From contig NC_060059.1 of assembly GCF_020283565.1 (NCBI RefSeq), positions 29,275,838 to 29,339,837 on the forward strand: a stretch of 64,000 bases of DNA. The letters run 5' to 3'. Made by a program: the position numbers and the translations under genes. Position 1 is the first letter of the stretch. Each line of letters begins with the position of its first letter. The notes under the pieces are model-generated. The model worked only from the letters and a program-made list of their open reading frames with translations. It had not been told where the DNA came from and did not search any database. This DNA comes from Trifolium pratense (taxonomy: Eukaryota; Streptophyta; Magnoliopsida; Fabales; Fabaceae). This document shows positions 1 through 64,000 of this stretch, in pieces.

Positions 1-428
1 TTTGAGGGGTAAGCTTAAGGCTTTTAATGATTACCATAAGCCCTTGTGGGTGGTGTATGGTTGTAGCATACACTAGATGGAATCACCTATATGAGTGTCA
101 AGTGGGGCCGCTTGCATGAGACCGTGGCGGGTCTCTAGAGCACTCATGAAAACCAGACACGCGCACGGCCTAAATGCGCAACACCGCGTAACACGAGAAT
201 TGTGGGGGTGTGATGTGGATGTTATACCGCTAACATACGCCAAATGTCTTTGGTTCATATAGCTTGCTACACCAAATTCATTGTGTGTTAAGTATATCAT
301 TCTAGCACTGGTTCATATAGCTTGCTACACCAGTTTGATGCATCGTACTCAAAAGTGACTCATGCAATATTTTCGAAACAATTTTTGTTTACCTTTTGAT
401 TTAAAAACTTTTGAAATATATGGGGGAT
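1..428 (+). mobile_element. 3' internal end of an LTR retrotransposon (Copia-like)
   Basis: This non-coding tract runs into a G-rich polypurine tract (about 420-428) directly before a TG-starting LTR, which is the layout of the 3' end of an LTR retrotransposon. A 26-base phrase beginning ggttcatatagc occurs twice, near 252 and near 310. No protein domain is visible, so the coding part and the 5' LTR must lie left of the window. The Copia assignment is inferred from the PPT/LTR junction and is not certain. Confidence 0.55.
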
Positions 429-1035
429 TGTTGGAAATTTTGGGTATATTTCAAAAGTTTATATTATATTGTGTCTAATAATTTTTAAATGAGAAAAGTA
501 GAAATATATTTTATCAAGGAAATTATTTCATTTGTGGTTATATTCATTTAGTCTTATTTATCTAAATGAAAAAACTTTGAATTAGTTTATACATAGGATA
601 CCTAGTTGTTCCTATTATTTCTCTCACGTTTTCCTTTCATATATTAACTCCAAATCAATTTTGCTATTTATTTGAGATACACCTTTAGTTAATTGCTAAT
701 AAATAGGGACTACGGTTTTGTTTTAGACAAAAAGTTTTGTTGTGTAAAATCATAATGATTACTATTAAGTAACGGTTTTGATATAGATATTATATGAGAA
801 GGTGTATCCAAGTATCATAAGATGCAATTGAGTTTTGTTTAGTTTTTCCATTTTTCTTTGTAATGCCTGAGTTACCTACCTTGTTGATATTCTCGTGTCT
901 TGATAGCCTCGGTATGTTTATCACCGAGAAGAACCGGTTGTATTCTGGGGGAGTTGCGCAATATCTTGCGGATAATTCCTTAGTTCAGTGATTACACGCC
1001 TCCGGTTAATTGATTTCCAGCCATCCGCGACAACA
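429..1035 (+). repeat. Probable 3' LTR inserted in a leucyl-tRNA synthetase exon
   Basis: The segment starts TGTTGG straight after a polypurine tract and ends CAACA at the point where the leucyl-tRNA synthetase reading frame (minus strand) stops matching the family. The short inverted termini and the abrupt break in an otherwise well-conserved coding exon set the 607-bp limits. The five bases that follow (ttacc, 1036-1040) are the predicted target duplication; the second copy would be off-window on the left. The right border is inferred from these two signals, since no second LTR is available to align. Confidence 0.55.
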
Positions 1036-1376
1036 TTACCAAACTGCTGAATCTCTCTAGCAAGTTTATCAGCTGAAGCTTTAATCGGCATACCAGTACA
1101 ATGAAAAGCAAAAGGTAAAAGCACATTCGCGCCACGAAGACGATGAAACGCAGCGGCGAATTCAAGTTTGGAAAGTGAAAAAGCATGACCTAGATGTAAA
1201 TAACCATTCATGTATGGAAAAGGGAAATTTCCGAAGAATTTTTCACCTGATTCTGGTGGTTTATCACCAGGTTCAGATTTGAAAACTTGTTTTTCCTCCC
1301 ACCATTTTTGAACTTTTGATTCGATTTCACGAAGACGATCGCGACGGACGAAACTCTTGGCACCTTCCGTCGCCAT
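1036..1376 (-). pseudogene. Cytosolic leucyl-tRNA synthetase, N-terminal fragment
   Basis: The frame starts at ATG 1376 and gives about 113 residues that I recognise as the N-terminus of plant cytosolic leucyl-tRNA synthetase, the class I enzyme charging tRNA-Leu. Visible motifs are the [13 protein letters not shown] segment, HLGH (the family's HIGH ATP-binding signature) and [23 protein letters not shown]. Family members are roughly 1090 residues, so about 90% is missing. Homology stops at about 1036, where LTR sequence begins. An acceptor-like site (CAG at about 1429-1431 on the minus strand) suggests a 5'UTR intron. The rest of the gene may continue beyond the insertion, left of this window. 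As it stands the gene is interrupted; whether a second intact copy exists cannot be seen. Confidence 0.8.
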
Positions 1377-3100
1377 ATCGGTTGTTCCGCTAAAATGATT
1401 CAGTGCTGAAGCTAGATATTTTTTAAACCTGTATGATAAGAAAATCGATTAATTAAGAGATGAATGGTGAATAAGATTAGTTGTTAAACCTGTCGCCATA
1501 GGTTTGTGATTTAAGTACCTTTGTTAAACCTATCCTCAATATATTTTAAAATTCCAATATTATCTTTGTTGTCTGTATTGCCTATACTCCTAGTCTGTCT
1601 CTGCTTGTTCGTGTAGTGCTGCTGCTTGCTCGTCGCTGCTTGCTGTGTATCCATCCAGTATGTATATGTTTGTTTTTTCGGATTACTTGCGTTTATTATG
1701 TATCACGTTTTTTCTGTGTATATATTGCTTTGCATCACGTTTTCTTGTGCAGCCATTATATATATTGGATGCCATCCAATATATATATCATTGGGTCAGT
1801 TACCCAAATTTGCGTTTATATATATGTGTATTGCTTTGCTCTTGTTACATGTGATATATGCATATGTCAATTTGTGTATATGAACTTTTTATGTATGTAG
1901 TTTAAATATGTTAATTTTTTTTATAGGAATATTGATTGTTTGTTAAACTATTATATGTGAAAAGTATGAGTGATATAAGATTTTAAGGGTAAAAAAGTAA
2001 ATTGTTTTTAAAATACCTCACCTCCCATCATGAACCAAACATATATTTAATTAAAATACCTTACCTCTCCTCTTCTTCCCTCTTTTGAACTAAACACATA
2101 TGTAATGAAAAAATTTCCCTCCCCTCCCCGTCCGTCCCTCCCCTCTATAAAAATATTTCACCTCCCCTCCCCCTATTTTGAACCAAACAGACCCTAAAAC
2201 TGTAAAAATAGTAAATAAGGGGTTTATAAATCTATTAAATTTTATAATTATTATTATTTTATATTAAACTGTAAAAAATAGTAAATAAGGGTTTAACGGT
2301 AAGAATAGTAAATAAGGGCTTGAGCATGCATATAATTAAATCAACGACGTGTTGATTTATCAAATATTGATATTATGAATTATGAATACTTGGATTGAAT
2401 AGACAAATCCATTAGATGAACTAATTGTTATTGTAGCACGTAGGACTCCTAAAATACAAACGAGAAGAATCAGGTGACGAATAGACTTGTGACTCTTCCT
2501 CAACCTAAGACTACTTATGCGTTTAGGCACTCTTTCAAATACTGTGAAATTAATATAAACAAGAGCAATATTATATATGAAGAAGAGAGATAATGTCACA
2601 TTATAATGATACATAGATTTTATGGTACCTATACTCAACTTAGTTACGGGATACGAAATACATCAAGAGGGAGAATTGAAATGCAATTAGAAAGCAAAAT
2701 ATTTTCCGCTATTTGAAGAAGGGGGGTCATTTTCTCGAGTTTAATAAAATTGGGAGATCAGAGTGAAATTAAACAAATAATATAATGACATACTAGTATA
2801 TAGTTTTTTTTTAAGAAAATTAGATATCTCTGATGGTTCCGTTTCTAGATCCGTTCCTGAATATAGATATTTAAGTTAAAATATTTTTGAGTTTATATTT
2901 TTTTTCTCGTAAAGGGGCTAAAACTTAATAATTGTGAGAGTTAATTTGCTCTTCTTGGATTTTTAAGCACTGAGAAATGTTTTTACATATTGAAATTTAG
3001 TTGTGAAAGTTTATTTAGGAATTCATGATTCACAAGGTCTAATTGGAATTTACATCACCTTATTTAGGAAGAAAATGCTATTTGAAACTCAATAGTATAA
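1377..3100. other. Intergenic, no gene seen
   Basis: Bases 1377-1428 probably hold leucyl-tRNA synthetase 5'UTR on the minus strand. The rest is AT-rich. A pyrimidine-rich tract at about 2010-2195 repeats blocks such as cctcccctcccc and gaaccaaac, resembling the end of a degraded transposon. No supported coding region is present. Confidence 0.5.
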
Positions 3101-3311
3101 GGGTCCGTTTGACCCAGCTTTTTTTAGAGCTTATGCAAACCGCTTATACAATATAAATTAGATTTTGTGTTATTTTATAAGTTCACACTGGTGAAAATTA
3201 TAATTTTATAAGCAATTTTATTATAAACTACCTTGACAAACTTATAATAATATATAAAAATTGCTTAAGCTGTTTGCATAAACTCTAAAAAAAGCTGGCC
3301 CAAACGAATAT
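3101..3311 (+). mobile_element. Tourist-like MITE, copy 1
   Basis: This is a 211-bp non-coding element beginning gggtccgtttg, with an internal inverted repeat (left arm near gcttatgcaaac, right arm near gtttgcataa). It is flanked by TAA at 3098-3100 and 3312-3314. The 3-bp TWA duplication and size fit PIF/Harbinger (Tourist) MITEs. It aligns along its whole length with the reverse complement of 15201-15411, which is also 211 bp. Confidence 0.75.
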
Positions 3312-3345
3312 TAAGTTAAGCTCACTCTCTTAGCATGTAAAATTG

Positions 3346-3385
3346 TACTCCCTCCGTCCCAAAATAATTATCACATTTTACTACT
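3346..3385 (+). mobile_element. Stowaway-like MITE terminus (remnant)
   Basis: The sequence tactccctccgtcccaaaat followed by attatcaca is the well-known terminal motif of Stowaway/Mariner-type plant MITEs. The matching opposite end was not found in the next few hundred bases, so this is a one-ended relic. Confidence 0.5.
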
Positions 3386-3739
3386 GCACATTTGCCGATG
3401 CACAATTTTGATCATTAATATCTTTAGTTGGATATTATTAAAAATTATGTTCGATTCTCTCTAGTGACAATTTGTGTGGGCTAATTTAGCTTTTTCAAAA
3501 AAATTATTAAAAATTATAAAAATTTGATATTTTGATAGTTCTCATCATTGGTATTTAAAAATAAGAAGTTCAACTTTTTTTTTTTTGACGTTAAGAAGTT
3601 CAACTATTTTGAAAGCATAAAATAGGGACTACGCTCTTTCCCATGATCCCATCTCACATTGTTCTTTCACCTTTCATTCAATCTAAGTTTCAAGCTTGAA
3701 GACCACCATGATCATTATTGAAGTGGGAGATATTATTTA

Positions 3740-4083
3740 GGTTTAACTACACATTTGGTCCCTTACGTTTATTTTAAGTTTCAATTTGGTCTCTTACGTT
3801 TAAAAAGTATCAATTTGGTCCCTTACGTTTCCATTAGGTTTCAATTTAGTCCTTTCCGTCAATTTTGTCACATGTGGCAGTCAATTCGCATATGTGGACT
3901 GACACGTGGACACTTTGACACAATGACACGTGTATAGTTCAAACGGTGTTAGTGACAAAACTAACGGAAATGACTAAATTGAAACCTAATGGAAACGTAA
4001 GGGACCAAATTGATTCTTTTTAAACGTAAGAGACCAAATTGAAACCTAAAATAAACGTAAGGGACCAAATGTGTAGTTAAACC
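3740..4083. mobile_element. Mutator-like MITE with 9-bp target duplication
   Basis: This is a 344-bp element made largely of two terminal inverted repeats of about 110 bp each. The arms begin ggtttaactacacatttggt and contain repeated cttacgttt/aaacgtaag blocks. It is flanked by perfect 9-bp duplications, tattattta at 3731-3739 and 4084-4092. Long TIRs plus a 9-bp duplication are diagnostic of Mutator-like elements. It has no coding capacity, so it would depend on a transposase elsewhere. Confidence 0.85.
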
Positions 4084-4764
4084 TATTATTTATGATTTAT
4101 GATAGTACACATACGCCACGGAAGGGAAGCATTTTTCTTTTGTGACCAATGAAAAATAATCACTAGTAAAAATTCTTCAAATTAGCAAACAAATTATAGT
4201 TGATGACGGTTGTCGCATTTGGTAAAGAGTTAATTCATATCTTCTAAGGACGTGAGTTTAACTTTCACTGTCGGCGTGAATATTACTTCGGTGGATGATC
4301 TTTAAGTACTTCTTTTAGGAAAATTTTATCTTCTACTCCACCAATTATGCCTTCATCCTTATATTTGCCCTCATATATAAATTGAAACTCTTCATTTTTT
4401 CTCACTTTTTCCTCTCTAATTTCAAAAGTTTTCCGATACGCACAATAGAGAATAGAGTAAGTATCAAAACTTCATACCGGAAACTTATTTTAAAGTTATC
4501 CGATTTGTTTTAAGTTTTTTGGCAAACATATATATGAACATTTTCGTTTCACAATGTTGTATCGAAATACTTGAAAGGACAATTCCATTTCACTATGCTT
4601 TACCAAAAATAGATAGAAAGTTAGTTATGACTCTGCTTCGGTCGGACATTGAAAGAACAAGGAAGTGAGTTGAGTTTCGGGAGCTCACTCGTCAATTGTG
4701 TTAGAGCAGAACACATTTATTTATTGATTTATTTTTTTAAAATTTTGATCAGCTTATTTTCATA

Positions 4765-4987
4765 AGTATTGAGTTTCAAGTGTGAGTGGTTAATCTCACA
4801 TCGACCTGTATGAGAAGAATGTTGGATTTATAAGAGAGGTGACCCATTGACGTAATAATGTCTTAAGGTTTTGGGTGGATATGTGATGTCTCCATCTCTT
4901 GTGGTCCTAGAGCATTAATCCGTTGTTTCTCCCGAGTTCCCCCAAACTCCCTTACAAGTGGTGTGGTATCAGAGTCGTGGTTCGGCG
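4765..4987 (+). repeat. LTR/PBS remnant of an LTR retrotransposon
   Basis: The segment ends in tggtatcagagtcg (4974-4987), which resembles the primer-binding site complementary to initiator tRNA-Met, and the preceding 200 bases look like an LTR 3' half. I found no second LTR nearby and no coding domain, so this is a degraded or solo remnant. Outside it, 4093-4764 and 4988-5184 hold no recognisable gene. Confidence 0.4.
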
Positions 4988-5194
4988 ACTCCCCAACAAT
5001 AAGTTCAAAATATAATATAAAAACAACTTATAACTTTTATGAAAACAAATTTGACTTCATTTTATCTTTTGTTATAGAAATAACTTTTACATAATCACTT
5101 ATATGATTATTATTTATGTTTATGCTATAAGCGCTTAATTAAGTTTTTTACCCCTAACTCTAATTCCACTTTCTCTAGTAGTAAATTTAACTCT

Positions 5195-5317
5195 ATTTAG
5201 TCCACAAATTCTAGCTCAACTGGTAGAAATGCCGAAATTGCTAGTGTTGGACGTTAGGACGTGGGTTCGAATCCCGGTCACTCTACTTTGTGTGTGTGAG
5301 TTTTCAATGACTTTGTC
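5195..5317 (+). mobile_element. tRNA-derived SINE
   Basis: The element has an A-box-like tagctcaactgg (about 5212) and a B-box ggttcgaatcc (about 5264), the internal RNA polymerase III promoter of tRNA-derived SINEs. A perfect 10-bp target duplication, atttaactct, flanks it at 5185-5194 and 5318-5327. The segment between and after the boxes does not form a tRNA cloverleaf and is longer than a tRNA, so it is a SINE and not a tRNA gene. Confidence 0.8.
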
Positions 5318-5327
5318 ATTTAACTCT

Positions 5328-6118
5328 GATACACCTAAAAAGATGCTATTTATTTAGTTAATTTACTATTATATTTTATATGTTTTTATTTTGATTCCGA
5401 AGTTTTATTATATAAATAGTTACTTATTTCTCGTATTTTAAATAAACAGATAAAAAGTGCACGAATTGAAGAAAGGAGCAAAAATGGACTAAAAAGGAGC
5501 AAAAACGGACGAAAAAGGCCACATATGTGCAGCCAATTGGGCCACAAATGTGCAGCCCATCATCACGCCACGCAAGGAGTCATGCTGCCCGCCAACTAGC
5601 CATTAATGGCGCCCACCAGCTGGCCATTGGTGCTGACCGCCAGCTGCATCGAAGTGGCCCTCGCCACTTCCTGCCAAATCATGACCACACGTTTGATCAA
5701 ACGGCCAGGCGAAGAATTTTACAAGTCCCACATCGGCCAGTTTTTGCTTTTCCTCTCTTGTATTTTAGACTTTTAGTATAAATAGGCTAGTTCTCTTCAC
5801 TTAAAAACATAACACTTGACTTGGAGAATTGAGAACTAGGCTTAGTACCACAAGGTTTTCTTCTCTAAAGTTGAGAGTTTAGTATTATTTTATTCTCCGT
5901 TGAGAATTTAATAAGTTTTTTTTATTTCCCGACGTCCGTACTTTCGGCATTTTTATTTCAGGTTCTTATTTTATTTTATGGTCTTATTTATTTCTTGTCT
6001 TTATTTTATTGCTTTTATTTTATGCTTTTAATTTTCGCTTTTATTTTTATTATGTCTTTTTATTTATTTGCTTATTTTATTTTTATGTCTTTAGTTTTAG
6101 TTATGTCTAGCTAAATTA
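5328..6118 (+). other. Non-coding tract with a promoter-like TATA box
   Basis: There is no supported protein. A TATA-like tataaatagg lies at 5777-5786, about 35 bases before a plausible transcript start, and leads into T-rich sequence and the inverted-repeat structure that begins at 6119. It may be the leader of an uncharacterised repeat transcript. The GC-richer stretch at 5520-5720 has an 84-codon open frame with no recognisable motif. Confidence 0.35.
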
Positions 6119-6877
6119 ATATTGCTAGGATGTGTAGCTAGTAGCTAATAGGGGTTCGGTAGTTAATTCGTGCTTAATAGTTTTCAACCACCAGTTTTAA
6201 ATAAATACGTTTTCAAACGATTTGTCACGAGAGTGAGGATTGCTTTAAAGGCAATAAACCAACATTGACGAGAGTTGAGGTTTAGGGTCGGATAGTTAAA
6301 ACTGATCGTTAGTTCTAAAGTCCGCGAGAGCTATTTAGGATTGATGAGTTTTATATTGGTTTTCAAAGGTACTTATATAGGTAAGTGAGCGCGTGAGAGC
6401 AGAGCATTTATTTTATCTAAGTATAATGCTAGTCAAGATTTGCGAGAGCTGAGATTAGTGTTTTTAAATCAAATATAATTCTTGAAAACTGACAACTGTT
6501 TTATTTTCTTAAGCAGTTTTTAATTAAACGTTGATTATAATTCGTCACGAGAGTGAGAATTAACTAAAGTAAAAATCAATAGGGCGAGAGCGTGAGATTT
6601 CTACTAGATAGTAAAAACTGAACATTAACTCTGATTCGCAACGAGAGTTGGGATTAGAGTTAATTAAATTATATTGTTTTTCAAAGAGTATTTTATTAGC
6701 GGGTGCGAGGACGAGAGTTAAGCATCACCTTTATAATTTATAATACTAGTCAAGATTTGTGAGAGCTGAGATTAGTGTTTTTAAAACAATATAGTTTCGA
6801 AGATTTAACAGTTTGTCTAGCACGAATTAAGCATTGAACCCTCTGAAGCAACTAAAAGCACATCCTAGTAATACTTA
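6119..6877. repeat. Inverted repeat enclosing a dimer of ~318-bp units with CGAGAG motifs
   Basis: The arms at 6119-6180 and 6813-6877 are imperfect inverted repeats; the left holds gctaggatgtg and aattcgtgcttaa, the right their complements. Between them are two head-to-tail units spaced about 318 bp (starting near 6222 and 6540). Each unit holds five copies of a degenerate nCGAGAGnTGAGgATT motif, near 6226, 6267, 6323, 6391 and 6441 and again near 6546, 6583, 6640, 6710 and 6758. A 50-base block around agtcaagatt recurs at 6430 and 6748. There is no coding frame. The element type is unknown to me. Confidence 0.6.
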
Positions 6878-7235
6878 TTCCAATTTAATTTAAAAAATCA
6901 TAAAAAAAATATTTTATAATTTAAATCCCCTTTAATTAAATCATTAAGCCTTAGATTTACAAAGTAATATTAGATAACGGTAGGTCGATTTGGGTTTGAT
7001 ATCTTTTTAAAACTATACGACACGACTGTATACTTGCAGTCACGTTGTCGTCCGATCAAACTCTATTTGAACTGTGTGTCAAGAGGACAAGCATGCGTGA
7101 TTTGTTTTTCACAATGTCAAAGACCTGCAAAAGTAAAGTATATTTACATAACATAGTCAAACAATTGTGAAATATATGAAATCCATCCTGCCCATAAAGA
7201 ACACACAAACTAGATTTATATATGTTGTAAATAGT

Positions 7236-7270
<35 letters not shown>

Positions 7271-7271
7271 G

Positions 7272-7312
<41 letters not shown>

Positions 7313-7904
7313 GGATTTTATTCAGTTTTACTTAGCCTGTTAATTAGGCCTATTAGGTATAGCATAGTCTATTTAAACTCTTGAATGATTATACTCAAAT
7401 TATCAATTCTAATGTTAAACCTATTTTATTCTATAATCCAACAATATAAAATAACAAATAACTCATGCAAGGGTAATAAAAGGGTTCAACAAAAGATTTA
7501 AGTGATACTTTCTTCATTCTAAGATACCATACATCAACTAGAGTCATAAAAGGGTTCAACAATAATGTCAAAACAAAACAATAATAATAATAACAATACT
7601 CGAGTCACTTATAGACTTATGGACTTATATCAAATTCATCAAAAATCACATAATATTCATCAAATCAAATACCTCAGCATCCATCATAGACTCTCATTGT
7701 TACTTTGATCGCTAAACCCTTCATTTTATCTGACTCAGCATCCATCATCACTTCTTCTGCATACTCCTCGTTATCATCAATATTATTATCAACCATGACA
7801 TTGTCGTCATCATCATCATCTTCACTAACCTCATCAAATCTTCCTTCACTATATATTAAGCTAGTAGGTAAATCAATATAGAAAATTATTATGAATATAG
7901 TGTT
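6878..7904. other. Intergenic with an ATT microsatellite
   Basis: A (TTA)n/(ATT)n microsatellite occupies 7238-7312, interrupted once by gttt. The rest is AT-rich with ATCATC-type low-complexity patches near 7770-7830. No gene is seen. Confidence 0.6.
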
Positions 7905-9493
7905 TGTTAGATAATAAAATAATAGTCTATGTTATTGGGCCTATTAGGCCTATTAGTTTAGAGTCCATTAGGTTTTATTATATATTCTCTCCAATAACCT
8001 TTTGTAATGTCAAGCAAGCTATTGGTATTCTATTGAAACCCTAGCCGTCTTTCTCTTTTCCTATTTGTGTATCTCTTATTCTAACATGGTATCGAGAGCA
8101 TGGTTCGATCCACCTTGAATCACTTATCGCTTCCGCCGTTGAATTCCCATAAGTGTTTGGGAATGTATAGTTGTTTTTCTCTTCGATTGTTGTTGTGCTA
8201 TGCTGCTAAGAAAGAAAAAAAAAAGAAGAAACCTGAAGTATTGTCAGGTGTGCTGGAATATTGAAGGATTGTATCTTTGGGTTTTGATCAATTTGTGGTT
8301 TTGGAATGGTTCGTATAGTTAATTTTGGGGTTTGTTAATTGCACGTTGCAATTGTTATTTGCTTTCTTTACAGAAAGTGTATCAATTTGATAGTTTCCTT
8401 ACTACAAATGTGCCACGACGTGATGCATCTATTTGGCAACAAAAGATATATGTGCATCTTTATTTTCGTTGGCTGGAGGTAGTTAATTTGGTTCGTATTG
8501 TTCTTTGGTTTGATTTGATTTGACGTATTGATTCCTCTGTTGATTGTTTCTTCTTCAATTGTTCTTTTCTTTGTCGAGTTGATTGTCGTCTCAGTTGGTT
8601 TGATTCTTCTTTTATGATTGCATTGCACTTCTCCCCCTATTGCACTTTTTCTGATTGTATTGCACTTCTCTCTATTGCACCTTTTCTGATTGTATTGCAC
8701 TTCTCTTCTGATTGCATTGCACTTCTCCCTATTGCACTTCTTCTGATTGTATTGCACTTCTCCCCCTATTGCACTTCTTTTCTGATTGTATTGCATTTCT
8801 CCCCCTATTGCACCTCTTCTGATTGCATTGCACTTCTCCCCCTATTGCACTTCTCTTCTGATTGCATTGCACTTCTCCCCATTGCACTTCTTTTCTGATT
8901 GTATTGCACTTCTCCCCCTATTGCACTTCTCTTCTGATTGCATTGCACTTCTCCCTATTGCACTTCTTCTGATTGATTGCACTTCTCCCTATTGATTCTT
9001 ATGATTGGTTTGTTTGAATTTGTTCGATTGATTTGGTTTTTGGTTATCTTGGACTGCATTGGATTGGATGTTGGATTAATTTGATTTGGTTCTCCCCTCC
9101 TTGATGGTAAATGGCTGCTCTTAGTTGATCGTGATCTTAATTGGGTTGATTTGTTGTCAGGGCTAATTTGTAACAAGTTTAAAGCTTAGTAAGCTTTAGC
9201 TTGAGGGGTGATGTTAGAAGTTTATTTTATTTGGTAGTTTATTTTATTTTCGTATTTTGTTTGACAAACTCATAATGCTTCTTGTTGATGTATCATGAGT
9301 TTGAGAGTAGGTGTTAGATAATAAAATAATAGTCTATGTTATTGGGCCTATTAGGCCTATTAGTTTAGAGTCCATTAGGTTTTATTATATATTCTCTCCA
9401 ATAACCTTTTGTAATGTCAAGCAAGCTATTGGTATTCTATTGAAACCCTAGCCGTCTTTCTCTTTTCCTATTTGTGTATCTCTTATTCTAACA
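7905..9493 (+). mobile_element. Short non-autonomous LTR retrotransposon, complete
   Basis: Two 182-bp LTRs (7905-8086 and 9312-9493), starting TGTTAG and ending CTAACA, appear identical on reading. Perfect 5-bp target duplications GTGTT flank the element (7900-7904 and 9494-9498). An initiator-tRNA-Met-type primer-binding site, tggtatcgagagca, follows the 5' LTR at 8087. The 1225-bp interior has no gag, protease, RT or integrase and carries a minisatellite at 8614-8992. It is a TRIM/LARD-like non-autonomous element, mobilised by proteins from elsewhere. LTR identity implies a recent insertion. The LTRs contain a CCAATA-type block and a short duplicated cctattagg. Confidence 0.9.
8614..8992 (+). 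repeat. Minisatellite inside the non-autonomous LTR element
   Basis: About eight to ten imperfect head-to-tail units of roughly 45-50 bp combine attgcacttctcccc, tattgcacttctt and ctgattg. Units differ by C-run length and by single substitutions. Open frames across it on both strands arise only from the repetition and encode low-complexity sequence. Confidence 0.85.
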
Positions 9494-9645
9494 GTGTTAA
9501 AATTAGGGATGTCAATTCGATCTACAAATGGGGATTGTCTCGTTTGAAAACTCGAAGATGGAGAATTTTTTCTTGTGTGGAACGCGAGGATGAAGGAAGA
9601 ATAATCTTCGAAGTGGGGAATGAGAATGGGGACAGAGGTCATTTT

Positions 9646-9810
9646 TTATTTTATTTTTGGCTTTCAACGCCAGTTTAATGTGGGTCGGGGTTAGTTCTGA
9701 CATCAAGTAGTTTTAGTCCTTGTCGATCGCAGTTGCGGGGATCGAACCGTGGTTCTATCTACCAAGTTCAACACTAATTACCACTGAACCAACTTACTAT
9801 CGATGGGATG
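9646..9810 (-). mobile_element. SINE (minus strand), inserted in a G-rich repeat
   Basis: A T-rich start (a reversed A-rich tail) and an inverted B-box-like ggttcgatcc (minus strand, near 9740) mark a SINE. It is flanked by an 11-bp direct duplication, gaggtcatttt, at 9635-9645 and 9811-9821. The reverse complement shares long blocks (ggttcgatccccgcaa, gatgtcagaact) with the plus-strand copy at 47735-47861, so the two belong to one family. Confidence 0.8.
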
Positions 9811-9955
9811 GAGGTCATTTTAAAAAGTGAGGAATTGTGTTTGTTCCCCGCCATATTAACATCCCTAATTAAAATATACTTCATAGTCCTGTGCATAAGA
9901 AGAAGAAAAATGGAAAAGGAGAAATTCATTAAAAATTTATGTAATAAATTTAGAG

Positions 9956-10133
9956 TTTAATTGATATGCATCGACGGTGTAAAATAGTTTTGCACAATCG
10001 TCCAATAAACAACCATTATTTTTCCATGTCATATCAAGAAAGTGGGGTGGAGTGGGGTGATATGGCGGAAAACATGGTTGGTATTGGTTGACAGTGTAAA
10101 ATTATTTTACACCGTCGGTGCATATCAATTAAA
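9956..10133. mobile_element. MITE-like element with inverted ends
   Basis: The left end tttaattgatatgcatcgac and the right end, its complement around gtgcatatcaattaaa, form terminal inverted repeats of about 40 bp including ggtgtaaaat/attttacacc. There is no coding capacity. A related element starts at 10234. Confidence 0.6.
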
Positions 10134-10233
10134 TATAAATTTAAGAAGCAACTTTTTTCTTATATATTAAGATTGGAGGGAGTAAATGATATTATTTTCG
10201 ATATAAAAAATATACCCCTTAATTTTTCTTGAA

Positions 10234-10402
10234 TTTAATTTATATGCACCGTCAGTGTAAAGTTATTTTACGCATGCGTCCAATAATATACCAACACATC
10301 ATGTATGATATTTAAAAATATATGATGTATCACATTTATTAAATGATGTGACAACACATTATTAGATGCATCCGTAAAGAATTTTGATGCACAACAATTA
10401 AA
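10234..10402. mobile_element. MITE-like element, related copy at 48507
   Basis: It begins tttaatttatatgcaccgtc and contains blocks (tccaataatata, acatcatgtatg, catttattaaatgatgtgac) that recur in the same order at 48507-48686. It is non-coding, and its termini resemble those of 9956-10133. Confidence 0.55.
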
Positions 10403-10489
10403 CAAACTCTTAATTTCTTTAACTTGTGGCAAAAATAAAAAAGAAGCCCTAAAACTAAAACAGCAAAACTAGCATCTTGGTGTTTTTTT

Positions 10490-10577
10490 GTATCCGAAAC
10501 GACTCGGATTGAATCACACAGAACTCAACTGCCGGAAAAAGCAGCCGGAGAGTTGATCGTCGGCCGCCACAGAAACA
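10490..10577 (+). other. Probable 5'UTR exon of the uL24 gene
   Basis: A GC-richer segment ends at a donor-like gtaaga (10578-10583), upstream of the uL24-type coding exons. The intron would run to just before ATG 11757 and would contain a Tourist-like MITE. The exon start is not defined by the sequence. Confidence 0.4.
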
Positions 10578-10909
10578 GTAAGAAAGTTCGTCCACATTTC
10601 CATTTTTAATTTTCTTTCCTTCCTCTCTCTTGTAAGTTGTAACACGCGCTACAATGTGATTCCACCGCCATTTACGGCGGAGACGTTTGAGTCGCAGCAG
10701 ATTATAGCTCCACTCTGCACCACCATTGGGCGTGTTGTTTTGAGAACAAGTTGTTATGATTACTCGTCAGTCAAATGATGAGTTGTTGTATTGTTTATTT
10801 GTTGCGCATTAAGTGTTTGACAGAAATACTGAGACAAGCTACATAGTTTGCTTCCACTGTGATGTGCTTGAATTGATGATTTCATCTAATGTTCATCATT
10901 GTTAACTAA

Positions 10910-11124
10910 GGATGCGTTTGGATTGACTTATTTGAGCTTATTTACGGGCATAAATACTCGTGACACTCTTTGGGAGAATTTTTAAAAACAGCTCATGACA
11001 TGTTCAGTTGTTTTCAGCTTATGAAAATAACTTATAGCTGAGACAAAAATGGTTTCACTTTATTTTCTCTTTGTTATGGAAAATAGAAATAGCTGCAAAT
11101 TAAGTTGATTATCCAAACAGGGCC
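10910..11124. mobile_element. Tourist-like MITE, copy 2
   Basis: This 215-bp element starts gatgcgtttgg and ends ccaaacagggcc. It is flanked by TAA at 10907-10909 and 11125-11127, the 3-bp TWA duplication typical of PIF/Harbinger MITEs. It lies in the presumed 5'UTR intron of the uL24 gene. Confidence 0.65.
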
Positions 11125-11756
11125 TAATTGATTCAACTAGAGTACATGTTTGTGTTTGATGTAGCAACCATGCTTTCATACCATCATGGAATTCAATTCC
11201 TGAACTCTTTTCGGATACTGAATGCTTGTATTTTTTTAACTGCAAATGTTGATATTATGTTGGGGGTAGTAATCAAAGCCTTTACCTCTTTATCTCTCCA
11301 CTCCTTAACTGACCCGCTCAACTAGACTACATGTAGTGTTGTGTTAGTAATTTTCAATAACAATAAAATTTGAAATAATTTAACCTAAAGTTCTTAATAG
11401 GTAAAGGTCTAATTTATTTAAGAAAAAACACCAATGCAATGTAGAATGGGGTTGTTGATGCGTAATTGACAAAATTTGATTGGAATCAAATTTTTTTTAT
11501 AATGGGTTGAGAAATTTTGGTCAGGGAAGAATGAAAAGTTATAATTGATAGTCATTGTGTCCACAAAAGAATTCAATTTGCTAGCTTCTCACATGGTTAT
11601 TTGATCCTTCATGTGTGGGTGATGCACTACTAATTATTCCCACGAGTCAAGTCTTTTCTTGCCTCCTGTATTTGTTTATCTGATATATTTTTTGGTCAAA
11701 AGTTCTGATTAATTATATTTAATTGATGTGATTTTGGAGAGTAAGGCTATCGTGAA

Positions 11757-14244
11757 ATGGGTTGGAAAGCAGCTGAGAAACTTATTAGGCATTGGAAAGT
11801 TATCAGAGGGGACAATGTAAGCCATTCCAATACTCAATCTATAATTTGTCTATACTCTTTCCTCCTCTCATACATGTATTCATTCATTTGTAACAGGTTA
11901 TGATAATAAGGGGCAAAGATAAGGGTGAAACTGGAGTAATTAAGCGTGTTGTTCGCTCTCAGAATCGTGTCATTGTTGAGGGCAAAAATCTGGTCAGAGA
12001 CTAAAACCTGACACATCATTACAACTTGCTCCTTTTTTTCCAAATCAATCATTTAATATTTCATAACTTTGTGTTTCCAATTCCATTAAAAATGTGTTGC
12101 ATCATCATAATCTTAATTATTGGCCGCAATGAGCCAAGGTTGTCAAATAGCGGCTATAGAGTGCTGCAGCGTAGCGGAAGCTTGATAAACTGTTATTGTG
12201 TTGTGACACATGATTTATTGCAAAGTATTCTCAAATAGCAGTTATAGCACTGTATTGTAGTGGAATTTTTTTGACACATAATGTAGTGGAATTTTAACAA
12301 CCTGCTATTCCGCGATTTGCAATTGACAACTTTGGTTTCCAATTCCTTTAACGATGTGTCTGTCTTGCGCCAGAATCTTAATTAATGGCCACATTGAGAA
12401 TGTGATTGTGTAATCACACACTAATTCCTTTTGACTTCCTCTTTACAGGTAAAGAAGCATATCAAGCAAGGACAAGGCCATGAAGGTGGTATCTTTACTG
12501 TCGAAGCTCCAATCCATGCCTCCAATGTGCAAGTTATTGATCCAGTAACAGGGTATGTATTGTTCCCAAATTGAATCTTTAGAGGTGGGGGATAGATAAT
12601 AACATATATCAAAGGTAACTGTTACTTATGCAGGAGGCCTTGCAAGGTTGGAACTAAGTATCTTGAAGATGGTACCAAAGTCAGAGTGTCCAGGGGAATA
12701 GGAGCGTCTGGGTCCATTATTCCTCGTCCCGAGATCTTAAAGATAAGAACTACACCAAGACCTTCTGTCGGTAAGTATCTGAAAAACTTACCTTATTTCT
12801 TTCTTTTAAAGTTGTTCCGAAGAAACTTCTAGGGCCTATTGAGAATTGACAGCGCGAAACTGACAATGAACTTGAATTGTCGTGTGAAATGTGTGTACAA
12901 CAAGCCAACAATGTGGCACTAGCATATATAAACCATAAGAGCAAAATTATCAATTAATCTCAAACGTATTTTATGGTTGTATCTAACTTCGTAGATGACA
13001 CATTTAATAAAAAAAACTATAGTGATATTTTATTTATCTCATATAATTCTAATATGTGGTTTTCCTCTTCTTCTCCTGGTGTTTCTTGACACATTTGGTT
13101 AACCATAACCTTGTTGTCATGCCTACCATTGAAGAAACAGAGCTGCCTTACACCTTATAGACATTGATTAAAGTGACTCCTTTTGTTCGATTGCATAATT
13201 TTAGTTAATTGGTTAGCACAACACAAACGAAGGCCTTTTGAAAATTAGGGTGGAGGTAGATTATAGCCTAGCTTGGATTAGCTTCTAGCTTATGAGACTT
13301 GATTAAAATGAGTTTATGGTTTTTCACTTGGTGGAAAGTACTTATAAAGTTATAGATGTTTATGGAGAAGCTAATCGAGAGAGGTTCTAAAAAAACTTAT
13401 ATGAGAAGCTAATTGTAGAAACTAATTTTAACTTATATGAGAAGCTGTTGTTTGTAAAGCACATAGTTAGCAAGAGATTCTTCTAATATTTTTACCTGAT
13501 AACGACTTTTGAAGACGTTTCTCCAACGGACTTAAAATGTTGAAGAGTGTTGATGTTGATCCTAAAAGGTGTATGATTCATGAAGTGCCTTTACATTGTC
13601 TCATAAACCTTTTGCTTGTAGGAAATCTTTTGCCCCCCCCCCCCTGTTTTGACAAATGCATAATATGCACTGCATATTGAGAAACTGAAGTAGAAAGCTG
13701 AACAACGAATACAATACATGTGCGTATAGTATGATTCAACACACAGGGATACTGTACGACAAATTTACCGCATAGAAATTAGTATGAAATTAATATGGCC
13801 ATGAGTCATTGTAGACGTAAAATGCTTTGATTTATTTAACTATTTTGGTATTACCTTATGTATTGGTGGTACAAAATTGTAAAAATGCAGCTAGCAATTC
13901 ACCAAAGCTTCCAACATGTTTATTATTTTGAAGTATTGTGCTTTCATGTTTATTATTAACTTGAGTAATTTGAATCGATGGATTTAAGTTGTGTATTGAG
14001 TTGAGTCAGAATCTAGGTTCAGTGCTGAGGTAATTAATGTAAACTCATTCGCTTGTTCCAGCGTCAATCTATTTGGCTATTTTTTCTGATGTTTTAACTT
14101 GTAAATATGCAAAATTTGCCGAGTATCTTGCACTTATCCTGTTTGTTATTCATTTTGACAGCTGGTCCCAAAGATACTCCAATGGAACTTGTGTATGAGA
14201 AGACTTACGATGCTAAATCAGGAAAGGGCATGCCTGAACTTTAA
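11757..14244 (+). CDS. uL24-type KOW-domain ribosomal protein (probably mitochondrial)
   Basis: Five exons join to a 159-residue protein: 11757-11816, 11897-11992, 12449-12552, 12634-12770 and 14162-14244. All junctions are GT-AG, lengths sum to 480 nt, and the frame is kept throughout. The protein starts [19 protein letters not shown], followed by a KOW motif ([18 protein letters not shown], about residues 21-38) and conserved [13 protein letters not shown] and [10 protein letters not shown] segments. This is the uL24 family, which binds 23S-type rRNA near the exit of the large subunit. The length and sequence resemble the short KOW-domain L24 proteins of plants that I associate with mitochondria; I see no long plastid transit peptide. 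Introns 1-4 are 80, 456, 81 and 1391 bp; intron 2 holds a MITE. The gene appears intact. Confidence 0.9.
12134..12335. mobile_element. hAT-like MITE in intron 2 of the uL24 gene
   Basis: The ends ccaaggttgtcaaat and attgacaactttgg are inverted, and the interior has tagcggctatag-type blocks common in plant hAT-like MITEs. It is flanked not by a short TSD but by a direct repeat of about 65 bp of intron sequence (12071-12133 and 12335-12400, both starting gtttccaattcc). Confidence 0.55.
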
Positions 14245-14722
14245 GTAAGGAGATAGATTTATTAGGTACCTTGTCCAATTAGATATTTGCCATCTCAATG
14301 AGCATGGTATGATATGAATTTTGTTGCATCATGTTCGGTTAAATAAATCGCGTTCAGATTTATGTGGGAATTAAATACCAATCACTTGTTTTACTTAGTA
14401 GCTAGCAAAAATTTGTTATTTTTTGTTTCTAATTAGTTGATTCTAGCTTACTGGTACTAGTGATTGTTATTTCACGCTTTGAACTTGTAAATTATTAAAA
14501 TGAGTAAGATAAACTCGTTTGATTGTGCTTATTCTTTCTAACAACTTTTTTTGGCTCTAGTGAGACGTAGAGTATCTCTCACTAGAATTCAAACCTTGAA
14601 CATATGTCTAAAGGGTGCAAGCTTAGCCTTTTGTGATTTAATTAACTGAGTTCTTCCATTTTTCCCTGATTTAGCTCATTTATAATTTAACATTTTTATT
14701 CACAATTTTCATAATCTTTTTG
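14245..14722. other. 3' region of the uL24 gene, no other gene
   Basis: This holds 3'UTR and intergenic AT-rich sequence. No coding frame or repeat structure is supported. Confidence 0.5.
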
Positions 14723-16291
14723 AATAAAGAGGCAAAATCATCCTCAAATTTGTACCTATTAATCAATTTTGTCCTTAGATTTTTCAAAATAGATAAAATA
14801 CCTCTCAATTTGTGTAAGTATCAAGTAAGTTCCTCAGTCAACCTAGGCTGTTAGGAGCACTGACGTTCGACGATAACTGATGACTTGTCAATCCATGTCA
14901 ACTTCTACATTTGCAGGGACGAATGTGATCGATTTTGTAATGGTAGTCAATATTTGTTAATATTCATGTCTGTTGAATCTTTGCAATGACTCTATTGTTT
15001 TCTTTCCCAATTTAAACCCTAATTTCAAATTCTATTAACAATTTGAAATCCCTAATTTCTATTTTTGAAATTTCTTCAAGCTCGAATAGAGATGCTGGGT
15101 GGTGGTTCTGTATATCATAATTGCAGAGGTAGAAGGTGAATTTTTGTTATGCAAAATCAATCCGTTGCATCCATGTGTTAACATAATTAATATCAATTTA
15201 GGGCTCGTTTGGATTAGCTTATTTTTTATCTTATGCAAACAGGTTATGCAATTTTTATGTATTATTATAAGTTTGTCAAGGTAGTTTATGATAAAATAGC
15301 TTATAAAAATACAATTTTCACTAGTGTGAACTTATAAAATAGCATAAAACCAAATTTATATTGTATAAGCTATTTGTATAAACTCAAAAATAAGTTAATC
15401 CAAACGGACCCTTAATCTTTATTTCAATGCTATTGGTATCAAAATAGTCGTTGAAACAAACTTTAGACTATAAACAATATTTTTTTGTAAAATATATCAA
15501 ATTCATCCTTGTGTTACTAAATCGATCCCTAAAGTTTTACACTTAAAATCAAATTGATCCATGTAATCATGTATTATCAAATCAATCCTTGGGGATGATA
15601 TGGATAAAGTAATGGTACACTAAATAAATGGAACAAACACAGAGTTTCAGATTTTCATCTCACTTTAAACTTCCTCCATAAAGCAGGATCGAAGTGATGA
15701 CTTGCATCTATCTTATCTTATTAAGTTCATAAAAAAGTCAACATGTTACAAAAAAGACGACAACAAGAATATCCTAATTGAAGCGATGACTTCATCTATC
15801 TATCTTGTAAAGTTCATAAAAACGTCAACATGTTACAAAAAAGACAACAACAACAACAACGCAATAACCTAATAAGTAATAACAGTTAAAATAGCTGGTT
15901 AAATCAAGATCCATATAAGTGATGAAGATAATGAATAACAAAAACATAGAATGGCAGAATATGATGAACGAGAAGAATGAAATCACAAAATATGCTTTAC
16001 CTCAATGCAGTAAAACGACAATGACGAGTGAAGACAACGATGATGACGTTAAAAGGAGAAAAACTAAAAGATTTTCACTTTTAACTTGATCAAATGGGTC
16101 ATTGATTACGTGACACTAACGTGGACATGCCACCTCCTCCCTTTCCAACACACGCCAACACTCATGACAATAAAAGATGACATAGTAACTTATTTGTTTG
16201 ACGTCGATCAAATTGAGGGTTTTTAACTATTCTAAAAAGTTGGACAAAATTAATTAATGTGTACAAATTTGAGGACGATTTTTCTTATTAA
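14723..16291. mobile_element. 1.57-kb non-autonomous element with long inverted termini
   Basis: Left arm 14723-14812 and right arm 16208-16291 are inverted copies of each other, sharing cctcaaatttgtac, ttaat-aattttgtcc and ctcaatttg with scattered mismatches. The interior has no transposase and contains a Tourist-like MITE at 15201-15411. Long divergent TIRs suggest an old Mutator-like or foldback element. I could not identify a clean target duplication, so the borders are approximate. Confidence 0.55.
15201..15411 (-). mobile_element. Tourist-like MITE, copy 3
   Basis: This 211-bp element is flanked by TTA (15198-15200 and 15412-15414). Its reverse complement matches 3101-3311 over the full length, including gcttatacaatataaatt and aaactaccttgacaaacttata. 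It is nested inside the larger inverted-repeat element at 14723-16291, so it is the younger of the two. Confidence 0.75.
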
Positions 16292-17880
16292 CAAGTGCAA
16301 TTAAGCATACTAACTTAAGTCCTAATTTTTTTTTGGTACATACTTAAGTCCTAATTAATTCAATTGGTAAATGCATAAATAGAATATTTATGTGTTCCGA
16401 GTTCGAACTCGAGATCTCCAATTTGTATCTATGAATTTCTTGTGATATTTACCTTTTCGTCTATAAAAAAATATATTATATGATATCACTTCAAGAAACA
16501 TGTTGATTAGCCATGGTTATTTAGCGATGACATTTTACCCGCGGCTATAATTTCCAATTTGCCATGGTTAAGTTGTGGCTAAGTAATAATCCCAATTTAA
16601 GTTTCCCTCTGCGAAAATAATCTCCCCGCCTAATTGTTTTCACAATCCCTTTATTTTTGTTTTATCAGTTTCCCTCCTTTATTATATTATTATTATTATT
16701 ATTATTCTTACTTTCATTTTTCTCAAACTTCGATATCTCTCTCTCTCTGTCTCTCACTTTCATTTTCCCCAAACTTCAATCTCTCTCTCTCTCCATGTAA
16801 AGATGAAACCCTAAACTTCCACCGCACTACCTCCCCTTCTGTCGCACTACTCCCCTTTCTTCCACCGTGTAAAGATGAAACTCTAAACTTCCACCACGCT
16901 ACTTCCTCTTCTGTCTCACTACTCCCCTTTCTTCCACCGTTCGTGTGTTCTCTGGTTAGAACCTTAAACTTCTCCTTATCTAGAGTTTAGTTTTTTCCTT
17001 TAATAAATTTTAAAGAATCGAAGTTTTGAATATGATTCAAACATTTGAAAATTGAATTATGTAATGTTCTCCATCAAATTTATTGTTCCCTTTGGAATAT
17101 AAATGACCAAAATCTCGTTGGATTCATAATCGATATGATTCGGAGCATGTAGATCTGTGTCATTTGCTAGATTTATTTTTTAACAAAAAAATTTCAAGCC
17201 AATTTTTTTCTTGGCCAAAACGCTTTAATGTGTAAAATACTTTCCTCTTTCTATTAAACAAAAAGGAAGACGTCAAATGCAATGTAAATCGAGTTGTTGA
17301 GTTTGATATAAAAAATAATTTTGTTCATTTTCCAACACGAGTAAATCGTCAAATTCGTCCTTAATTTTATGGGGGGCTTTCAAATAGATTCAAAATATGT
17401 TATTTTAAGATAAGTCTAAATCACAAATATTTTCTTATCACAAATATATTTAATTTTTTTTTTTGAACAAGACACAAATATATTTAATTGATTTACATTA
17501 TTAATCACAAATATCCTAATCATATATTTTAAATATAAATTTAAAATAAATTTAAATTTAAAATCTTTAAAAAATATTTAAATATATTAATCTCAACATC
17601 TCTTGAACTGAATTTGTTTTGTATATTTAATCTGAGATTCGAGTTAAAATCATTTTATTTATGTCTTTCCCATTAACACATCTTCACGTGTTACATAAAA
17701 TATATCTCATATAACTCCCATCATACTAACACAAAAAGTAATAATTTTTTGGCCGACTTTTGGAGATATTTTAATTTTACAATATTTTTTTGTTAAAATT
17801 TTACAAACTAAAATGGTTTCCTCTTTCTATACAAAAATAAAATAATAAAAAATAAATACTGAAAATTGCAAAAAGAATTC
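16292..17880. other. Intergenic with transposon remnants and a 72-bp tandem duplication
   Basis: A SINE-like segment with a B-box-like gagttcgaactc lies near 16400. A sequence like a CACTA terminus (cacttcaagaaacatg) is at about 16487. Bases 16797-16940 are two tandem copies of a 72-bp pyrimidine-rich unit beginning gtaaagatgaaa. Bases 17000-17880 are AT-rich with nothing recognisable. Confidence 0.45.
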
Positions 17881-18104
17881 AGGTGAAATTCGTTTTCGCC
17901 GCCCACTGTGTGGTGCTGTTCTTTATTATCTTCTTCTGGTTTCCAAACACAAACCGCAAAAAACAACCCGACCCGACACAACCCGACCCGAATTCACATT
18001 TTCTTCAATCGGAACAGATCGAACCCAATAACCGCACTAATAAATTCTCATCCCTCTTCCACCTTTCTCTCTCTTTCTCAGTTTTCAATCTCGCTACTAA
18101 TCAG
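17881..18104 (+). other. Probable 5'UTR exon of the RING gene
   Basis: A pyrimidine-rich, GC-richer segment ends at a good donor (cag/gtatta, 18105). The next acceptor in front of the ATG exon is gaaaacag at 19287-19294. The two would be separated by a roughly 1.2-kb 5'UTR intron. The exon start is not defined. Confidence 0.4.
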
Positions 18105-19297
18105 GTATTATTCTATTTCGAATTTCAAGTTTTTTCCAATTTTGCTTTGGAAATGCGTTGCAACGGTTGTTTTTCAATTTAATCATAATTTCTTTTGCAT
18201 ATGTTCTTTCTGGAATTCAGCATTTCTATTGTGTAGTTTCATTTTATCTTTTCTGTTATCATTTTCATTAGGATTCAGATTTATTCATTTTTTTTAATCT
18301 GAAATTGTTTGATTGATTTTGCTCTGTTTGTTTCAATTCTTCATGCATTTCTTTAAAGTTTCGGTTTTTTTAATTTAATTTTTTGTATGATTTTGTGACA
18401 AGGTTGTGCCATGAAAAATCATGTTGCTGCAGTGAAGTAATTTATTTTTTTTTTTTACTATTTTATTTTAATGATTTTGTGATAAGGTTATGCCATGAAA
18501 AATTATCACACTGTGATTATTGAACTCATCATTTAGTGAAGTTAGATTAGTTTATACTGAATTTATGGGATTTCATTTTTTCTTTATGAAAAATGGACCT
18601 TTCCTTCAACTTTTTGTTATAGATTAATAGGGTTTTAATTTGCAGTTGCGGCTATGTTAAGGCTGTTGTGAGCTCACAACGGTCAACATTGGCCTATGTG
18701 GTCTGCAATCACAGCCTTATGTAGTTGCAGTTGCCATATGCTTTAGATTATGTGGCCAGCCGGTGGCATATCTGTCATTTAAAACCTTGGATTAATTTTG
18801 GTGATATATGAAAATATGGATTTGGATACAGTACCCATGAAATGTCTGTTTTCTTCTTGATGTAAGCTAAAAACCAATTCCTGATGCTTTCTTACATTGT
18901 TCTGCTACTATGTCATTATGGAATTCTTTGTTTGATATTTTTGGAGAATGTTGGGTGTGGTGTGTGCTCCAGATGCTAGCAAAGTGCAGTTTGCTACCAT
19001 TGCCTTCAGATAAGATTAGGCAATTGAATTGGATTTTTCTTTATAGTGTTGAGGCATTGAATTGGATTGTTTTGCTACACTGATGTCTGTGTTGTATTCA
19101 TATTCTTCACTCTTGTTGTATACTACTTCACTTTGTCTTTTTGAATATCTCCTCTTAAATCGTTTTGGTTAAACTGCGGTTCGTATAACCTTCATGATAT
19201 TTTCTGTTGTATTCAATTCATTTTTCTGCTCAATATTGTAGAGTGAAGTGTTAATTTATTGTACATTCTTGATAGTTATATATAATGAAAACAGGAT

Positions 19298-22200
19298 ATG
19301 GAGGAGGATATGAAAATTGTTGATATTGTTGATGTTCCTGATACCCCAGATAGACCAAATGTTGGAAACCATGCTAAAAAAATTGTAGGTAATCCCGAGA
19401 AGAGGGGGAGGGATTTTCCTGTTGCTGGTGAAATAAGCAACTGCAGCAACTATATAATATTGTCTCCGGATAAATGTTACCCATCTCAGAATGCTCCCAT
19501 ATTTAGGAGAGCCCAAGCTGAGAAAGTTTATGGACTTGGGACATCACACTCTAATGGAGGTGAAAAGATGGAGAAAGGGAAAACTGTAAGCTCCAAGGTT
19601 CCTTCTAGGTCATCTCATCATGGGCATTTTCCTGTTTTTGATTTGACTGAAGAGAATGGGCAGTCCCAACAACCAAAACCAGCTTCCTCACATCGTGGAT
19701 CGAGAGATAACACAATTGAAGACAAGAAAGAAGTGAAAGCAAGTATTGGGAATTCTTCGTTACCCTTAATCACTGGTTCTTCGAATACATCCAGAAATGC
19801 AGTCACTGGAAAGTATAAATCAGATAACAAAATACTAATTCCTAATATATTTATGGACCGTGGCAAGAGCATTGCTCTGTCAAATGATTCGCAATCTCAA
19901 CCGAAAGTTGAAAATCAACTTCCTTTGCCTCCTCGTCCTTCCACTGCAACTAGAGGTAGAGGGCACAAGAGATTGGTACGGAATGGGTGCATTTCGCCAC
20001 ATAATATTGCAACAAGGGCAAAACAATCAGCTGAACAGAGCAGCCCTCAAACCAATGATGTAGAACAGACCTGTGCTGGGCATTCAGTTTCTAGCAATAC
20101 AATGTCTCCAATTAGTGTTGATGATATTGTTGCTGAAGAGAGAGGTGGTGGTAGAGTGAAAGGAAAGGGAGTGCTTATTCATCCTTCACATGGAGCTAGT
20201 GCTAGAACTATTCACACTGATAGCAGGTAATCTGTCTGTGTGTCAGATTGAATTATTTCTCAGTGGCTGACCTGGGGGTCTATCACCTTTTCGAGCAAAT
20301 TTGGCTTCCCTGCATCAGCCTAGTGAACATAATAATGCATTTCATCTAACAATTTGGAAAGACAAAACTATCCAGTTTGCAATTTTTTTTTAAAAAAAAT
20401 TGGGGTTGTTTCCTCATTTATTTTCTTTTGTTATTTGTTGCCTGCATCAACTTCTATGATTTCACTGTTGAAATATGCTTTCCTTTCAACAATGGAGACA
20501 AGAAGTTATTCAGATAAATGGATATGATTTCAACCTTTGAAGTCACACCTGAAAATGAAGTGACTGAGAAAAATAACTAGACTGTCAAGCCAAAGAAAAA
20601 TCTTTCATTACGTTATGGTGATTCTTGTGTAGAGTTGTTCCTTAATTTTTTTTTTTGAACTATCTCATTTTTTGTATAAGAGGAATGATGATGGGAAGCT
20701 TTCTTTGGTATAGACAGTTTGAAATATGATGCGGATCCTGTGGTTTTGCAATCTTGCTTCACAATTTGTCAACTATTTTACTAAACCAGGGCAGTGGCAC
20801 ATATTTTGTTGGAAGCAAGAATACTGGCAGTCATCCTGTGTGCATTGCAAACCTTTTTTTAATTTTTTTTTGGGGGGTGTGTGGGCTTTTTAAAATAATC
20901 ATGTTGTTTGTAGAATCATGTTTCTCTTTGGTTTCCTAAATGTTTAAATCAGTCTATCTCTTATTTCTGTTGACTACTTATGCTGAGATTAAAGGCATTT
21001 AATTTGATGCTTCTTTAGCAGCCCTGTGGTCAATTATGAAGAGGCCAGTGGCAGTAGTAATAAACCAATAAATTCAGTCGGAAACTGGGAGAGACAAAGT
21101 GGTTGGAGAACTACACATAATGATGTGAATGGGCATCATTCAAGGAGAAGTTTTAATGAAAAATTTATTCACAGACAGAATATGAACAGTATAGAAAGAA
21201 GGGACACTGGGAGCAGTCAAAATGGCAAGGATGTAGGTCAGTCAGCTGGACCTAGTACTATTGCTGACTCACTGACTAAAAGGCAAAGGAAACGGGAATC
21301 ATCTTCTAGAAATCCTAATGTAGCATCTCATAATTCTGAAACTATATTCGTCAATTCATCTGGGGAATCATCAAGTTCATCCCGAAGCCATGTCATGGAT
21401 CCTGATTTACTTGAGTATTTATCCAGATCAAGTTTCACCAACGGACTGAATGAAGGTTTAAATGACAATGACAACAATAGTTCGGTTGCTCGGGCAATGC
21501 AATTAGAAGCAGATGAGATGTTGGCACGTGAACTCCAAGAACAGATGTATAATGATGATTATTTTGATGACAGTTGGGTCAGTTATCTTCTTTTTCTTAA
21601 TTTTTATGTAAGTTGTCATTTAAGCCTTAAAGAGGGTATTTATTTACAATAACTTGTTTATGTATTGATTTGCTGCAGATTGATGAACATATAGCACGGG
21701 AGCTGCAGGATGAAGCGGATCTTCTGCACACGTCTACTGTTAATAATCAGATACCTCATCCTGTAACTAAGTCTCTGTCTCTCTTATTCTCTTATTTAAT
21801 TATATACCAGAGATCTCCTTTCTATATAAGCAACATTTCTTTTATGGGTTATACCAAATATTGTGTTAGTAAAATGACCCGTGCCTTTCCATTCTGTCTA
21901 TCATGATTTAGTCATTTTCTAAATATAGTATTTTAAAAGACTCAAATGTGGAATTTAAAGTAGGGAGTGCCAAGGCACTCGAAGCTGCACACTACTTAAC
22001 CTGGTAACTATATTTTTTTTTTTTGCTTTAACTTTATGTTCCTCTGAAGGTGATCTGTAAGGAAGTAATGACTTCTATTTCTTACTTAGCTTAACTTTAT
22101 ATTTAACTTTAAACGATCTGTAATGAGTATGGTTTGATGTTATTTGTGTTCATATCATTGATAGGTTGCATGAAAAATATCAGTAACTAACCAGAACTCA

Positions 22201-24419
22201 TAATTTTAAGCACCAGGGCTAGGTTGTATATACCCTTAATTCATAGAAAGGGTAATGGGTCTGTTATTCATGCAGTGGAGTTTAATGTGTTAAATAATTA
22301 ACAATCTATATTTATTTATACAGTCAAGGGCTCCGAGGGAAAATAGACAGCCCCATTCACGACCACATCAAAATCCTTCAAATAGGAGGAGAACTATGCC
22401 TCAAGTTACTCTCTCTAATAGAACCTCACAGTTGAGGAGTCGCATGACAACTCGATCGTCAAGGCCTACCATGCCATCTAGAGGAAGAGGAAGAGGACGA
22501 GGACGAGGAAGACTCCCCCGGTTTCCTCTAGATATGGACCTAGACATGGTATTCTCTTACCCTTTCATTTTGCCCATCATATTATTTTACATGTTTGTCC
22601 CTGCAAATTTGTTTTTCAATAACCTCTATGTTCTTATAATCAGCTAATTAAATGGCAAGAATTTTTATCAAATGTCGACATAGATTATTCTCTCTTAAGA
22701 TACACTTCTATTTTTATGTACATCAGAATATAGTTTTAAGTTACCAATGTCATCTATCTCTCTTGCGCAGAGACTTGATATATTGGAAGCATTAGAAGAT
22801 GCAGTAGGGGATTTTAATGATATGGGAATGGGAGATGACATCCTTAATGCTCATCGTGATTTCAATGAGTAAGTTTTTAGTGAATAATTTATGCACATAA
22901 ATCATGTTCCATATTCTTGTGTAGAATTACAATTGACAACCAACAGATTTTGCTCATTGCATCATTAACAAGGTGGTCTCTAACTCTTGTAATTGGTGGG
23001 TAGGAGTATGTCACTCTCATTTAAGATATACATTTTGAATCATCATTCTTTGTTTATGTTAGAATATATGAAATATCTCATTATTTCTTAATATTATTAT
23101 ATTTATAGCATATCTTTAATTATCTGATTGGATTAGTTTCTTATCTTAGATATACCTGAAGATTAGTTTTCATCTCACTTAGTTATTATTAATAATTTGT
23201 TTCTTTAATTGATTAGGAGTCTTGTATCTCTATAAATAGCGGTTAGTGCTTGGTCTTTTGTATCGAGTCATCATCAATTATTACACCATATATTCAAGTC
23301 CTTATTATTTCTCTTCTCCTTGTATCTAAAATCCAATAACTTCAACATTTTCTATTTGTATGTTGATGGAAAACTGTATATATGACATGTCTGACAGCTT
23401 AGAAACAAATATATTTTCATTTAGGCTGAGAACCAACTTATCACTTTTCTGCTGTATGATTGTAAAAATGATAGATGGATCAACCAGGCAGATGTTTCTC
23501 TTGTAACATTTTGGTTTGGTTTATTATTTTGTTACACTATTCTCTACCAAAATTATGACAAGTTTATTTTAGTCTAACTTCTTACGTTTCATTCCTACAA
23601 CTTTGAGGGTATGCACTATGCACTTTGCAACATAGAAGTTGTCCCTCCATTTTTATAGTTGTTGCACTGGGGGGGCATTAAAAAAAAGATATATGCAGGG
23701 ATGTGGCGGGGAGGCATAGTTGACCCAGTATGGGATATATGTATATTTTTTATATCTGGATTTATTTATTTATTTTTAAAAAAGATATCTTGGTTTTCTT
23801 GTAATGTTCTTGTGTATGGTAGCTTCACAGTGGTTGTATATGGAAAGCTCTGCTTGGCTTTATTCTGTTTTGTTTTTTAAAAGTACAACATCAGAAATTC
23901 ATGTCTTCCTCGTGCCGTCATGCAGAGATGATTATGAAATGTTATTGGCCCTTGATGACCACAATCACCAGCATACTGGTGCATCTACCAATCTGATCAA
24001 TAGCTTGCCACAGTCTACTGTCCAGGTAATTCATCGGCCGACTCCCCCTCTACTCTTTTTAGAACCTTTCATCTTCTGTTGTCAGTTTTTTGGTTTTTGG
24101 ACATAGAACCAGCTGATTAGGAAAATAAATGTTTAATGTTGTGTGGTTCAACACTAATTAATGTTTGTTAATTTGCCACAGACTGACAACTTCACAGAGG
24201 ATTGTGCCGTATGTCTTGAGACCCCTGTCAGGGGAGACATTATTCGCCACCTTCCTTGTTTGCATAAATTTCACAAAGACGTAAGACTATTAAAATAATC
24301 TATTTATTTGAAGAAATTGTCAGAATGCTAATGTGTATTAACCTCCATTATGGCAGTGTATTGATCCTTGGCTTGGTAGGAAAAGGTCGTGCCCGGTGTG
24401 CAAGTCATCTCTCACCTAA
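19298..24419 (+). CDS. RING-H2 zinc-finger protein, probable E3 ubiquitin ligase
   Basis: Eight coding exons give 717 residues: 19298-20226, 21022-21577, 21679-21762, 22324-22548, 22771-22868, 23926-24025, 24182-24280 and 24357-24419. All junctions are GT-AG and the frame is kept. The first 460 residues are polar and low in order. About residues 465-510 carry two related acidic helices (MLARELQEQ and HIARELQDE). An [12 protein letters not shown] tract lies near 575. The C-terminal RING-H2 has ligands C672, C675, C690, H692, H695, C698, C709 and C712 (C3H2C3), followed by only five residues. Such fingers recruit E2 enzymes, so ubiquitin ligase activity is the expected role; the substrate is unknown. 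The RGR tract may bind nucleic acid or act as a nuclear signal (inference). The gene appears intact. Confidence 0.88.
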
Positions 24420-26405
24420 TCCTGCGTGGAATTTAAATAGTTAATTTATCGTGCTGAAGTGTGTTATCTCAGCTGTCTCATTTTATCTCTCAAAGGGTAA
24501 AGAAAAGCATGAACAGTTTGTTTATGCATGGAAGTTGTAATTGTAACAAAGGCACACTTCCTTTTTAGTGTCCTATTTTCTGTCATAGATATCTAAAAGT
24601 GAATAGCAAGGCGTAGAAAATCTGCAAGTTGATAGCTTTTTTTGGTGCTGATATACTTTGAACTATGGTTAGTTCCGGGATCACATTTTAGGATAACTAT
24701 TCTGAATTGAAGCCCTGCTGCTGGTTGTAATGGAGCCTTCAAGTCAGTGGCAAATACCAAAGGCTGTATTATTTCATAAGTCAGATGTGTTACAACTTGA
24801 TGGAAACACAGTTTTTGGTGGTTATTGGATTGAAAATGAATTTATTAAGAGTTCAAGGTAAAATTTATTAAGAGTCCAAGGTAAACTTTTACTGAATTTG
24901 TCAAAAAAAATAATTCAAACTATATGATTTAAGTTTAATTCAAATCTTCAACAGAATATAAGGTAATATATTGAAATAGTGTAAAGAATACATAGGCTGT
25001 AAGATAATATATTGAAATATTTTTCTGTGTACTAAAATTCAGATGTGCTATTAAGTAAAGAAGTGTGGTTTTATCTACTTTCCAATTTAATGGAATATTC
25101 AACTTTTGTTTCTGTCGAGTTGAATAACTCAATAACCATCTAATAAATTCTTGTCAAAAAATAATAATAACCTTGTGGTAACTAAGGTTTTTGGATAATA
25201 ACCTTGCTTAACTTGGTTATTCAATTTAATAGATTATAAAACTTTTTAATCCGCGATTCACATTTAATATGATATTTTTTGTCAAAGTGACGTTTATTTT
25301 GAGTTAGTGATAAGTCGGATAATTTTTCTTCAAAAAAAAAGTCGGATAATCAGTCTATTAATTGATAAAATTAACCATGTAGTAAGTAGTTAATTTCAAT
25401 AGTTAGTAAAATTTATAGATTATATAAAATGATAAAATTAACTTTGTGGTAAAATCATATATATTTTTTTAAATTCACTATTGATAATATATTTTTAATT
25501 TACATTCACTATTGATAATATGTTTTTAATTTTTAATTTAATATCACTAATATATTTGCTTTAATTTATTATTTTTATATTTTAATTTTCTATAAAGATA
25601 AATGGGTAAATTATTTTTTTTATCTTATCTTGCTTCTCTCTAATACCGGTGAGCTTAGTTCAATTGACATGCATATTGTATTATACATGCAGGGAATCAG
25701 AGTTCGAACTTCGATCATATCACTTATTTACTTTAAATGTGAATGTAGCCTCAACAAATACTGAATGTTAGAACGATAAAAGTAATATGGTCTAAGATTA
25801 AATTATTATATCATGTAGCCTCAACAAATACTGAATTCATGCTCATCCAAAATATGATAATTTATTCTACCCTGTTTATTATCCTAACCACCAAAAATGC
25901 ACTTTTATTTAAATATCTCAATGAATTAGTAGTAAGAGTTTAACTTTGTAAATTGGAGGGACAAAGTTTAAATTACATATATGATAATTGTAAAATAATT
26001 TTTTATTTTTTGTTACCATCATATTGGTACGAAGACCCTTACCATTTAGACCAATTCATTGTTGATAAAATAATTATTATTTTCACTCATTATATAATTA
26101 CAGTGCCACATTTTTTTATAAAAAAAAAATACATTCTATCTCATTTTATTTTGATAATAATAATAATAATAGTAATAATAATAACAATAACAATAACAAT
26201 TAGATATAGAATCATATCCTATCTCGTTAGTTGATATTTAGATATAGAATTATTTTGACATATTTTTGTGGGTCTTATTTATTTGGACATTTTTATTATT
26301 AATTAGATAAAAAGTAGCCTGAAAAAGAAAAGTAGCCGTTGTGGGTCTTTTGGGCCAAATAAGTCCAATTAAGATAAAAGCCTACTAATTATCCCATTGT
26401 CTGTG
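24420..26405. other. RING gene 3' region and AT-rich intergenic sequence
   Basis: The first few hundred bases are probably 3'UTR. A small tandem duplication (tttattaagagt) lies near 24840-24880. A SINE-like segment with cttagttcaattg and gagttcgaact occupies about 25650-25780. A TAA/CAA-type microsatellite is at 26155-26200. No gene is supported. Confidence 0.45.
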
Positions 26406-26415
26406 TATATATAAG
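26406..26415 (+). promoter_or_regulatory. TATA box
   Basis: tatatataag sits 30-odd bases before a CT-rich, leader-like segment that includes accaaaaccctag, a common plant 5'UTR composition. It supports a transcript running into the small frame at 26590. Confidence 0.45.
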
Positions 26416-26589
26416 CATGTACCAGTAGTAAGTAAACTTACAATTAACAAAAGTTGCGTCTCTCTCTCCAACCACCAAAACCCTAGTTCATCAAACATAA
26501 AATTTTCAAGAAAAAGAGAAAATTGGTTTCCATTTCTATTGCTGCAACAAAGATTATCTTCAAGTCAAACTATCTCCACTCGGAGACAG

Positions 26590-26769
26590 ATGACGACAAA
26601 GGGTTTTCAATATCAAAGTTTCAGAGAAAAGGGTCGGGTCTATCAATATCAAAGTCTCAGAGAAAAGGCTCGGCTCGATATCGATAAAATTCGAAACACT
26701 GCTCGTTTCGAAGCAAACAGTGAGGCAATGCGGGACTTTCAGAAACTCATTGGAGTATGTTCCAAGTAA
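26590..26769 (+). CDS. Small hypothetical protein with an internal tandem repeat
   Basis: From ATG 26590 the frame gives 59 residues (MTTKGFQYQSFREKG... to ...LIGVCSK). Upstream the frame is open without ATG to about 26500, so the true start could differ or the N-terminus may be lost. The protein contains an immediate tandem duplication, FQYQSFREKGR then YQYQSLREKAR, followed by a charged helix. A TATA box and leader-like sequence precede it. I do not recognise the family. It may be a short real gene or a fragment of a longer one. Confidence 0.4.
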   Translation: MTTKGFQYQSFREKGRVYQYQSLREKARLDIDKIRNTARFEANSEAMRDFQKLIGVCSK

Positions 26770-27679
26770 TCGATGATCATGCATGTGCAGTGTATACTGT
26801 AATGTGGCACACTCTTTGTGCCCACATACTTACTTGTTATATAAATTTCTTTTGTACTTATTGACTGATTATTATGAACAAATGGTTGAAATTACTAAAG
26901 TTTTATTGTTATTGGTGTACTACTGTATTGGGTTTATGCATTTTTGTCTCAAGTTATTTACTTTAATTTAATTTAGGTCATTCTGCTACTTAATGTCGAT
27001 CAACACCAAAGTCAATTAGAATATGACTATATTTATATTATTGATTTTATTTATATTTTAAATAAAAAATTACTCTTTTAAAAATTGCATTTTTTTTAAT
27101 GGAAAACATATTAATTTTATAAAATTTATTTCACCTTTAAAAGGCCTCTTTATTTTTGCTTCAAAAACAAAAGGCATCTATGTACCCAAAAAAAAAGCCT
27201 CTTTATTCGATTCGCCCCGGACCTCCAAATATATTGAAACGGCCCTGGGTATCAATGTATTCCGTAAATTTGCACAATTGTTTTTTATTTTTACGAGTGT
27301 ATGCAAAAAATGATGAAAGAAAATAAAAGAGAAAAATTCAAAAGAAAATATGAAAAAAAAAAAAAAGATCAAAGAAATTATGCATATAGTATTACATGAA
27401 AAATTAGTAGAAGAATGAGTTCTAATATATTATGGTGTTATGCATATAATAATTGGTTGTGTGTATTTTTAGTGATGAATATGCATGCATGACTCTGAGA
27501 GTCGTATTTAATACATGAGAATGGGAAAATATGATTTAATAATATTTTAATTTTCTTTTAATTTAAACTTCATAATTGGTTGGTGGTCTCATGCATGCAT
27601 GTAATCGATTGGTGTTATTTTTGGTGAATGATATATGTATGACTTCAAAAGTCTATTTTTTTTTTGGTCTAGTCAAAGG
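26770..27679. other. AT-rich intergenic sequence
   Basis: A/T homopolymer runs occur near 27350 and 27655, and a repeated catgcatg near 27485 and 27590. No gene is supported. Confidence 0.5.
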
Positions 27680-28158
27680 TCATCAGTTGGTAACCTATTG
27701 TGAAACAATCTCCAAACAATGAAAGATTTTGAAGGAGGGATCGCAACATTCCAAATAGATTTTGCCCAACTGATATTAGGACCAATTGGAGCAAAATGTA
27801 AATAAGCATCTTTCAAAGTGATCTCTCCAGAATCTGTGTGCATCCAAATTAACCTGTCCATCTTATCATCTAATGGAATAATGACCGGATTTAGGTGATT
27901 TGGGAAAAAGATTTTGTAGTTCCATAGGAATATTCCAATGATTATTAGTCCTAATATCAGCAACCGTTGACTGCAAATGTCTATGCAAATGTTGAGGAAT
28001 GTGAAGCAAATCAACAAGAGTTATACCACTCCAATTATGCTACCAAAAATTGATGTTTCTTCTATTACCAAGAAGCCAAGTTGTGTTCTCCAAAATAGTA
28101 TTGGCTTGATCCTTGATGCCACTCCATATTGAAGAAAACACATGATGATTAATGAAAT
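27680..28158 (-). pseudogene. Old LINE remnant, C-terminal pol region (left part)
   Basis: On the minus strand, broken frames encode the segment after reverse transcriptase in plant L1-type LINEs: motifs such as SSIWSGIK, TWLLGNRRNINFW and, after a frameshift, SWAKSIWNVAIPPSKSFIVWRLFHNRLPTDDL (the zinc-binding RT-associated region). Stops and frameshifts show that it is dead. The reading continues at 35852-35920 if the Copia element and one TSD copy are removed, so the Copia inserted into this LINE. Confidence 0.8.
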
Positions 28159-28553
28159 TGTTAGAAATTGATGTTCTTCTTAAGCCCATATCCATTGTGA
28201 TCCAAGCTCATCCATTGTAGGATCTATCCATAGCATTTTGTATGTGATACACTTGGCTTATTGCAAGTATCACACTTGTATTATTGCATGTAGTTTCCCT
28301 TACCACTTGTATAGATGCATGTACTTCCTTTACCACTTGTTATGTTGCATGTATTTCTCTTGACACTTGTCTTCATGCATGTAAGCTAAGTAGTTGCTCC
28401 TTCTACTATAAATAGGAGTTCACAATGTACCTTGTATCATCCAACAATTAGCAACATAACATCTTCCTCCAAAACTTTATTGTCTTTCTAGTTTTCTAGT
28501 TTCTCTAACCTTCTTCTCCACCACTTTACAATAGCCTTTGTTTTTTCTTACAT
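28159..28553 (+). repeat. 5' LTR of the Copia element
   Basis: It starts TGTTAG and ends TTACA immediately before the primer-binding site. It contains tandem-like phrases (taccacttgt with gcatgta) and a TATA-like ctataaatagg near 28409. Confidence 0.92.
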
Positions 28554-28641
28554 GGTATCAAGAGCTTCATTGATCTTAACGGGTCTGTGAGGAAACAAAA
28601 CCAGCAAGAAAACATTCGTAAAAAACCTCTATACACCATAA

Positions 28642-31600
28642 ATGGCTTCCAACAATAGTTCTTTACCTCCACCTCCTATGTTTGTAGGAGAAAACTATCA
28701 TTTGTGGGCTGCAAAAATGAAAACTTATTTGAGAGCTCAAAGTTTATGGGATGTTGTGGAAAATGGAAGCACCCCACCGGTTCTTCCAAATAACCCAACA
28801 GTAGCTCAAATAAGAAATCACAATGAGGAAGTGGCAAAAGAAGGAAGAGCACTTGCCATAATACATGCAGCTCTACATGATGATATATTTATCAAGATCT
28901 TGAATCTTGAGACCGCAAAAGAAGCTTGGGACAAGCTGAAGGAAGAGTTCCAAGGGAGTGAAAGAACAAAGAAGATGCAAGTGTTGAACTTGAGAAGAGA
29001 GTTTGAAGCACTAAAAATGAAAGAAACCGAAACTGTTAGAGAATTTTATGACAGAATTTCCAAGGTGGTTTCACAAATCAGATTGCTGGGAGAGGATCTC
29101 AGTGATCAAAGAGTTGTGGAAAAAATTTTAGTGTGTCTTCCAGAGAGGTTTGAAGTAAAAATATCCTCTCTCGAAGAAACTAAGGACTTTTCTCAATTCA
29201 CACTTGCAGAGCTTGTTAATGCTTTGCAAGCTACTGAGCAGAGAAGATCTTTAAGGTTGGAAGAAAATGTTGAAGGTGCTTTTGTGGCAAACACCAAAGG
29301 CAAAAATCAAAGCTACAATAGTTTTGGGAAAAAACCTTTTGGTGAGAAGAAAGGGAAAGGAAAAAAGGAGGATGTCAACAACAAAGGAGAGAGCTGGAAA
29401 AAGAAGTTTCCAACTTGTCAACATTGCAAAAAAGATACTCATTTAGAAAAGCATTGTTGGTATAGACCAGATGTTAAATGCAGAGCCTGCAATCAACTTG
29501 GTCATGTGGAGAAGGTTTGCAAAAACAAAGCAAACCAGTAGAGACAACAAGCCCAAGTTGTCGAACACCACCAACAAGAGGAGCAATTATTCATGGCTTC
29601 TTGCTATTCATCCGGAAGTAGCAAAGAAACATGGCTAATAGATAGCGGGTGCACCAATCACATGACTCATAATGTTGGCATTTTTAAGGAACTTGATAAG
29701 TCCTTCTTCTCTAAAGTTACTATCGGCAATGGAGAACATGTTGATGTCAAAGGAAAAGGTGTTGTAGCTGTTGAAACTCCCTCATGTATCAAATATATCT
29801 CCGATGTTTTATTTGTACCTGAAATAAATCAAAGTCTTTTAAGTGTGGGGCAAATGATGGAGAAGAACTATTCATTGCATTTCAAAGACAAGAGATGCAC
29901 TATTCTAGATCCTGCCGGATCTATGTTAATGACTGTTGAAATGAGGGGTAAAAGTTTTCCAATAGAGTGGAAACAAACAACCATGCATGCTTTTCCAAGT
30001 AGTGTTAATGATTCCTCCTTGTGGCATAAAAGGTTGGGTCATTTTAGTTACTCAACCTTGAAACAAATGAGTTCTCATGATTTGGTTGAAAATTTACCAA
30101 TCATCGAAGATGTTGTTGACATGTGTGATGTATGTCAATATGGAAAACAAAGTAGATTGCCATTTCCCGCTGCGTCAACCTGGAGAGCTTCTGAAAAGTT
30201 ACAGCTGATACACACTTATGTGTGTGGTCCGATGCCAACGACATCTTTAAATGACAGCAAGTATTTTCTGCTATTTATAGATGATTTTACGAGGATGATC
30301 TGGGTATTTTTTCTTAAGCAGAAGTCAGATGTGTTTCCTGCATTTCAGAGTTTCAAACTTATGGTTGAAAAAGAGACTGATTGTCAGATTAAAAAGCTCA
30401 GATCTGATAATGGTACTGAGTATACATCAGGGGAATTTAAAACCTTTTGTGAGCAAGCCGGAATTCAACATCAATTTACTGTTCCTTACACTCCTCAACA
30501 AAATGGAGTGAGCGAAAGGAAGAACAGGACCATCATGGAGATGGCCCGATGTTTGCTCTTTGAGAAAGGTATTCCTAAAACTTTTTGGGCTGAGGCCGTA
30601 AACACCTCAGTTTACTTGTTGAATTTGTTGCCTACCAAAGCCTTGAAGGGAAAAACACCCTTTGAAGCATGGTATGAAAAAAAGCCATCTGTTGAACATT
30701 TAAGAATATTTGGATGCGTGTGTTATGTTCACGTTCCAAGTGTGAAAAGAGATAAATTGGAAACCAAATCTGTGGTTGGTATCTTTTTGGGGTATAGTAG
30801 TAACTCCAAAGGGTATCGAATTTATAATTTGGAGACCAAAAAAATTCTGGTTAGCAGAGATGTGAAGTTTGATGAGTTCTCTAAATGGAATTGGGAGAAA
30901 AGTCAAGCAGAAGGTTCAAGTAAGGTATTGCCTGCTGAAGATAGTTTCGAAGATGAAAATTCAAACTATGATAGTGATGATGATTTTCCAATCCGAGGTA
31001 TTAGAACCTTGGATGATATTTATGCAAGGTGCAATATAGCTACATTAGAGCCTACACAGTATGTTGAAGCTGCTAATGTTGAAGGATGGAAAGTTGCCAT
31101 GCAGGAGGAGATGAAGATGATAGAGAAAAATCAAACTTGGCAGCTTGTAGACAAACCAGAAAATCAAAAGGTTATTGGTGTTAAGTGGGTTTATAGAACC
31201 AAACTCAATCCTGATGGTTCTATAAATAAACTTAAGGCCAGATTGGTGGTAAAAGGTTATTTTCAACAACATGGTGTTGATTTTTCAGACACTTTTGCAC
31301 CTGTTGCAAGACATGATACAATTAGGCTGTTGGTTGCCTTAGCAGCGAAATTGGGCTGGAAAATTTATCATTTTGATGTTAAATCAGCTTTTTTAAATGG
31401 GTTGCTTGATGAAGACATTTATGTCGACTAACCTGAAGGTTTTAAGGTTGCAGGAAGTGAAAATAAAGTTTACAAGCTTCACAAAGCCCTCTATGGCTTA
31501 AAACAAGCACCAAGAGCATGGTATAGCAGAATTGATGGCTATCTCTTGCAAAGTGGTTTTAAAAGAAGTGAAAATGAAGCTACTTTGTATGTTAAGTGGT

Positions 31601-32592
31601 CGAAGAATGAAGTAAAGCTAATAGTGTCCCTGTATGTTGATGATTTGTTGGTTATAGGGAATGAATCCAATTCTCTAAGTCAATTCAAGCAAGCTATGGA
31701 GAATGAATTTGAGATGACAGATTTGGGTGAAATGAAATATTTTCTTGGAATGGAGATTTTTCAGTCAAGTGTTGGAATCTTCATTTCACAAAAGAAATAT
31801 GCTTTGGAGGTATTAAAGAAGTTTCATATGGATAAGTGCAAGCCTGTATCCACACCTCTGGTTGTGAATGAAAAATTATCAAAGGATGATGGTGATAATA
31901 GTGCAGATGCTTCTATTTATAGAAGTATAATTGGAAGTTTGTTGTATCTTTCAGCAACAAGACCTGATATAATGTTTGCTGCTAGCTTACTTTCCAGGTT
32001 CATGCATTCTCCAAGTCAAGTTCATCTTGGTGCAGCTAAGAGAGTTTTGAGGTATATAAAGGGTACAACTGATTATGGTTTGCATTTCTTGAAAAATGAA
32101 AGTGGAGACCTCCAAGGATATACAGATAGTGACTGGGCTGGAAGTGTAGATGATGCGAAAAGTACCTCTGGTTATGTTTTCTCATTTGGCAGTGCTGTGT
32201 TCTCATGGAATTCAAAGAAGCAAGAAGTGGTCGCCCAATCATCAGCTGAAGCTGAGTATATTTCTGCTGCAGCAACAAATTAAACTATTTGGCTAAGGAA
32301 AATTTTATCAGATGTGGGACAATTTCAAAGCAAAGCTACTGTCATATGGGTGGATAACAAATCTGCTATTGCCATAGCAAAGAATCCAGTCCAACATGGA
32401 AGAACCAAACATATCAAGGTTAAATATCATGCTATTAGAGAAGCTGAAAAGTCAAAGGAAATCAGTTTGAAGCATTGCAATTCAGAAAATCAAATTGCAG
32501 ATATAATGACTAAAGCTCTTTCTAAGGGAAAGTTTGAAGAGTTGAGGTCAATGCTTGGAGTATTCAAGAAAAACATCAAGGAGGAGTGTTAG
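28642..32592 (+). pseudogene. Copia gag-pol polyprotein with three in-frame stops
   Basis: One continuous frame of 1317 codons is broken only by stops at 29539-29541 (TAG), 31429-31431 (TAA) and 32281-32283 (TAA). Gag (first 299 residues) ends in a CCHC knuckle (CRACNQLGHVEKVC). The protease has LIDSGCTNHM (about 29638). Integrase has the HHCC region (WHKRLGHF, CDVCQYGK) and D-D-E core (FIDDF, SDNGTEY, NGVSERKN). RT has SLYVDDLLV. RNase H has YTDSDWAG and AEAEY, and the product ends in KEEC with its stop inside the 3' LTR. There are no frameshifts. The first stop separates gag from pol; natural readthrough there cannot be excluded, but the other two fall inside conserved RT and RNase H and inactivate the copy. 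Confidence 0.92.
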
Positions 32593-32899
32593 AAATTGAT
32601 GTTCTTCTTAAGCCCATATCCATTGTGATCCAAGCCCATCCATTGTAGGATCCATCCATAGCATTTTGTATGTGATACACTTGGCTTATTGCAAGTATCA
32701 CACTTGTATTATTGCATGTAGTTTCCCTTACCACTTGTATAGATGCATGTACTTCCTTTACCACTTGTTATGTTGCATGTATTTCTCTTGACACTTGTCT
32801 TCATGCATGTAAGCTAAGTAGTTGTTCCTTCTACTATAAATAGGAGTTCACAATGTACCTTGTATCATCCAACAATTAACAACATAACATCTTCCTCCA
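32587..32899 (+). repeat. 3' LTR of the Copia element, left part
   Basis: It aligns with 28159-28470 of the 5' LTR. It is interrupted at 32899 by a LINE insertion, whose target duplication catcttcctcca is 32888-32899. Confidence 0.92.
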
Positions 32900-35744
32900 G
32901 ACAATGAAAGGTTGGTGAGGCCTATTACAAGAGAAGAGTTGAAGGAAGCGTTGTTTCAGATGAACCCGGATAAGGCGCCTGGTCCGGACGGTTTCAACCC
33001 AGCCTTTTATCAACACTTTTGGGACTTATGTGGTAACGATGTTTTTGAGGCAGCACAAGAGTGGTTGGAAAGAGGATACTTCCCCTCATCTTTGAACGAA
33101 ACCAATATTTGCTTGATACCTAAATGCGACAATCCAGTTACCATGAAGGACCTAAGGCCTATATCTCTTTGCAACGTGCTCTACAAAATGATCTCGAAAT
33201 TGCTGGCTAATAGGTTGAAGAGTTGCCTTGACAAGTGTGTATCAGAGGAACAATCAGCTTTCATTGAAGGAAGGTCAATCCTAGATAATGCTCTTATTGC
33301 TATAGAAGTCATTCATGCACTAAAGAGAAGAACAAGAGGTTTGAAAGGCGAACTTGCTCTAAAAATTGATATTAGCAAGGCATATGATAAAGTTGACTGG
33401 GGGTTCATGCGGGGTATGCTTGAAAGATTGGGTTTTTCTAATACGTGGATACATTGGATGATGCTATGCGTTAGTTCTGTTAATTATTCAGTATTGGTGA
33501 ATTTTGAGAAAGTAGGGCCTATTGTACCAGGGAGAGGGCTAAGGCAGGGAGATCCTCTCTCACCTTATCTCTTTATCTTGATTACCGAAGGCCTAACACA
33601 GTTAATCCACAGGTCTTTGGCTAGTGGAGAGTTACATGGAGTCCAGATTTGCAGAGGGGCACCGTCGGTGTCCCACCTCCTTTTTGCTGATGATTGCTTC
33701 TTGTTTTGCAGGGCCACAGTCGCGGAAACTGAATTTTTGATGAAAATTCTGAAAATTTATGAAGAAGCATCAGGACAAGAAATTAACTTAGCAAAATCAG
33801 AGGTTTTTTTCAGCAGGAATCTTAGCGCAGCAGACCAGGAAGATCTCTCCAAAATAATGGGTGTTCGACATGTTCTTGGAACGGGTAACTACCTAGGACT
33901 CCCCTCTATGGTTGGCAGAAAGAAGAAGCACATTTTTGCGTTCATTAAAGACAGAATTTGGAAGCGAATTAACTCGTGGAGAGGGCGAGCCTTATCTAGA
34001 GCAGGCAAGGAAGTGATGATCAAGTCAGTACTTCAAGCAATCCCTTCCTATGTCATGAGTGTGTATCTCCTTCCAGATGGTGTTATTAAGGACATAGAGA
34101 GGATGTTGAACTCCTTTTGGTGGGGTGGTGGAGCAAATAATAAAGGTATACGGTGGCTAGCTTGGGACCGCATGACAATTCCGAAAGAGCAAGGTGGTAT
34201 GGGTTTTCGTGATCTACATAGTTTCAATTTAGCCATGATAGCTAAGCAAGGGTGGAATATTATGACAAAACCTCATACCCTATTAGCTAAACTTTACAAA
34301 GCAAGGTATTTTCCAAATTCCTCTCTTTTTGAATCAAAATTGGGACATAATCCGAGTTATGCTTGGAGAGGTATTTGGAAAGCTCGGCAAATTCTTATGA
34401 ATGGTTGTAGGTGGCGCGTTGGTAATGGAAAGAACATCAAAGTCATGAGTGAACCTTGGTTGAGAGGAGCAAACGGCGCTTGGTTACCTTCACCGCAAGA
34501 CCAAGGTGTGCATAATTATAATGTTCATGATCTTATGAGGCCAAATGTTAAAGTGTGGGATAAGGATAAAATTGAGTCGTTATTTTCTATACATATTGCT
34601 AACCGTATACTCGAAATTCCTTTATTTGATATGATTGAGGAGGACAAGTTATTATGGATTGATAGCACAAATGGTAATTATAATGTCAAGAGTGGATACA
34701 AGTGAATGATGAAAATTGCAGGCAAAATGCATAATGAGGAGCAGCAAGTAGCATGGCGCAATCTTTGGTCAATTCAGGCTCCTCCAAAAGCCAAACATCT
34801 TTTATGGCGTGTCAGCAAAGGATGCTTGCCAACCCGGTTGCGACTACAACAGAGACATGTATCCTGCCCTTTGCTGTGTCCGGTCTGCAATCAGGAAAAT
34901 GAGGATGATTGGCATGTGCTTTTTGGGTGTGAGATAAGCAAACTAGCAAGGCAAGCAGCTGGTATACTGCAGCAGACAGAGGCGCGGCTGCAACATATCA
35001 CCTCTGCCAGTCAATTAATTCACACAATCTGTTCAACAGAAGATAAGGAGACAGCGGGTATGTTTGCTGTGCTAGCCTGGGTACTATGGAATAACAGAAA
35101 TAATATAGTGTGGAATGGCACGAATGAACCGGGACGGAGTTTAGGAATCAAGGCACGTGTTTTATGGGAGGAATGGAGCTCGGTTCAGCAGGTACAGCAG
35201 GGTCAAGCGCACTCTGCACAGCAGCAGCACATCATCAGATGGCAAGCACCAGATCCTGGATGGTACAAATGCAACGTTGACGCCGGATTTCATCAAGCGA
35301 TAAACAAAACTAGTACCGGCTGGGTTTTGCGTGATGATATGGGACGATTTGTGATGGCGGAGACTACATGGATGGAAGGAAATTGCTCCATTATGGAAGG
35401 TGAATGCATAGCACTAATAAAAGCTTTGGAGAAGTTGAGTCAAAGAGGTGTATCGAAGGTTATTTTTGAAACTGATTCCAAAAGCGTGGTGGATGCAGTT
35501 CATCGTTTGCATAGCGGTAGCTCTGAATTTAGCTTTCTTATTCGTCATGTTAATAATATTATGTTATGTAATCCAAACTTCAAGGTTAAGTTTACCAAGC
35601 GGCAAGCGAACATGGTTGCCCACACACTTGCTAGGGCGGCCATTTCTTGGCCTCGTCGCTGTGATTTTGAGACATTACCTATTTGTATTGCTCCTTTTTT
35701 AAATAATGAAATGATATAAGCCTTTGTTTGTCAAAAAAAAAAAA
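32900..35744 (+). mobile_element. 5'-truncated L1-type LINE inserted in the Copia 3' LTR
   Basis: The 2845-bp insertion ends in a 12-A tail and is flanked by a 12-bp target duplication, catcttcctcca (32888-32899 and 35745-35756). It starts in the middle of the pol frame, lacking the 5'UTR, ORF1 and endonuclease, as expected from incomplete reverse transcription. It is the youngest layer of the nest. Confidence 0.93.
32903..35719 (+). pseudogene. LINE ORF2 fragment: reverse transcriptase, zinc region, RNase H
   Basis: A single frame of about 939 codons has one stop, TGA at 34703-34705. Before it are the non-LTR reverse transcriptase blocks: PDKAPGPDGF, LRPISLCN, KIDISKAYDKVDW, GLRQGDPLSP and the catalytic FADD (within HLLFADDCFL). 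After it come the zinc-binding module (CPVCNQENEDDWHVLFGC) and an RNase H domain (NVDAGF, MEGECIAL, FETDSKSVVD), typical of plant L1 elements. The frame lacks the N-terminal endonuclease through 5' truncation. The single stop in otherwise intact sequence agrees with a recent insertion. The element is not autonomous. Confidence 0.92.
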
Positions 35745-35756
35745 CATCTTCCTCCA

Positions 35757-35846
35757 AAACTTTATTGTCTTTCTAGTTTTCTAGTTTTCTAGTTTCTCTA
35801 ACCTTCTTCTCCACCACTTTACAATAGCCTTTATTTTTTCTATACA
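35757..35846 (+). repeat. 3' LTR of the Copia element, right part
   Basis: It continues the LTR after the LINE and ends tataca/gaaat. It carries three ttttctag copies where the 5' LTR has two, an 8-bp slippage difference. Confidence 0.9.
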
Positions 35847-35851
35847 GAAAT

Positions 35852-35920
35852 CACCGCCTCTCTTCACCCTACTTCTGAGGATATGAGCCCACTGTGTATC
35901 TGAGTTAAGGAATTCCCAAA
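35852..35920 (-). pseudogene. Old LINE remnant, right part
   Basis: The minus-strand reading (NSDTQWAHILRSRVKRGGD) leads directly into the frame at 28158 downward once the Copia and one gaaat copy are removed, giving the usual LINE segment before SSIWSGIK. Homology fades at about 35920, next to the B3-domain fragment. Confidence 0.7.
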
Positions 35921-36255
35921 ATAGCTTCAAATTTGAAACAAGTGATGTTTGTCTCCATTTGTTGAAGAAAGAAGTCGCTCAAAAATTCATCATTCCTTTC
36001 TTGTTGGGTGGAGCTGAAGCTGCTCAGACCAAACAGGGAATTCAAGTTCAAGTCTGCGACGTCGACACCGACACTCTTCATTCTCTCGTTTTCAAGATAT
36101 GGATTTCTGCAAAAATGCATACTTTCAGCAAGAGATGGGCCAAAGATTTTGTTCAAAGAAGGAATTTGAAGAAAGGAGATCAAATCGGCTTACGTTGGGA
36201 TCAAAACAACGGCCGATTTGATTTCTCCGTTTTGCGTCGGGCCAAGAAAGATTGA
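35921..36255 (+). pseudogene. B3 DNA-binding domain fragment
   Basis: An open frame ends at TGA 36253-36255 and gives about 110 residues. It reads KFETSDVCLHLLKKEVAQ near the start and HTFSKRWAKDFVQRRNLKKG and GLRWDQNNGRFDFSVLRR at the end, which are the conserved strands and the final block of plant B3 domains (transcription factors of the REM/ARF/LAV superfamily). No in-frame ATG precedes the domain; the upstream sequence is LINE, so the 5' end was lost or displaced. It may be a one-domain gene whose start was destroyed. A spacer-like 3' region follows. Function as a protein is doubtful. Confidence 0.65.
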
Positions 36256-37968
36256 GAAGATGACAATTAGTTTAATTTTTAAATTTGTCTGATATGCTGC
36301 TGTAAACAGAATTTATTTGGGGGGTGTAATTGTTTTATGTTTTGAATTGTGACTTATAAATGAATAGATAGTAGTAGTAATGGATTTTGTGATATTCAAG
36401 TATTTGCATTTCTTTGCCATGATTCCACATTTAGCAGTTGCAGCATCCCAATTCAGTAGAGATTTCAAAATTTGTAGGATTTAACATCTAGCAAGAAATA
36501 GTAGTTAGTATAAAATTCTATCTGTTTATTTCTTTGAATAGATTCTGATATGATCATTTACAGGAAAATAAAAATCTGATGATGATTCAGTATAGTATAC
36601 TGTGAGGTCTGGCCTAGGTAGGAACTGTGCCAAATCTAGAATGCACTATTGAGCTGAACAAACTTTTGGTCTAAATGAAAGATAATAATTCTAAACTCAA
36701 CAAAAGGCTTTCAATATAAAGAGTAATAAATTGGTCATGAATCAAAGACTAGAAGTTCATTCCTAATGATGTTCATATTTAAATATGGCATTCTACTTGA
36801 CTCAACAGTTTCCACTTTCCACATCAGATATCAACTTTTGCTGTGTACTTTTGCTTATCTCAGTTGTGTTGTGTTAGCTCCAATGATGTCAACCGTGGAT
36901 TGCGGAAAATCGTAGTTTGTTCAAATTCCGCCTAACATGCTATAGTGATATATGGTTGCTATAGCCACTATTTGACAACAATTTGTACTAAACAATAGCG
37001 TATTATTGTGTAGCAATAAGAGTTTGTTCAAATTCTACTACGCTCTAGCGCCGCTATTTGACAACAATAGTTAGCTTCGCCCTTGTTAGCTGTTTTACCT
37101 ACCTTGGACCATCATGTCACTGCATTCTTTGATTATATTTACAAAATGGACAAAGGAAATTTAAACACTAAATGCTATGCATTGTGATGATCATAAATTA
37201 GACGAAATAAAATGGTTTAAAAAATTGGTGATTAGAAGCACAAACAGTTAACAAGATTGATTTCACCCGTTCCGGATTTACCCTTTCCGTCTGGTTTGCA
37301 AAAAGTTAAATTTCTAGTTGTCCTTTGTCTCTAGCCCCAAATCAATAAAGCTTCCCTGATTCAGTGAGAGCAAAGGTATGAGCATTCCATTAAATGAAAT
37401 TGGTCAGACTAATCTGTACCACCTTTTCATTGATCTGTTTCAACATGAACAACTTTGACATTGGTAAATGCATCTACTACCTTAGGTTCTGCTACCCATT
37501 CTTCATTTCCCATGTCCCAAACAATTGTGTTGGCCTCGTCCCAATCTGCAAACGCGGTCATCCCAACCAACCACAGCAGCGTGCCAAGCACCGTCTGGAA
37601 CAAGTAACAACCATGGGATGAAGGTTTGGCGTCTCAGTGTTTGGAACGGTTTGATCAAAAATGGGAACTACTCATCAGTTCTTGTTTGTTCCGTGTACTA
37701 GCTTGCCTCCCAAGCCACACCAACTAGCCTTTTTGAGAAGAAATACCCTGTGACATTTGGCTCCACAAGTGAAGCATTTGTTCCGTTCAATGAATTGGCA
37801 TGAATCACATTCTCATCCAGAATACAATCTAGACTGTCTAACTACCATAAATCTGCTTACAATTATATCAAGGTTCACTTGTTTACTTGTTTAGAACTAG
37901 CTCTAGGAATAATGGAAAAGAATCATGGAATTCTCAGATACCAAAATTAATATTCTATGCCAATAAAT
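36256..37968. other. Intergenic with a hAT-like MITE remnant
   Basis: Bases about 36888-37085 contain gtgattgcgg-type and ctatttgacaacaa blocks, related in kind to the MITE at 12134-12335. The stretch 37440-37830 has gene-like base composition, but I could not assign a product on either strand. Confidence 0.4.
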
Positions 37969-38935
37969 CTATGATGTTTGTAAAATGCAGAAACCAAATA
38001 AGACCAAAAGTAGCACACACCTTAACATGAAAGGTATCTTTTGGAAGTTTTGTTGTAAGGAGTTCTCTAACACACCAACCAATTTAACTTTTTCTGCAAG
38101 AATGTCAAGCAAACATGAAAACTCTTCAATTTTTAATAGATAGTTGGAGATAGCCAAAGTGCTGGCATAATCCCCCTATTATATTCACCGTCACCATTTT
38201 CCTCCTTGTGCTAGCAGAATTGGTAGAAGCCATTTTGGTAGTTTTCCTTAAGTCCAATAGATAGTTGTAATGATAACGATGATCCTTTTCTTTAAGTCCA
38301 CTAGACATCCCTTTCTTTCCTTTCTTAGCTTCACTTTTATTACCATGAGAAATTCAATTCATCCTCTAACTGCTTTCTGTAGGATGTAACTAATACTGAG
38401 CTTGAACTCCAGTAACCCTTTGGATTTAACGGTTAAAACCAGATTTTGCATATCATAAAACCTTACTTTTCCATGGCCTTACACTTTATTTTCTATCCAT
38501 TCTTCTCAAGTAGATTTGAGGAACTAAAAGTACTTGACTCACATCAATTCCAACTCTAACAACTTTAGCCTCAGTAGATTTTTTAGCCAAATATTGTTCC
38601 ATTTCTCTTTCACCTGGTTTTGATGGTCTAAATAACTACTCCTTTTTTCTCATGTGAAACCAAACACATAAATCCAAGGCTTATTCTCTCATCATCAGAT
38701 TCATCATCAATGAAAAGAACACTTTGATCAGATATTTTGATTCTTAAACCATCAAAACCTGCCAAAGTCATATCAGCTCTCATATTTGCATAAATCTTGT
38801 AAGTATCCCAAGGCGCAATCCTCGAGACAAATGGTGTGACAGACCTCTAAAAATTGAATGTAATCTCCATATAAAAGTATCTCATCCTTCTCATTGTCGC
38901 GAAGTAACGAGGAACCTTCGGTAACATTTTTCGTC
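37969..38935 (-). pseudogene. Degraded copy of the ankyrin/GPCR-chaperone gene
   Basis: Minus-strand segments match, in order, several parts of the intact gene at 45045-46646. Bases 38035-38155 match the end of its first exon (ggaagttttgttgtaaggag shared). Bases 38160-38230 match the lysine-rich linker, 38390-38600 the middle, and 38690-38935 the TLAGFDGFRI and FYMEITFNFES regions. Frameshifts, stops and internal deletions are frequent and the N-terminal ankyrin repeats are missing. It has the same orientation as the intact gene 8 kb away, so an old local duplication is likely. Confidence 0.75.
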
Positions 38936-39259
38936 CATTTCGTTATAAGAATACGTGATCATAATCGATGCTATTTTGTCCTACTTTTTTTTATGATAAC
39001 TTCTCTAAAAGAATCTCAAGGAAGATTGATATTGCAGGATGGTTATATTTATAGGATTGGTGATATAGCTTTTTGTTGTTTGTTTTTTCCATTCTTTGAA
39101 CGAGGATATCTTTTATCGTCGGTCATTGCTTTACTGATCTTTAGTATCTGATGTAAATGATAGCTAATCATTCTTTTCAACTGAGTACCACACCCTAGTC
39201 CTTTCCATTTCTGTTGATAATAGATGTTAGTATTCCCGCTGTATTGTATTGTATTGCAG

Positions 39260-40058
39260 GAAAGTTTAATTTCATTAGTGCCGAGGGTGGTCGATTTTGT
39301 TGGTGATCGTGATATACCTGTTATTGCAGCTGGAGGAATTGTAGATGCTCGAGGTTATGTTGCTGCTCTAGCACTTGGTGCTCAAGGCGTCTGTCTAGGC
39401 ACTAGGTATTGAAACATTTTTATGTTTTTTCGCTTCATCCGTAGAAGCCTATCTGTAGGCTAATAACTTGCACAAATGAGTTCCTTATATTTTGTGTATT
39501 TCATCTTAGTTTACTGATCATGTATGACCAGAGTTTTCACATTTTTACTGTCATGAAATTACGATCGGATTCACTTTATTGGGACCAAGTCTAGACAAAT
39601 TTAATTTGAATTGGACTTTTTTTCTAACACTAATATTCATGCAAATGGTCTTGTTTGCAGATTTCTTGCAACTGAGGAAAGCTATGCTAATCCTTTAAAC
39701 AAAAGAAAGGTAATCAAACTCGATGAAACTGAATACACAAATGTATTTGGAAGGGCCAGATGGCCTGGTGCCCCACAGCGTGTCCTACAGACACCCTTCT
39801 TCAAGGAATGGAGATCCCTTCCAACCCATGAAAGTGAAGCCAACAAGGCTGTGATTGGCCATTCAACGATTCACGGTGTGGTAAAGTTAGTGGAAGCCTC
39901 TTTGTAGGCTACTGTACTACAACCTTTTTATCTGATTATACTTTTGTCATTCACCAGGAAAGAGGACAACTACAGGAGATCTCGAGAGCATGGTGATGTA
40001 TGCTGGCGAAGGCGTTGGTCTCATCAAGGAAATTTTGGCTGCTAGTGAAGCTAGTTGA
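39260..40058 (+). pseudogene. Nitronate monooxygenase (2-nitropropane dioxygenase-like), C-terminal fragment
   Basis: Three exon-like blocks (39260-39405, 39661-39880, 39958-40058) encode the C-terminal part of an FMN-dependent TIM-barrel enzyme that oxidises alkyl nitronates. The phosphate-binding strand [14 protein letters not shown] and [11 protein letters not shown] are clear, followed by TEESYANPLNK, RARWPGAPQRVLQTPFF and, in the last block, TTTGDLESMVMYAGEGVGLI. The first junction is GT-AG and in frame. The step into the last block needs a frame change, and the stretch expected between HGV and TTTGD is missing. The N-terminal half of the barrel is absent upstream, where ankyrin pseudogene sequence lies. 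It is a duplicated, decayed fragment. A Copia element sits 128 bp downstream of its stop. Confidence 0.75.
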
Positions 40059-40266
40059 AGGGGCTCAACTTATAATACAACAAAACTTCAAGTAGACTGT
40101 CAAATTTCAAGTAGCTTTGTCAAATCCTTGTATTTACAAGAATGTTTTATTAAGAAAAAAAAAAGTTCAGTTTGATGTTTCGAAATTGTTGAGTATGGTT
40201 CATATATGCATCAGGAAGAGGCTGGGGGCGGCCCGGAGCTGAGCTAGCGGAGCGAAATGGAGTGCT

Positions 40267-41775
40267 ATGATGGAAGAAATGGAGTCGTTACAGAAAAATC
40301 AGACATGGGAGCTTGTTCAGCTTCCTAAGGGCAAGAGGGCTATCGGTTGCAAGTGGGTGTACAAGAGAAAACCAGCAGTAACAGAAAAAGAAGGGGAAAA
40401 GTTCAAGGCTCGTCTTGTAGCAAAGGGGTACTCACAGCAGAAAGGGATTGATTATGATGAGATTTTCTCTCCGGTCGTTAGACATACTTCTATCAGGGCA
40501 GTGTTAGCCTTGGTAGCCAGCCGAGACATGCATTTAGAACAGATGGATGTGAAGACAGCATTCCTCCATGGTAATCTAGATGAGCAAATTTACATGGAGC
40601 AGCCAGAGGGTTTCAGTGACACTGGAAAAGGCCGACTAGTTTGTAAATTGAAGAGGTCTCTATATGGTCTAAAGCAATCTCCCAGGCAGTGGTACAAGCG
40701 GTTTGATTCCTACATGCTTCAGATTGGCTACAAGCGGTGTGAGTATGACTGTTGTGTCTATGTCAGGAGCCTTGATGATGGCTCTTTTATTTTTCTGTTA
40801 CTTTATGTTGATGATATGTTAATTGCTGCTAACCATTTACATGATGTAAATGAACTGAAAATTTTGTTGGGTAAAGAATTTGACATGAAAGACTTAGGTG
40901 CTGCTAAGAGGATTCTTGGGATGGAAATTCACAGGGACAAGGGAGCTAGAAAATTGTGGCTCTCTCAGAAAAGCTATGTTGAAAAGGTACTAAACAGGTT
41001 TGACATGAGTAATTCGAAAGCTGTGAGCACTCCATTGGCGAATCACTTTAAACTTACATTGGATCAGTGTCCGAAGTCAGATTCAGAAACTGAGTATATG
41101 TCAAAGGTTCCTTATGCCAGTGCTGTTGGTTGTTTAATGTATGCTATGGTCTGTACAAGGCCAGATTTGGCACAAGCTGTAAGTCAAGTTTGCAAGTTTA
41201 TGTCTAAGCCAGGAAAGCATCATTGGGAAGCAGTCAAATGGATCTTCAGGTACTTGAAAGGTACAACAGGTCATGGTATCATGTTTAGCAGTGAAAAGGG
41301 TAATCCTTCAGTTGTAGGATATGTTGATTCAGACTACGCCGGTGATATGGATGACAGGAGGTCTACTACAGGTTATGTGTTTACTCTTGCAGGAGGACCT
41401 ATTTGTTGGAAATCGTCAGTTCAATCTATAGTGGCTATGTCAACAACTGAAGCAGAGTACATGGCAGTAGCTGAAGCTGCCAAAGAGGCCTTATGGCTTA
41501 CAGGATTAGTGAAGGAATTGGGTGTTGAGCAAGGTGGAGTTCAACTGCATTGTGATAGTCAGAGTGCCATTTACTTGGCCAAGAATCAAGTGTATCATGC
41601 CAGAACTAAGCATATTGATGTGAGGTTTCACAAGATCAGAGAGCTACTTACAACTGGACAGATATTACTTGAGAAGGTTCATACTTCAGAGAATGCAGCT
41701 GACATGTTGACCAAGCCAGTCACCAGTGACAAGTTCAAGCATTGCTTGGACTTGTTACATGTTTCTCAGTGTTAA
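40267..41775 (+). CDS. Copia RT-RNase H (remaining C-terminal part of pol)
   Basis: An uninterrupted 502-codon frame is the C-terminal half of a Copia polyprotein. RT shows WELVQLPKGKRAIGCKWVYK, QMDVKTAFLHG, the catalytic LLYVDDMLI and GMEIHRD. RNase H shows YVDSDYAGD, TTEAEYMA, HCDSQSAIYLAKN and RTKHIDVRFHKIRE, and the frame ends in VSQC. The frame is open upstream of the first ATG (KWSAM) to TGA at 40240-40242, next to the deletion point. It lacks a gag start, protease and integrase, so it is not autonomous. The open frame suggests the insertion is young. Confidence 0.9.
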   Translation: MMEEMESLQKNQTWELVQLPKGKRAIGCKWVYKRKPAVTEKEGEKFKARLVAKGYSQQKGIDYDEIFSPVVRHTSIRAVLALVASRDMHLEQMDVKTAFLHGNLDEQIYMEQPEGFSDTGKGRLVCKLKRSLYGLKQSPRQWYKRFDSYMLQIGYKRCEYDCCVYVRSLDDGSFIFLLLYVDDMLIAANHLHDVNELKILLGKEFDMKDLGAAKRILGMEIHRDKGARKLWLSQKSYVEKVLNRFDMSNSKAVSTPLANHFKLTLDQCPKSDSETEYMSKVPYASAVGCLMYAMVCTRPDLAQAVSQVCKFMSKPGKHHWEAVKWIFRYLKGTTGHGIMFSSEKGNPSVVGYVDSDYAGDMDDRRSTTGYVFTLAGGPICWKSSVQSIVAMSTTEAEYMAVAEAAKEALWLTGLVKELGVEQGGVQLHCDSQSAIYLAKNQVYHARTKHIDVRFHKIRELLTTGQILLEKVHTSENAADMLTKPVTSDKFKHCLDLLHVSQC

Positions 41776-41862
41776 GAAGGAAACGACCCCCCCCTAGCGC
41801 TAAGGATGCGGATGTCATACAGAGGTTCTTCATATGGGTTTGATATTCACCAAGGTGGAGAT

Positions 41863-42121
41863 TGTTGAGTATGGTTCATATATGCATCAGGAAGAGGCTG
41901 GGGGCGGCCCTGGTACAAGGGTATTTTCGACATTCTCTTGTTATTATATATACCGCTTGTAACACTGAAACCCTAATTCATTCTTTCATCTAATAGAAAC
42001 GAGCTGTAGCGAATTCTGCAGCCGGAGACGTACCTAAGGGGAACTCCGTTATCAAACTTCTTGTGTTCTTATTGTTTGCAATTTCGTTATTATTACCTTC
42101 TGTTACTATTTGTGCACAACA
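41863..42121 (+). repeat. 3' LTR of the deleted Copia element
   Basis: This 259-bp LTR begins TGTTGAGTATGGTTCATA and ends GTGCACAACA. The first 48 bp match the surviving 5' LTR stub at 40187-40234. Confidence 0.9.
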
Positions 42122-42126
42122 GAAAT

Positions 42127-42633
42127 ACATTTTGAAAAACAGTTGGTTGTAGTTAGCTAAGACAGTTAGCATGATTCTGTTATACACGAGTATAACATTC
42201 GAGGAATCACCACCTGAATGAATCCCCAGTCGAAACAGAACCAGGATTTTGGGGTGTGAAAGAATTGGGGTTAATAATTTTTGAGATTCAGCCACAAAAT
42301 AAGTATGATAAAATTTAATAATAATGTAAGAAAATAAGCTACATAAATCATATTGTAAGAAAAAAAAAACAGATAAATCCCAAAGCTAGTTAACAATGTG
42401 TTCAATATATTTACAACATCAATAAAATCAAAGGAAACCATTATAATTATTATAATCAAACGCACATGAATTCAAACTCTAATCATGATGATGAAACAGT
42501 TCAATGTGATTGCAACTATAGTTGAGTTAATGGTTTTGCACATATATATTGAAACATAGTCACAATTATTGCAAGAATCACAATGTTTCATTCCTTTTAT
42601 GCTTTCACCACAAACAAATATGAAGTGGTATCA
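42127..42633. other. Intergenic between the Copia element and the ankyrin gene
   Basis: AT-rich sequence that includes the probable 3'UTR of the ankyrin gene on the minus strand. No further feature. Confidence 0.5.
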
Positions 42634-45600
42634 TCATTGTTTATGACTTTTCCCTTTCTTTGATTTGTTCTTCTCTTGCATCTTTTTTTTCTTTTCTTCA
42701 GCAGTAACCCAAGTATAATCTGGTGGAATTGCGAACGGGTCTGGAATATTTTCTATCCGACTACTGCTGGAACCTGCCACAGATGAACTAGGACGGTATG
42801 GAGCTTTTATCCATTGAAACCAAGATGAAGCCGATAAATTTGTCGCTGCAGGGCTCTCTTCACCGGATGCGGATGGACTTGTAGGCGGCGTTGCAAATTC
42901 ATCTAATGGCTGTAGTTCTTCAAATTTTGTAAAAGTGACTAGTACTCTGATGGTGGGAACCACAGGAATGGCAACCTGAATATGTCATAAAAGAATAATG
43001 AGTTTAAAATCATTCATAAAGAAAGAGATGGAAAAACGTATGAGAATGAAAAAAAAATAAACGAACTCCGCATATCACGAATGTTTAAAAAGAACAAGGT
43101 TTAAAAATAAATACATTTTAAAGCCAAGATATATATTAAATCTAGTCTATATACCTAATTACATCGGAGATATATACATGAAAATAGGAATATTTACATA
43201 AAAGGAAATAAGGGAGATAGTATCTCCCTCGAAGATTCTATTAATTACGCCATATCTCAACAACAAGGATAAAAATTCGTCAAGAGGTTAAACAGCAAAA
43301 TACATAAAAGAACATGAAAAATAAAGAATGCGGCAAAATTTCTTGAAATGACAACTTTCTCGAACCTAACTTGCTAATCACTAAAGGGTGGCTGAAAACA
43401 ACATCCAATCACAGAGGCATAACAAAGCAAGAAGCTACTGAAACAAGGAAAAGTAATTAGATGTAGCACCATATAATATCCCCTTTAGAGGATATTAGCA
43501 AGGTTTCGACATTACAGCCAGGAGAACAACTTAAAGAGGATATTGCTTCCAAATCAAAGTCACACTGAGACTTTTGCTAATGTAATAAGCTCTTAGTTTT
43601 TCCATCCATTCGAAACTTTTGGTTTTCGGAAACAGTTTATCAAAATGAGATATATTCTTTCTCACTACAAGAAAGAAACTTCAATTACTGCTAGAGATAA
43701 AATATCTAACTCTTAAAGCACATTCCTCTCTGTGAAACATAACTCACAGACAGAATAATACAAACGTCATATATTTTTACATTACAAAAAACCCTAGTAT
43801 ATTTTTTTCTAAATAAGTTGTTTCAGAAGAAGAAAAATAAAGGTAAATACATGGATAGAAGATAAGACATGTTTCAATGCAAACAAGAAACAGCAGGAAA
43901 AGGACCAATACGACAAAATAACAAAAACTTAGACAATGACATTAATCAACTACAGAAGAGCCGTGGAGAAATGAAAGTCTCGATTAGCTAGATTTAAGCT
44001 AAGCAGTAAGCACCATAAATAGGAAACTGCAAAAGCTTGTTTCAAATGTAAAACATTACCATGTCACAGAAAACAATTGATTTTCTGTTTTCAACTCCCT
44101 TTTTGATAAGTTAAAAGTTAAAATAAAGGATTATATCTAATCATAACTCATAAGTAATGGGACATGAGACAGGAATAATGCAATTTTAAATACAAATATC
44201 AGGATTATAAGGTATGTGGTAAAATTTAGAGACCTTTTAAAATCATGTATAGCACCCAAAACATTTCTACAGTTCATCTTCTTAGCTTGAATTTTATGGC
44301 TGCATCTCCTTAATAAGCCAAAATAGAGATAATTATGAAATTACTATAAGTTCTTTATACATTATTTTGTATACCTTACAATCCTGATATTTGTATTTAA
44401 AATTGCAGTAAGCTAAATGTTGGGTAGTAAAAAGCTAGCAAGAGATAAACTAAAAGTGGAAAAGGTGAGGATGTTGCAGATGAAGATCACTATTCAATCT
44501 TCAGCTCAGATACTGAATGTTGATGATATGTGGACTTGAATTTCAGATTGAATTGAACATCACTATTCTATCTTAAACTAAGATCTATCCCAAGCACGCA
44601 CCTACTCTTCTATTCAGTTCCTCACAATACTCTTATCTCCTCCCTCTATCTCTTGTTTTCTTTCCCTTTTATACCCATGTTCCAAATCCATAGGCCACCA
44701 CACGCCATGCATGATATGTAGCACTAACACTTCGGATTAAGGTGTCCTAGGTATCCCGGACACATGTCAGTATTTGACACCGACACATGTTATTAATTAT
44801 ATTCAATTATTATCAATTTTTCAACCTATTATCGGAATCAACGTGTCAGTATCATGTGTGTCTGGTGAACCAGTTGGTTTTTAATAACATGCATGCTATG
44901 CTACATCATAAGTAGAGTAAACAACCAAGAATATAGTGCTGAAAAATTTAAGAAAGCAAAATTGGAAAGTTTAAGAATTTTACATATTCCTACAGTATTC
45001 ATATTTTAGCAACATGTGTTAAATTGATGATAATGAGTACTGACCTTAACAGGAAAAGTTCCCATTGGAAGTTTTGTTGTAAGGAGTTCTCTTAGTCGAC
45101 GGATTGCTTTAACTTTGTTTGCAACAATGTCAAGCAATGGCAATAGTTCTTCAATTTTTAATGGAAAGTTTGGGGAAAGCCAAAGAATAGGCCTCAACCC
45201 TTTCTTATATTCATTTTCACGACTTCCATCCTTGTGACGATTTCTGCTGCTATCAGAAGAAGAAGCTTTGGCATCTTTTTTCCTCCGTAGCTCCTCACCT
45301 CTCACAACCTCAACAGAATGTCTTCCTGGCTTAATCTGATTTCTCGAAGGAGAATCTCCCAATAAATCGCTCACCTTTTCATCTACACAAAGAGAACTTC
45401 TTGGTGGCACAATCTTCTTCGACGATGCTTCATGTTTAGAATCTTTTTTTCTCCACCCACCAAACCACCCTTTCTTTTCCTGCTTATTTTCTCCATTATT
45501 GATACTGTTTCCGTCTTCAATAGGAATATCCCTAAAGCTTTGGTGATGCCCAATTATCCCCTCATCGCTATCATTGTTCTGTTCAGACGAATCCAACTTA

Positions 45601-46646
45601 AGTGCATCCTCCAATTGCCTTCTTTCATCTTCGGTCAAAATATCGTTAAGTTCTTCACTCTCGGTTTCATTTCCATTGCAAGATGAGAATAACTCGTCAT
45701 CTGTCATAGCTCCAGGAACACCTCTAGATTTTATACTTACAACAACATTGTGCATATCATACACCTTAGCTTTCCAAGTCCCTACCATTTCTGTTTTCTC
45801 CTGGCGCCTCCAAGTCAACTGAGGCAAAAGAACTGCCTGCGTAACATCAATACCGGGCCTAAATATATTTGTTTTAGACATTGCAGCCACTTCTTGCTGA
45901 ACTTCTTCATCATTTGCTGCAAAAGCAGCATCGTCTAGAGCATTTAGTACCTCCTTTTCTTTGTGTGAGATCATGCAGAGTGAACCAGGTTGGACTTTCC
46001 CATCCTCTGAACCATCGCCAAGAAAAAGAACACTTTGATCTGATCTCTGAATTCTAAAACCGTCGAAACCAGCCAAAGTCATGTCAGCCCTTAGATTCGC
46101 ACCCCTTTTCCAAATCTTGTAAGTATCCGAAGGTGCAATCCTTGAAATGAAAGGAATCACAGAACTCTCAAAATTGAAAGTAATCTCCATATAAAAGTCT
46201 CTCATCCTTCGCATAGTCGCAACCAAACGAGGCAACCTTCTACACCATTTCGCCCAAGCCAAAGGCTGATAATGCTTGATTATGATCTTTGCAATTCGCT
46301 CTTCTCTACTGCAAATAGCTTCTTGAAGAGAACTCCAACCTTGTTCATTCTGCAAACTCCAATCTGCACCAACAACCATAAGCATTTCAGCAGCCACTTC
46401 ATCCCCTAATTTTACAGCCAAATGAAGAGGTGTATCGCGATTCGGTACATCCCTCCTATCAATCACAGCAGATATTGCATCAGCCTTCTCTTCCTCTAAA
46501 ATCGAAATCGCTTCCGTACGAACCTCAGACACATTACACAGTTTAGGTAAACCCCCAAGTATCCTCTTAAGTTCAACATAATCCTTCAAAATCACAGCCT
46601 TATGTACAGGACTATGACCAAACTTCACAACATCAATCCCTGCCAT
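42634..46646 (-). CDS. Ankyrin-repeat/GPCR-chaperone-domain protein (ANKRD13-like)
   Basis: Two coding exons on the minus strand, 46646-45045 and 42975-42634, join in frame across a 2.07-kb GT-AG intron to 647 residues. The N-terminus (MAGIDVVKFGHSPVHKAVI) has about three ankyrin repeats up to residue ~125, including RDTPLHLAVKLGD and GADWSLQNEQGWSSLQEA. From ~140 follows the domain of the GPCR-chaperone/ANKRD13 family (WCRRLPRL, DFYMEITFNFES, LRADMTLAGFDGF). A polar lysine-rich linker and a conserved WLSPNFPLKIEELLPLLDI segment follow. TEDERRQLEDALKLDSSE (~340) resembles a ubiquitin-interacting motif. Animal relatives act on internalised, ubiquitinated membrane proteins; the plant role is unknown. 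A GA-rich leader (47345-47540, CT-rich on the sense strand) precedes it. The gene is intact. Confidence 0.9.
44179..44407. repeat. Foldback element in the ankyrin-gene intron
   Basis: The arms 44179-44215 and 44371-44407 are 37-bp inverted repeats with one mismatch, starting tgcaattttaaatac. The spacer is 155 bp. Size and structure suggest a MITE, but no target duplication is clear. Confidence 0.6.
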
Positions 46647-47734
46647 ACCTCAACAGCAAAAGGGATAGATGCAAAGATAGATAAACCTTACACCAATCCA
46701 CACTAACAATCACAAGTACAAACACATAATCTCTTCAAAAATCAAAACTTTTCCCAATTGGGACACCACAAACTTGTACAATAATCCAACCAGCACTCAA
46801 AACCACAACAAATGAATCAAATGAAACAGACCCTTGTTCACAATTTCCCTCCACAGCACAAACAAAAGGGTACCTATACCTATATCTATATAACCAAAAA
46901 AAAACATTTAAAAAAAAACATTTTTAGAATCAGAATGAAAAAAGCATAACAGAAAATGAAGAAAGAAAGAAAAGCATGATGTGGGGTCAGAGATCAAGAA
47001 GGTATAGTAAGTAACTAACCTTTGTTCCTTTCTTCCAATGATGATTTTGTTTGTCCAATGATTATTTATTAATTACTCCAAAAAAATGAAGGTTAGTAAA
47101 AATGAAACAAACCCCACCACACCACACAGCACAGCACAAACAAACCTTTGAAGTAAGAAACAAAAAGGGAAAATAGCAAAGATCCTTGTGATCCAATCCA
47201 GATCAGACAAGCATGGAGAGAACATGCATATGAATGCGTGAACAAAAAATTCTATAATAAAATAATTAAGAAAATATTATTATATTATATTAAAAATAAA
47301 AAAGGAAAAATTGAGAAAACACAAGACACAAGAAAGAAGAAAGTGTGAAGAGAGAGAGAGATCTAAGAAAGAGAGAAAAACCCCACAAAGAGAAAGATCA
47401 AAAAGAAGAAAAGGGAAAGTTGATTGATTATGTTGAGAAAGGTATATCTAACTAAAAATGGATAAAGAAGTTTCGAAGTGAAAAAGAGTTAAAAGAAAGA
47501 TAATTGCGAGGAAAAGAGAAAAGAAAAGAATATCGGTGGTGGAGTCAAAGGTTTATAAAATCGTGTCGTGTGTGTATCTAACACCATGTAGCATTTACAA
47601 CAACATTATTCAACACAAAATAAAATAAAATAAAATAAAGACCATATAAGATTATTCGACACAAAGATAATATAAAGACCATGTACAAGAAATTTCTAAG
47701 TCAATTATTTTATTAAATGAAACAATATTATAAG
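46647..47734 (-). promoter_or_regulatory. 5' leader and upstream region of the ankyrin gene
   Basis: On the minus strand this is the 5'UTR side of the ankyrin gene. An acceptor-like ag/gt lies just before ATG 46646, and CT-rich tracts (GA-rich as written, 47330-47540, including gagagagagaga) are typical of plant leaders. A 5'UTR intron is plausible. No other gene is seen. Confidence 0.4.
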
Positions 47735-47861
47735 TGATTTAGTGGTGATTGGCGCTAAACTAACCATGGTTCGATCCCCGCAATTACGATCGGGAGGGAC
47801 TGTAACCACCTGATGTCAGAACTGCCCTCGAACCAGATTAAATTGGTGGCGAAAGAAAAAA
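47735..47861 (+). mobile_element. SINE, same family as 9646-9810
   Basis: The element contains gtggtgattggcgctaaac and a B-box-like ggttcgatccccgcaa, and ends in an A-rich tail (gaaagaaaaaa). The 11-bp target duplication aatattataag flanks it (47724-47734 and 47862-47872). It shares ggttcgatccccgcaa and gatgtcagaact with the minus-strand copy at 9646-9810. Confidence 0.8.
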
Positions 47862-47872
47862 AATATTATAAG

Positions 47873-49464
47873 CCCTCAAATTTGGAAAAAGTTTTTTTTT
47901 TGGTCAAAAAAACCAATTTTGTTTCTTTTTGGTCCAAAAATCATTTTTTGTGGTCAAAAAAACTTTTTTTCTTTTTGGTCAAAAAATCATTTTTTGATTT
48001 GAGTCATTTGACCAATTTTTTTTTTTTTTTTGCAGCATTGACTAATTTTAGTTATAATTTGAAAAAACATGTGTTAGGAAATTGTAGGAGTTGAACATTG
48101 TACTTTCTTTTTGTTAATATAAATTTTAAAAAAATTAATATTTTAATCTTTAAATGAGACGAAAAAGTTGTGAGTTTTGTAATTTATATTGATTAATATA
48201 GTAATTGAAGTTGATTTAGTTAATTATAAAAAACAAATCGATTTAGTTAATAAGAAGTTGACTATTACGGAGTATTTTTGTAAGGACATGCGTTCAATTT
48301 TTTTTGTCAAGTAATCTGACGGCTAGAAAATTCAGTGAATAAGTGAGTATCCGAAGTTCGAGCTCCGACTCCTGCACATATAGTGTGATGTTCCTGTCAG
48401 CTGAACTATGTTCATGGGGACTATTTGATTTTATTTTCACCGAATGAGTTCAAATTTCATTAGTGAATAATTTGTGAGTACATCTGTAAGCATAAATATA
48501 GATGAATTTAATTTATATACAACATTGATGTATAAAATTATTTTATACTTACATCCAATAATATATTTACACATCATGTCATGTATTTTAAAACATATGA
48601 CGTGTCACATTCATTAAATGACGTGACAATACATTATTGAATACATGTGTAAAATAAATTTACACTGACAGTACACATCAATTAAACTCAATATAGACAG
48701 GGCAACCAAAACTAGAAAATATAAGTTGACAGTGTAAAATAATTTTACACTGTTAATTAATTATAATCATATTTTCTGTCACATCACCCAATTTTACTCT
48801 ATTTTTTTTAATATAATACTGTATAGTAGAAGATTGAACTATTTTTATTGCAATCTAAAATTAACGTGCGTATCTTTTAAACTTGAAACAAAATTAAACA
48901 TACAATTCTTTTTGTTTTGTTTCTTAAGAATAATGATAAAATGCACTAGAAAGAAAAGTTAAATAGTTGTAAATCAATGTTACTTGTAGACGTAAAACTT
49001 TTTCTAATTAAGGGAAAAAATGGGATAATAAAGGCATTTGTAAGTTTTGGCGATGAATTTTTATGCAGGAAAAAAATGTAATGTTGGACGAGAAGGAGGC
49101 ATAGGAAAAGTCAGACAGGGCCGGGAAGAAAAGGGTTCATTGGATGGAAATGATGAAATGGAAAATGGTATCATAATGCATGTGATTCAGAAAAGTAGGT
49201 GCCTACTTTCCTATTTCTTTAGCTTAAATTGTTACTATATTTTATCAAACCAAAACAAATAAAAATAAAAAAATAATTTTTTTATAAGCAATGTTAATCA
49301 TTAATATTACAATGTTATGTTAATTTTTTCTCATTTATCAGGACTTGAACCATGGACCTTTCGCTCAGTTGAGCTACCAATCCCACCAAAAAATATAAAT
49401 AAATAATTAAATTGTTAATATAGTATTTTATTTCCTCCTCATTTGCAGTGGTATTAGAGCATCT
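47873..49464. other. Intergenic with low-complexity repeats and a MITE copy
   Basis: Bases 47885-48015 are a degenerate tandem tract of ttttggtcaaaaa and tcattttttg. Bases 48507-48686 are a MITE-like element related to 10234-10402. A tRNA-like fragment in reverse orientation (complement of tagctcaactgag and ggttcaagtcc) is at 49341-49378. The bases before the Gypsy insertion (gtggtattagagcatct) resemble a degraded primer-binding site. No gene is supported. Confidence 0.45.
48507..48686. mobile_element. MITE-like element, related to 10234-10402
   Basis: It starts tttaatttatatacaac and ends cacatcaattaaa. Blocks tccaataatatat, acatcatgtcatg and cattcattaaatgacgtgac follow the same order as at 10234-10402. 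Confidence 0.55.
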
Positions 49465-50248
49465 TGTTTACGTTGGAATTTGGTAAACAACCGCTAGTTT
49501 AAGTATTTAAACTCGCGAGATCAACTAGTAAATCTCAGGACAATTTTGTGTTTATTCGCTTCAAGAAAACTGTTTGAATGTTCGTTTGAATAAGGAAACA
49601 AACATTTAGGAATCAAAATATTTTAAAGCATACAAGAGAAACTAATTCGAATCGCCTCGAAGTAGCAGTTTCTCAAGCGAGTATCTGGATTCAGACTTAG
49701 AAAAAATTACTGGAAAACAAATTGCATTGCATTGAATGAAAAACAATTACAAATAAAGATGGTTCACAAAACATACATTTCTCCTTTGAATTCCGTTCGT
49801 TCGATCGCTGAGTACTTAGAATTTTTAGAGAGAATGTTTGTATAAATTTTGTGACCCTTGTTCAGAATGAAAAACTACTATAAATACTACTACAAAGTGG
49901 TAACTGTTCTTCGATCATCTGGACGCTCCTCCATTTGCCACGTCGACCACGTTCTCCACTTTCATCTTTCATTCCTTCAGCGCGCGCCAAGATCTTTTGG
50001 GCCGTTCGTTGTTTCTTTTTTTTGGGCTTGGCCCAACTGTCTCTCGATTCGATTTTGCGCCTTCGATAGCCTTCTGGTAAAACCAAAACTATACGCATCT
50101 TCTACAGCTCTCGAAACGCTTTTCTGCTTCGACATAGGGAGTTCTCGACACCAACTTTGAAAGTTTTATTTTGATAATATAACCTCCAAAATAAATATTG
50201 GACCCACCAATTATATTTAATTGATAAATACCAAATTTATGTCCAACA
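49465..50248 (-). repeat. 3' LTR of the Gypsy element
   Basis: On the plus strand it runs TGTTTACGTTGG to TCCAACA, 784 bp. I saw no difference from 62767-63550 on side-by-side reading. An open frame at 49858-50160 is duplicated exactly in the other LTR and is not a gene. Confidence 0.93.
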
Positions 50249-50395
50249 AATTGCCCCCCAAAAATGCCATTTTCGACGGTGTCTATCGAAAGAGGAAGTG
50301 GCATTTTTGAAAGTATTAATGGATAACTTTCTTTTCCATTTATCTCTCCTATCGTTTAGGCTGCCATTCAAAACTTTGGATTGGCTCCAAAACTT

Positions 50396-50396
<1 letters not shown>

Positions 50397-50435
<39 letters not shown>
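50397..50435 (+). repeat. Poly(T) tract, 39 bases
   Basis: An uninterrupted T run lies between the 3' LTR and the TATA box of the antisense PMD gene. It is poly(A) in the sense RNA of the retrotransposon. Such a run is prone to length errors in sequencing. Confidence 0.9.
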
Positions 50436-50438
<3 letters not shown>

Positions 50439-50511
50439 TGTCAAGGGGTTTGGACACTTGTCAACATAAGAAGTTGAAAAACTTTGCTATTTTCCTCAAT
50501 CTGTGTGCCTC

Positions 50512-50519
50512 TATAAATA
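50512..50519 (+). promoter_or_regulatory. TATA box of the antisense PMD gene
   Basis: tataaata, within ctctataaatagcc, lies about 250 bases upstream of ATG 50768, after the LTR and the poly(T) run. It is the only strong TATA match in the leader region and is on the strand of the PMD gene, opposite to gag-pol. Confidence 0.55.
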
Positions 50520-50767
50520 GCCAGATTCTTCCTTTATTGCGTTTTTCTCCAATTTTCGCTCTGTCAACTGTTCATCTTCTTCTTCATCTTCTGCGATTCT
50601 TTCTTGAATTCTTGCTTTCAAAAGACTTCTTGTTCTCACCTTTCTGTTTATCACCTAGTCACCAACTTTCTTTTCACTCGGATTTTCCTCAACCGTTGCA
50701 AACAACCTGCGATTCCCAAATTTAACCCTAATCACCATTCTTTCACGCCATCTTTATACCTTCATCA

Positions 50768-53700
50768 ATGGCGTCAGATTCAGGTGTCAGAAAATTCCTT
50801 CCTTACGCCGGTAAGTGGACCGCCGCCACTCTTTCCTCTTACGATGAGGATGTGGTTCCAGAACCATCGTTGCGTCTGGACTTGCAAAAGTTTTGGGAAA
50901 GTCAATTAATCTTTCCTTATTCTGTTGATAACCTTGTGCATGCGTTTGGGGGACCCAAACCAAGTGATAAAAGCCGTAATTCCAAGGTTCTGTCTATCTT
51001 TCCTGTTTATAAACCTTGTGTTCCTAGGGTTTTCATTAGTGAACCCTATAATTTTAGCTATATCAAGGCGCCTAACAGAGTGTTTCGATCAGCTCCTTCT
51101 TTGAATGATCAATACCTTGGCTGGTTAGACAGGGTACAACGTGATAAGGCTGACATTTGGCAAGCCTGTGGTATTTATGACCTTATTCAGCTTTCTCGGA
51201 CAGGCCTTAAATATCAGCAAGAGATGATTATTGCTGCTTTACACTTCTTTGAGTCTTCCACCAACACTTTCCACTTCGAATGTGGCATGATGACTCCTAC
51301 ACTGCTGGATGTTGCTGCCATTACTGGCTTATCGCCTCTTGGCGACACTTACGATCCTTGCAAAGCTTCCGACACCATCAAATTTGATTTTCGAAACAAG
51401 TCTTACTCCAAATACATCGTGGAAAATCGAAAGACTAGCGATGAAGTAAGTGACGAAGAACACATCGCTTTCTTAACCTTATGGCTATCGCAGTATGTCT
51501 TCTGCACTCAATCTCTCCAAGTAGCCAAGAAATTCATCCCTATGGCTATTCAACTACATGAATGTCAACAATTTAACTTCGCTCGACTTATTCTTGGATG
51601 TCTTTATGAATCCATGAGGGATGCTTGTGAACACCTTAAGAGAACAGGCGATGGATCTACCTTTTTAGGTGCTGGCCCCTTTTGGTTGCTGCAATTATGG
51701 CTAACTGCCACTTTTCACGCTGAACTTGACCTTTTCTTGCCTGAGCCATACTATGAGGAATCAAGAACACGTCGAGTCGAAGGCACAAGGCTGGCGAGGA
51801 TGGTGCCTAGGGAAAGAGGCCTTGGTTATGATGTAGCCTTCCAACAGTATTTTAATGCTTTTCTCAGCCTGAAGAAGTTCAAGCCTAGCTTTGCTCCTTT
51901 TGTAGATAGGCCACTTGGTCCTCCTTGGTTTACTCACAGATTTCCTTCTCCACCAGAATTTGAGATGGTAACCAACAGCATTTGGAATGCTTACTTGATG
52001 CCTACAGTCTTGTCTTGTCGAATTGGCTTGACCTCTGGAGATTTTGGGTTAGTTGGCTACTTCCCAAACCTGGTGTCTCGCCAATTTGGCTTAACTCAAA
52101 TACTCCCTAAGAGCATATACTTGGAAGAAAGGGAGGTTTGTTTAGGCAAGCATGGCATGACAGAACCACAATTCCATTCATTCTTGAACCACTTCAATCA
52201 GCCTTCCTATGAGCTTACCCCATTCGACTTCGCTCCCTCACATGCCTGCACTAGGGAATTTTTTACCTGGTGGTCTCGACACTATGAAGGACGCCTGGTT
52301 GACAAGACTGCCTTACTCACTGCTATCTCTAATGGGTTCGACTCATCTATTTTGAACAAGATTAAGTCGAAATTGAACGCCAGAGGTATTCTTTTCGTTT
52401 TACTTTTACTTGCATCATTTTTACCTTGCGTGCTTTTCTCTTATGCGCACTTCTCCAATGCAGGGAGTAAGTCGAAGGCAGGTTCTAGCAATTCTAGCAA
52501 ACCTCTTCCTCCACCACCTAAGGTTGAACTAAAGGTAGGCCTTTGCCTTTTTTATGGCTTCTCACACTTTTGTAGGATGTCCATATTAACTTTGATATGC
52601 CCTTTCCAGATTGCTTCGCGCAAAAGGTCTCATTCAACTGAAACTCCTTCTGTTTCGAAGAAACAAAGACCTATTCCAGCCACTTGTTTGAGTGCTCCAG
52701 ATAAGGTATCCATTTAGCTTAAGACTTCTTTTTCTTTTGTCCTGAATGTGAACTTACTGAACTGTGGCCTGTAGGATATTCCTGTCCTTTCGACCATCCC
52801 TGAGCAGACTAACACTGCCACTATTCAAGATCTCCCTCATAACGCTGAACCCATTACTGATGAGAAGAAGAAAAAGAAGAAGAAGAAAAAAGAACACCAA
52901 CCCAACCAAGAAGGTACTCCTGAACACAAGTCCTCTGAGATTGAGGCACAACCTGCTACTCTGGCATCACCTGAGGACCCTCCTTTAGAGCAATCGGAGA
53001 GGAAGAAGAAGAAGAAAAAGAAGCACAGAAAGTCTCCTGCTGCAGCCACTGTTGTCGAGGCTTCTGCTACTGCAAAAGAAACAACTTCGCAGCCTGAAGC
53101 TTCTGCTACCCCTCACACCCAAGTAAGCCATTCTTATTTCTTGTTACTTCTCCAGCTTTTGGCTATGTTACTCATTCTTTCATGGTTTTATTTGTTTCAG
53201 CCACAAAACTCTGTTCAAGTTATTTCTCAGGATGAGCCTACTCCTAGCAAAGCGGCTGAAGGGATGGTCGAAGGACCAAGTGGTACGCATCCTGCAAGTG
53301 TGGCAGAAAAACCTTCATCTCCTCAGCCTGTCGAAACGGCCGTCCTTACTGAAACCTCATCACCACCCAAAGCTCCTGGCTCGCCTCACCACGCTTTCGA
53401 AGATGACACCCTTAAGCCTAGCAATGAAGAGGACCAACTTGATCAAGGCCTACCGCAACAAAATCCTTTGACGAACCCTGCCCAAGTATTAGCTGAAAAT
53501 GATCCTCCAACCAATTTTCAAGTTGACCCTGCTGCCAACCTTTCCAGTGAACAAAGGCCAACCGTTGATGGCGAACATTCCACTACCAATCAACCACAAC
53601 CAAGTGGGTCAAACCATGAGTCTAGTTCACCCAGTGCTGGCACTTTCGACTCTGAAGATGGGAACTCCTATATTGGTGATTCTCTTGGTGAAGAGGGAAC

Positions 53701-54508
53701 TTCCGTGTCGAAACCTCCTCCTACTGTTGTCTTACCGGCTGAACTTGCCAAAGAGCTAAGAGATTTAACCCCGGCAGATGCACTCAACAAGCTTTTATCA
53801 AGTCATGGCGCCTCTAGCTCTGCTGTTGGGAACACGGAAGATAAGGAAGATGCACTTGCGCAAGAACAGTTTGAGCACGAAATCAGATTTAGGCGAGAGA
53901 TCCTTAATGGGGATATGCTGGGCCTGCTTGAACATGATTCTTCTATATACTACAATATCAAAGCCCTTTTTCGCAAGCTGCAGAACCCAAGGACTGACGA
54001 AGCCATGTTCCTTCTAGTGACTCAGGCTGAAACCTTTTTAGAACAATTCGTTAGTCAATCTCAGCTCCTAACCAGGACTAGCAGCCTTTTGACATCTCTG
54101 CTTGCCACCCAGCAACACCATTTCGAACAAGCTAATAGTTGCAATGCAGAGGTCACAACTATCAAGGCTGCCTCTGATGAAGCTCTTGAGCAACTTGTGG
54201 CTTGTGAGAACAATATTGCTCAATGGCAATCTGAAATCGAAGCGCTAAAGGCAAAGATTCGACAAGAGGAGGCTAAGATGGAAAAGCTAGCTGCAGTGGC
54301 CATTGAAGCACAAAAGGTTAAGCTTGATGAGCTAGCACGTGAAGGTATCCAACACTACAGTGATGGTCTGGCTGTCCAGAAGCGAGTTGAGCACCTTGCT
54401 AGTGATAAGGAAATGCTACAACGTAAACTGGCGTCCATTCGAACTCAGTATTACCAATTTCAGGCGGCCAATCGAAAGCCTCCTTCAACATCCCAACAAC
54501 AACCTTGA
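50768..54508 (+). CDS. Plant mobile domain (PMD) protein, antisense cargo of the Gypsy element
   Basis: Five exons (50768-52385, 52464-52534, 52610-52705, 52775-53122, 53201-54508) join at GT-AG junctions in frame to 1146 residues. Residues ~80-480 match the plant mobile domain (aminotransferase-like PMD): ADIWQACGIYDLIQLSRTGL, FHFECGMMTPTLLDVAAITGL, FLTLWLSQYVFC and GPFWLLQLWLTATFH. Two lysine clusters (KKKKKKKKE and RKKKKKKKH) follow at about 650-710 and may be nuclear signals. A Ser/Pro/Glu-rich stretch comes next, and the last ~200 residues are predicted coiled coil (AQWQSEIEALKAKIRQEEAKM). PMD proteins such as MAIN and MAIL1 of Arabidopsis affect gene and transposon silencing; PMDs also occur in MULE and Gypsy elements. 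The gene lies antisense between integrase and 3' LTR, with its own TATA box. Its activity is unknown. Confidence 0.85.
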
Positions 54509-54877
54509 CTTTATAAATTTTCCTTTTAGTCTCAAGTTTTTGTTATTTTTGGATGTCGTAATTGTAAATCTTTTAACACTAGCAACCGTCGAACAATGTC
54601 GTACATGCTTTTTTAGATGTATGCCCTTTTTGGCCTTTTATGCTGCATGTTCATATATTTGCTGAGTATTTTATTTTTCTTGTTGCTTGCTTTCCCTCTT
54701 TTGGGCTATTCTCCCAAGCCTTATTAATGACACTTTGTAAGGAATGAAGCGAACATGTTTCCAAAGCAGTCAACATAATTAACTACATGGCTTTGAGCAT
54801 TAATGCAATGGCCTTTCCTATGCAAACTGAACGTGGTTAGTTGTAACTGCCCAGTCATTAACGCGTCTTAATTCTTC

Positions 54878-54885
54878 TATAAATA
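54878..54885 (+). promoter_or_regulatory. TATA box of the small antisense gene
   Basis: tataaata (in cttctataaatacccac) lies 77 bases before ATG 54955. This fits a short leader and a separate promoter from that of the PMD gene. Confidence 0.6.
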
Positions 54886-54954
54886 CCCACACCTTGCAAC
54901 TCTTTTTGCTCGTCACTTCATACAAACTAACGCATCAACACCTCTCCACAAAGA

Positions 54955-55305
54955 ATGGATAACAAGAAAGATCTTCCTTCCTCTACCCCGGGCTCAAGCA
55001 CATCGCGTCCTCTTGGAAGGGGACGAATCAAGATTCCAGCTTCCAAACCTCCACGCACTAGAATCCTTCGCCCTAGGCCGGCACCAGCCAAGGTAGTAGA
55101 AACCATCATTCTCTCTTCTGATTCTTCAAGCTCTAGTTCAGATGATGAAGATGAGGATTACCTTGAGTTCCTCAGTACCCTAGAGCCTGATGAAGAATAC
55201 CCAGGAACTCCAACTCCTTCTTCTGAGGATGAAGACTCTCAGATCTCAGAACTTTCCAATTCTGATTCAAAGGATGAGGGAACTCGGGTTCAGGGTAAAC
55301 CTTAA
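54955..55305 (+). CDS. Small acidic, serine-rich protein, second antisense cargo gene
   Basis: This 116-residue frame starts MDNKKDLPSSTPGSSTSRPL. The N-terminal half is basic and proline-rich (RGRIKIPASKPPRTRILRPR). The second half is a serine run (SSDSSSSSSDDEDEDYLEFL) followed by more acidic residues (EPDEEYP, SSEDEDS). I do not recognise a family. It has its own TATA box 77 bases upstream and a polyadenylation-like aataaa at 55389-55394, and converges with the integrase end on the other strand (stop at 55445). The charge pattern would suit a nuclear or chromatin-binding adaptor, but that is speculation. It could also be a chance frame, although promoter spacing and strand agree with the neighbouring PMD gene. 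Confidence 0.6.
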   Translation: MDNKKDLPSSTPGSSTSRPLGRGRIKIPASKPPRTRILRPRPAPAKVVETIILSSDSSSSSSDDEDEDYLEFLSTLEPDEEYPGTPTPSSEDEDSQISELSNSDSKDEGTRVQGKP

Positions 55306-55444
55306 GTGTTTATCTTTCAACATTCAACCATTTCTTGTATTTTCTTGAACATTCTTGAATGATTGGTTGTATTGTTGATTTTATATGAAATAAAACTTGA
55401 TTATTGGCATTTCCTTCTACCATTTCGCAAATTTTATTCTTGCG

Positions 55445-58400
55445 TTATTCACTTTTTATGGTTATTTCTTGCAACATTGGCTTGTATTTCTTTAAATATT
55501 TGCCATTCATATTGACTGAACGTCTCTCAGGAGTTAACTCTTCAATCTCATAAGCTCCATTTGACAAAACTTGAGAAATCTTAAATGGTCCTTCCCAATT
55601 GGGTGACCATTTTCCAAAGACTCGATCTCGTCTGTCCATGGGGAGGATGACTTTCCAAACTAAGTCTCCTACGTCAAAGAGTTTGGATTTAACCCTTTTG
55701 TTATACGCTCTAGCAATTCGTTCTTTTTGTCGAATCAAAGCATCTAACGCCTGCAACCTTTCCTCATCCACGTCTGTTAATTCATCTAACATTATGTTCT
55801 CATAGTGATCAGGAGGTAGTTCCCATTGCCTTTGTATTCGAATCGACTGCATCATTATTTCAACAGGTAACACGGCATCGTGACCATATGTTAGTCGAAA
55901 AGGTGTCGAACCTGTTGACTCTTTAGGAGAATTCCTACATGCCCATAGGACTTGGTCCAGGGTCTTATGCCAATTCTTTGGTTTTTGGGCAACGTGCTTT
56001 TTAATTAAACTAATTATAACCTTGTTGGCTGCTTCAACTTGGCCATTTGCTTGAGCATAATAAGGCGTCGAAGTCATTAGCTTAAAACCTGATTGTTCAG
56101 CAAAATTTTGCATCTTTCGACCAACAAACACCGTTCCTTGGTCAGTAGTGATCGTCTCAGGAAGCCCAAACCTATAAATAATATGGTCTTGGATAAAATT
56201 GATCACTGTCTCCTGATCCACATTTGTCAGGGCAACAGCCTCTATCCATTTGGTAAAATAATCAATCCCAACTAGTATATAACGTTGGTTCTTGGATGAC
56301 GCGGGCCTTATCTCACCAATTAAATCTAAAGCCCAGCCTCTAAAAGGCCAAGGTTTGATAATCGAATGCAACTCACTGGCGGGAACGTGTTGTATCCCCG
56401 CGTGTTTTTGACACTCTTGACAACCTTTCGCATATTCTATGCAGTCCTTAAGCATGGAAGGCCAATACAAACCCTGTCGAAACAAAAGCCATTTCATCTT
56501 GTGGCCTGCTTGATGGGCACCACAGGCTCCACTATGGGCATTTGAAACTGCTACATACGCTTCGTTTTCATTTAGGCATTTCAACAAAACCCCTTCAGGA
56601 GTCTTCTTAAATAGTTCATTTCCCATGATTGTGTAATTCAAGGCTCTATACTTAACCTTCCTATCGGCTGTACCTGTTGGATTTTCTATGTATTTAACAA
56701 TGGGTTGTCTCCAATCCGTGTCAGCCAAATTGTCAATCACAAAGACTTCAGTCATTACTTCATCAAAATGTGCATCAGCCATTTCGGACTCCCTTTCGCC
56801 ATTTGGTTCGTTTGCCCCCAGCTGATAGGGTATTACCTCACATGAGATTAGTTTTTCTTTAATTTCAACTATCTCATCTAATTTTTTCCCCGTTACCTTA
56901 TAACCAGAAGCTATTTGGGCTAAGTCATTTGCTTCTTGGTTTTCGATCCGAGGCACGTGTTGAATGTCGCACGAATCAAACCGTTTTAGTAACGAGAAGG
57001 CAATGACAAAGTATTTCATCAAATGTTCTTGAATGCATTTGTATTCCTTTGTCAATTGTTTTATTACTAACTCAGAATCTCCTCTGATTTTAACATGTTT
57101 TGCCCCCAAGTCCAAAATAATCCTTAGACCTACAATTAAAGCCTCGTACTCGGCTTCATTATTGGAGCATGTTCCATTAATCTTGTACTTAAATTTTGTT
57201 GGAATCTTTAAAGGAGAAATGATTAAGATTCCAACTCCTGTACCATGTTTGTGCTTCGAGCCATCGAAGTACAACATCCAAGGTTCATGTTCTACATATG
57301 TTATTGAGGTCTCAGTCACCGAGTGGTCAACAAGAAAATCAGCCACTACTTGACCCTTTACAGCCCTCAGGGGTTGGTAAGTCAATGAATATTCAGTTAA
57401 AGCTAAAGCCCATTTCCCAATTCGACTATGCAAAATTGGTTTTAACAACATATGCTTAATGATGTCAAAATGAGAATAAACATAAACATGAACTGGTTTG
57501 ATATATTGCTTAAGTTTGGTACAAGAGAAATACAAACATAGACAAAGCTTTTCAATTGGACTATATCTAGTCTCAGCATCATTCAAGATTCTACTTAGAT
57601 AATAAATAGCCTTTTCTACGCCATTTTCATCCTCTTGTGCGAGCATGCTTCCAATAGTCGAATCTGATGCTGCGATGTACAACTTCATTGCTTTGTTTCG
57701 AATAGGAGGCATTAAAGTTGGAGGCTTCGACAAGTATGCCTTAATATCATCAAATGCCTTTTGTTGTTCCATTCCCCATTCAAATACATCACCTTTCTTG
57801 AGCCTCAGCAGTGGAGAAAAAGGTTGAGCTTTACCACTTAGGTTTGATATAAACCTTCTCAAGAAATTGACCTTTCCTAGCAAAGATTGAAGCTGTTTCT
57901 TCGTTCCTGGAGGTTCTGTCTCCATGATAGCCTTTGTCTTATTTTGGTTAATTTCTATGCCCTTCTTATGCACAACAAAGCCAAGGAAATCTCCTGCATG
58001 TACACAAAAAGCACATTTCAGTGGATTCATTTTTAATCCACATTTTCTCATTCTTTCGAACGATTTTTTAAGATGTTCGATATGTTCATCCTGGGAAGCG
58101 GATTTCACAACAATATCATCAATATAAACCTGCATAAATATTTCGATAAAATCATGAAAAATTAAGTTCATAGCTCTTTGGTATGTTGCTCCAGCATTTT
58201 TCAATCCAAAAGGCATCACCACCCACTCATAGGTGCCTAAAGCACCAGGGCAACGAAATGCGGTTTTTGGCACATCATCTTCATCAATAAAGATTTGATT
58301 ATAACCTGAATAGCCATCTAACATACTCAAATATTCATGCCCTGCTGCTGAATCAACTAACATTTCGGCTATAGGCATGGAATATTCATCTTTAGGTGTA

Positions 58401-59110
58401 GCATTATTCAAGTCTCTAAAGTCTATGCAAACCCTAAGTGATCCGTTTTTCTTAATAACAGGAACAATGTTAGCTAACCATTCCACATACCTGGTTGTTC
58501 GAATGAACTTGCATTTGAGCAACCTTTCAATTTCTGCTTTGATCTTTGTCATGATTTCTGGTGCAAACCTCCTTGGAAGCTGCTTTACAGGTTTCTTATC
58601 TGGTCGAAGGGGTAGCCTATGCTCCACAAGATTTCTGCTTAACCCAGGCATTTCGTTATAGTCCCATGCAAAGCAATCTCTGTATTTCTTAAGCAACTCG
58701 ACCATTTTTTCTCTTAAGGTTGGGTCTATATTGGCACTAATGTAAGTTGGCCTTTTAACAGAGCCATCTCCAATATCAACCTCCTGCAAAGGGTCTTGGG
58801 CTTGCATTCTCTGAATCGAACTATGTGGATCTTTCTCAAAACCCAAAGGCTCATCATCATAGATGCAATCTAACCTTTGCTTTTTCCCATCATTTACTTC
58901 ACTAGCCTCCAAGGCCAGTTCGTTCCTTAAGTCATCGTTGGCTTCGACAGCCATATTTTCTTGAACATTAATGGCCTCAAGAGCCATTTTGATTCTATTC
59001 TCGGCTGCGTAAGCCGTAATTCGATCCCATGCTGGGGACTCAATCATCAAACTCATCGTGGTTGACCCATCCAGACACTGGTGGGTATGCATCCTCACAC
59101 AAGGGTTTCT
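55445..59110 (-). CDS. Gypsy pol: reverse transcriptase, two RNase H domains, integrase
   Basis: The frame is open on the minus strand from 59110 (stop codon just upstream at 59111-59113) to the stop at 55445, with the first ATG at 59092. RT: LPRRFAPEIM, SLRVCIDFRDLNNATPK and the catalytic QVYIDDIVV (~58120). The first RNase H has AASDSTIGSMLAQ and YSPIEKLCLCL. The second, diverged RNase H has YFDGSKHKHGTG, NNEAEYEAL and RGDSELVIKQL; a pair like this marks the Tat lineage. Integrase: zinc region (HQAGHKMKWL, CQECQKH), core D-D-E (ALDLIGEI, TTDQGTVF, GQVEAAN) and a C-terminal VGDLVWKV. No internal stop is present. It overlaps the gag-protease frame by 71 nt in the +1 frame, so it needs frameshifting, reinitiation or splicing. 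Confidence 0.92.
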   Translation of the reverse strand, partial: RNPCVRMHTHQCLDGSTTMSLMIESPAWDRITAYAAENRIKMALEAINVQENMAVEANDDLRNELALEASEVNDGKKQRLDCIYDDEPLGFEKDPHSSIQRMQAQDPLQEVDIGDGSVKRPTYISANIDPTLREKMVELLKKYRDCFAWDYNEMPGLSRNLVEHRLPLRPDKKPVKQLPRRFAPEIMTKIKAEIERLLKCKFIRTTRYVEWLANIVPVIKKNGSLRVCIDFRDLNNATPKDEYSMPIAEMLVDSAAGHEYLSMLDGYSGYNQIFIDEDDVPKTAFRCPGALGTYEWVVMPFGLKNAGATYQRAMNLIFHDFIEIFMQVYIDDIVVKSASQDEHIEHLKKSFERMRKCGLKMNPLKCAFCVHAGDFLGFVVHKKGIEINQNKTKAIMETEPPGTKKQLQSLLGKVNFLRRFISNLSGKAQPFSPLLRLKKGDVFEWGMEQQKAFDDIKAYLSKPPTLMPPIRNKAMKLYIAASDSTIGSMLAQEDENGVEKAIYYLSRILNDAETRYSPIEKLCLCLYFSCTKLKQYIKPVHVYVYSHFDIIKHMLLKPILHSRIGKWALALTEYSLTYQPLRAVKGQVVADFLVDHSVTETSITYVEHEPWMLYFDGSKHKHGTGVGILIISPLKIPTKFKYKINGTCSNNEAEYEALIVGLRIILDLGAKHVKIRGDSELVIKQLTKEYKCIQEHLMKYFVIAFSLLKRFDSCDIQHVPRIENQEANDLAQIASGYKVTGKKLDEIVEIKEKLISCEVIPYQLGANEPNGERESEMADAHFDEVMTEVFVIDNLADTDWRQPIVKYIENPTGTADRKVKYRALNYTIMGNELFKKTPEGVLLKCLNENEAYVAVSNAHSGACGAHQAGHKMKWLLFRQGLYWPSMLKDCIEYAKGCQECQKHAGIQHVPASELHSIIKPWPFRGWALDLIGEIRPASSKNQRYILVGIDYFTKWIEAVALTNVDQETVINFIQDHIIYRFGLPETITTDQGTVFVGRKMQNFAEQSGFKLMTSTPYYAQANGQVEAANKVIISLIKKHVAQKPKNWHKTLDQVLWACRNSPKESTGSTPFRLTYGHDAVLPVEIMMQSIRIQRQWELPPDHYENIMLDELTDVDEERLQALDALIRQKERIARAYNKRVKSKLFDVGDLVWKVILPMDRRDRVFGKWSPNWEGPFKISQVLSNGAYEIEELTPERRSVNMNGKYLKKYKPMLQEITIKSE

Positions 59111-62100
59111 CTATATCTTCCCTTTCCCAACAAAAGCCATGGGTTGGATGCAACTTAACTGAGTGGTATACATTTTTTGATACCACTTCATTTGGATCGA
59201 AGGCAGCATCTTGCTCACCACAAGGAGCAATCGAGGCCAGGTTTTTGTCGAAATTCTGTAAAGTCACAGTGCCTGTCTCTGAAACATATGCACTCTGATC
59301 TGCTTCTACGTTCTCGACTAAACCATCTTCTCTCCAGATGATTAATCTTTGGTGCATGGTTGAGGGAACAGCTCCAACACCATGTATCCATTCTCTACCT
59401 AATAACAAATTGTAATTAGGTTTGGCAGCTATGACCATAAACAAGGTCTTTCGAACTGTACTGCCAACACAAACTTCCAACTGCACTGCCCCCAGGGAAT
59501 GACCAGTTTTTCCTTCATAGTTGGCCAACACCACATTGTGGGAATGAAGGTCTGTGTCATAGAGACCTAATTTCTTCAACATGAAGTGAGGCATGATGTT
59601 CACCACAGCTCCTCCATCCACTAAGACTTTATTGATTCCCACATTGTTGACTTTTGCCCTAATGAACAAAGCTTTCAAGTGGTTCTGCATTCCCAGATCT
59701 GGCTTTTCGAAGACAGCTTTTTGCTCTTCGACACAACCATTTTGCATAACATAATAACACATTGGCTTATGATCAGCCAAATTGAGGGCTTCGAAGTCCT
59801 CTTCCAGCTCATTGACTTCAGTAGGTATATCATATTCCAGTGGCAGAATCGACACCACATTGACCATGACATCAAAATCAGACCCCTCATCCAGGAGATC
59901 ATCATCCTCCATGTCATCCTCATCTTCTGCCCCTCCTTGGGCATTTTCAGCTGTTGGCTCTTCCAATATAATGGAAAGCCTCTCCTTTACTGGCCTCTTG
60001 GCCATTTCAACCTTTTCAGCCTTCTGGGTTGCTACAGCTTTGCCCCCAGCCTCAGCCTCTTTTGTTGTCAACTTTTGTTTCCTCTGGAACCTTCGCCATT
60101 GAGTGCGGGTCATAGGATTTTTTCCCTTATAGTTATTCCTATAAGAGTATTTGTTGACTTCAGTGGCAGCATTCACTTTTTCCTTCCCAGCTACCACTTT
60201 TGAACCCTTGGGTTCAGATACAATGTTCACATTAACATTGCTAGAGCTTCCATTTTCCATCATCCTTCGATTGAAAGTGACGTACTGTCCACTCACCCAT
60301 TGGTTAACAGGTGCTCTCCCAGATGGTTTGAAAGTGTTTTGGGGGCCTAGCCTTTGCTGGATCGAAAGGCCTTTGGTAATAGGCTTTCCCCAGTTGGCTC
60401 CTTTGTAAGGCCAAGCTTTCTGATTTGGCCTAGATTTTGGCCATTTTCTCTTGTTTTCAGCATAAGGTACAACACTTTGAAGGCCTGCAGTAGCCTCTTT
60501 GTCGCACACAGCACTGCATCTAGGGCAAAGCATCACTTCAGCATTCTTCAGCTTGCACCTATTTAGGAAGTCCACCAATTCTTCCTCAGCGTTGGGGTAC
60601 ACCTCACGTACCCTCTTTTCATACTCCTCTTCAGGCACAGCCTTGATTGGAGCAGCAGCGTCTATCACTTCAACCATGTTGCAGTCATAGACTTCGACAT
60701 AGGTAGCGTCTGCAGGTGGCAAGGGATCTGAATCTACCTTCATTGGAGGCTTTGCCTTATCAGCATACTTCAGCCTTCCTTCATTCAGCGCTTTTTGCAC
60801 CAGATCCCTGAAAACAACACATTGATAAGTTTTATGTCCCAAATAATTATGAAACTTACAATAACCTCTTTTCTTTCTTTGTTCTATTGGTGGTATTTTC
60901 ATATCTTTTGGCACAATAATTTGGCCGTCAGTCACCAATAAATCAAAAATCTCATCACATTTAGTAATGTCGAAAGTATAAGTCTTTGTAACAAACTTAT
61001 CATTTTTTGGTTCGATAGGATTTTTTCCATTCGACGGCCTCAACAATTTGCAAGTGTAAGGAGGCCCAGGCTTTAATTCAGCCACATTAATATCACTATC
61101 GTCGAAATCTAAGTATTCATCACTCGTTTCATAATCAATTTCATTATCATAGGAATCAACAAAACCTATTTCTTTCTTTTTCTGAAACTTAGAATTTCTA
61201 ACTTTTTCAGCTTTTAACCTTTCGATTTGTCTCACTCTGTCAGCCAACTGTGACATGTCTCGAAGGTATTGGGTATCCAATTTCTTTCGAATTGAATAAT
61301 CTAACCCACCAGCAGCCATTTCCACTAGCTCGTGTTCAGGCACTTGAGTAAAGCACCTGGATTTCAGCAAACGAAACCTATTTAAATAGTCATCAATTGA
61401 CTCTAGGTTTTTCCTTTTTACACTGGCTAACTCTTTCAGACTTATCTTGGTTTGGCCCATATAAAATTGCTCGTGGAAAATCCTTTCCAATTGGGCCCAA
61501 CTATTGATCGAATTGGGAGGCAAAGTTGTAAACCAAGTGAATGCATTCTTGGTAAGCGAATTAGGAAAATACTTCATTCGCAAATTTTCATTATTCGCCA
61601 AATTCCCAGACTCAGCTAGATACCTGGCAATATGTTCTACGGTTGATTCATTAGTGTCCCCAGCAAACTTAGTGTATTTTGGGACTTTCCAACCTCTTGG
61701 TAACTCGGTTTGCAGCACATATTCAGTGAAGGCAGAGACAAAGTTTGGCCTTCGACAACCCGTGTTTAGGCCGTTTTGGGCCAAAATCGTTTCGACCATG
61801 TTAGCCAAATTGTGTTGGCCAAGCAAATTATTGTTTTGTACCTCTCGCACTACCTCGTCAGGATCCTGGTTCCTCCTAACCATTACCACTGGAGGGTTCT
61901 GATGTACCACTTGTGGATTTGGGTTCATAACAGGAGGGTTTTGATGTACTAATTGAGGCATTTGATTAACCTCGTGAGGATAATAGGTTTCCTCTTGTAC
62001 AACTGGTGTAGGTGTTGGGTTAGGAACTGTTTCAGTAGCCACATAGGTTGGCCTTTGCTGCACTGGAGTCGAAGACATTGCAGGTAGTATTACTTGTGGA

Positions 62101-62657
62101 GTAATGGGATTTACTCTAGGAGGTGGTGGGGGTGTCCCAAAAAAATCTGCAATTCGACTCATTTGAAATGCCAACATTTGATAACTCTCGTTGGTATTCT
62201 GAATTAATGGATTAAACACAGTACCCATTTGTTGTGTTAAGAGATTAACCATTTCATGGTTGCTCTCATCCATTTGTTGTCTCAAAGACAACACAGATGC
62301 AGTCGTTAAGGGTGTAGGAGTTACCCTTGACGAAGTATACCTATCAGATTCGAAACTTGGCATTCCTAAACCAAGTGTAGGGGGAGGCCCATACATAAAA
62401 CCCTGACCTGACGGTGGTTTCGAACGTCCAAAACCAGCAGTTACGGACGGAATTGCCATAGTTGGAATTGGCAAAGTTGGAATAACATCATGCACAGTCG
62501 AAATGGTTGGACTGGAGAATATTGGAACATTCACTAACTCAGATGTTACCACACTTTGTGGAGGTGGATCGACTCCACCACTCGAACTCGCTTCGCTACT
62601 CATCGCACTAGAACTTGGAGTTTTACTAGGATTAGATCTCTGAGTAGTTTTAACCAT
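59040..62657 (-). CDS. Gypsy gag-protease polyprotein
   Basis: ATG 62657 opens 1205 uninterrupted codons. The first ~290 residues are proline- and serine-rich. The capsid-type Retrotrans_gag domain is at about 322-455 (FTWFTTLPPNSINSWAQLER, HEQFYMGQTKISLKEL). A Tat/Athila-type zinc motif CKFHNYLGHKTYQC is near residue 600. A lysine-rich linker and an acidic EDEDDMEDDDLLDEG stretch follow. The retropepsin active site is VLVDGGAVVNIM, with Asp at ~1014 in the DGGA form, and LLLGREWI lies further on. The frame ends at 59040 inside the start of pol. The structural proteins package RNA and the protease cleaves the polyprotein. Confidence 0.9.
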   Translation of the reverse strand: MVKTTQRSNPSKTPSSSAMSSEASSSGGVDPPPQSVVTSELVNVPIFSSPTISTVHDVIPTLPIPTMAIPSVTAGFGRSKPPSGQGFMYGPPPTLGLGMPSFESDRYTSSRVTPTPLTTASVLSLRQQMDESNHEMVNLLTQQMGTVFNPLIQNTNESYQMLAFQMSRIADFFGTPPPPPRVNPITPQVILPAMSSTPVQQRPTYVATETVPNPTPTPVVQEETYYPHEVNQMPQLVHQNPPVMNPNPQVVHQNPPVVMVRRNQDPDEVVREVQNNNLLGQHNLANMVETILAQNGLNTGCRRPNFVSAFTEYVLQTELPRGWKVPKYTKFAGDTNESTVEHIARYLAESGNLANNENLRMKYFPNSLTKNAFTWFTTLPPNSINSWAQLERIFHEQFYMGQTKISLKELASVKRKNLESIDDYLNRFRLLKSRCFTQVPEHELVEMAAGGLDYSIRKKLDTQYLRDMSQLADRVRQIERLKAEKVRNSKFQKKKEIGFVDSYDNEIDYETSDEYLDFDDSDINVAELKPGPPYTCKLLRPSNGKNPIEPKNDKFVTKTYTFDITKCDEIFDLLVTDGQIIVPKDMKIPPIEQRKKRGYCKFHNYLGHKTYQCVVFRDLVQKALNEGRLKYADKAKPPMKVDSDPLPPADATYVEVYDCNMVEVIDAAAPIKAVPEEEYEKRVREVYPNAEEELVDFLNRCKLKNAEVMLCPRCSAVCDKEATAGLQSVVPYAENKRKWPKSRPNQKAWPYKGANWGKPITKGLSIQQRLGPQNTFKPSGRAPVNQWVSGQYVTFNRRMMENGSSSNVNVNIVSEPKGSKVVAGKEKVNAATEVNKYSYRNNYKGKNPMTRTQWRRFQRKQKLTTKEAEAGGKAVATQKAEKVEMAKRPVKERLSIILEEPTAENAQGGAEDEDDMEDDDLLDEGSDFDVMVNVVSILPLEYDIPTEVNELEEDFEALNLADHKPMCYYVMQNGCVEEQKAVFEKPDLGMQNHLKALFIRAKVNNVGINKVLVDGGAVVNIMPHFMLKKLGLYDTDLHSHNVVLANYEGKTGHSLGAVQLEVCVGSTVRKTLFMVIAAKPNYNLLLGREWIHGVGAVPSTMHQRLIIWREDGLVENVEADQSAYVSETGTVTLQNFDKNLASIAPCGEQDAAFDPNEVVSKNVYHSVKLHPTHGFCWEREDIEKPLCEDAYPPVSGWVNHDEFDD

Positions 62658-62747
62658 AACCTAACTTATCATGAGTTATATGCAAGTAACAAGTTTTTTA
62701 TTCCACAATATAAAAATAAACACAACTTTAACAAACACAAAACCAGT

Positions 62748-62766
62748 CCCACTGGGCGTGCCAATT
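62748..62766 (-). other. Presumed primer-binding site of the Gypsy element
   Basis: Directly inside the 5' LTR (minus-strand sense), the sequence aattggcacgcccagtgggac is where the tRNA primer site must lie. I did not identify the tRNA with certainty. Confidence 0.5.
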
Positions 62767-63550
62767 TGTTTACGTTGGAATTTGGTAAACAACCGCTAGT
62801 TTAAGTATTTAAACTCGCGAGATCAACTAGTAAATCTCAGGACAATTTTGTGTTTATTCGCTTCAAGAAAACTGTTTGAATGTTCGTTTGAATAAGGAAA
62901 CAAACATTTAGGAATCAAAATATTTTAAAGCATACAAGAGAAACTAATTCGAATCGCCTCGAAGTAGCAGTTTCTCAAGCGAGTATCTGGATTCAGACTT
63001 AGAAAAAATTACTGGAAAACAAATTGCATTGCATTGAATGAAAAACAATTACAAATAAAGATGGTTCACAAAACATACATTTCTCCTTTGAATTCCGTTC
63101 GTTCGATCGCTGAGTACTTAGAATTTTTAGAGAGAATGTTTGTATAAATTTTGTGACCCTTGTTCAGAATGAAAAACTACTATAAATACTACTACAAAGT
63201 GGTAACTGTTCTTCGATCATCTGGACGCTCCTCCATTTGCCACGTCGACCACGTTCTCCACTTTCATCTTTCATTCCTTCAGCGCGCGCCAAGATCTTTT
63301 GGGCCGTTCGTTGTTTCTTTTTTTTGGGCTTGGCCCAACTGTCTCTCGATTCGATTTTGCGCCTTCGATAGCCTTCTGGTAAAACCAAAACTATACGCAT
63401 CTTCTACAGCTCTCGAAACGCTTTTCTGCTTCGACATAGGGAGTTCTCGACACCAACTTTGAAAGTTTTATTTTGATAATATAACCTCCAAAATAAATAT
63501 TGGACCCACCAATTATATTTAATTGATAAATACCAAATTTATGTCCAACA
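62767..63550 (-). repeat. 5' LTR of the Gypsy element
   Basis: This 784-bp LTR has the same sequence as 49465-50248 on reading and is followed by the target duplication CATCT (63551-63555). Confidence 0.93.
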
Positions 63551-63578
63551 CATCTCAATAGTGAACTCATCAAAGATA

Positions 63579-63830
63579 TTTGGCTTAAGTATTGGTCCTT
63601 GTATATAAGCGTTTTTTTTTTATTTTATTCCTTGTATTTTCTTTTTTTTTTTTTAAGCATTTTGAATGTGCAAATTTTGTTGATTTTCATCCCTTCATTT
63701 TGAATCGTTTTTTAATGGGAGAGACGAAAATTAACAAGATTTGCACATTCAAGAAAATTTTTAAAAAATATGAAGATACAGGGACTAAAACAAAAAAACA
63801 TACAAGAACCAATGTGATATTTAAGCCAAA
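63579..63830. mobile_element. MITE-like inverted-repeat element
   Basis: The left end tttggcttaagtattggtcc and the right end, the complement around agaaccaa-tgatatttaagccaaa, form inverted termini. A second inverted pair (ttgaatgtgcaaatttt and its complement) lies inside. It is 252 bp and non-coding. After 63831 only AT-rich sequence without a gene remains. Confidence 0.55.
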
Positions 63831-64000
63831 ATATTTCATGGATTCCACTAGAGCCACATTACTTTTTTTTTATTTCAATGGTACAACTCTAAAAACTCAT
63901 ATTGGACCCACTACTTTACATCATATATTAATATTTTATTCAAAATAATATGGTCATGGTATACTATCAAGTCATGTTAAAAAAAAAAAGTAACAACAAT

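What the first reader, a model, noticed from the sequence alone, without database searches (positions are those of the whole stretch)
50397..55400. A Gypsy retrotransposon carrying a five-exon PMD gene on its antisense strand
Between integrase and the 3' LTR of a young Tat-type element lies a complete-looking gene in the opposite orientation: a TATA box at 50512, ATG 50768, five exons with in-frame GT-AG junctions, 1146 residues, a plant mobile domain plus coiled coil. Antisense ORFs are known in some Tat elements, and PMDs are known in MULE and Gypsy elements. What is striking is an intact intron-containing gene. Introns on the antisense strand escape splicing during the RNA stage, so an element can carry a fully regulated gene. 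Since host PMD proteins affect transposon silencing, the cargo might protect the element or compete with host PMD proteins (inference).
Basis: partly seen in the sequence, partly recalled or inferred. Interest (0 to 1): 0.88.

Follow-up and report, generated by a model that had tools for sequence, protein, structure and literature searches.

The report
Clover retrotransposon's intron-bearing antisense gene
A young jumping element in red clover carries, on its opposite strand, a well-preserved gene with four introns whose protein is predicted to fold like a known transposon protein that shields transposons from silencing, and the element is studded with a short DNA motif that could be its target.

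Summary
The window is red clover (Trifolium pratense). The element (49465-63550, minus strand) is a Tat-clade Ty3/gypsy retrotransposon with identical 784-bp LTRs and a CATCT duplication. Its plus strand carries a five-exon, 1146-aa gene: plant mobile domain (PMD), lysine-rich linker, long helix. It is a fixed part of the family: 70 of 100 integrase matches have a full-length opposite-strand exon 1 at 4.66-4.70 kb. Four GT-AG introns persist in 28 of 28 fetched copies retaining the stretch; 8 of 9 intron indels are not multiples of three, yet the spliced frame is open in 25 of 31 copies. dN/dS over the PMD is 0.05. A second, 116-aa antisense ORF was missed. PMD genes in Tat/Ogre elements are already known. 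Apparently new: the PMD model has one credible match among solved structures, DNA-bound VANC21, a transposon anti-silencing factor; some clover PMD proteins also match the VANC domain DUF1985; and KTCGAM is 7-fold enriched in the element, GTCGAA beyond codon-preserving shuffles, with TCGA escaping CG decay. Best reading: a VANC-like, self-directed DNA-binding anti-silencing factor. Gene and selection are shown; expression, binding and demethylation are inferred.

The parts
49460..49464 (.). Target-site duplication CATCT, left copy
49465..50248 (-). 3' LTR (784 bp, TG..CA)
   Evidence: 784/784 identical to the 5' LTR
50249..50265 (-). Polypurine tract next to the 3' LTR
   Evidence: sequence; function inferred
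50512..50519 (+). TATAAATA, putative promoter of aORF1
   Evidence: present; TCTATAAATAG kept in 20 of 20 copies of the first fetch
50768..52385 (+). aORF1 exon 1, ATG start; holds the PMD
   Evidence: dN/dS 0.068 over 28 copies
51170..52276 (+). Plant mobile domain PF10536, aa 135-503; VANC21-like predicted fold (model aa 78-519)
52386..52463 (+). Intron 1 (GT..AG, 78 bp)
52464..52534 (+). aORF1 exon 2
52535..52609 (+). Intron 2 (GT..AG, 75 bp)
52610..52705 (+). aORF1 exon 3
52706..52774 (+). Intron 3 (GT..AG, 69 bp)
52775..53122 (+). aORF1 exon 4; encodes two lysine runs (aa 626-634, 671-678)
53123..53200 (+). Intron 4 (GT..AG, 78 bp)
53201..54508 (+). aORF1 exon 5, stop TGA
   Evidence: dN/dS 0.205 over 28 copies
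53999..54472 (+). Long helix, putative coiled coil, about aa 978-1135
   Evidence: pTM 0.40
54878..54885 (+). TATAAATA, putative promoter of aORF2
   Evidence: kept in 19 of 19 first-fetch copies that retain the region
54955..55305 (+). aORF2: second antisense ORF, 116 aa, basic N half and acidic C half
   Evidence: dN/dS 0.28; 8 matches
55445..59110 (-). Pol ORF: RT, RNase H, additional RNase H, integrase (1221 aa, stop to stop)
59040..62660 (-). Gag-protease ORF (1206 aa, stop to stop)
   Evidence: the protease matches are below Pfam's cut-off
62745..62763 (-). Putative primer-binding site TGGCACGCCCAGTGGGACT; tRNA not identified
62767..63550 (-). 5' LTR
63551..63555 (.). Target-site duplication CATCT, right copy
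49465..63550 (.). 58 KTCGAM (K=G/T, M=A/C) sites scattered through the element; candidate cis targets

Best explanation
aORF1 is a standard component of this Tat-clade family: an independently promoted, spliced antisense gene for a nuclear PMD/coiled-coil protein. The most likely mechanism is that the PMD binds DNA in a sequence-directed way, as VANC21 does; the coil dimerises it, which suits a palindromic target; it binds KTCGAM sites spread through the element's own copies; and it counteracts CG methylation and silencing there, as VANC does for VANDAL MULEs. The introns persist because the gene lies opposite to the genomic RNA that is reverse-transcribed. Shown: gene structure, fixation, intron conservation, purifying selection, fold match of a predicted model, DUF1985 link, motif enrichment and escape from CG decay. 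Inferred: expression, splicing in vivo, nuclear location, DNA binding, KTCGAM as its target, dimerisation, demethylation.
Confidence: 0.5

Rival explanations
1. The protein is a VANC-fold DNA binder that acts as a regulator or copy-number controller of the element (activator or repressor of its LTR, or integration or packaging helper) rather than as an anti-silencing factor.
For: Same fold, selection and motif data; TCGA also dense in the LTR (14/kb); a DNA motif marks promoters of genes that fall in main/mail1 mutants (PMC7156037 passages).
Against: A promoter regulator would need sites near promoters, not 58 across 14 kb including gag-pol; TCGA CGs specifically escape decay, which points to methylation.
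Confidence: 0.22
2. The PMD protein is a decoy that competes with or poisons host MAIN/MAIL-type PMD proteins.
For: Host PMD-C proteins act in TE silencing (PMC5418596, PMC7156037 passages); the element protein shares the domain.
Against: Does not predict the element-wide KTCGAM motif; no interaction data. The one PMD locus outside this family that aligned well, L004 (nature not determined), is about 25% identical over aa 115-316; MAIN/MAIL orthologues of clover were not identified.
Confidence: 0.1
3. The antisense transcript, not the protein, matters (dsRNA or transcriptional interference).
For: Raised for antisense aORFs in PMC7264820 (passages read).
Against: dN/dS 0.05-0.2, frame-keeping exons in open copies, introns free to shift frame: selection acts on the spliced protein.
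Confidence: 0.04
4. KTCGAM enrichment has nothing to do with aORF1 (compatible with any of the above for the gene itself): it reflects a host factor, a replication constraint or an odd mutational context.
For: No binding data; controls are only the rest of the window and ten other clover loci; one host ORF has 1.82 KTCGAM/kb.
Against: Specific to TCGA, with other NCGN decaying several-fold faster in the same copies; all frames and both strands; GTCGAA beyond codon-preserving shuffles.
Confidence: 0.3
5. Chance capture of a host gene by one copy.
For: None found.
Against: 70 of 100 integrase matches carry it at the same offset; relatives in T. subterraneum and other Trifolium.
Confidence: 0.01

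Closest known systems
Tat-clade (Ogre/Retand) Ty3/gypsy elements with extra ORFs; PMD reported in 57% of Ogre elements (PMC6317226) and PMD-A1/A2 clades exclusively Gypsy-encoded (PMC5418596)
   Same: Tat-type pol with an additional RNase H between RNase H and integrase; a PMD gene in the extra-ORF region
   Different: Here the gene is shown to be five-exon and conserved as such across copies, under strong purifying selection, with a second antisense ORF. No intron in such a gene was mentioned in the passages read; the original survey, Steinbauerova 2011, was not read
VANC proteins of VANDAL MULEs (VANC21, VANC6; Hosaka 2017 PMC5735166, Sasaki 2023 PMC10398659)
   Same: Predicted fold like DNA-bound VANC21; PMD-DUF1985 profile overlap; a repeated short motif in the element itself
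   Different: LTR retrotransposon, not a MULE; antisense spliced gene; motif KTCGAM spread through coding DNA without tandem repeats; PMD, with no DUF1985 match of its own; no activity shown
Retand antisense TRP28 ORFs (PMC11963269) and maize Grande gene23 (PMC7264820)
   Same: Antisense ORF between pol and 3' LTR; gene23 has its own promoter and a nuclear protein (PMC7264820 passages)
   Different: Different protein domain; introns not mentioned (term search of both texts)
Host PMD proteins MAIN/MAIL1 (PMC5418596, PMC7156037)
   Same: PMD domain
   Different: Host genes that act in silencing; a long coil or lysine linker is not mentioned in the passages read
Group I intron with antisense homing-endonuclease gene split by a spliceosomal intron (PMC9548176, outline and abstract)
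   Same: Mobile element carrying a spliced gene on the antisense strand
   Different: Unrelated element and protein

Membership tests
Tat clade, Ty3/gypsy | Additional RNase H; Ogre/Retand place it between RNase H and integrase (PMC6317226) | tested here: met
   RT_RNaseH 472-574, RVT_3 616-732, rve 922-1018 of the pol ORF
Tat clade, Ty3/gypsy | LTRs, TSD, PBS, PPT, gag-pol | tested here: met
   the PBS tRNA type was not identified
Ogre versus Retand | Position in an RT-RH-INT phylogeny | not tested
   No reference set was held; the PMD suggests Ogre, but the gag-prot and pol ORFs overlap here instead of being separated
PMD family PF10536 | Pfam score above the curated cut-off | tested here: met
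   131 bits vs 34.9; 50 of 50 members of alignment A1 match
PMD-A clade (Gypsy PMDs) | Phylogenetic place among PMD-A1/A2/B/C | not tested
   The tree holds no labelled PMD-A, B or C references
VANC / DUF1985 | DUF1985 match of the protein itself | tested here: not met
   No DUF1985 hit at E up to 10 for the window's aa 1-539 or 49 aligned relatives
VANC / DUF1985 | Fold of the DNA-bound VANC21 chain | tested here: met
VANC / DUF1985 | Target motif repeated in the TE's own copies, in non-coding tandem repeats | tested here: inconclusive
   Motif enriched but dispersed and also coding; no sizeable tandem array; not shown to be the target
VANC / DUF1985 | Sequence-specific loss of DNA methylation | not testable with these tools
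   No methylome or protein data

The most novel reading that the evidence does not exclude
PMD and the VANC domain DUF1985 form one superfamily of transposon DNA-binding domains, and this Gypsy element runs a VANC-type anti-silencing system of its own: a dimeric PMD protein from a spliced antisense gene binds dozens of palindromic KTCGAM sites across the element and keeps their CGs unmethylated. Host silencing proteins MAIN/MAIL would then be relatives of a transposon anti-silencing factor, and sequence-specific anti-silencing would extend from MULEs to LTR retrotransposons.
Probability: 0.4. Interest if true: 0.92.

Novelty: new variant of a known kind. Interest (0 to 1): 0.8.

Why it matters
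PMD is described as a domain of unknown function in PMC7156037 (passage), and the function of antisense ORFs in plant retrotransposons is called unknown in PMC7264820 (passages) and, for TRP28 proteins, in PMC11963269 (abstract). A VANC-like fold plus a candidate cis motif turns both into direct tests: what DNA the protein binds, and whether those CGs are unmethylated. It would also explain why an element keeps an intron-bearing antisense gene under constraint about as strong as that on its own pol (exon 1 versus pol dN/dS 0.059 vs 0.086 among 20 sequences, and 0.062 vs 0.062 against the most diverged copy).

Tried and rejected
Unique host-gene insertion: rejected. Selection bias in dN/dS: the first fetch had been ranked by exon-1 protein similarity (the 19 best after the window, plus the worst, L009), so copies found by the 5' leader DNA were added; exon-1 dN/dS went from 0.059 (20 sequences with L009, L025 dropped) to 0.068 (28 leader-found sequences). 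Of 40 leader-found places, 28 were analysed; L025 (truncated) and L029 (gene deleted) were dropped and 10 were not fetched. IMG/VR relatives: none confirmed. PDB sequence searches: no PMD or VANC relative. Viral fold library: no match at E 0.001 or better. No fold search was run on the C-terminal helix. Enrichment against dinucleotide shuffles was weaker in the LTR plus leader (TCGA 13 vs 6.7) and TCGA was not among the top words of the internal non-coding parts; codon-preserving shuffles and conservation were therefore used. TCGA alone exceeds all 500 codon shuffles only in gag-protease (29, maximum 27), not in RT-INT (26, maximum 26) or aORF1 (26, maximum 29); GTCGAA does in all three. A chromovirus motif control (PF24626) did not complete.

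Not in print: searches for DUF1985 with 'plant mobile domain' (0 papers) and for VANDAL, VANC and 'plant mobile domain' (8 papers with at least two of the three, none holding the PMD term), in the held open-access library only; the VANC21 structure paper was not found there, so a PMD comparison in it cannot be excluded. Intron-bearing antisense genes: whose lists were capped (20 of 40, 20 of 82 and 15 of 359 papers shown in 9, 51 and 54). Motif: 8 of 271 papers shown, none of the 8 with the motif terms. Papers seen: PMC11963269 first of five parts plus a term search; PMC9548176 outline and abstract; PMC10508981 only a term search without hits; the others as passages. Grande gene23 and Steinbauerova 2011 were known only through these.
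Full report
What it is. The window is Trifolium pratense: the best protein matches of exon 1 are red clover, and the window's assembly has 413.6 Mb in 90 contigs. The element runs 49465-63550 on the minus strand. Its LTRs (784 bp, TG..CA) are identical and flanked by CATCT duplications, so insertion is recent. Gag-protease and pol are open frames of 1206 and 1221 aa; pol carries RT, RNase H, an additional RNase H and integrase in the order that PMC6317226 gives for Ogre/Retand of the Tat clade.

The antisense gene. Exons 50768-52385, 52464-52534, 52610-52705, 52775-53122 and 53201-54508 join in frame into 1146 codons. Introns are 69-78 bp, GT..AG, 60-67% A+T against 53-57% in the exons. The protein has a PMD at aa 135-503, lysine runs at 626-634 and 671-678 and a long C-terminal helix.

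Fixed, not a chance capture. Exon 1 finds 81 genome places (the window's included), all at least 530 of 531 residues long, 76 without a stop (only best candidates are scored). Of 100 integrase matches, 70 have a full-length exon 1 on the opposite strand at 4662-4696 bp; 30 do not (both lists capped), some perhaps through nested insertions or deletions such as L029. Forty places found by the 5' leader DNA alone include 36 with a listed exon 1. Counting the window and 30 fetched copies, not a random sample, the spliced frame is open in 25 of 31 (one, L032, with an in-frame deletion); the others are L009, L022 and L031 (frameshift), L025 and L030 (truncated) and L029 (gene deleted).

Evidence that the introns are real. 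All 20 first-fetch copies keep the four GT/AG pairs, and so do 8 of 9 later gene-bearing copies. Among 19 copies compared with the window (L025 dropped), 300 bp of introns hold 9 distinct indels, 8 not multiples of three; 3441 bp of exons hold 6, 3 not multiples of three and those only in the two frameshifted copies L009 and L022 (Fisher p 2e-7). One 1-bp intron deletion is shared by 9 copies. T. subterraneum models 38-40% identical use the same first junction; these are annotations, not reads. The NCBI clover model P0121 retains intron 4 and differs at intron 1, and other clover models differ too, so splicing may vary or the models may be poor.

Selection. Over 28 leader-found copies dN/dS is 0.048 for the PMD, 0.068 for exon 1, 0.225 for exons 2-5. 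Window against the most diverged copy L009 (synonymous distance about 0.6): PMD 0.044 (95% interval 0.023-0.071). Pol gives 0.086 and aORF2 0.28 among 20 sequences. Copies are mosaics: L010, L011 and L012 each differ from the window by 13.2% within 52400-53099 and by 0.8-0.9% over the rest of 50249-58900.

A candidate target. TCGA occurs 106 times in the element. GTCGAA/TTCGAC is the most over-represented of 1855 hexamer classes when codons are shuffled with protein and codon usage kept (34 vs 8.1), and exceeds all 500 shuffles in gag-protease (11 vs 2.7), RT-INT (11 vs 2.5) and aORF1 (12 vs 2.8) separately. It lies in mixed reading frames and on both strands (20 and 18). KTCGAM density is 4.12/kb against 0.60 in the rest of the window and 0-0.82 in ten other clover loci, 0.84 and 0.35 in a copia and a LINE-like stretch of the window; the ankyrin-type host ORF is the highest control, 3 sites, 1.82/kb. 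Between window and L009, TCGA survives in 50 of 64 sites, the highest of the 127 tetramer classes with at least 15 sites, while the other CG tetramers keep 13-48%, except CGAC and CGAA, which overlap TCGA. At third codon positions and in non-coding DNA, bases in TCGA changed 14/127, in other CG 85/176, elsewhere 855/3808 (bases of one motif are not independent). In the more distant L045, 10 of 19 TCGA survive against 4 of 43 other NCGN and 49% of all tetramers, and density is kept (3.73/kb) although 7 of its 17 TCGA are not shared with the window. CG sites normally decay when methylated (established knowledge), so TCGA either stays unmethylated or is selected; both fit a TCGA-reading factor.

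Mechanism and limits. Putting these together, I propose a self-directed VANC-like anti-silencing factor. Shown: structure of the gene, fixation, selection, fold similarity of a predicted model, family link, motif statistics. Not shown: transcription, splicing in vivo, protein, DNA binding, that KTCGAM is its site, or any effect on methylation. A DNA-binding regulator without anti-silencing, or an unrelated cause of the motif, remain live rivals.

Novelty. PMD in Ogre/Tat elements and in Gypsy-only clades is published (PMC6317226, PMC5418596 passages). Antisense ORFs in Tat elements are published (PMC7264820, PMC11963269). The PMD-VANC link and the KTCGAM motif were not found in what the searches of the held library listed; it lacks most subscription papers.

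Noticed in passing
window 54955-55305 (+): Second antisense ORF, 116 aa, basic then acidic, own TATAAATA at 54878; open in all 19 first-fetch copies that retain it; dN/dS 0.28; one match is a 562-base ENA contig that may be a transcript.
   Followed up: partly
window 52400-53099: Sharply bounded haplotype block: L010-L012 differ from the window by 13.2% here and 0.8-0.9% elsewhere, suggesting template switching or conversion within the element family.
   Followed up: partly
L039 and L040 (clover genome): MULE elements with a PMD gene opposite to the transposase; one search lists many near-identical PMD matches of the L040 type, each with one TAG and one TAA in the six-frame read, so a widely amplified family may carry a broken or intron-split PMD.
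   Followed up: partly
window 50397-50435: Run of 39 T in the leader between the 3' LTR and the antisense gene's TATA box.
   Followed up: no
window 28159-32899 and 32888-35719: Copia-type element (named by eye) with 313-bp LTRs, 98.7% identical, abutting a LINE-like reverse transcriptase ORF.
   Followed up: no
window 45006-46649 (-): Ankyrin-repeat type host ORF (name by eye, not searched), 2.8 kb from the element's 3' LTR.
   Followed up: no
P0056 (Orobanche minor): A PMD protein of a parasitic plant is 49% identical to the clover gene and groups with two T. pratense proteins in the tree, on a long branch; possible host-to-parasite transfer, not tested.
   Followed up: no
window 59040-59110: Gag-protease and pol frames overlap by about 70 bp; how pol is reached (frameshift or splicing, as in Ogre) is open.
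   Followed up: no
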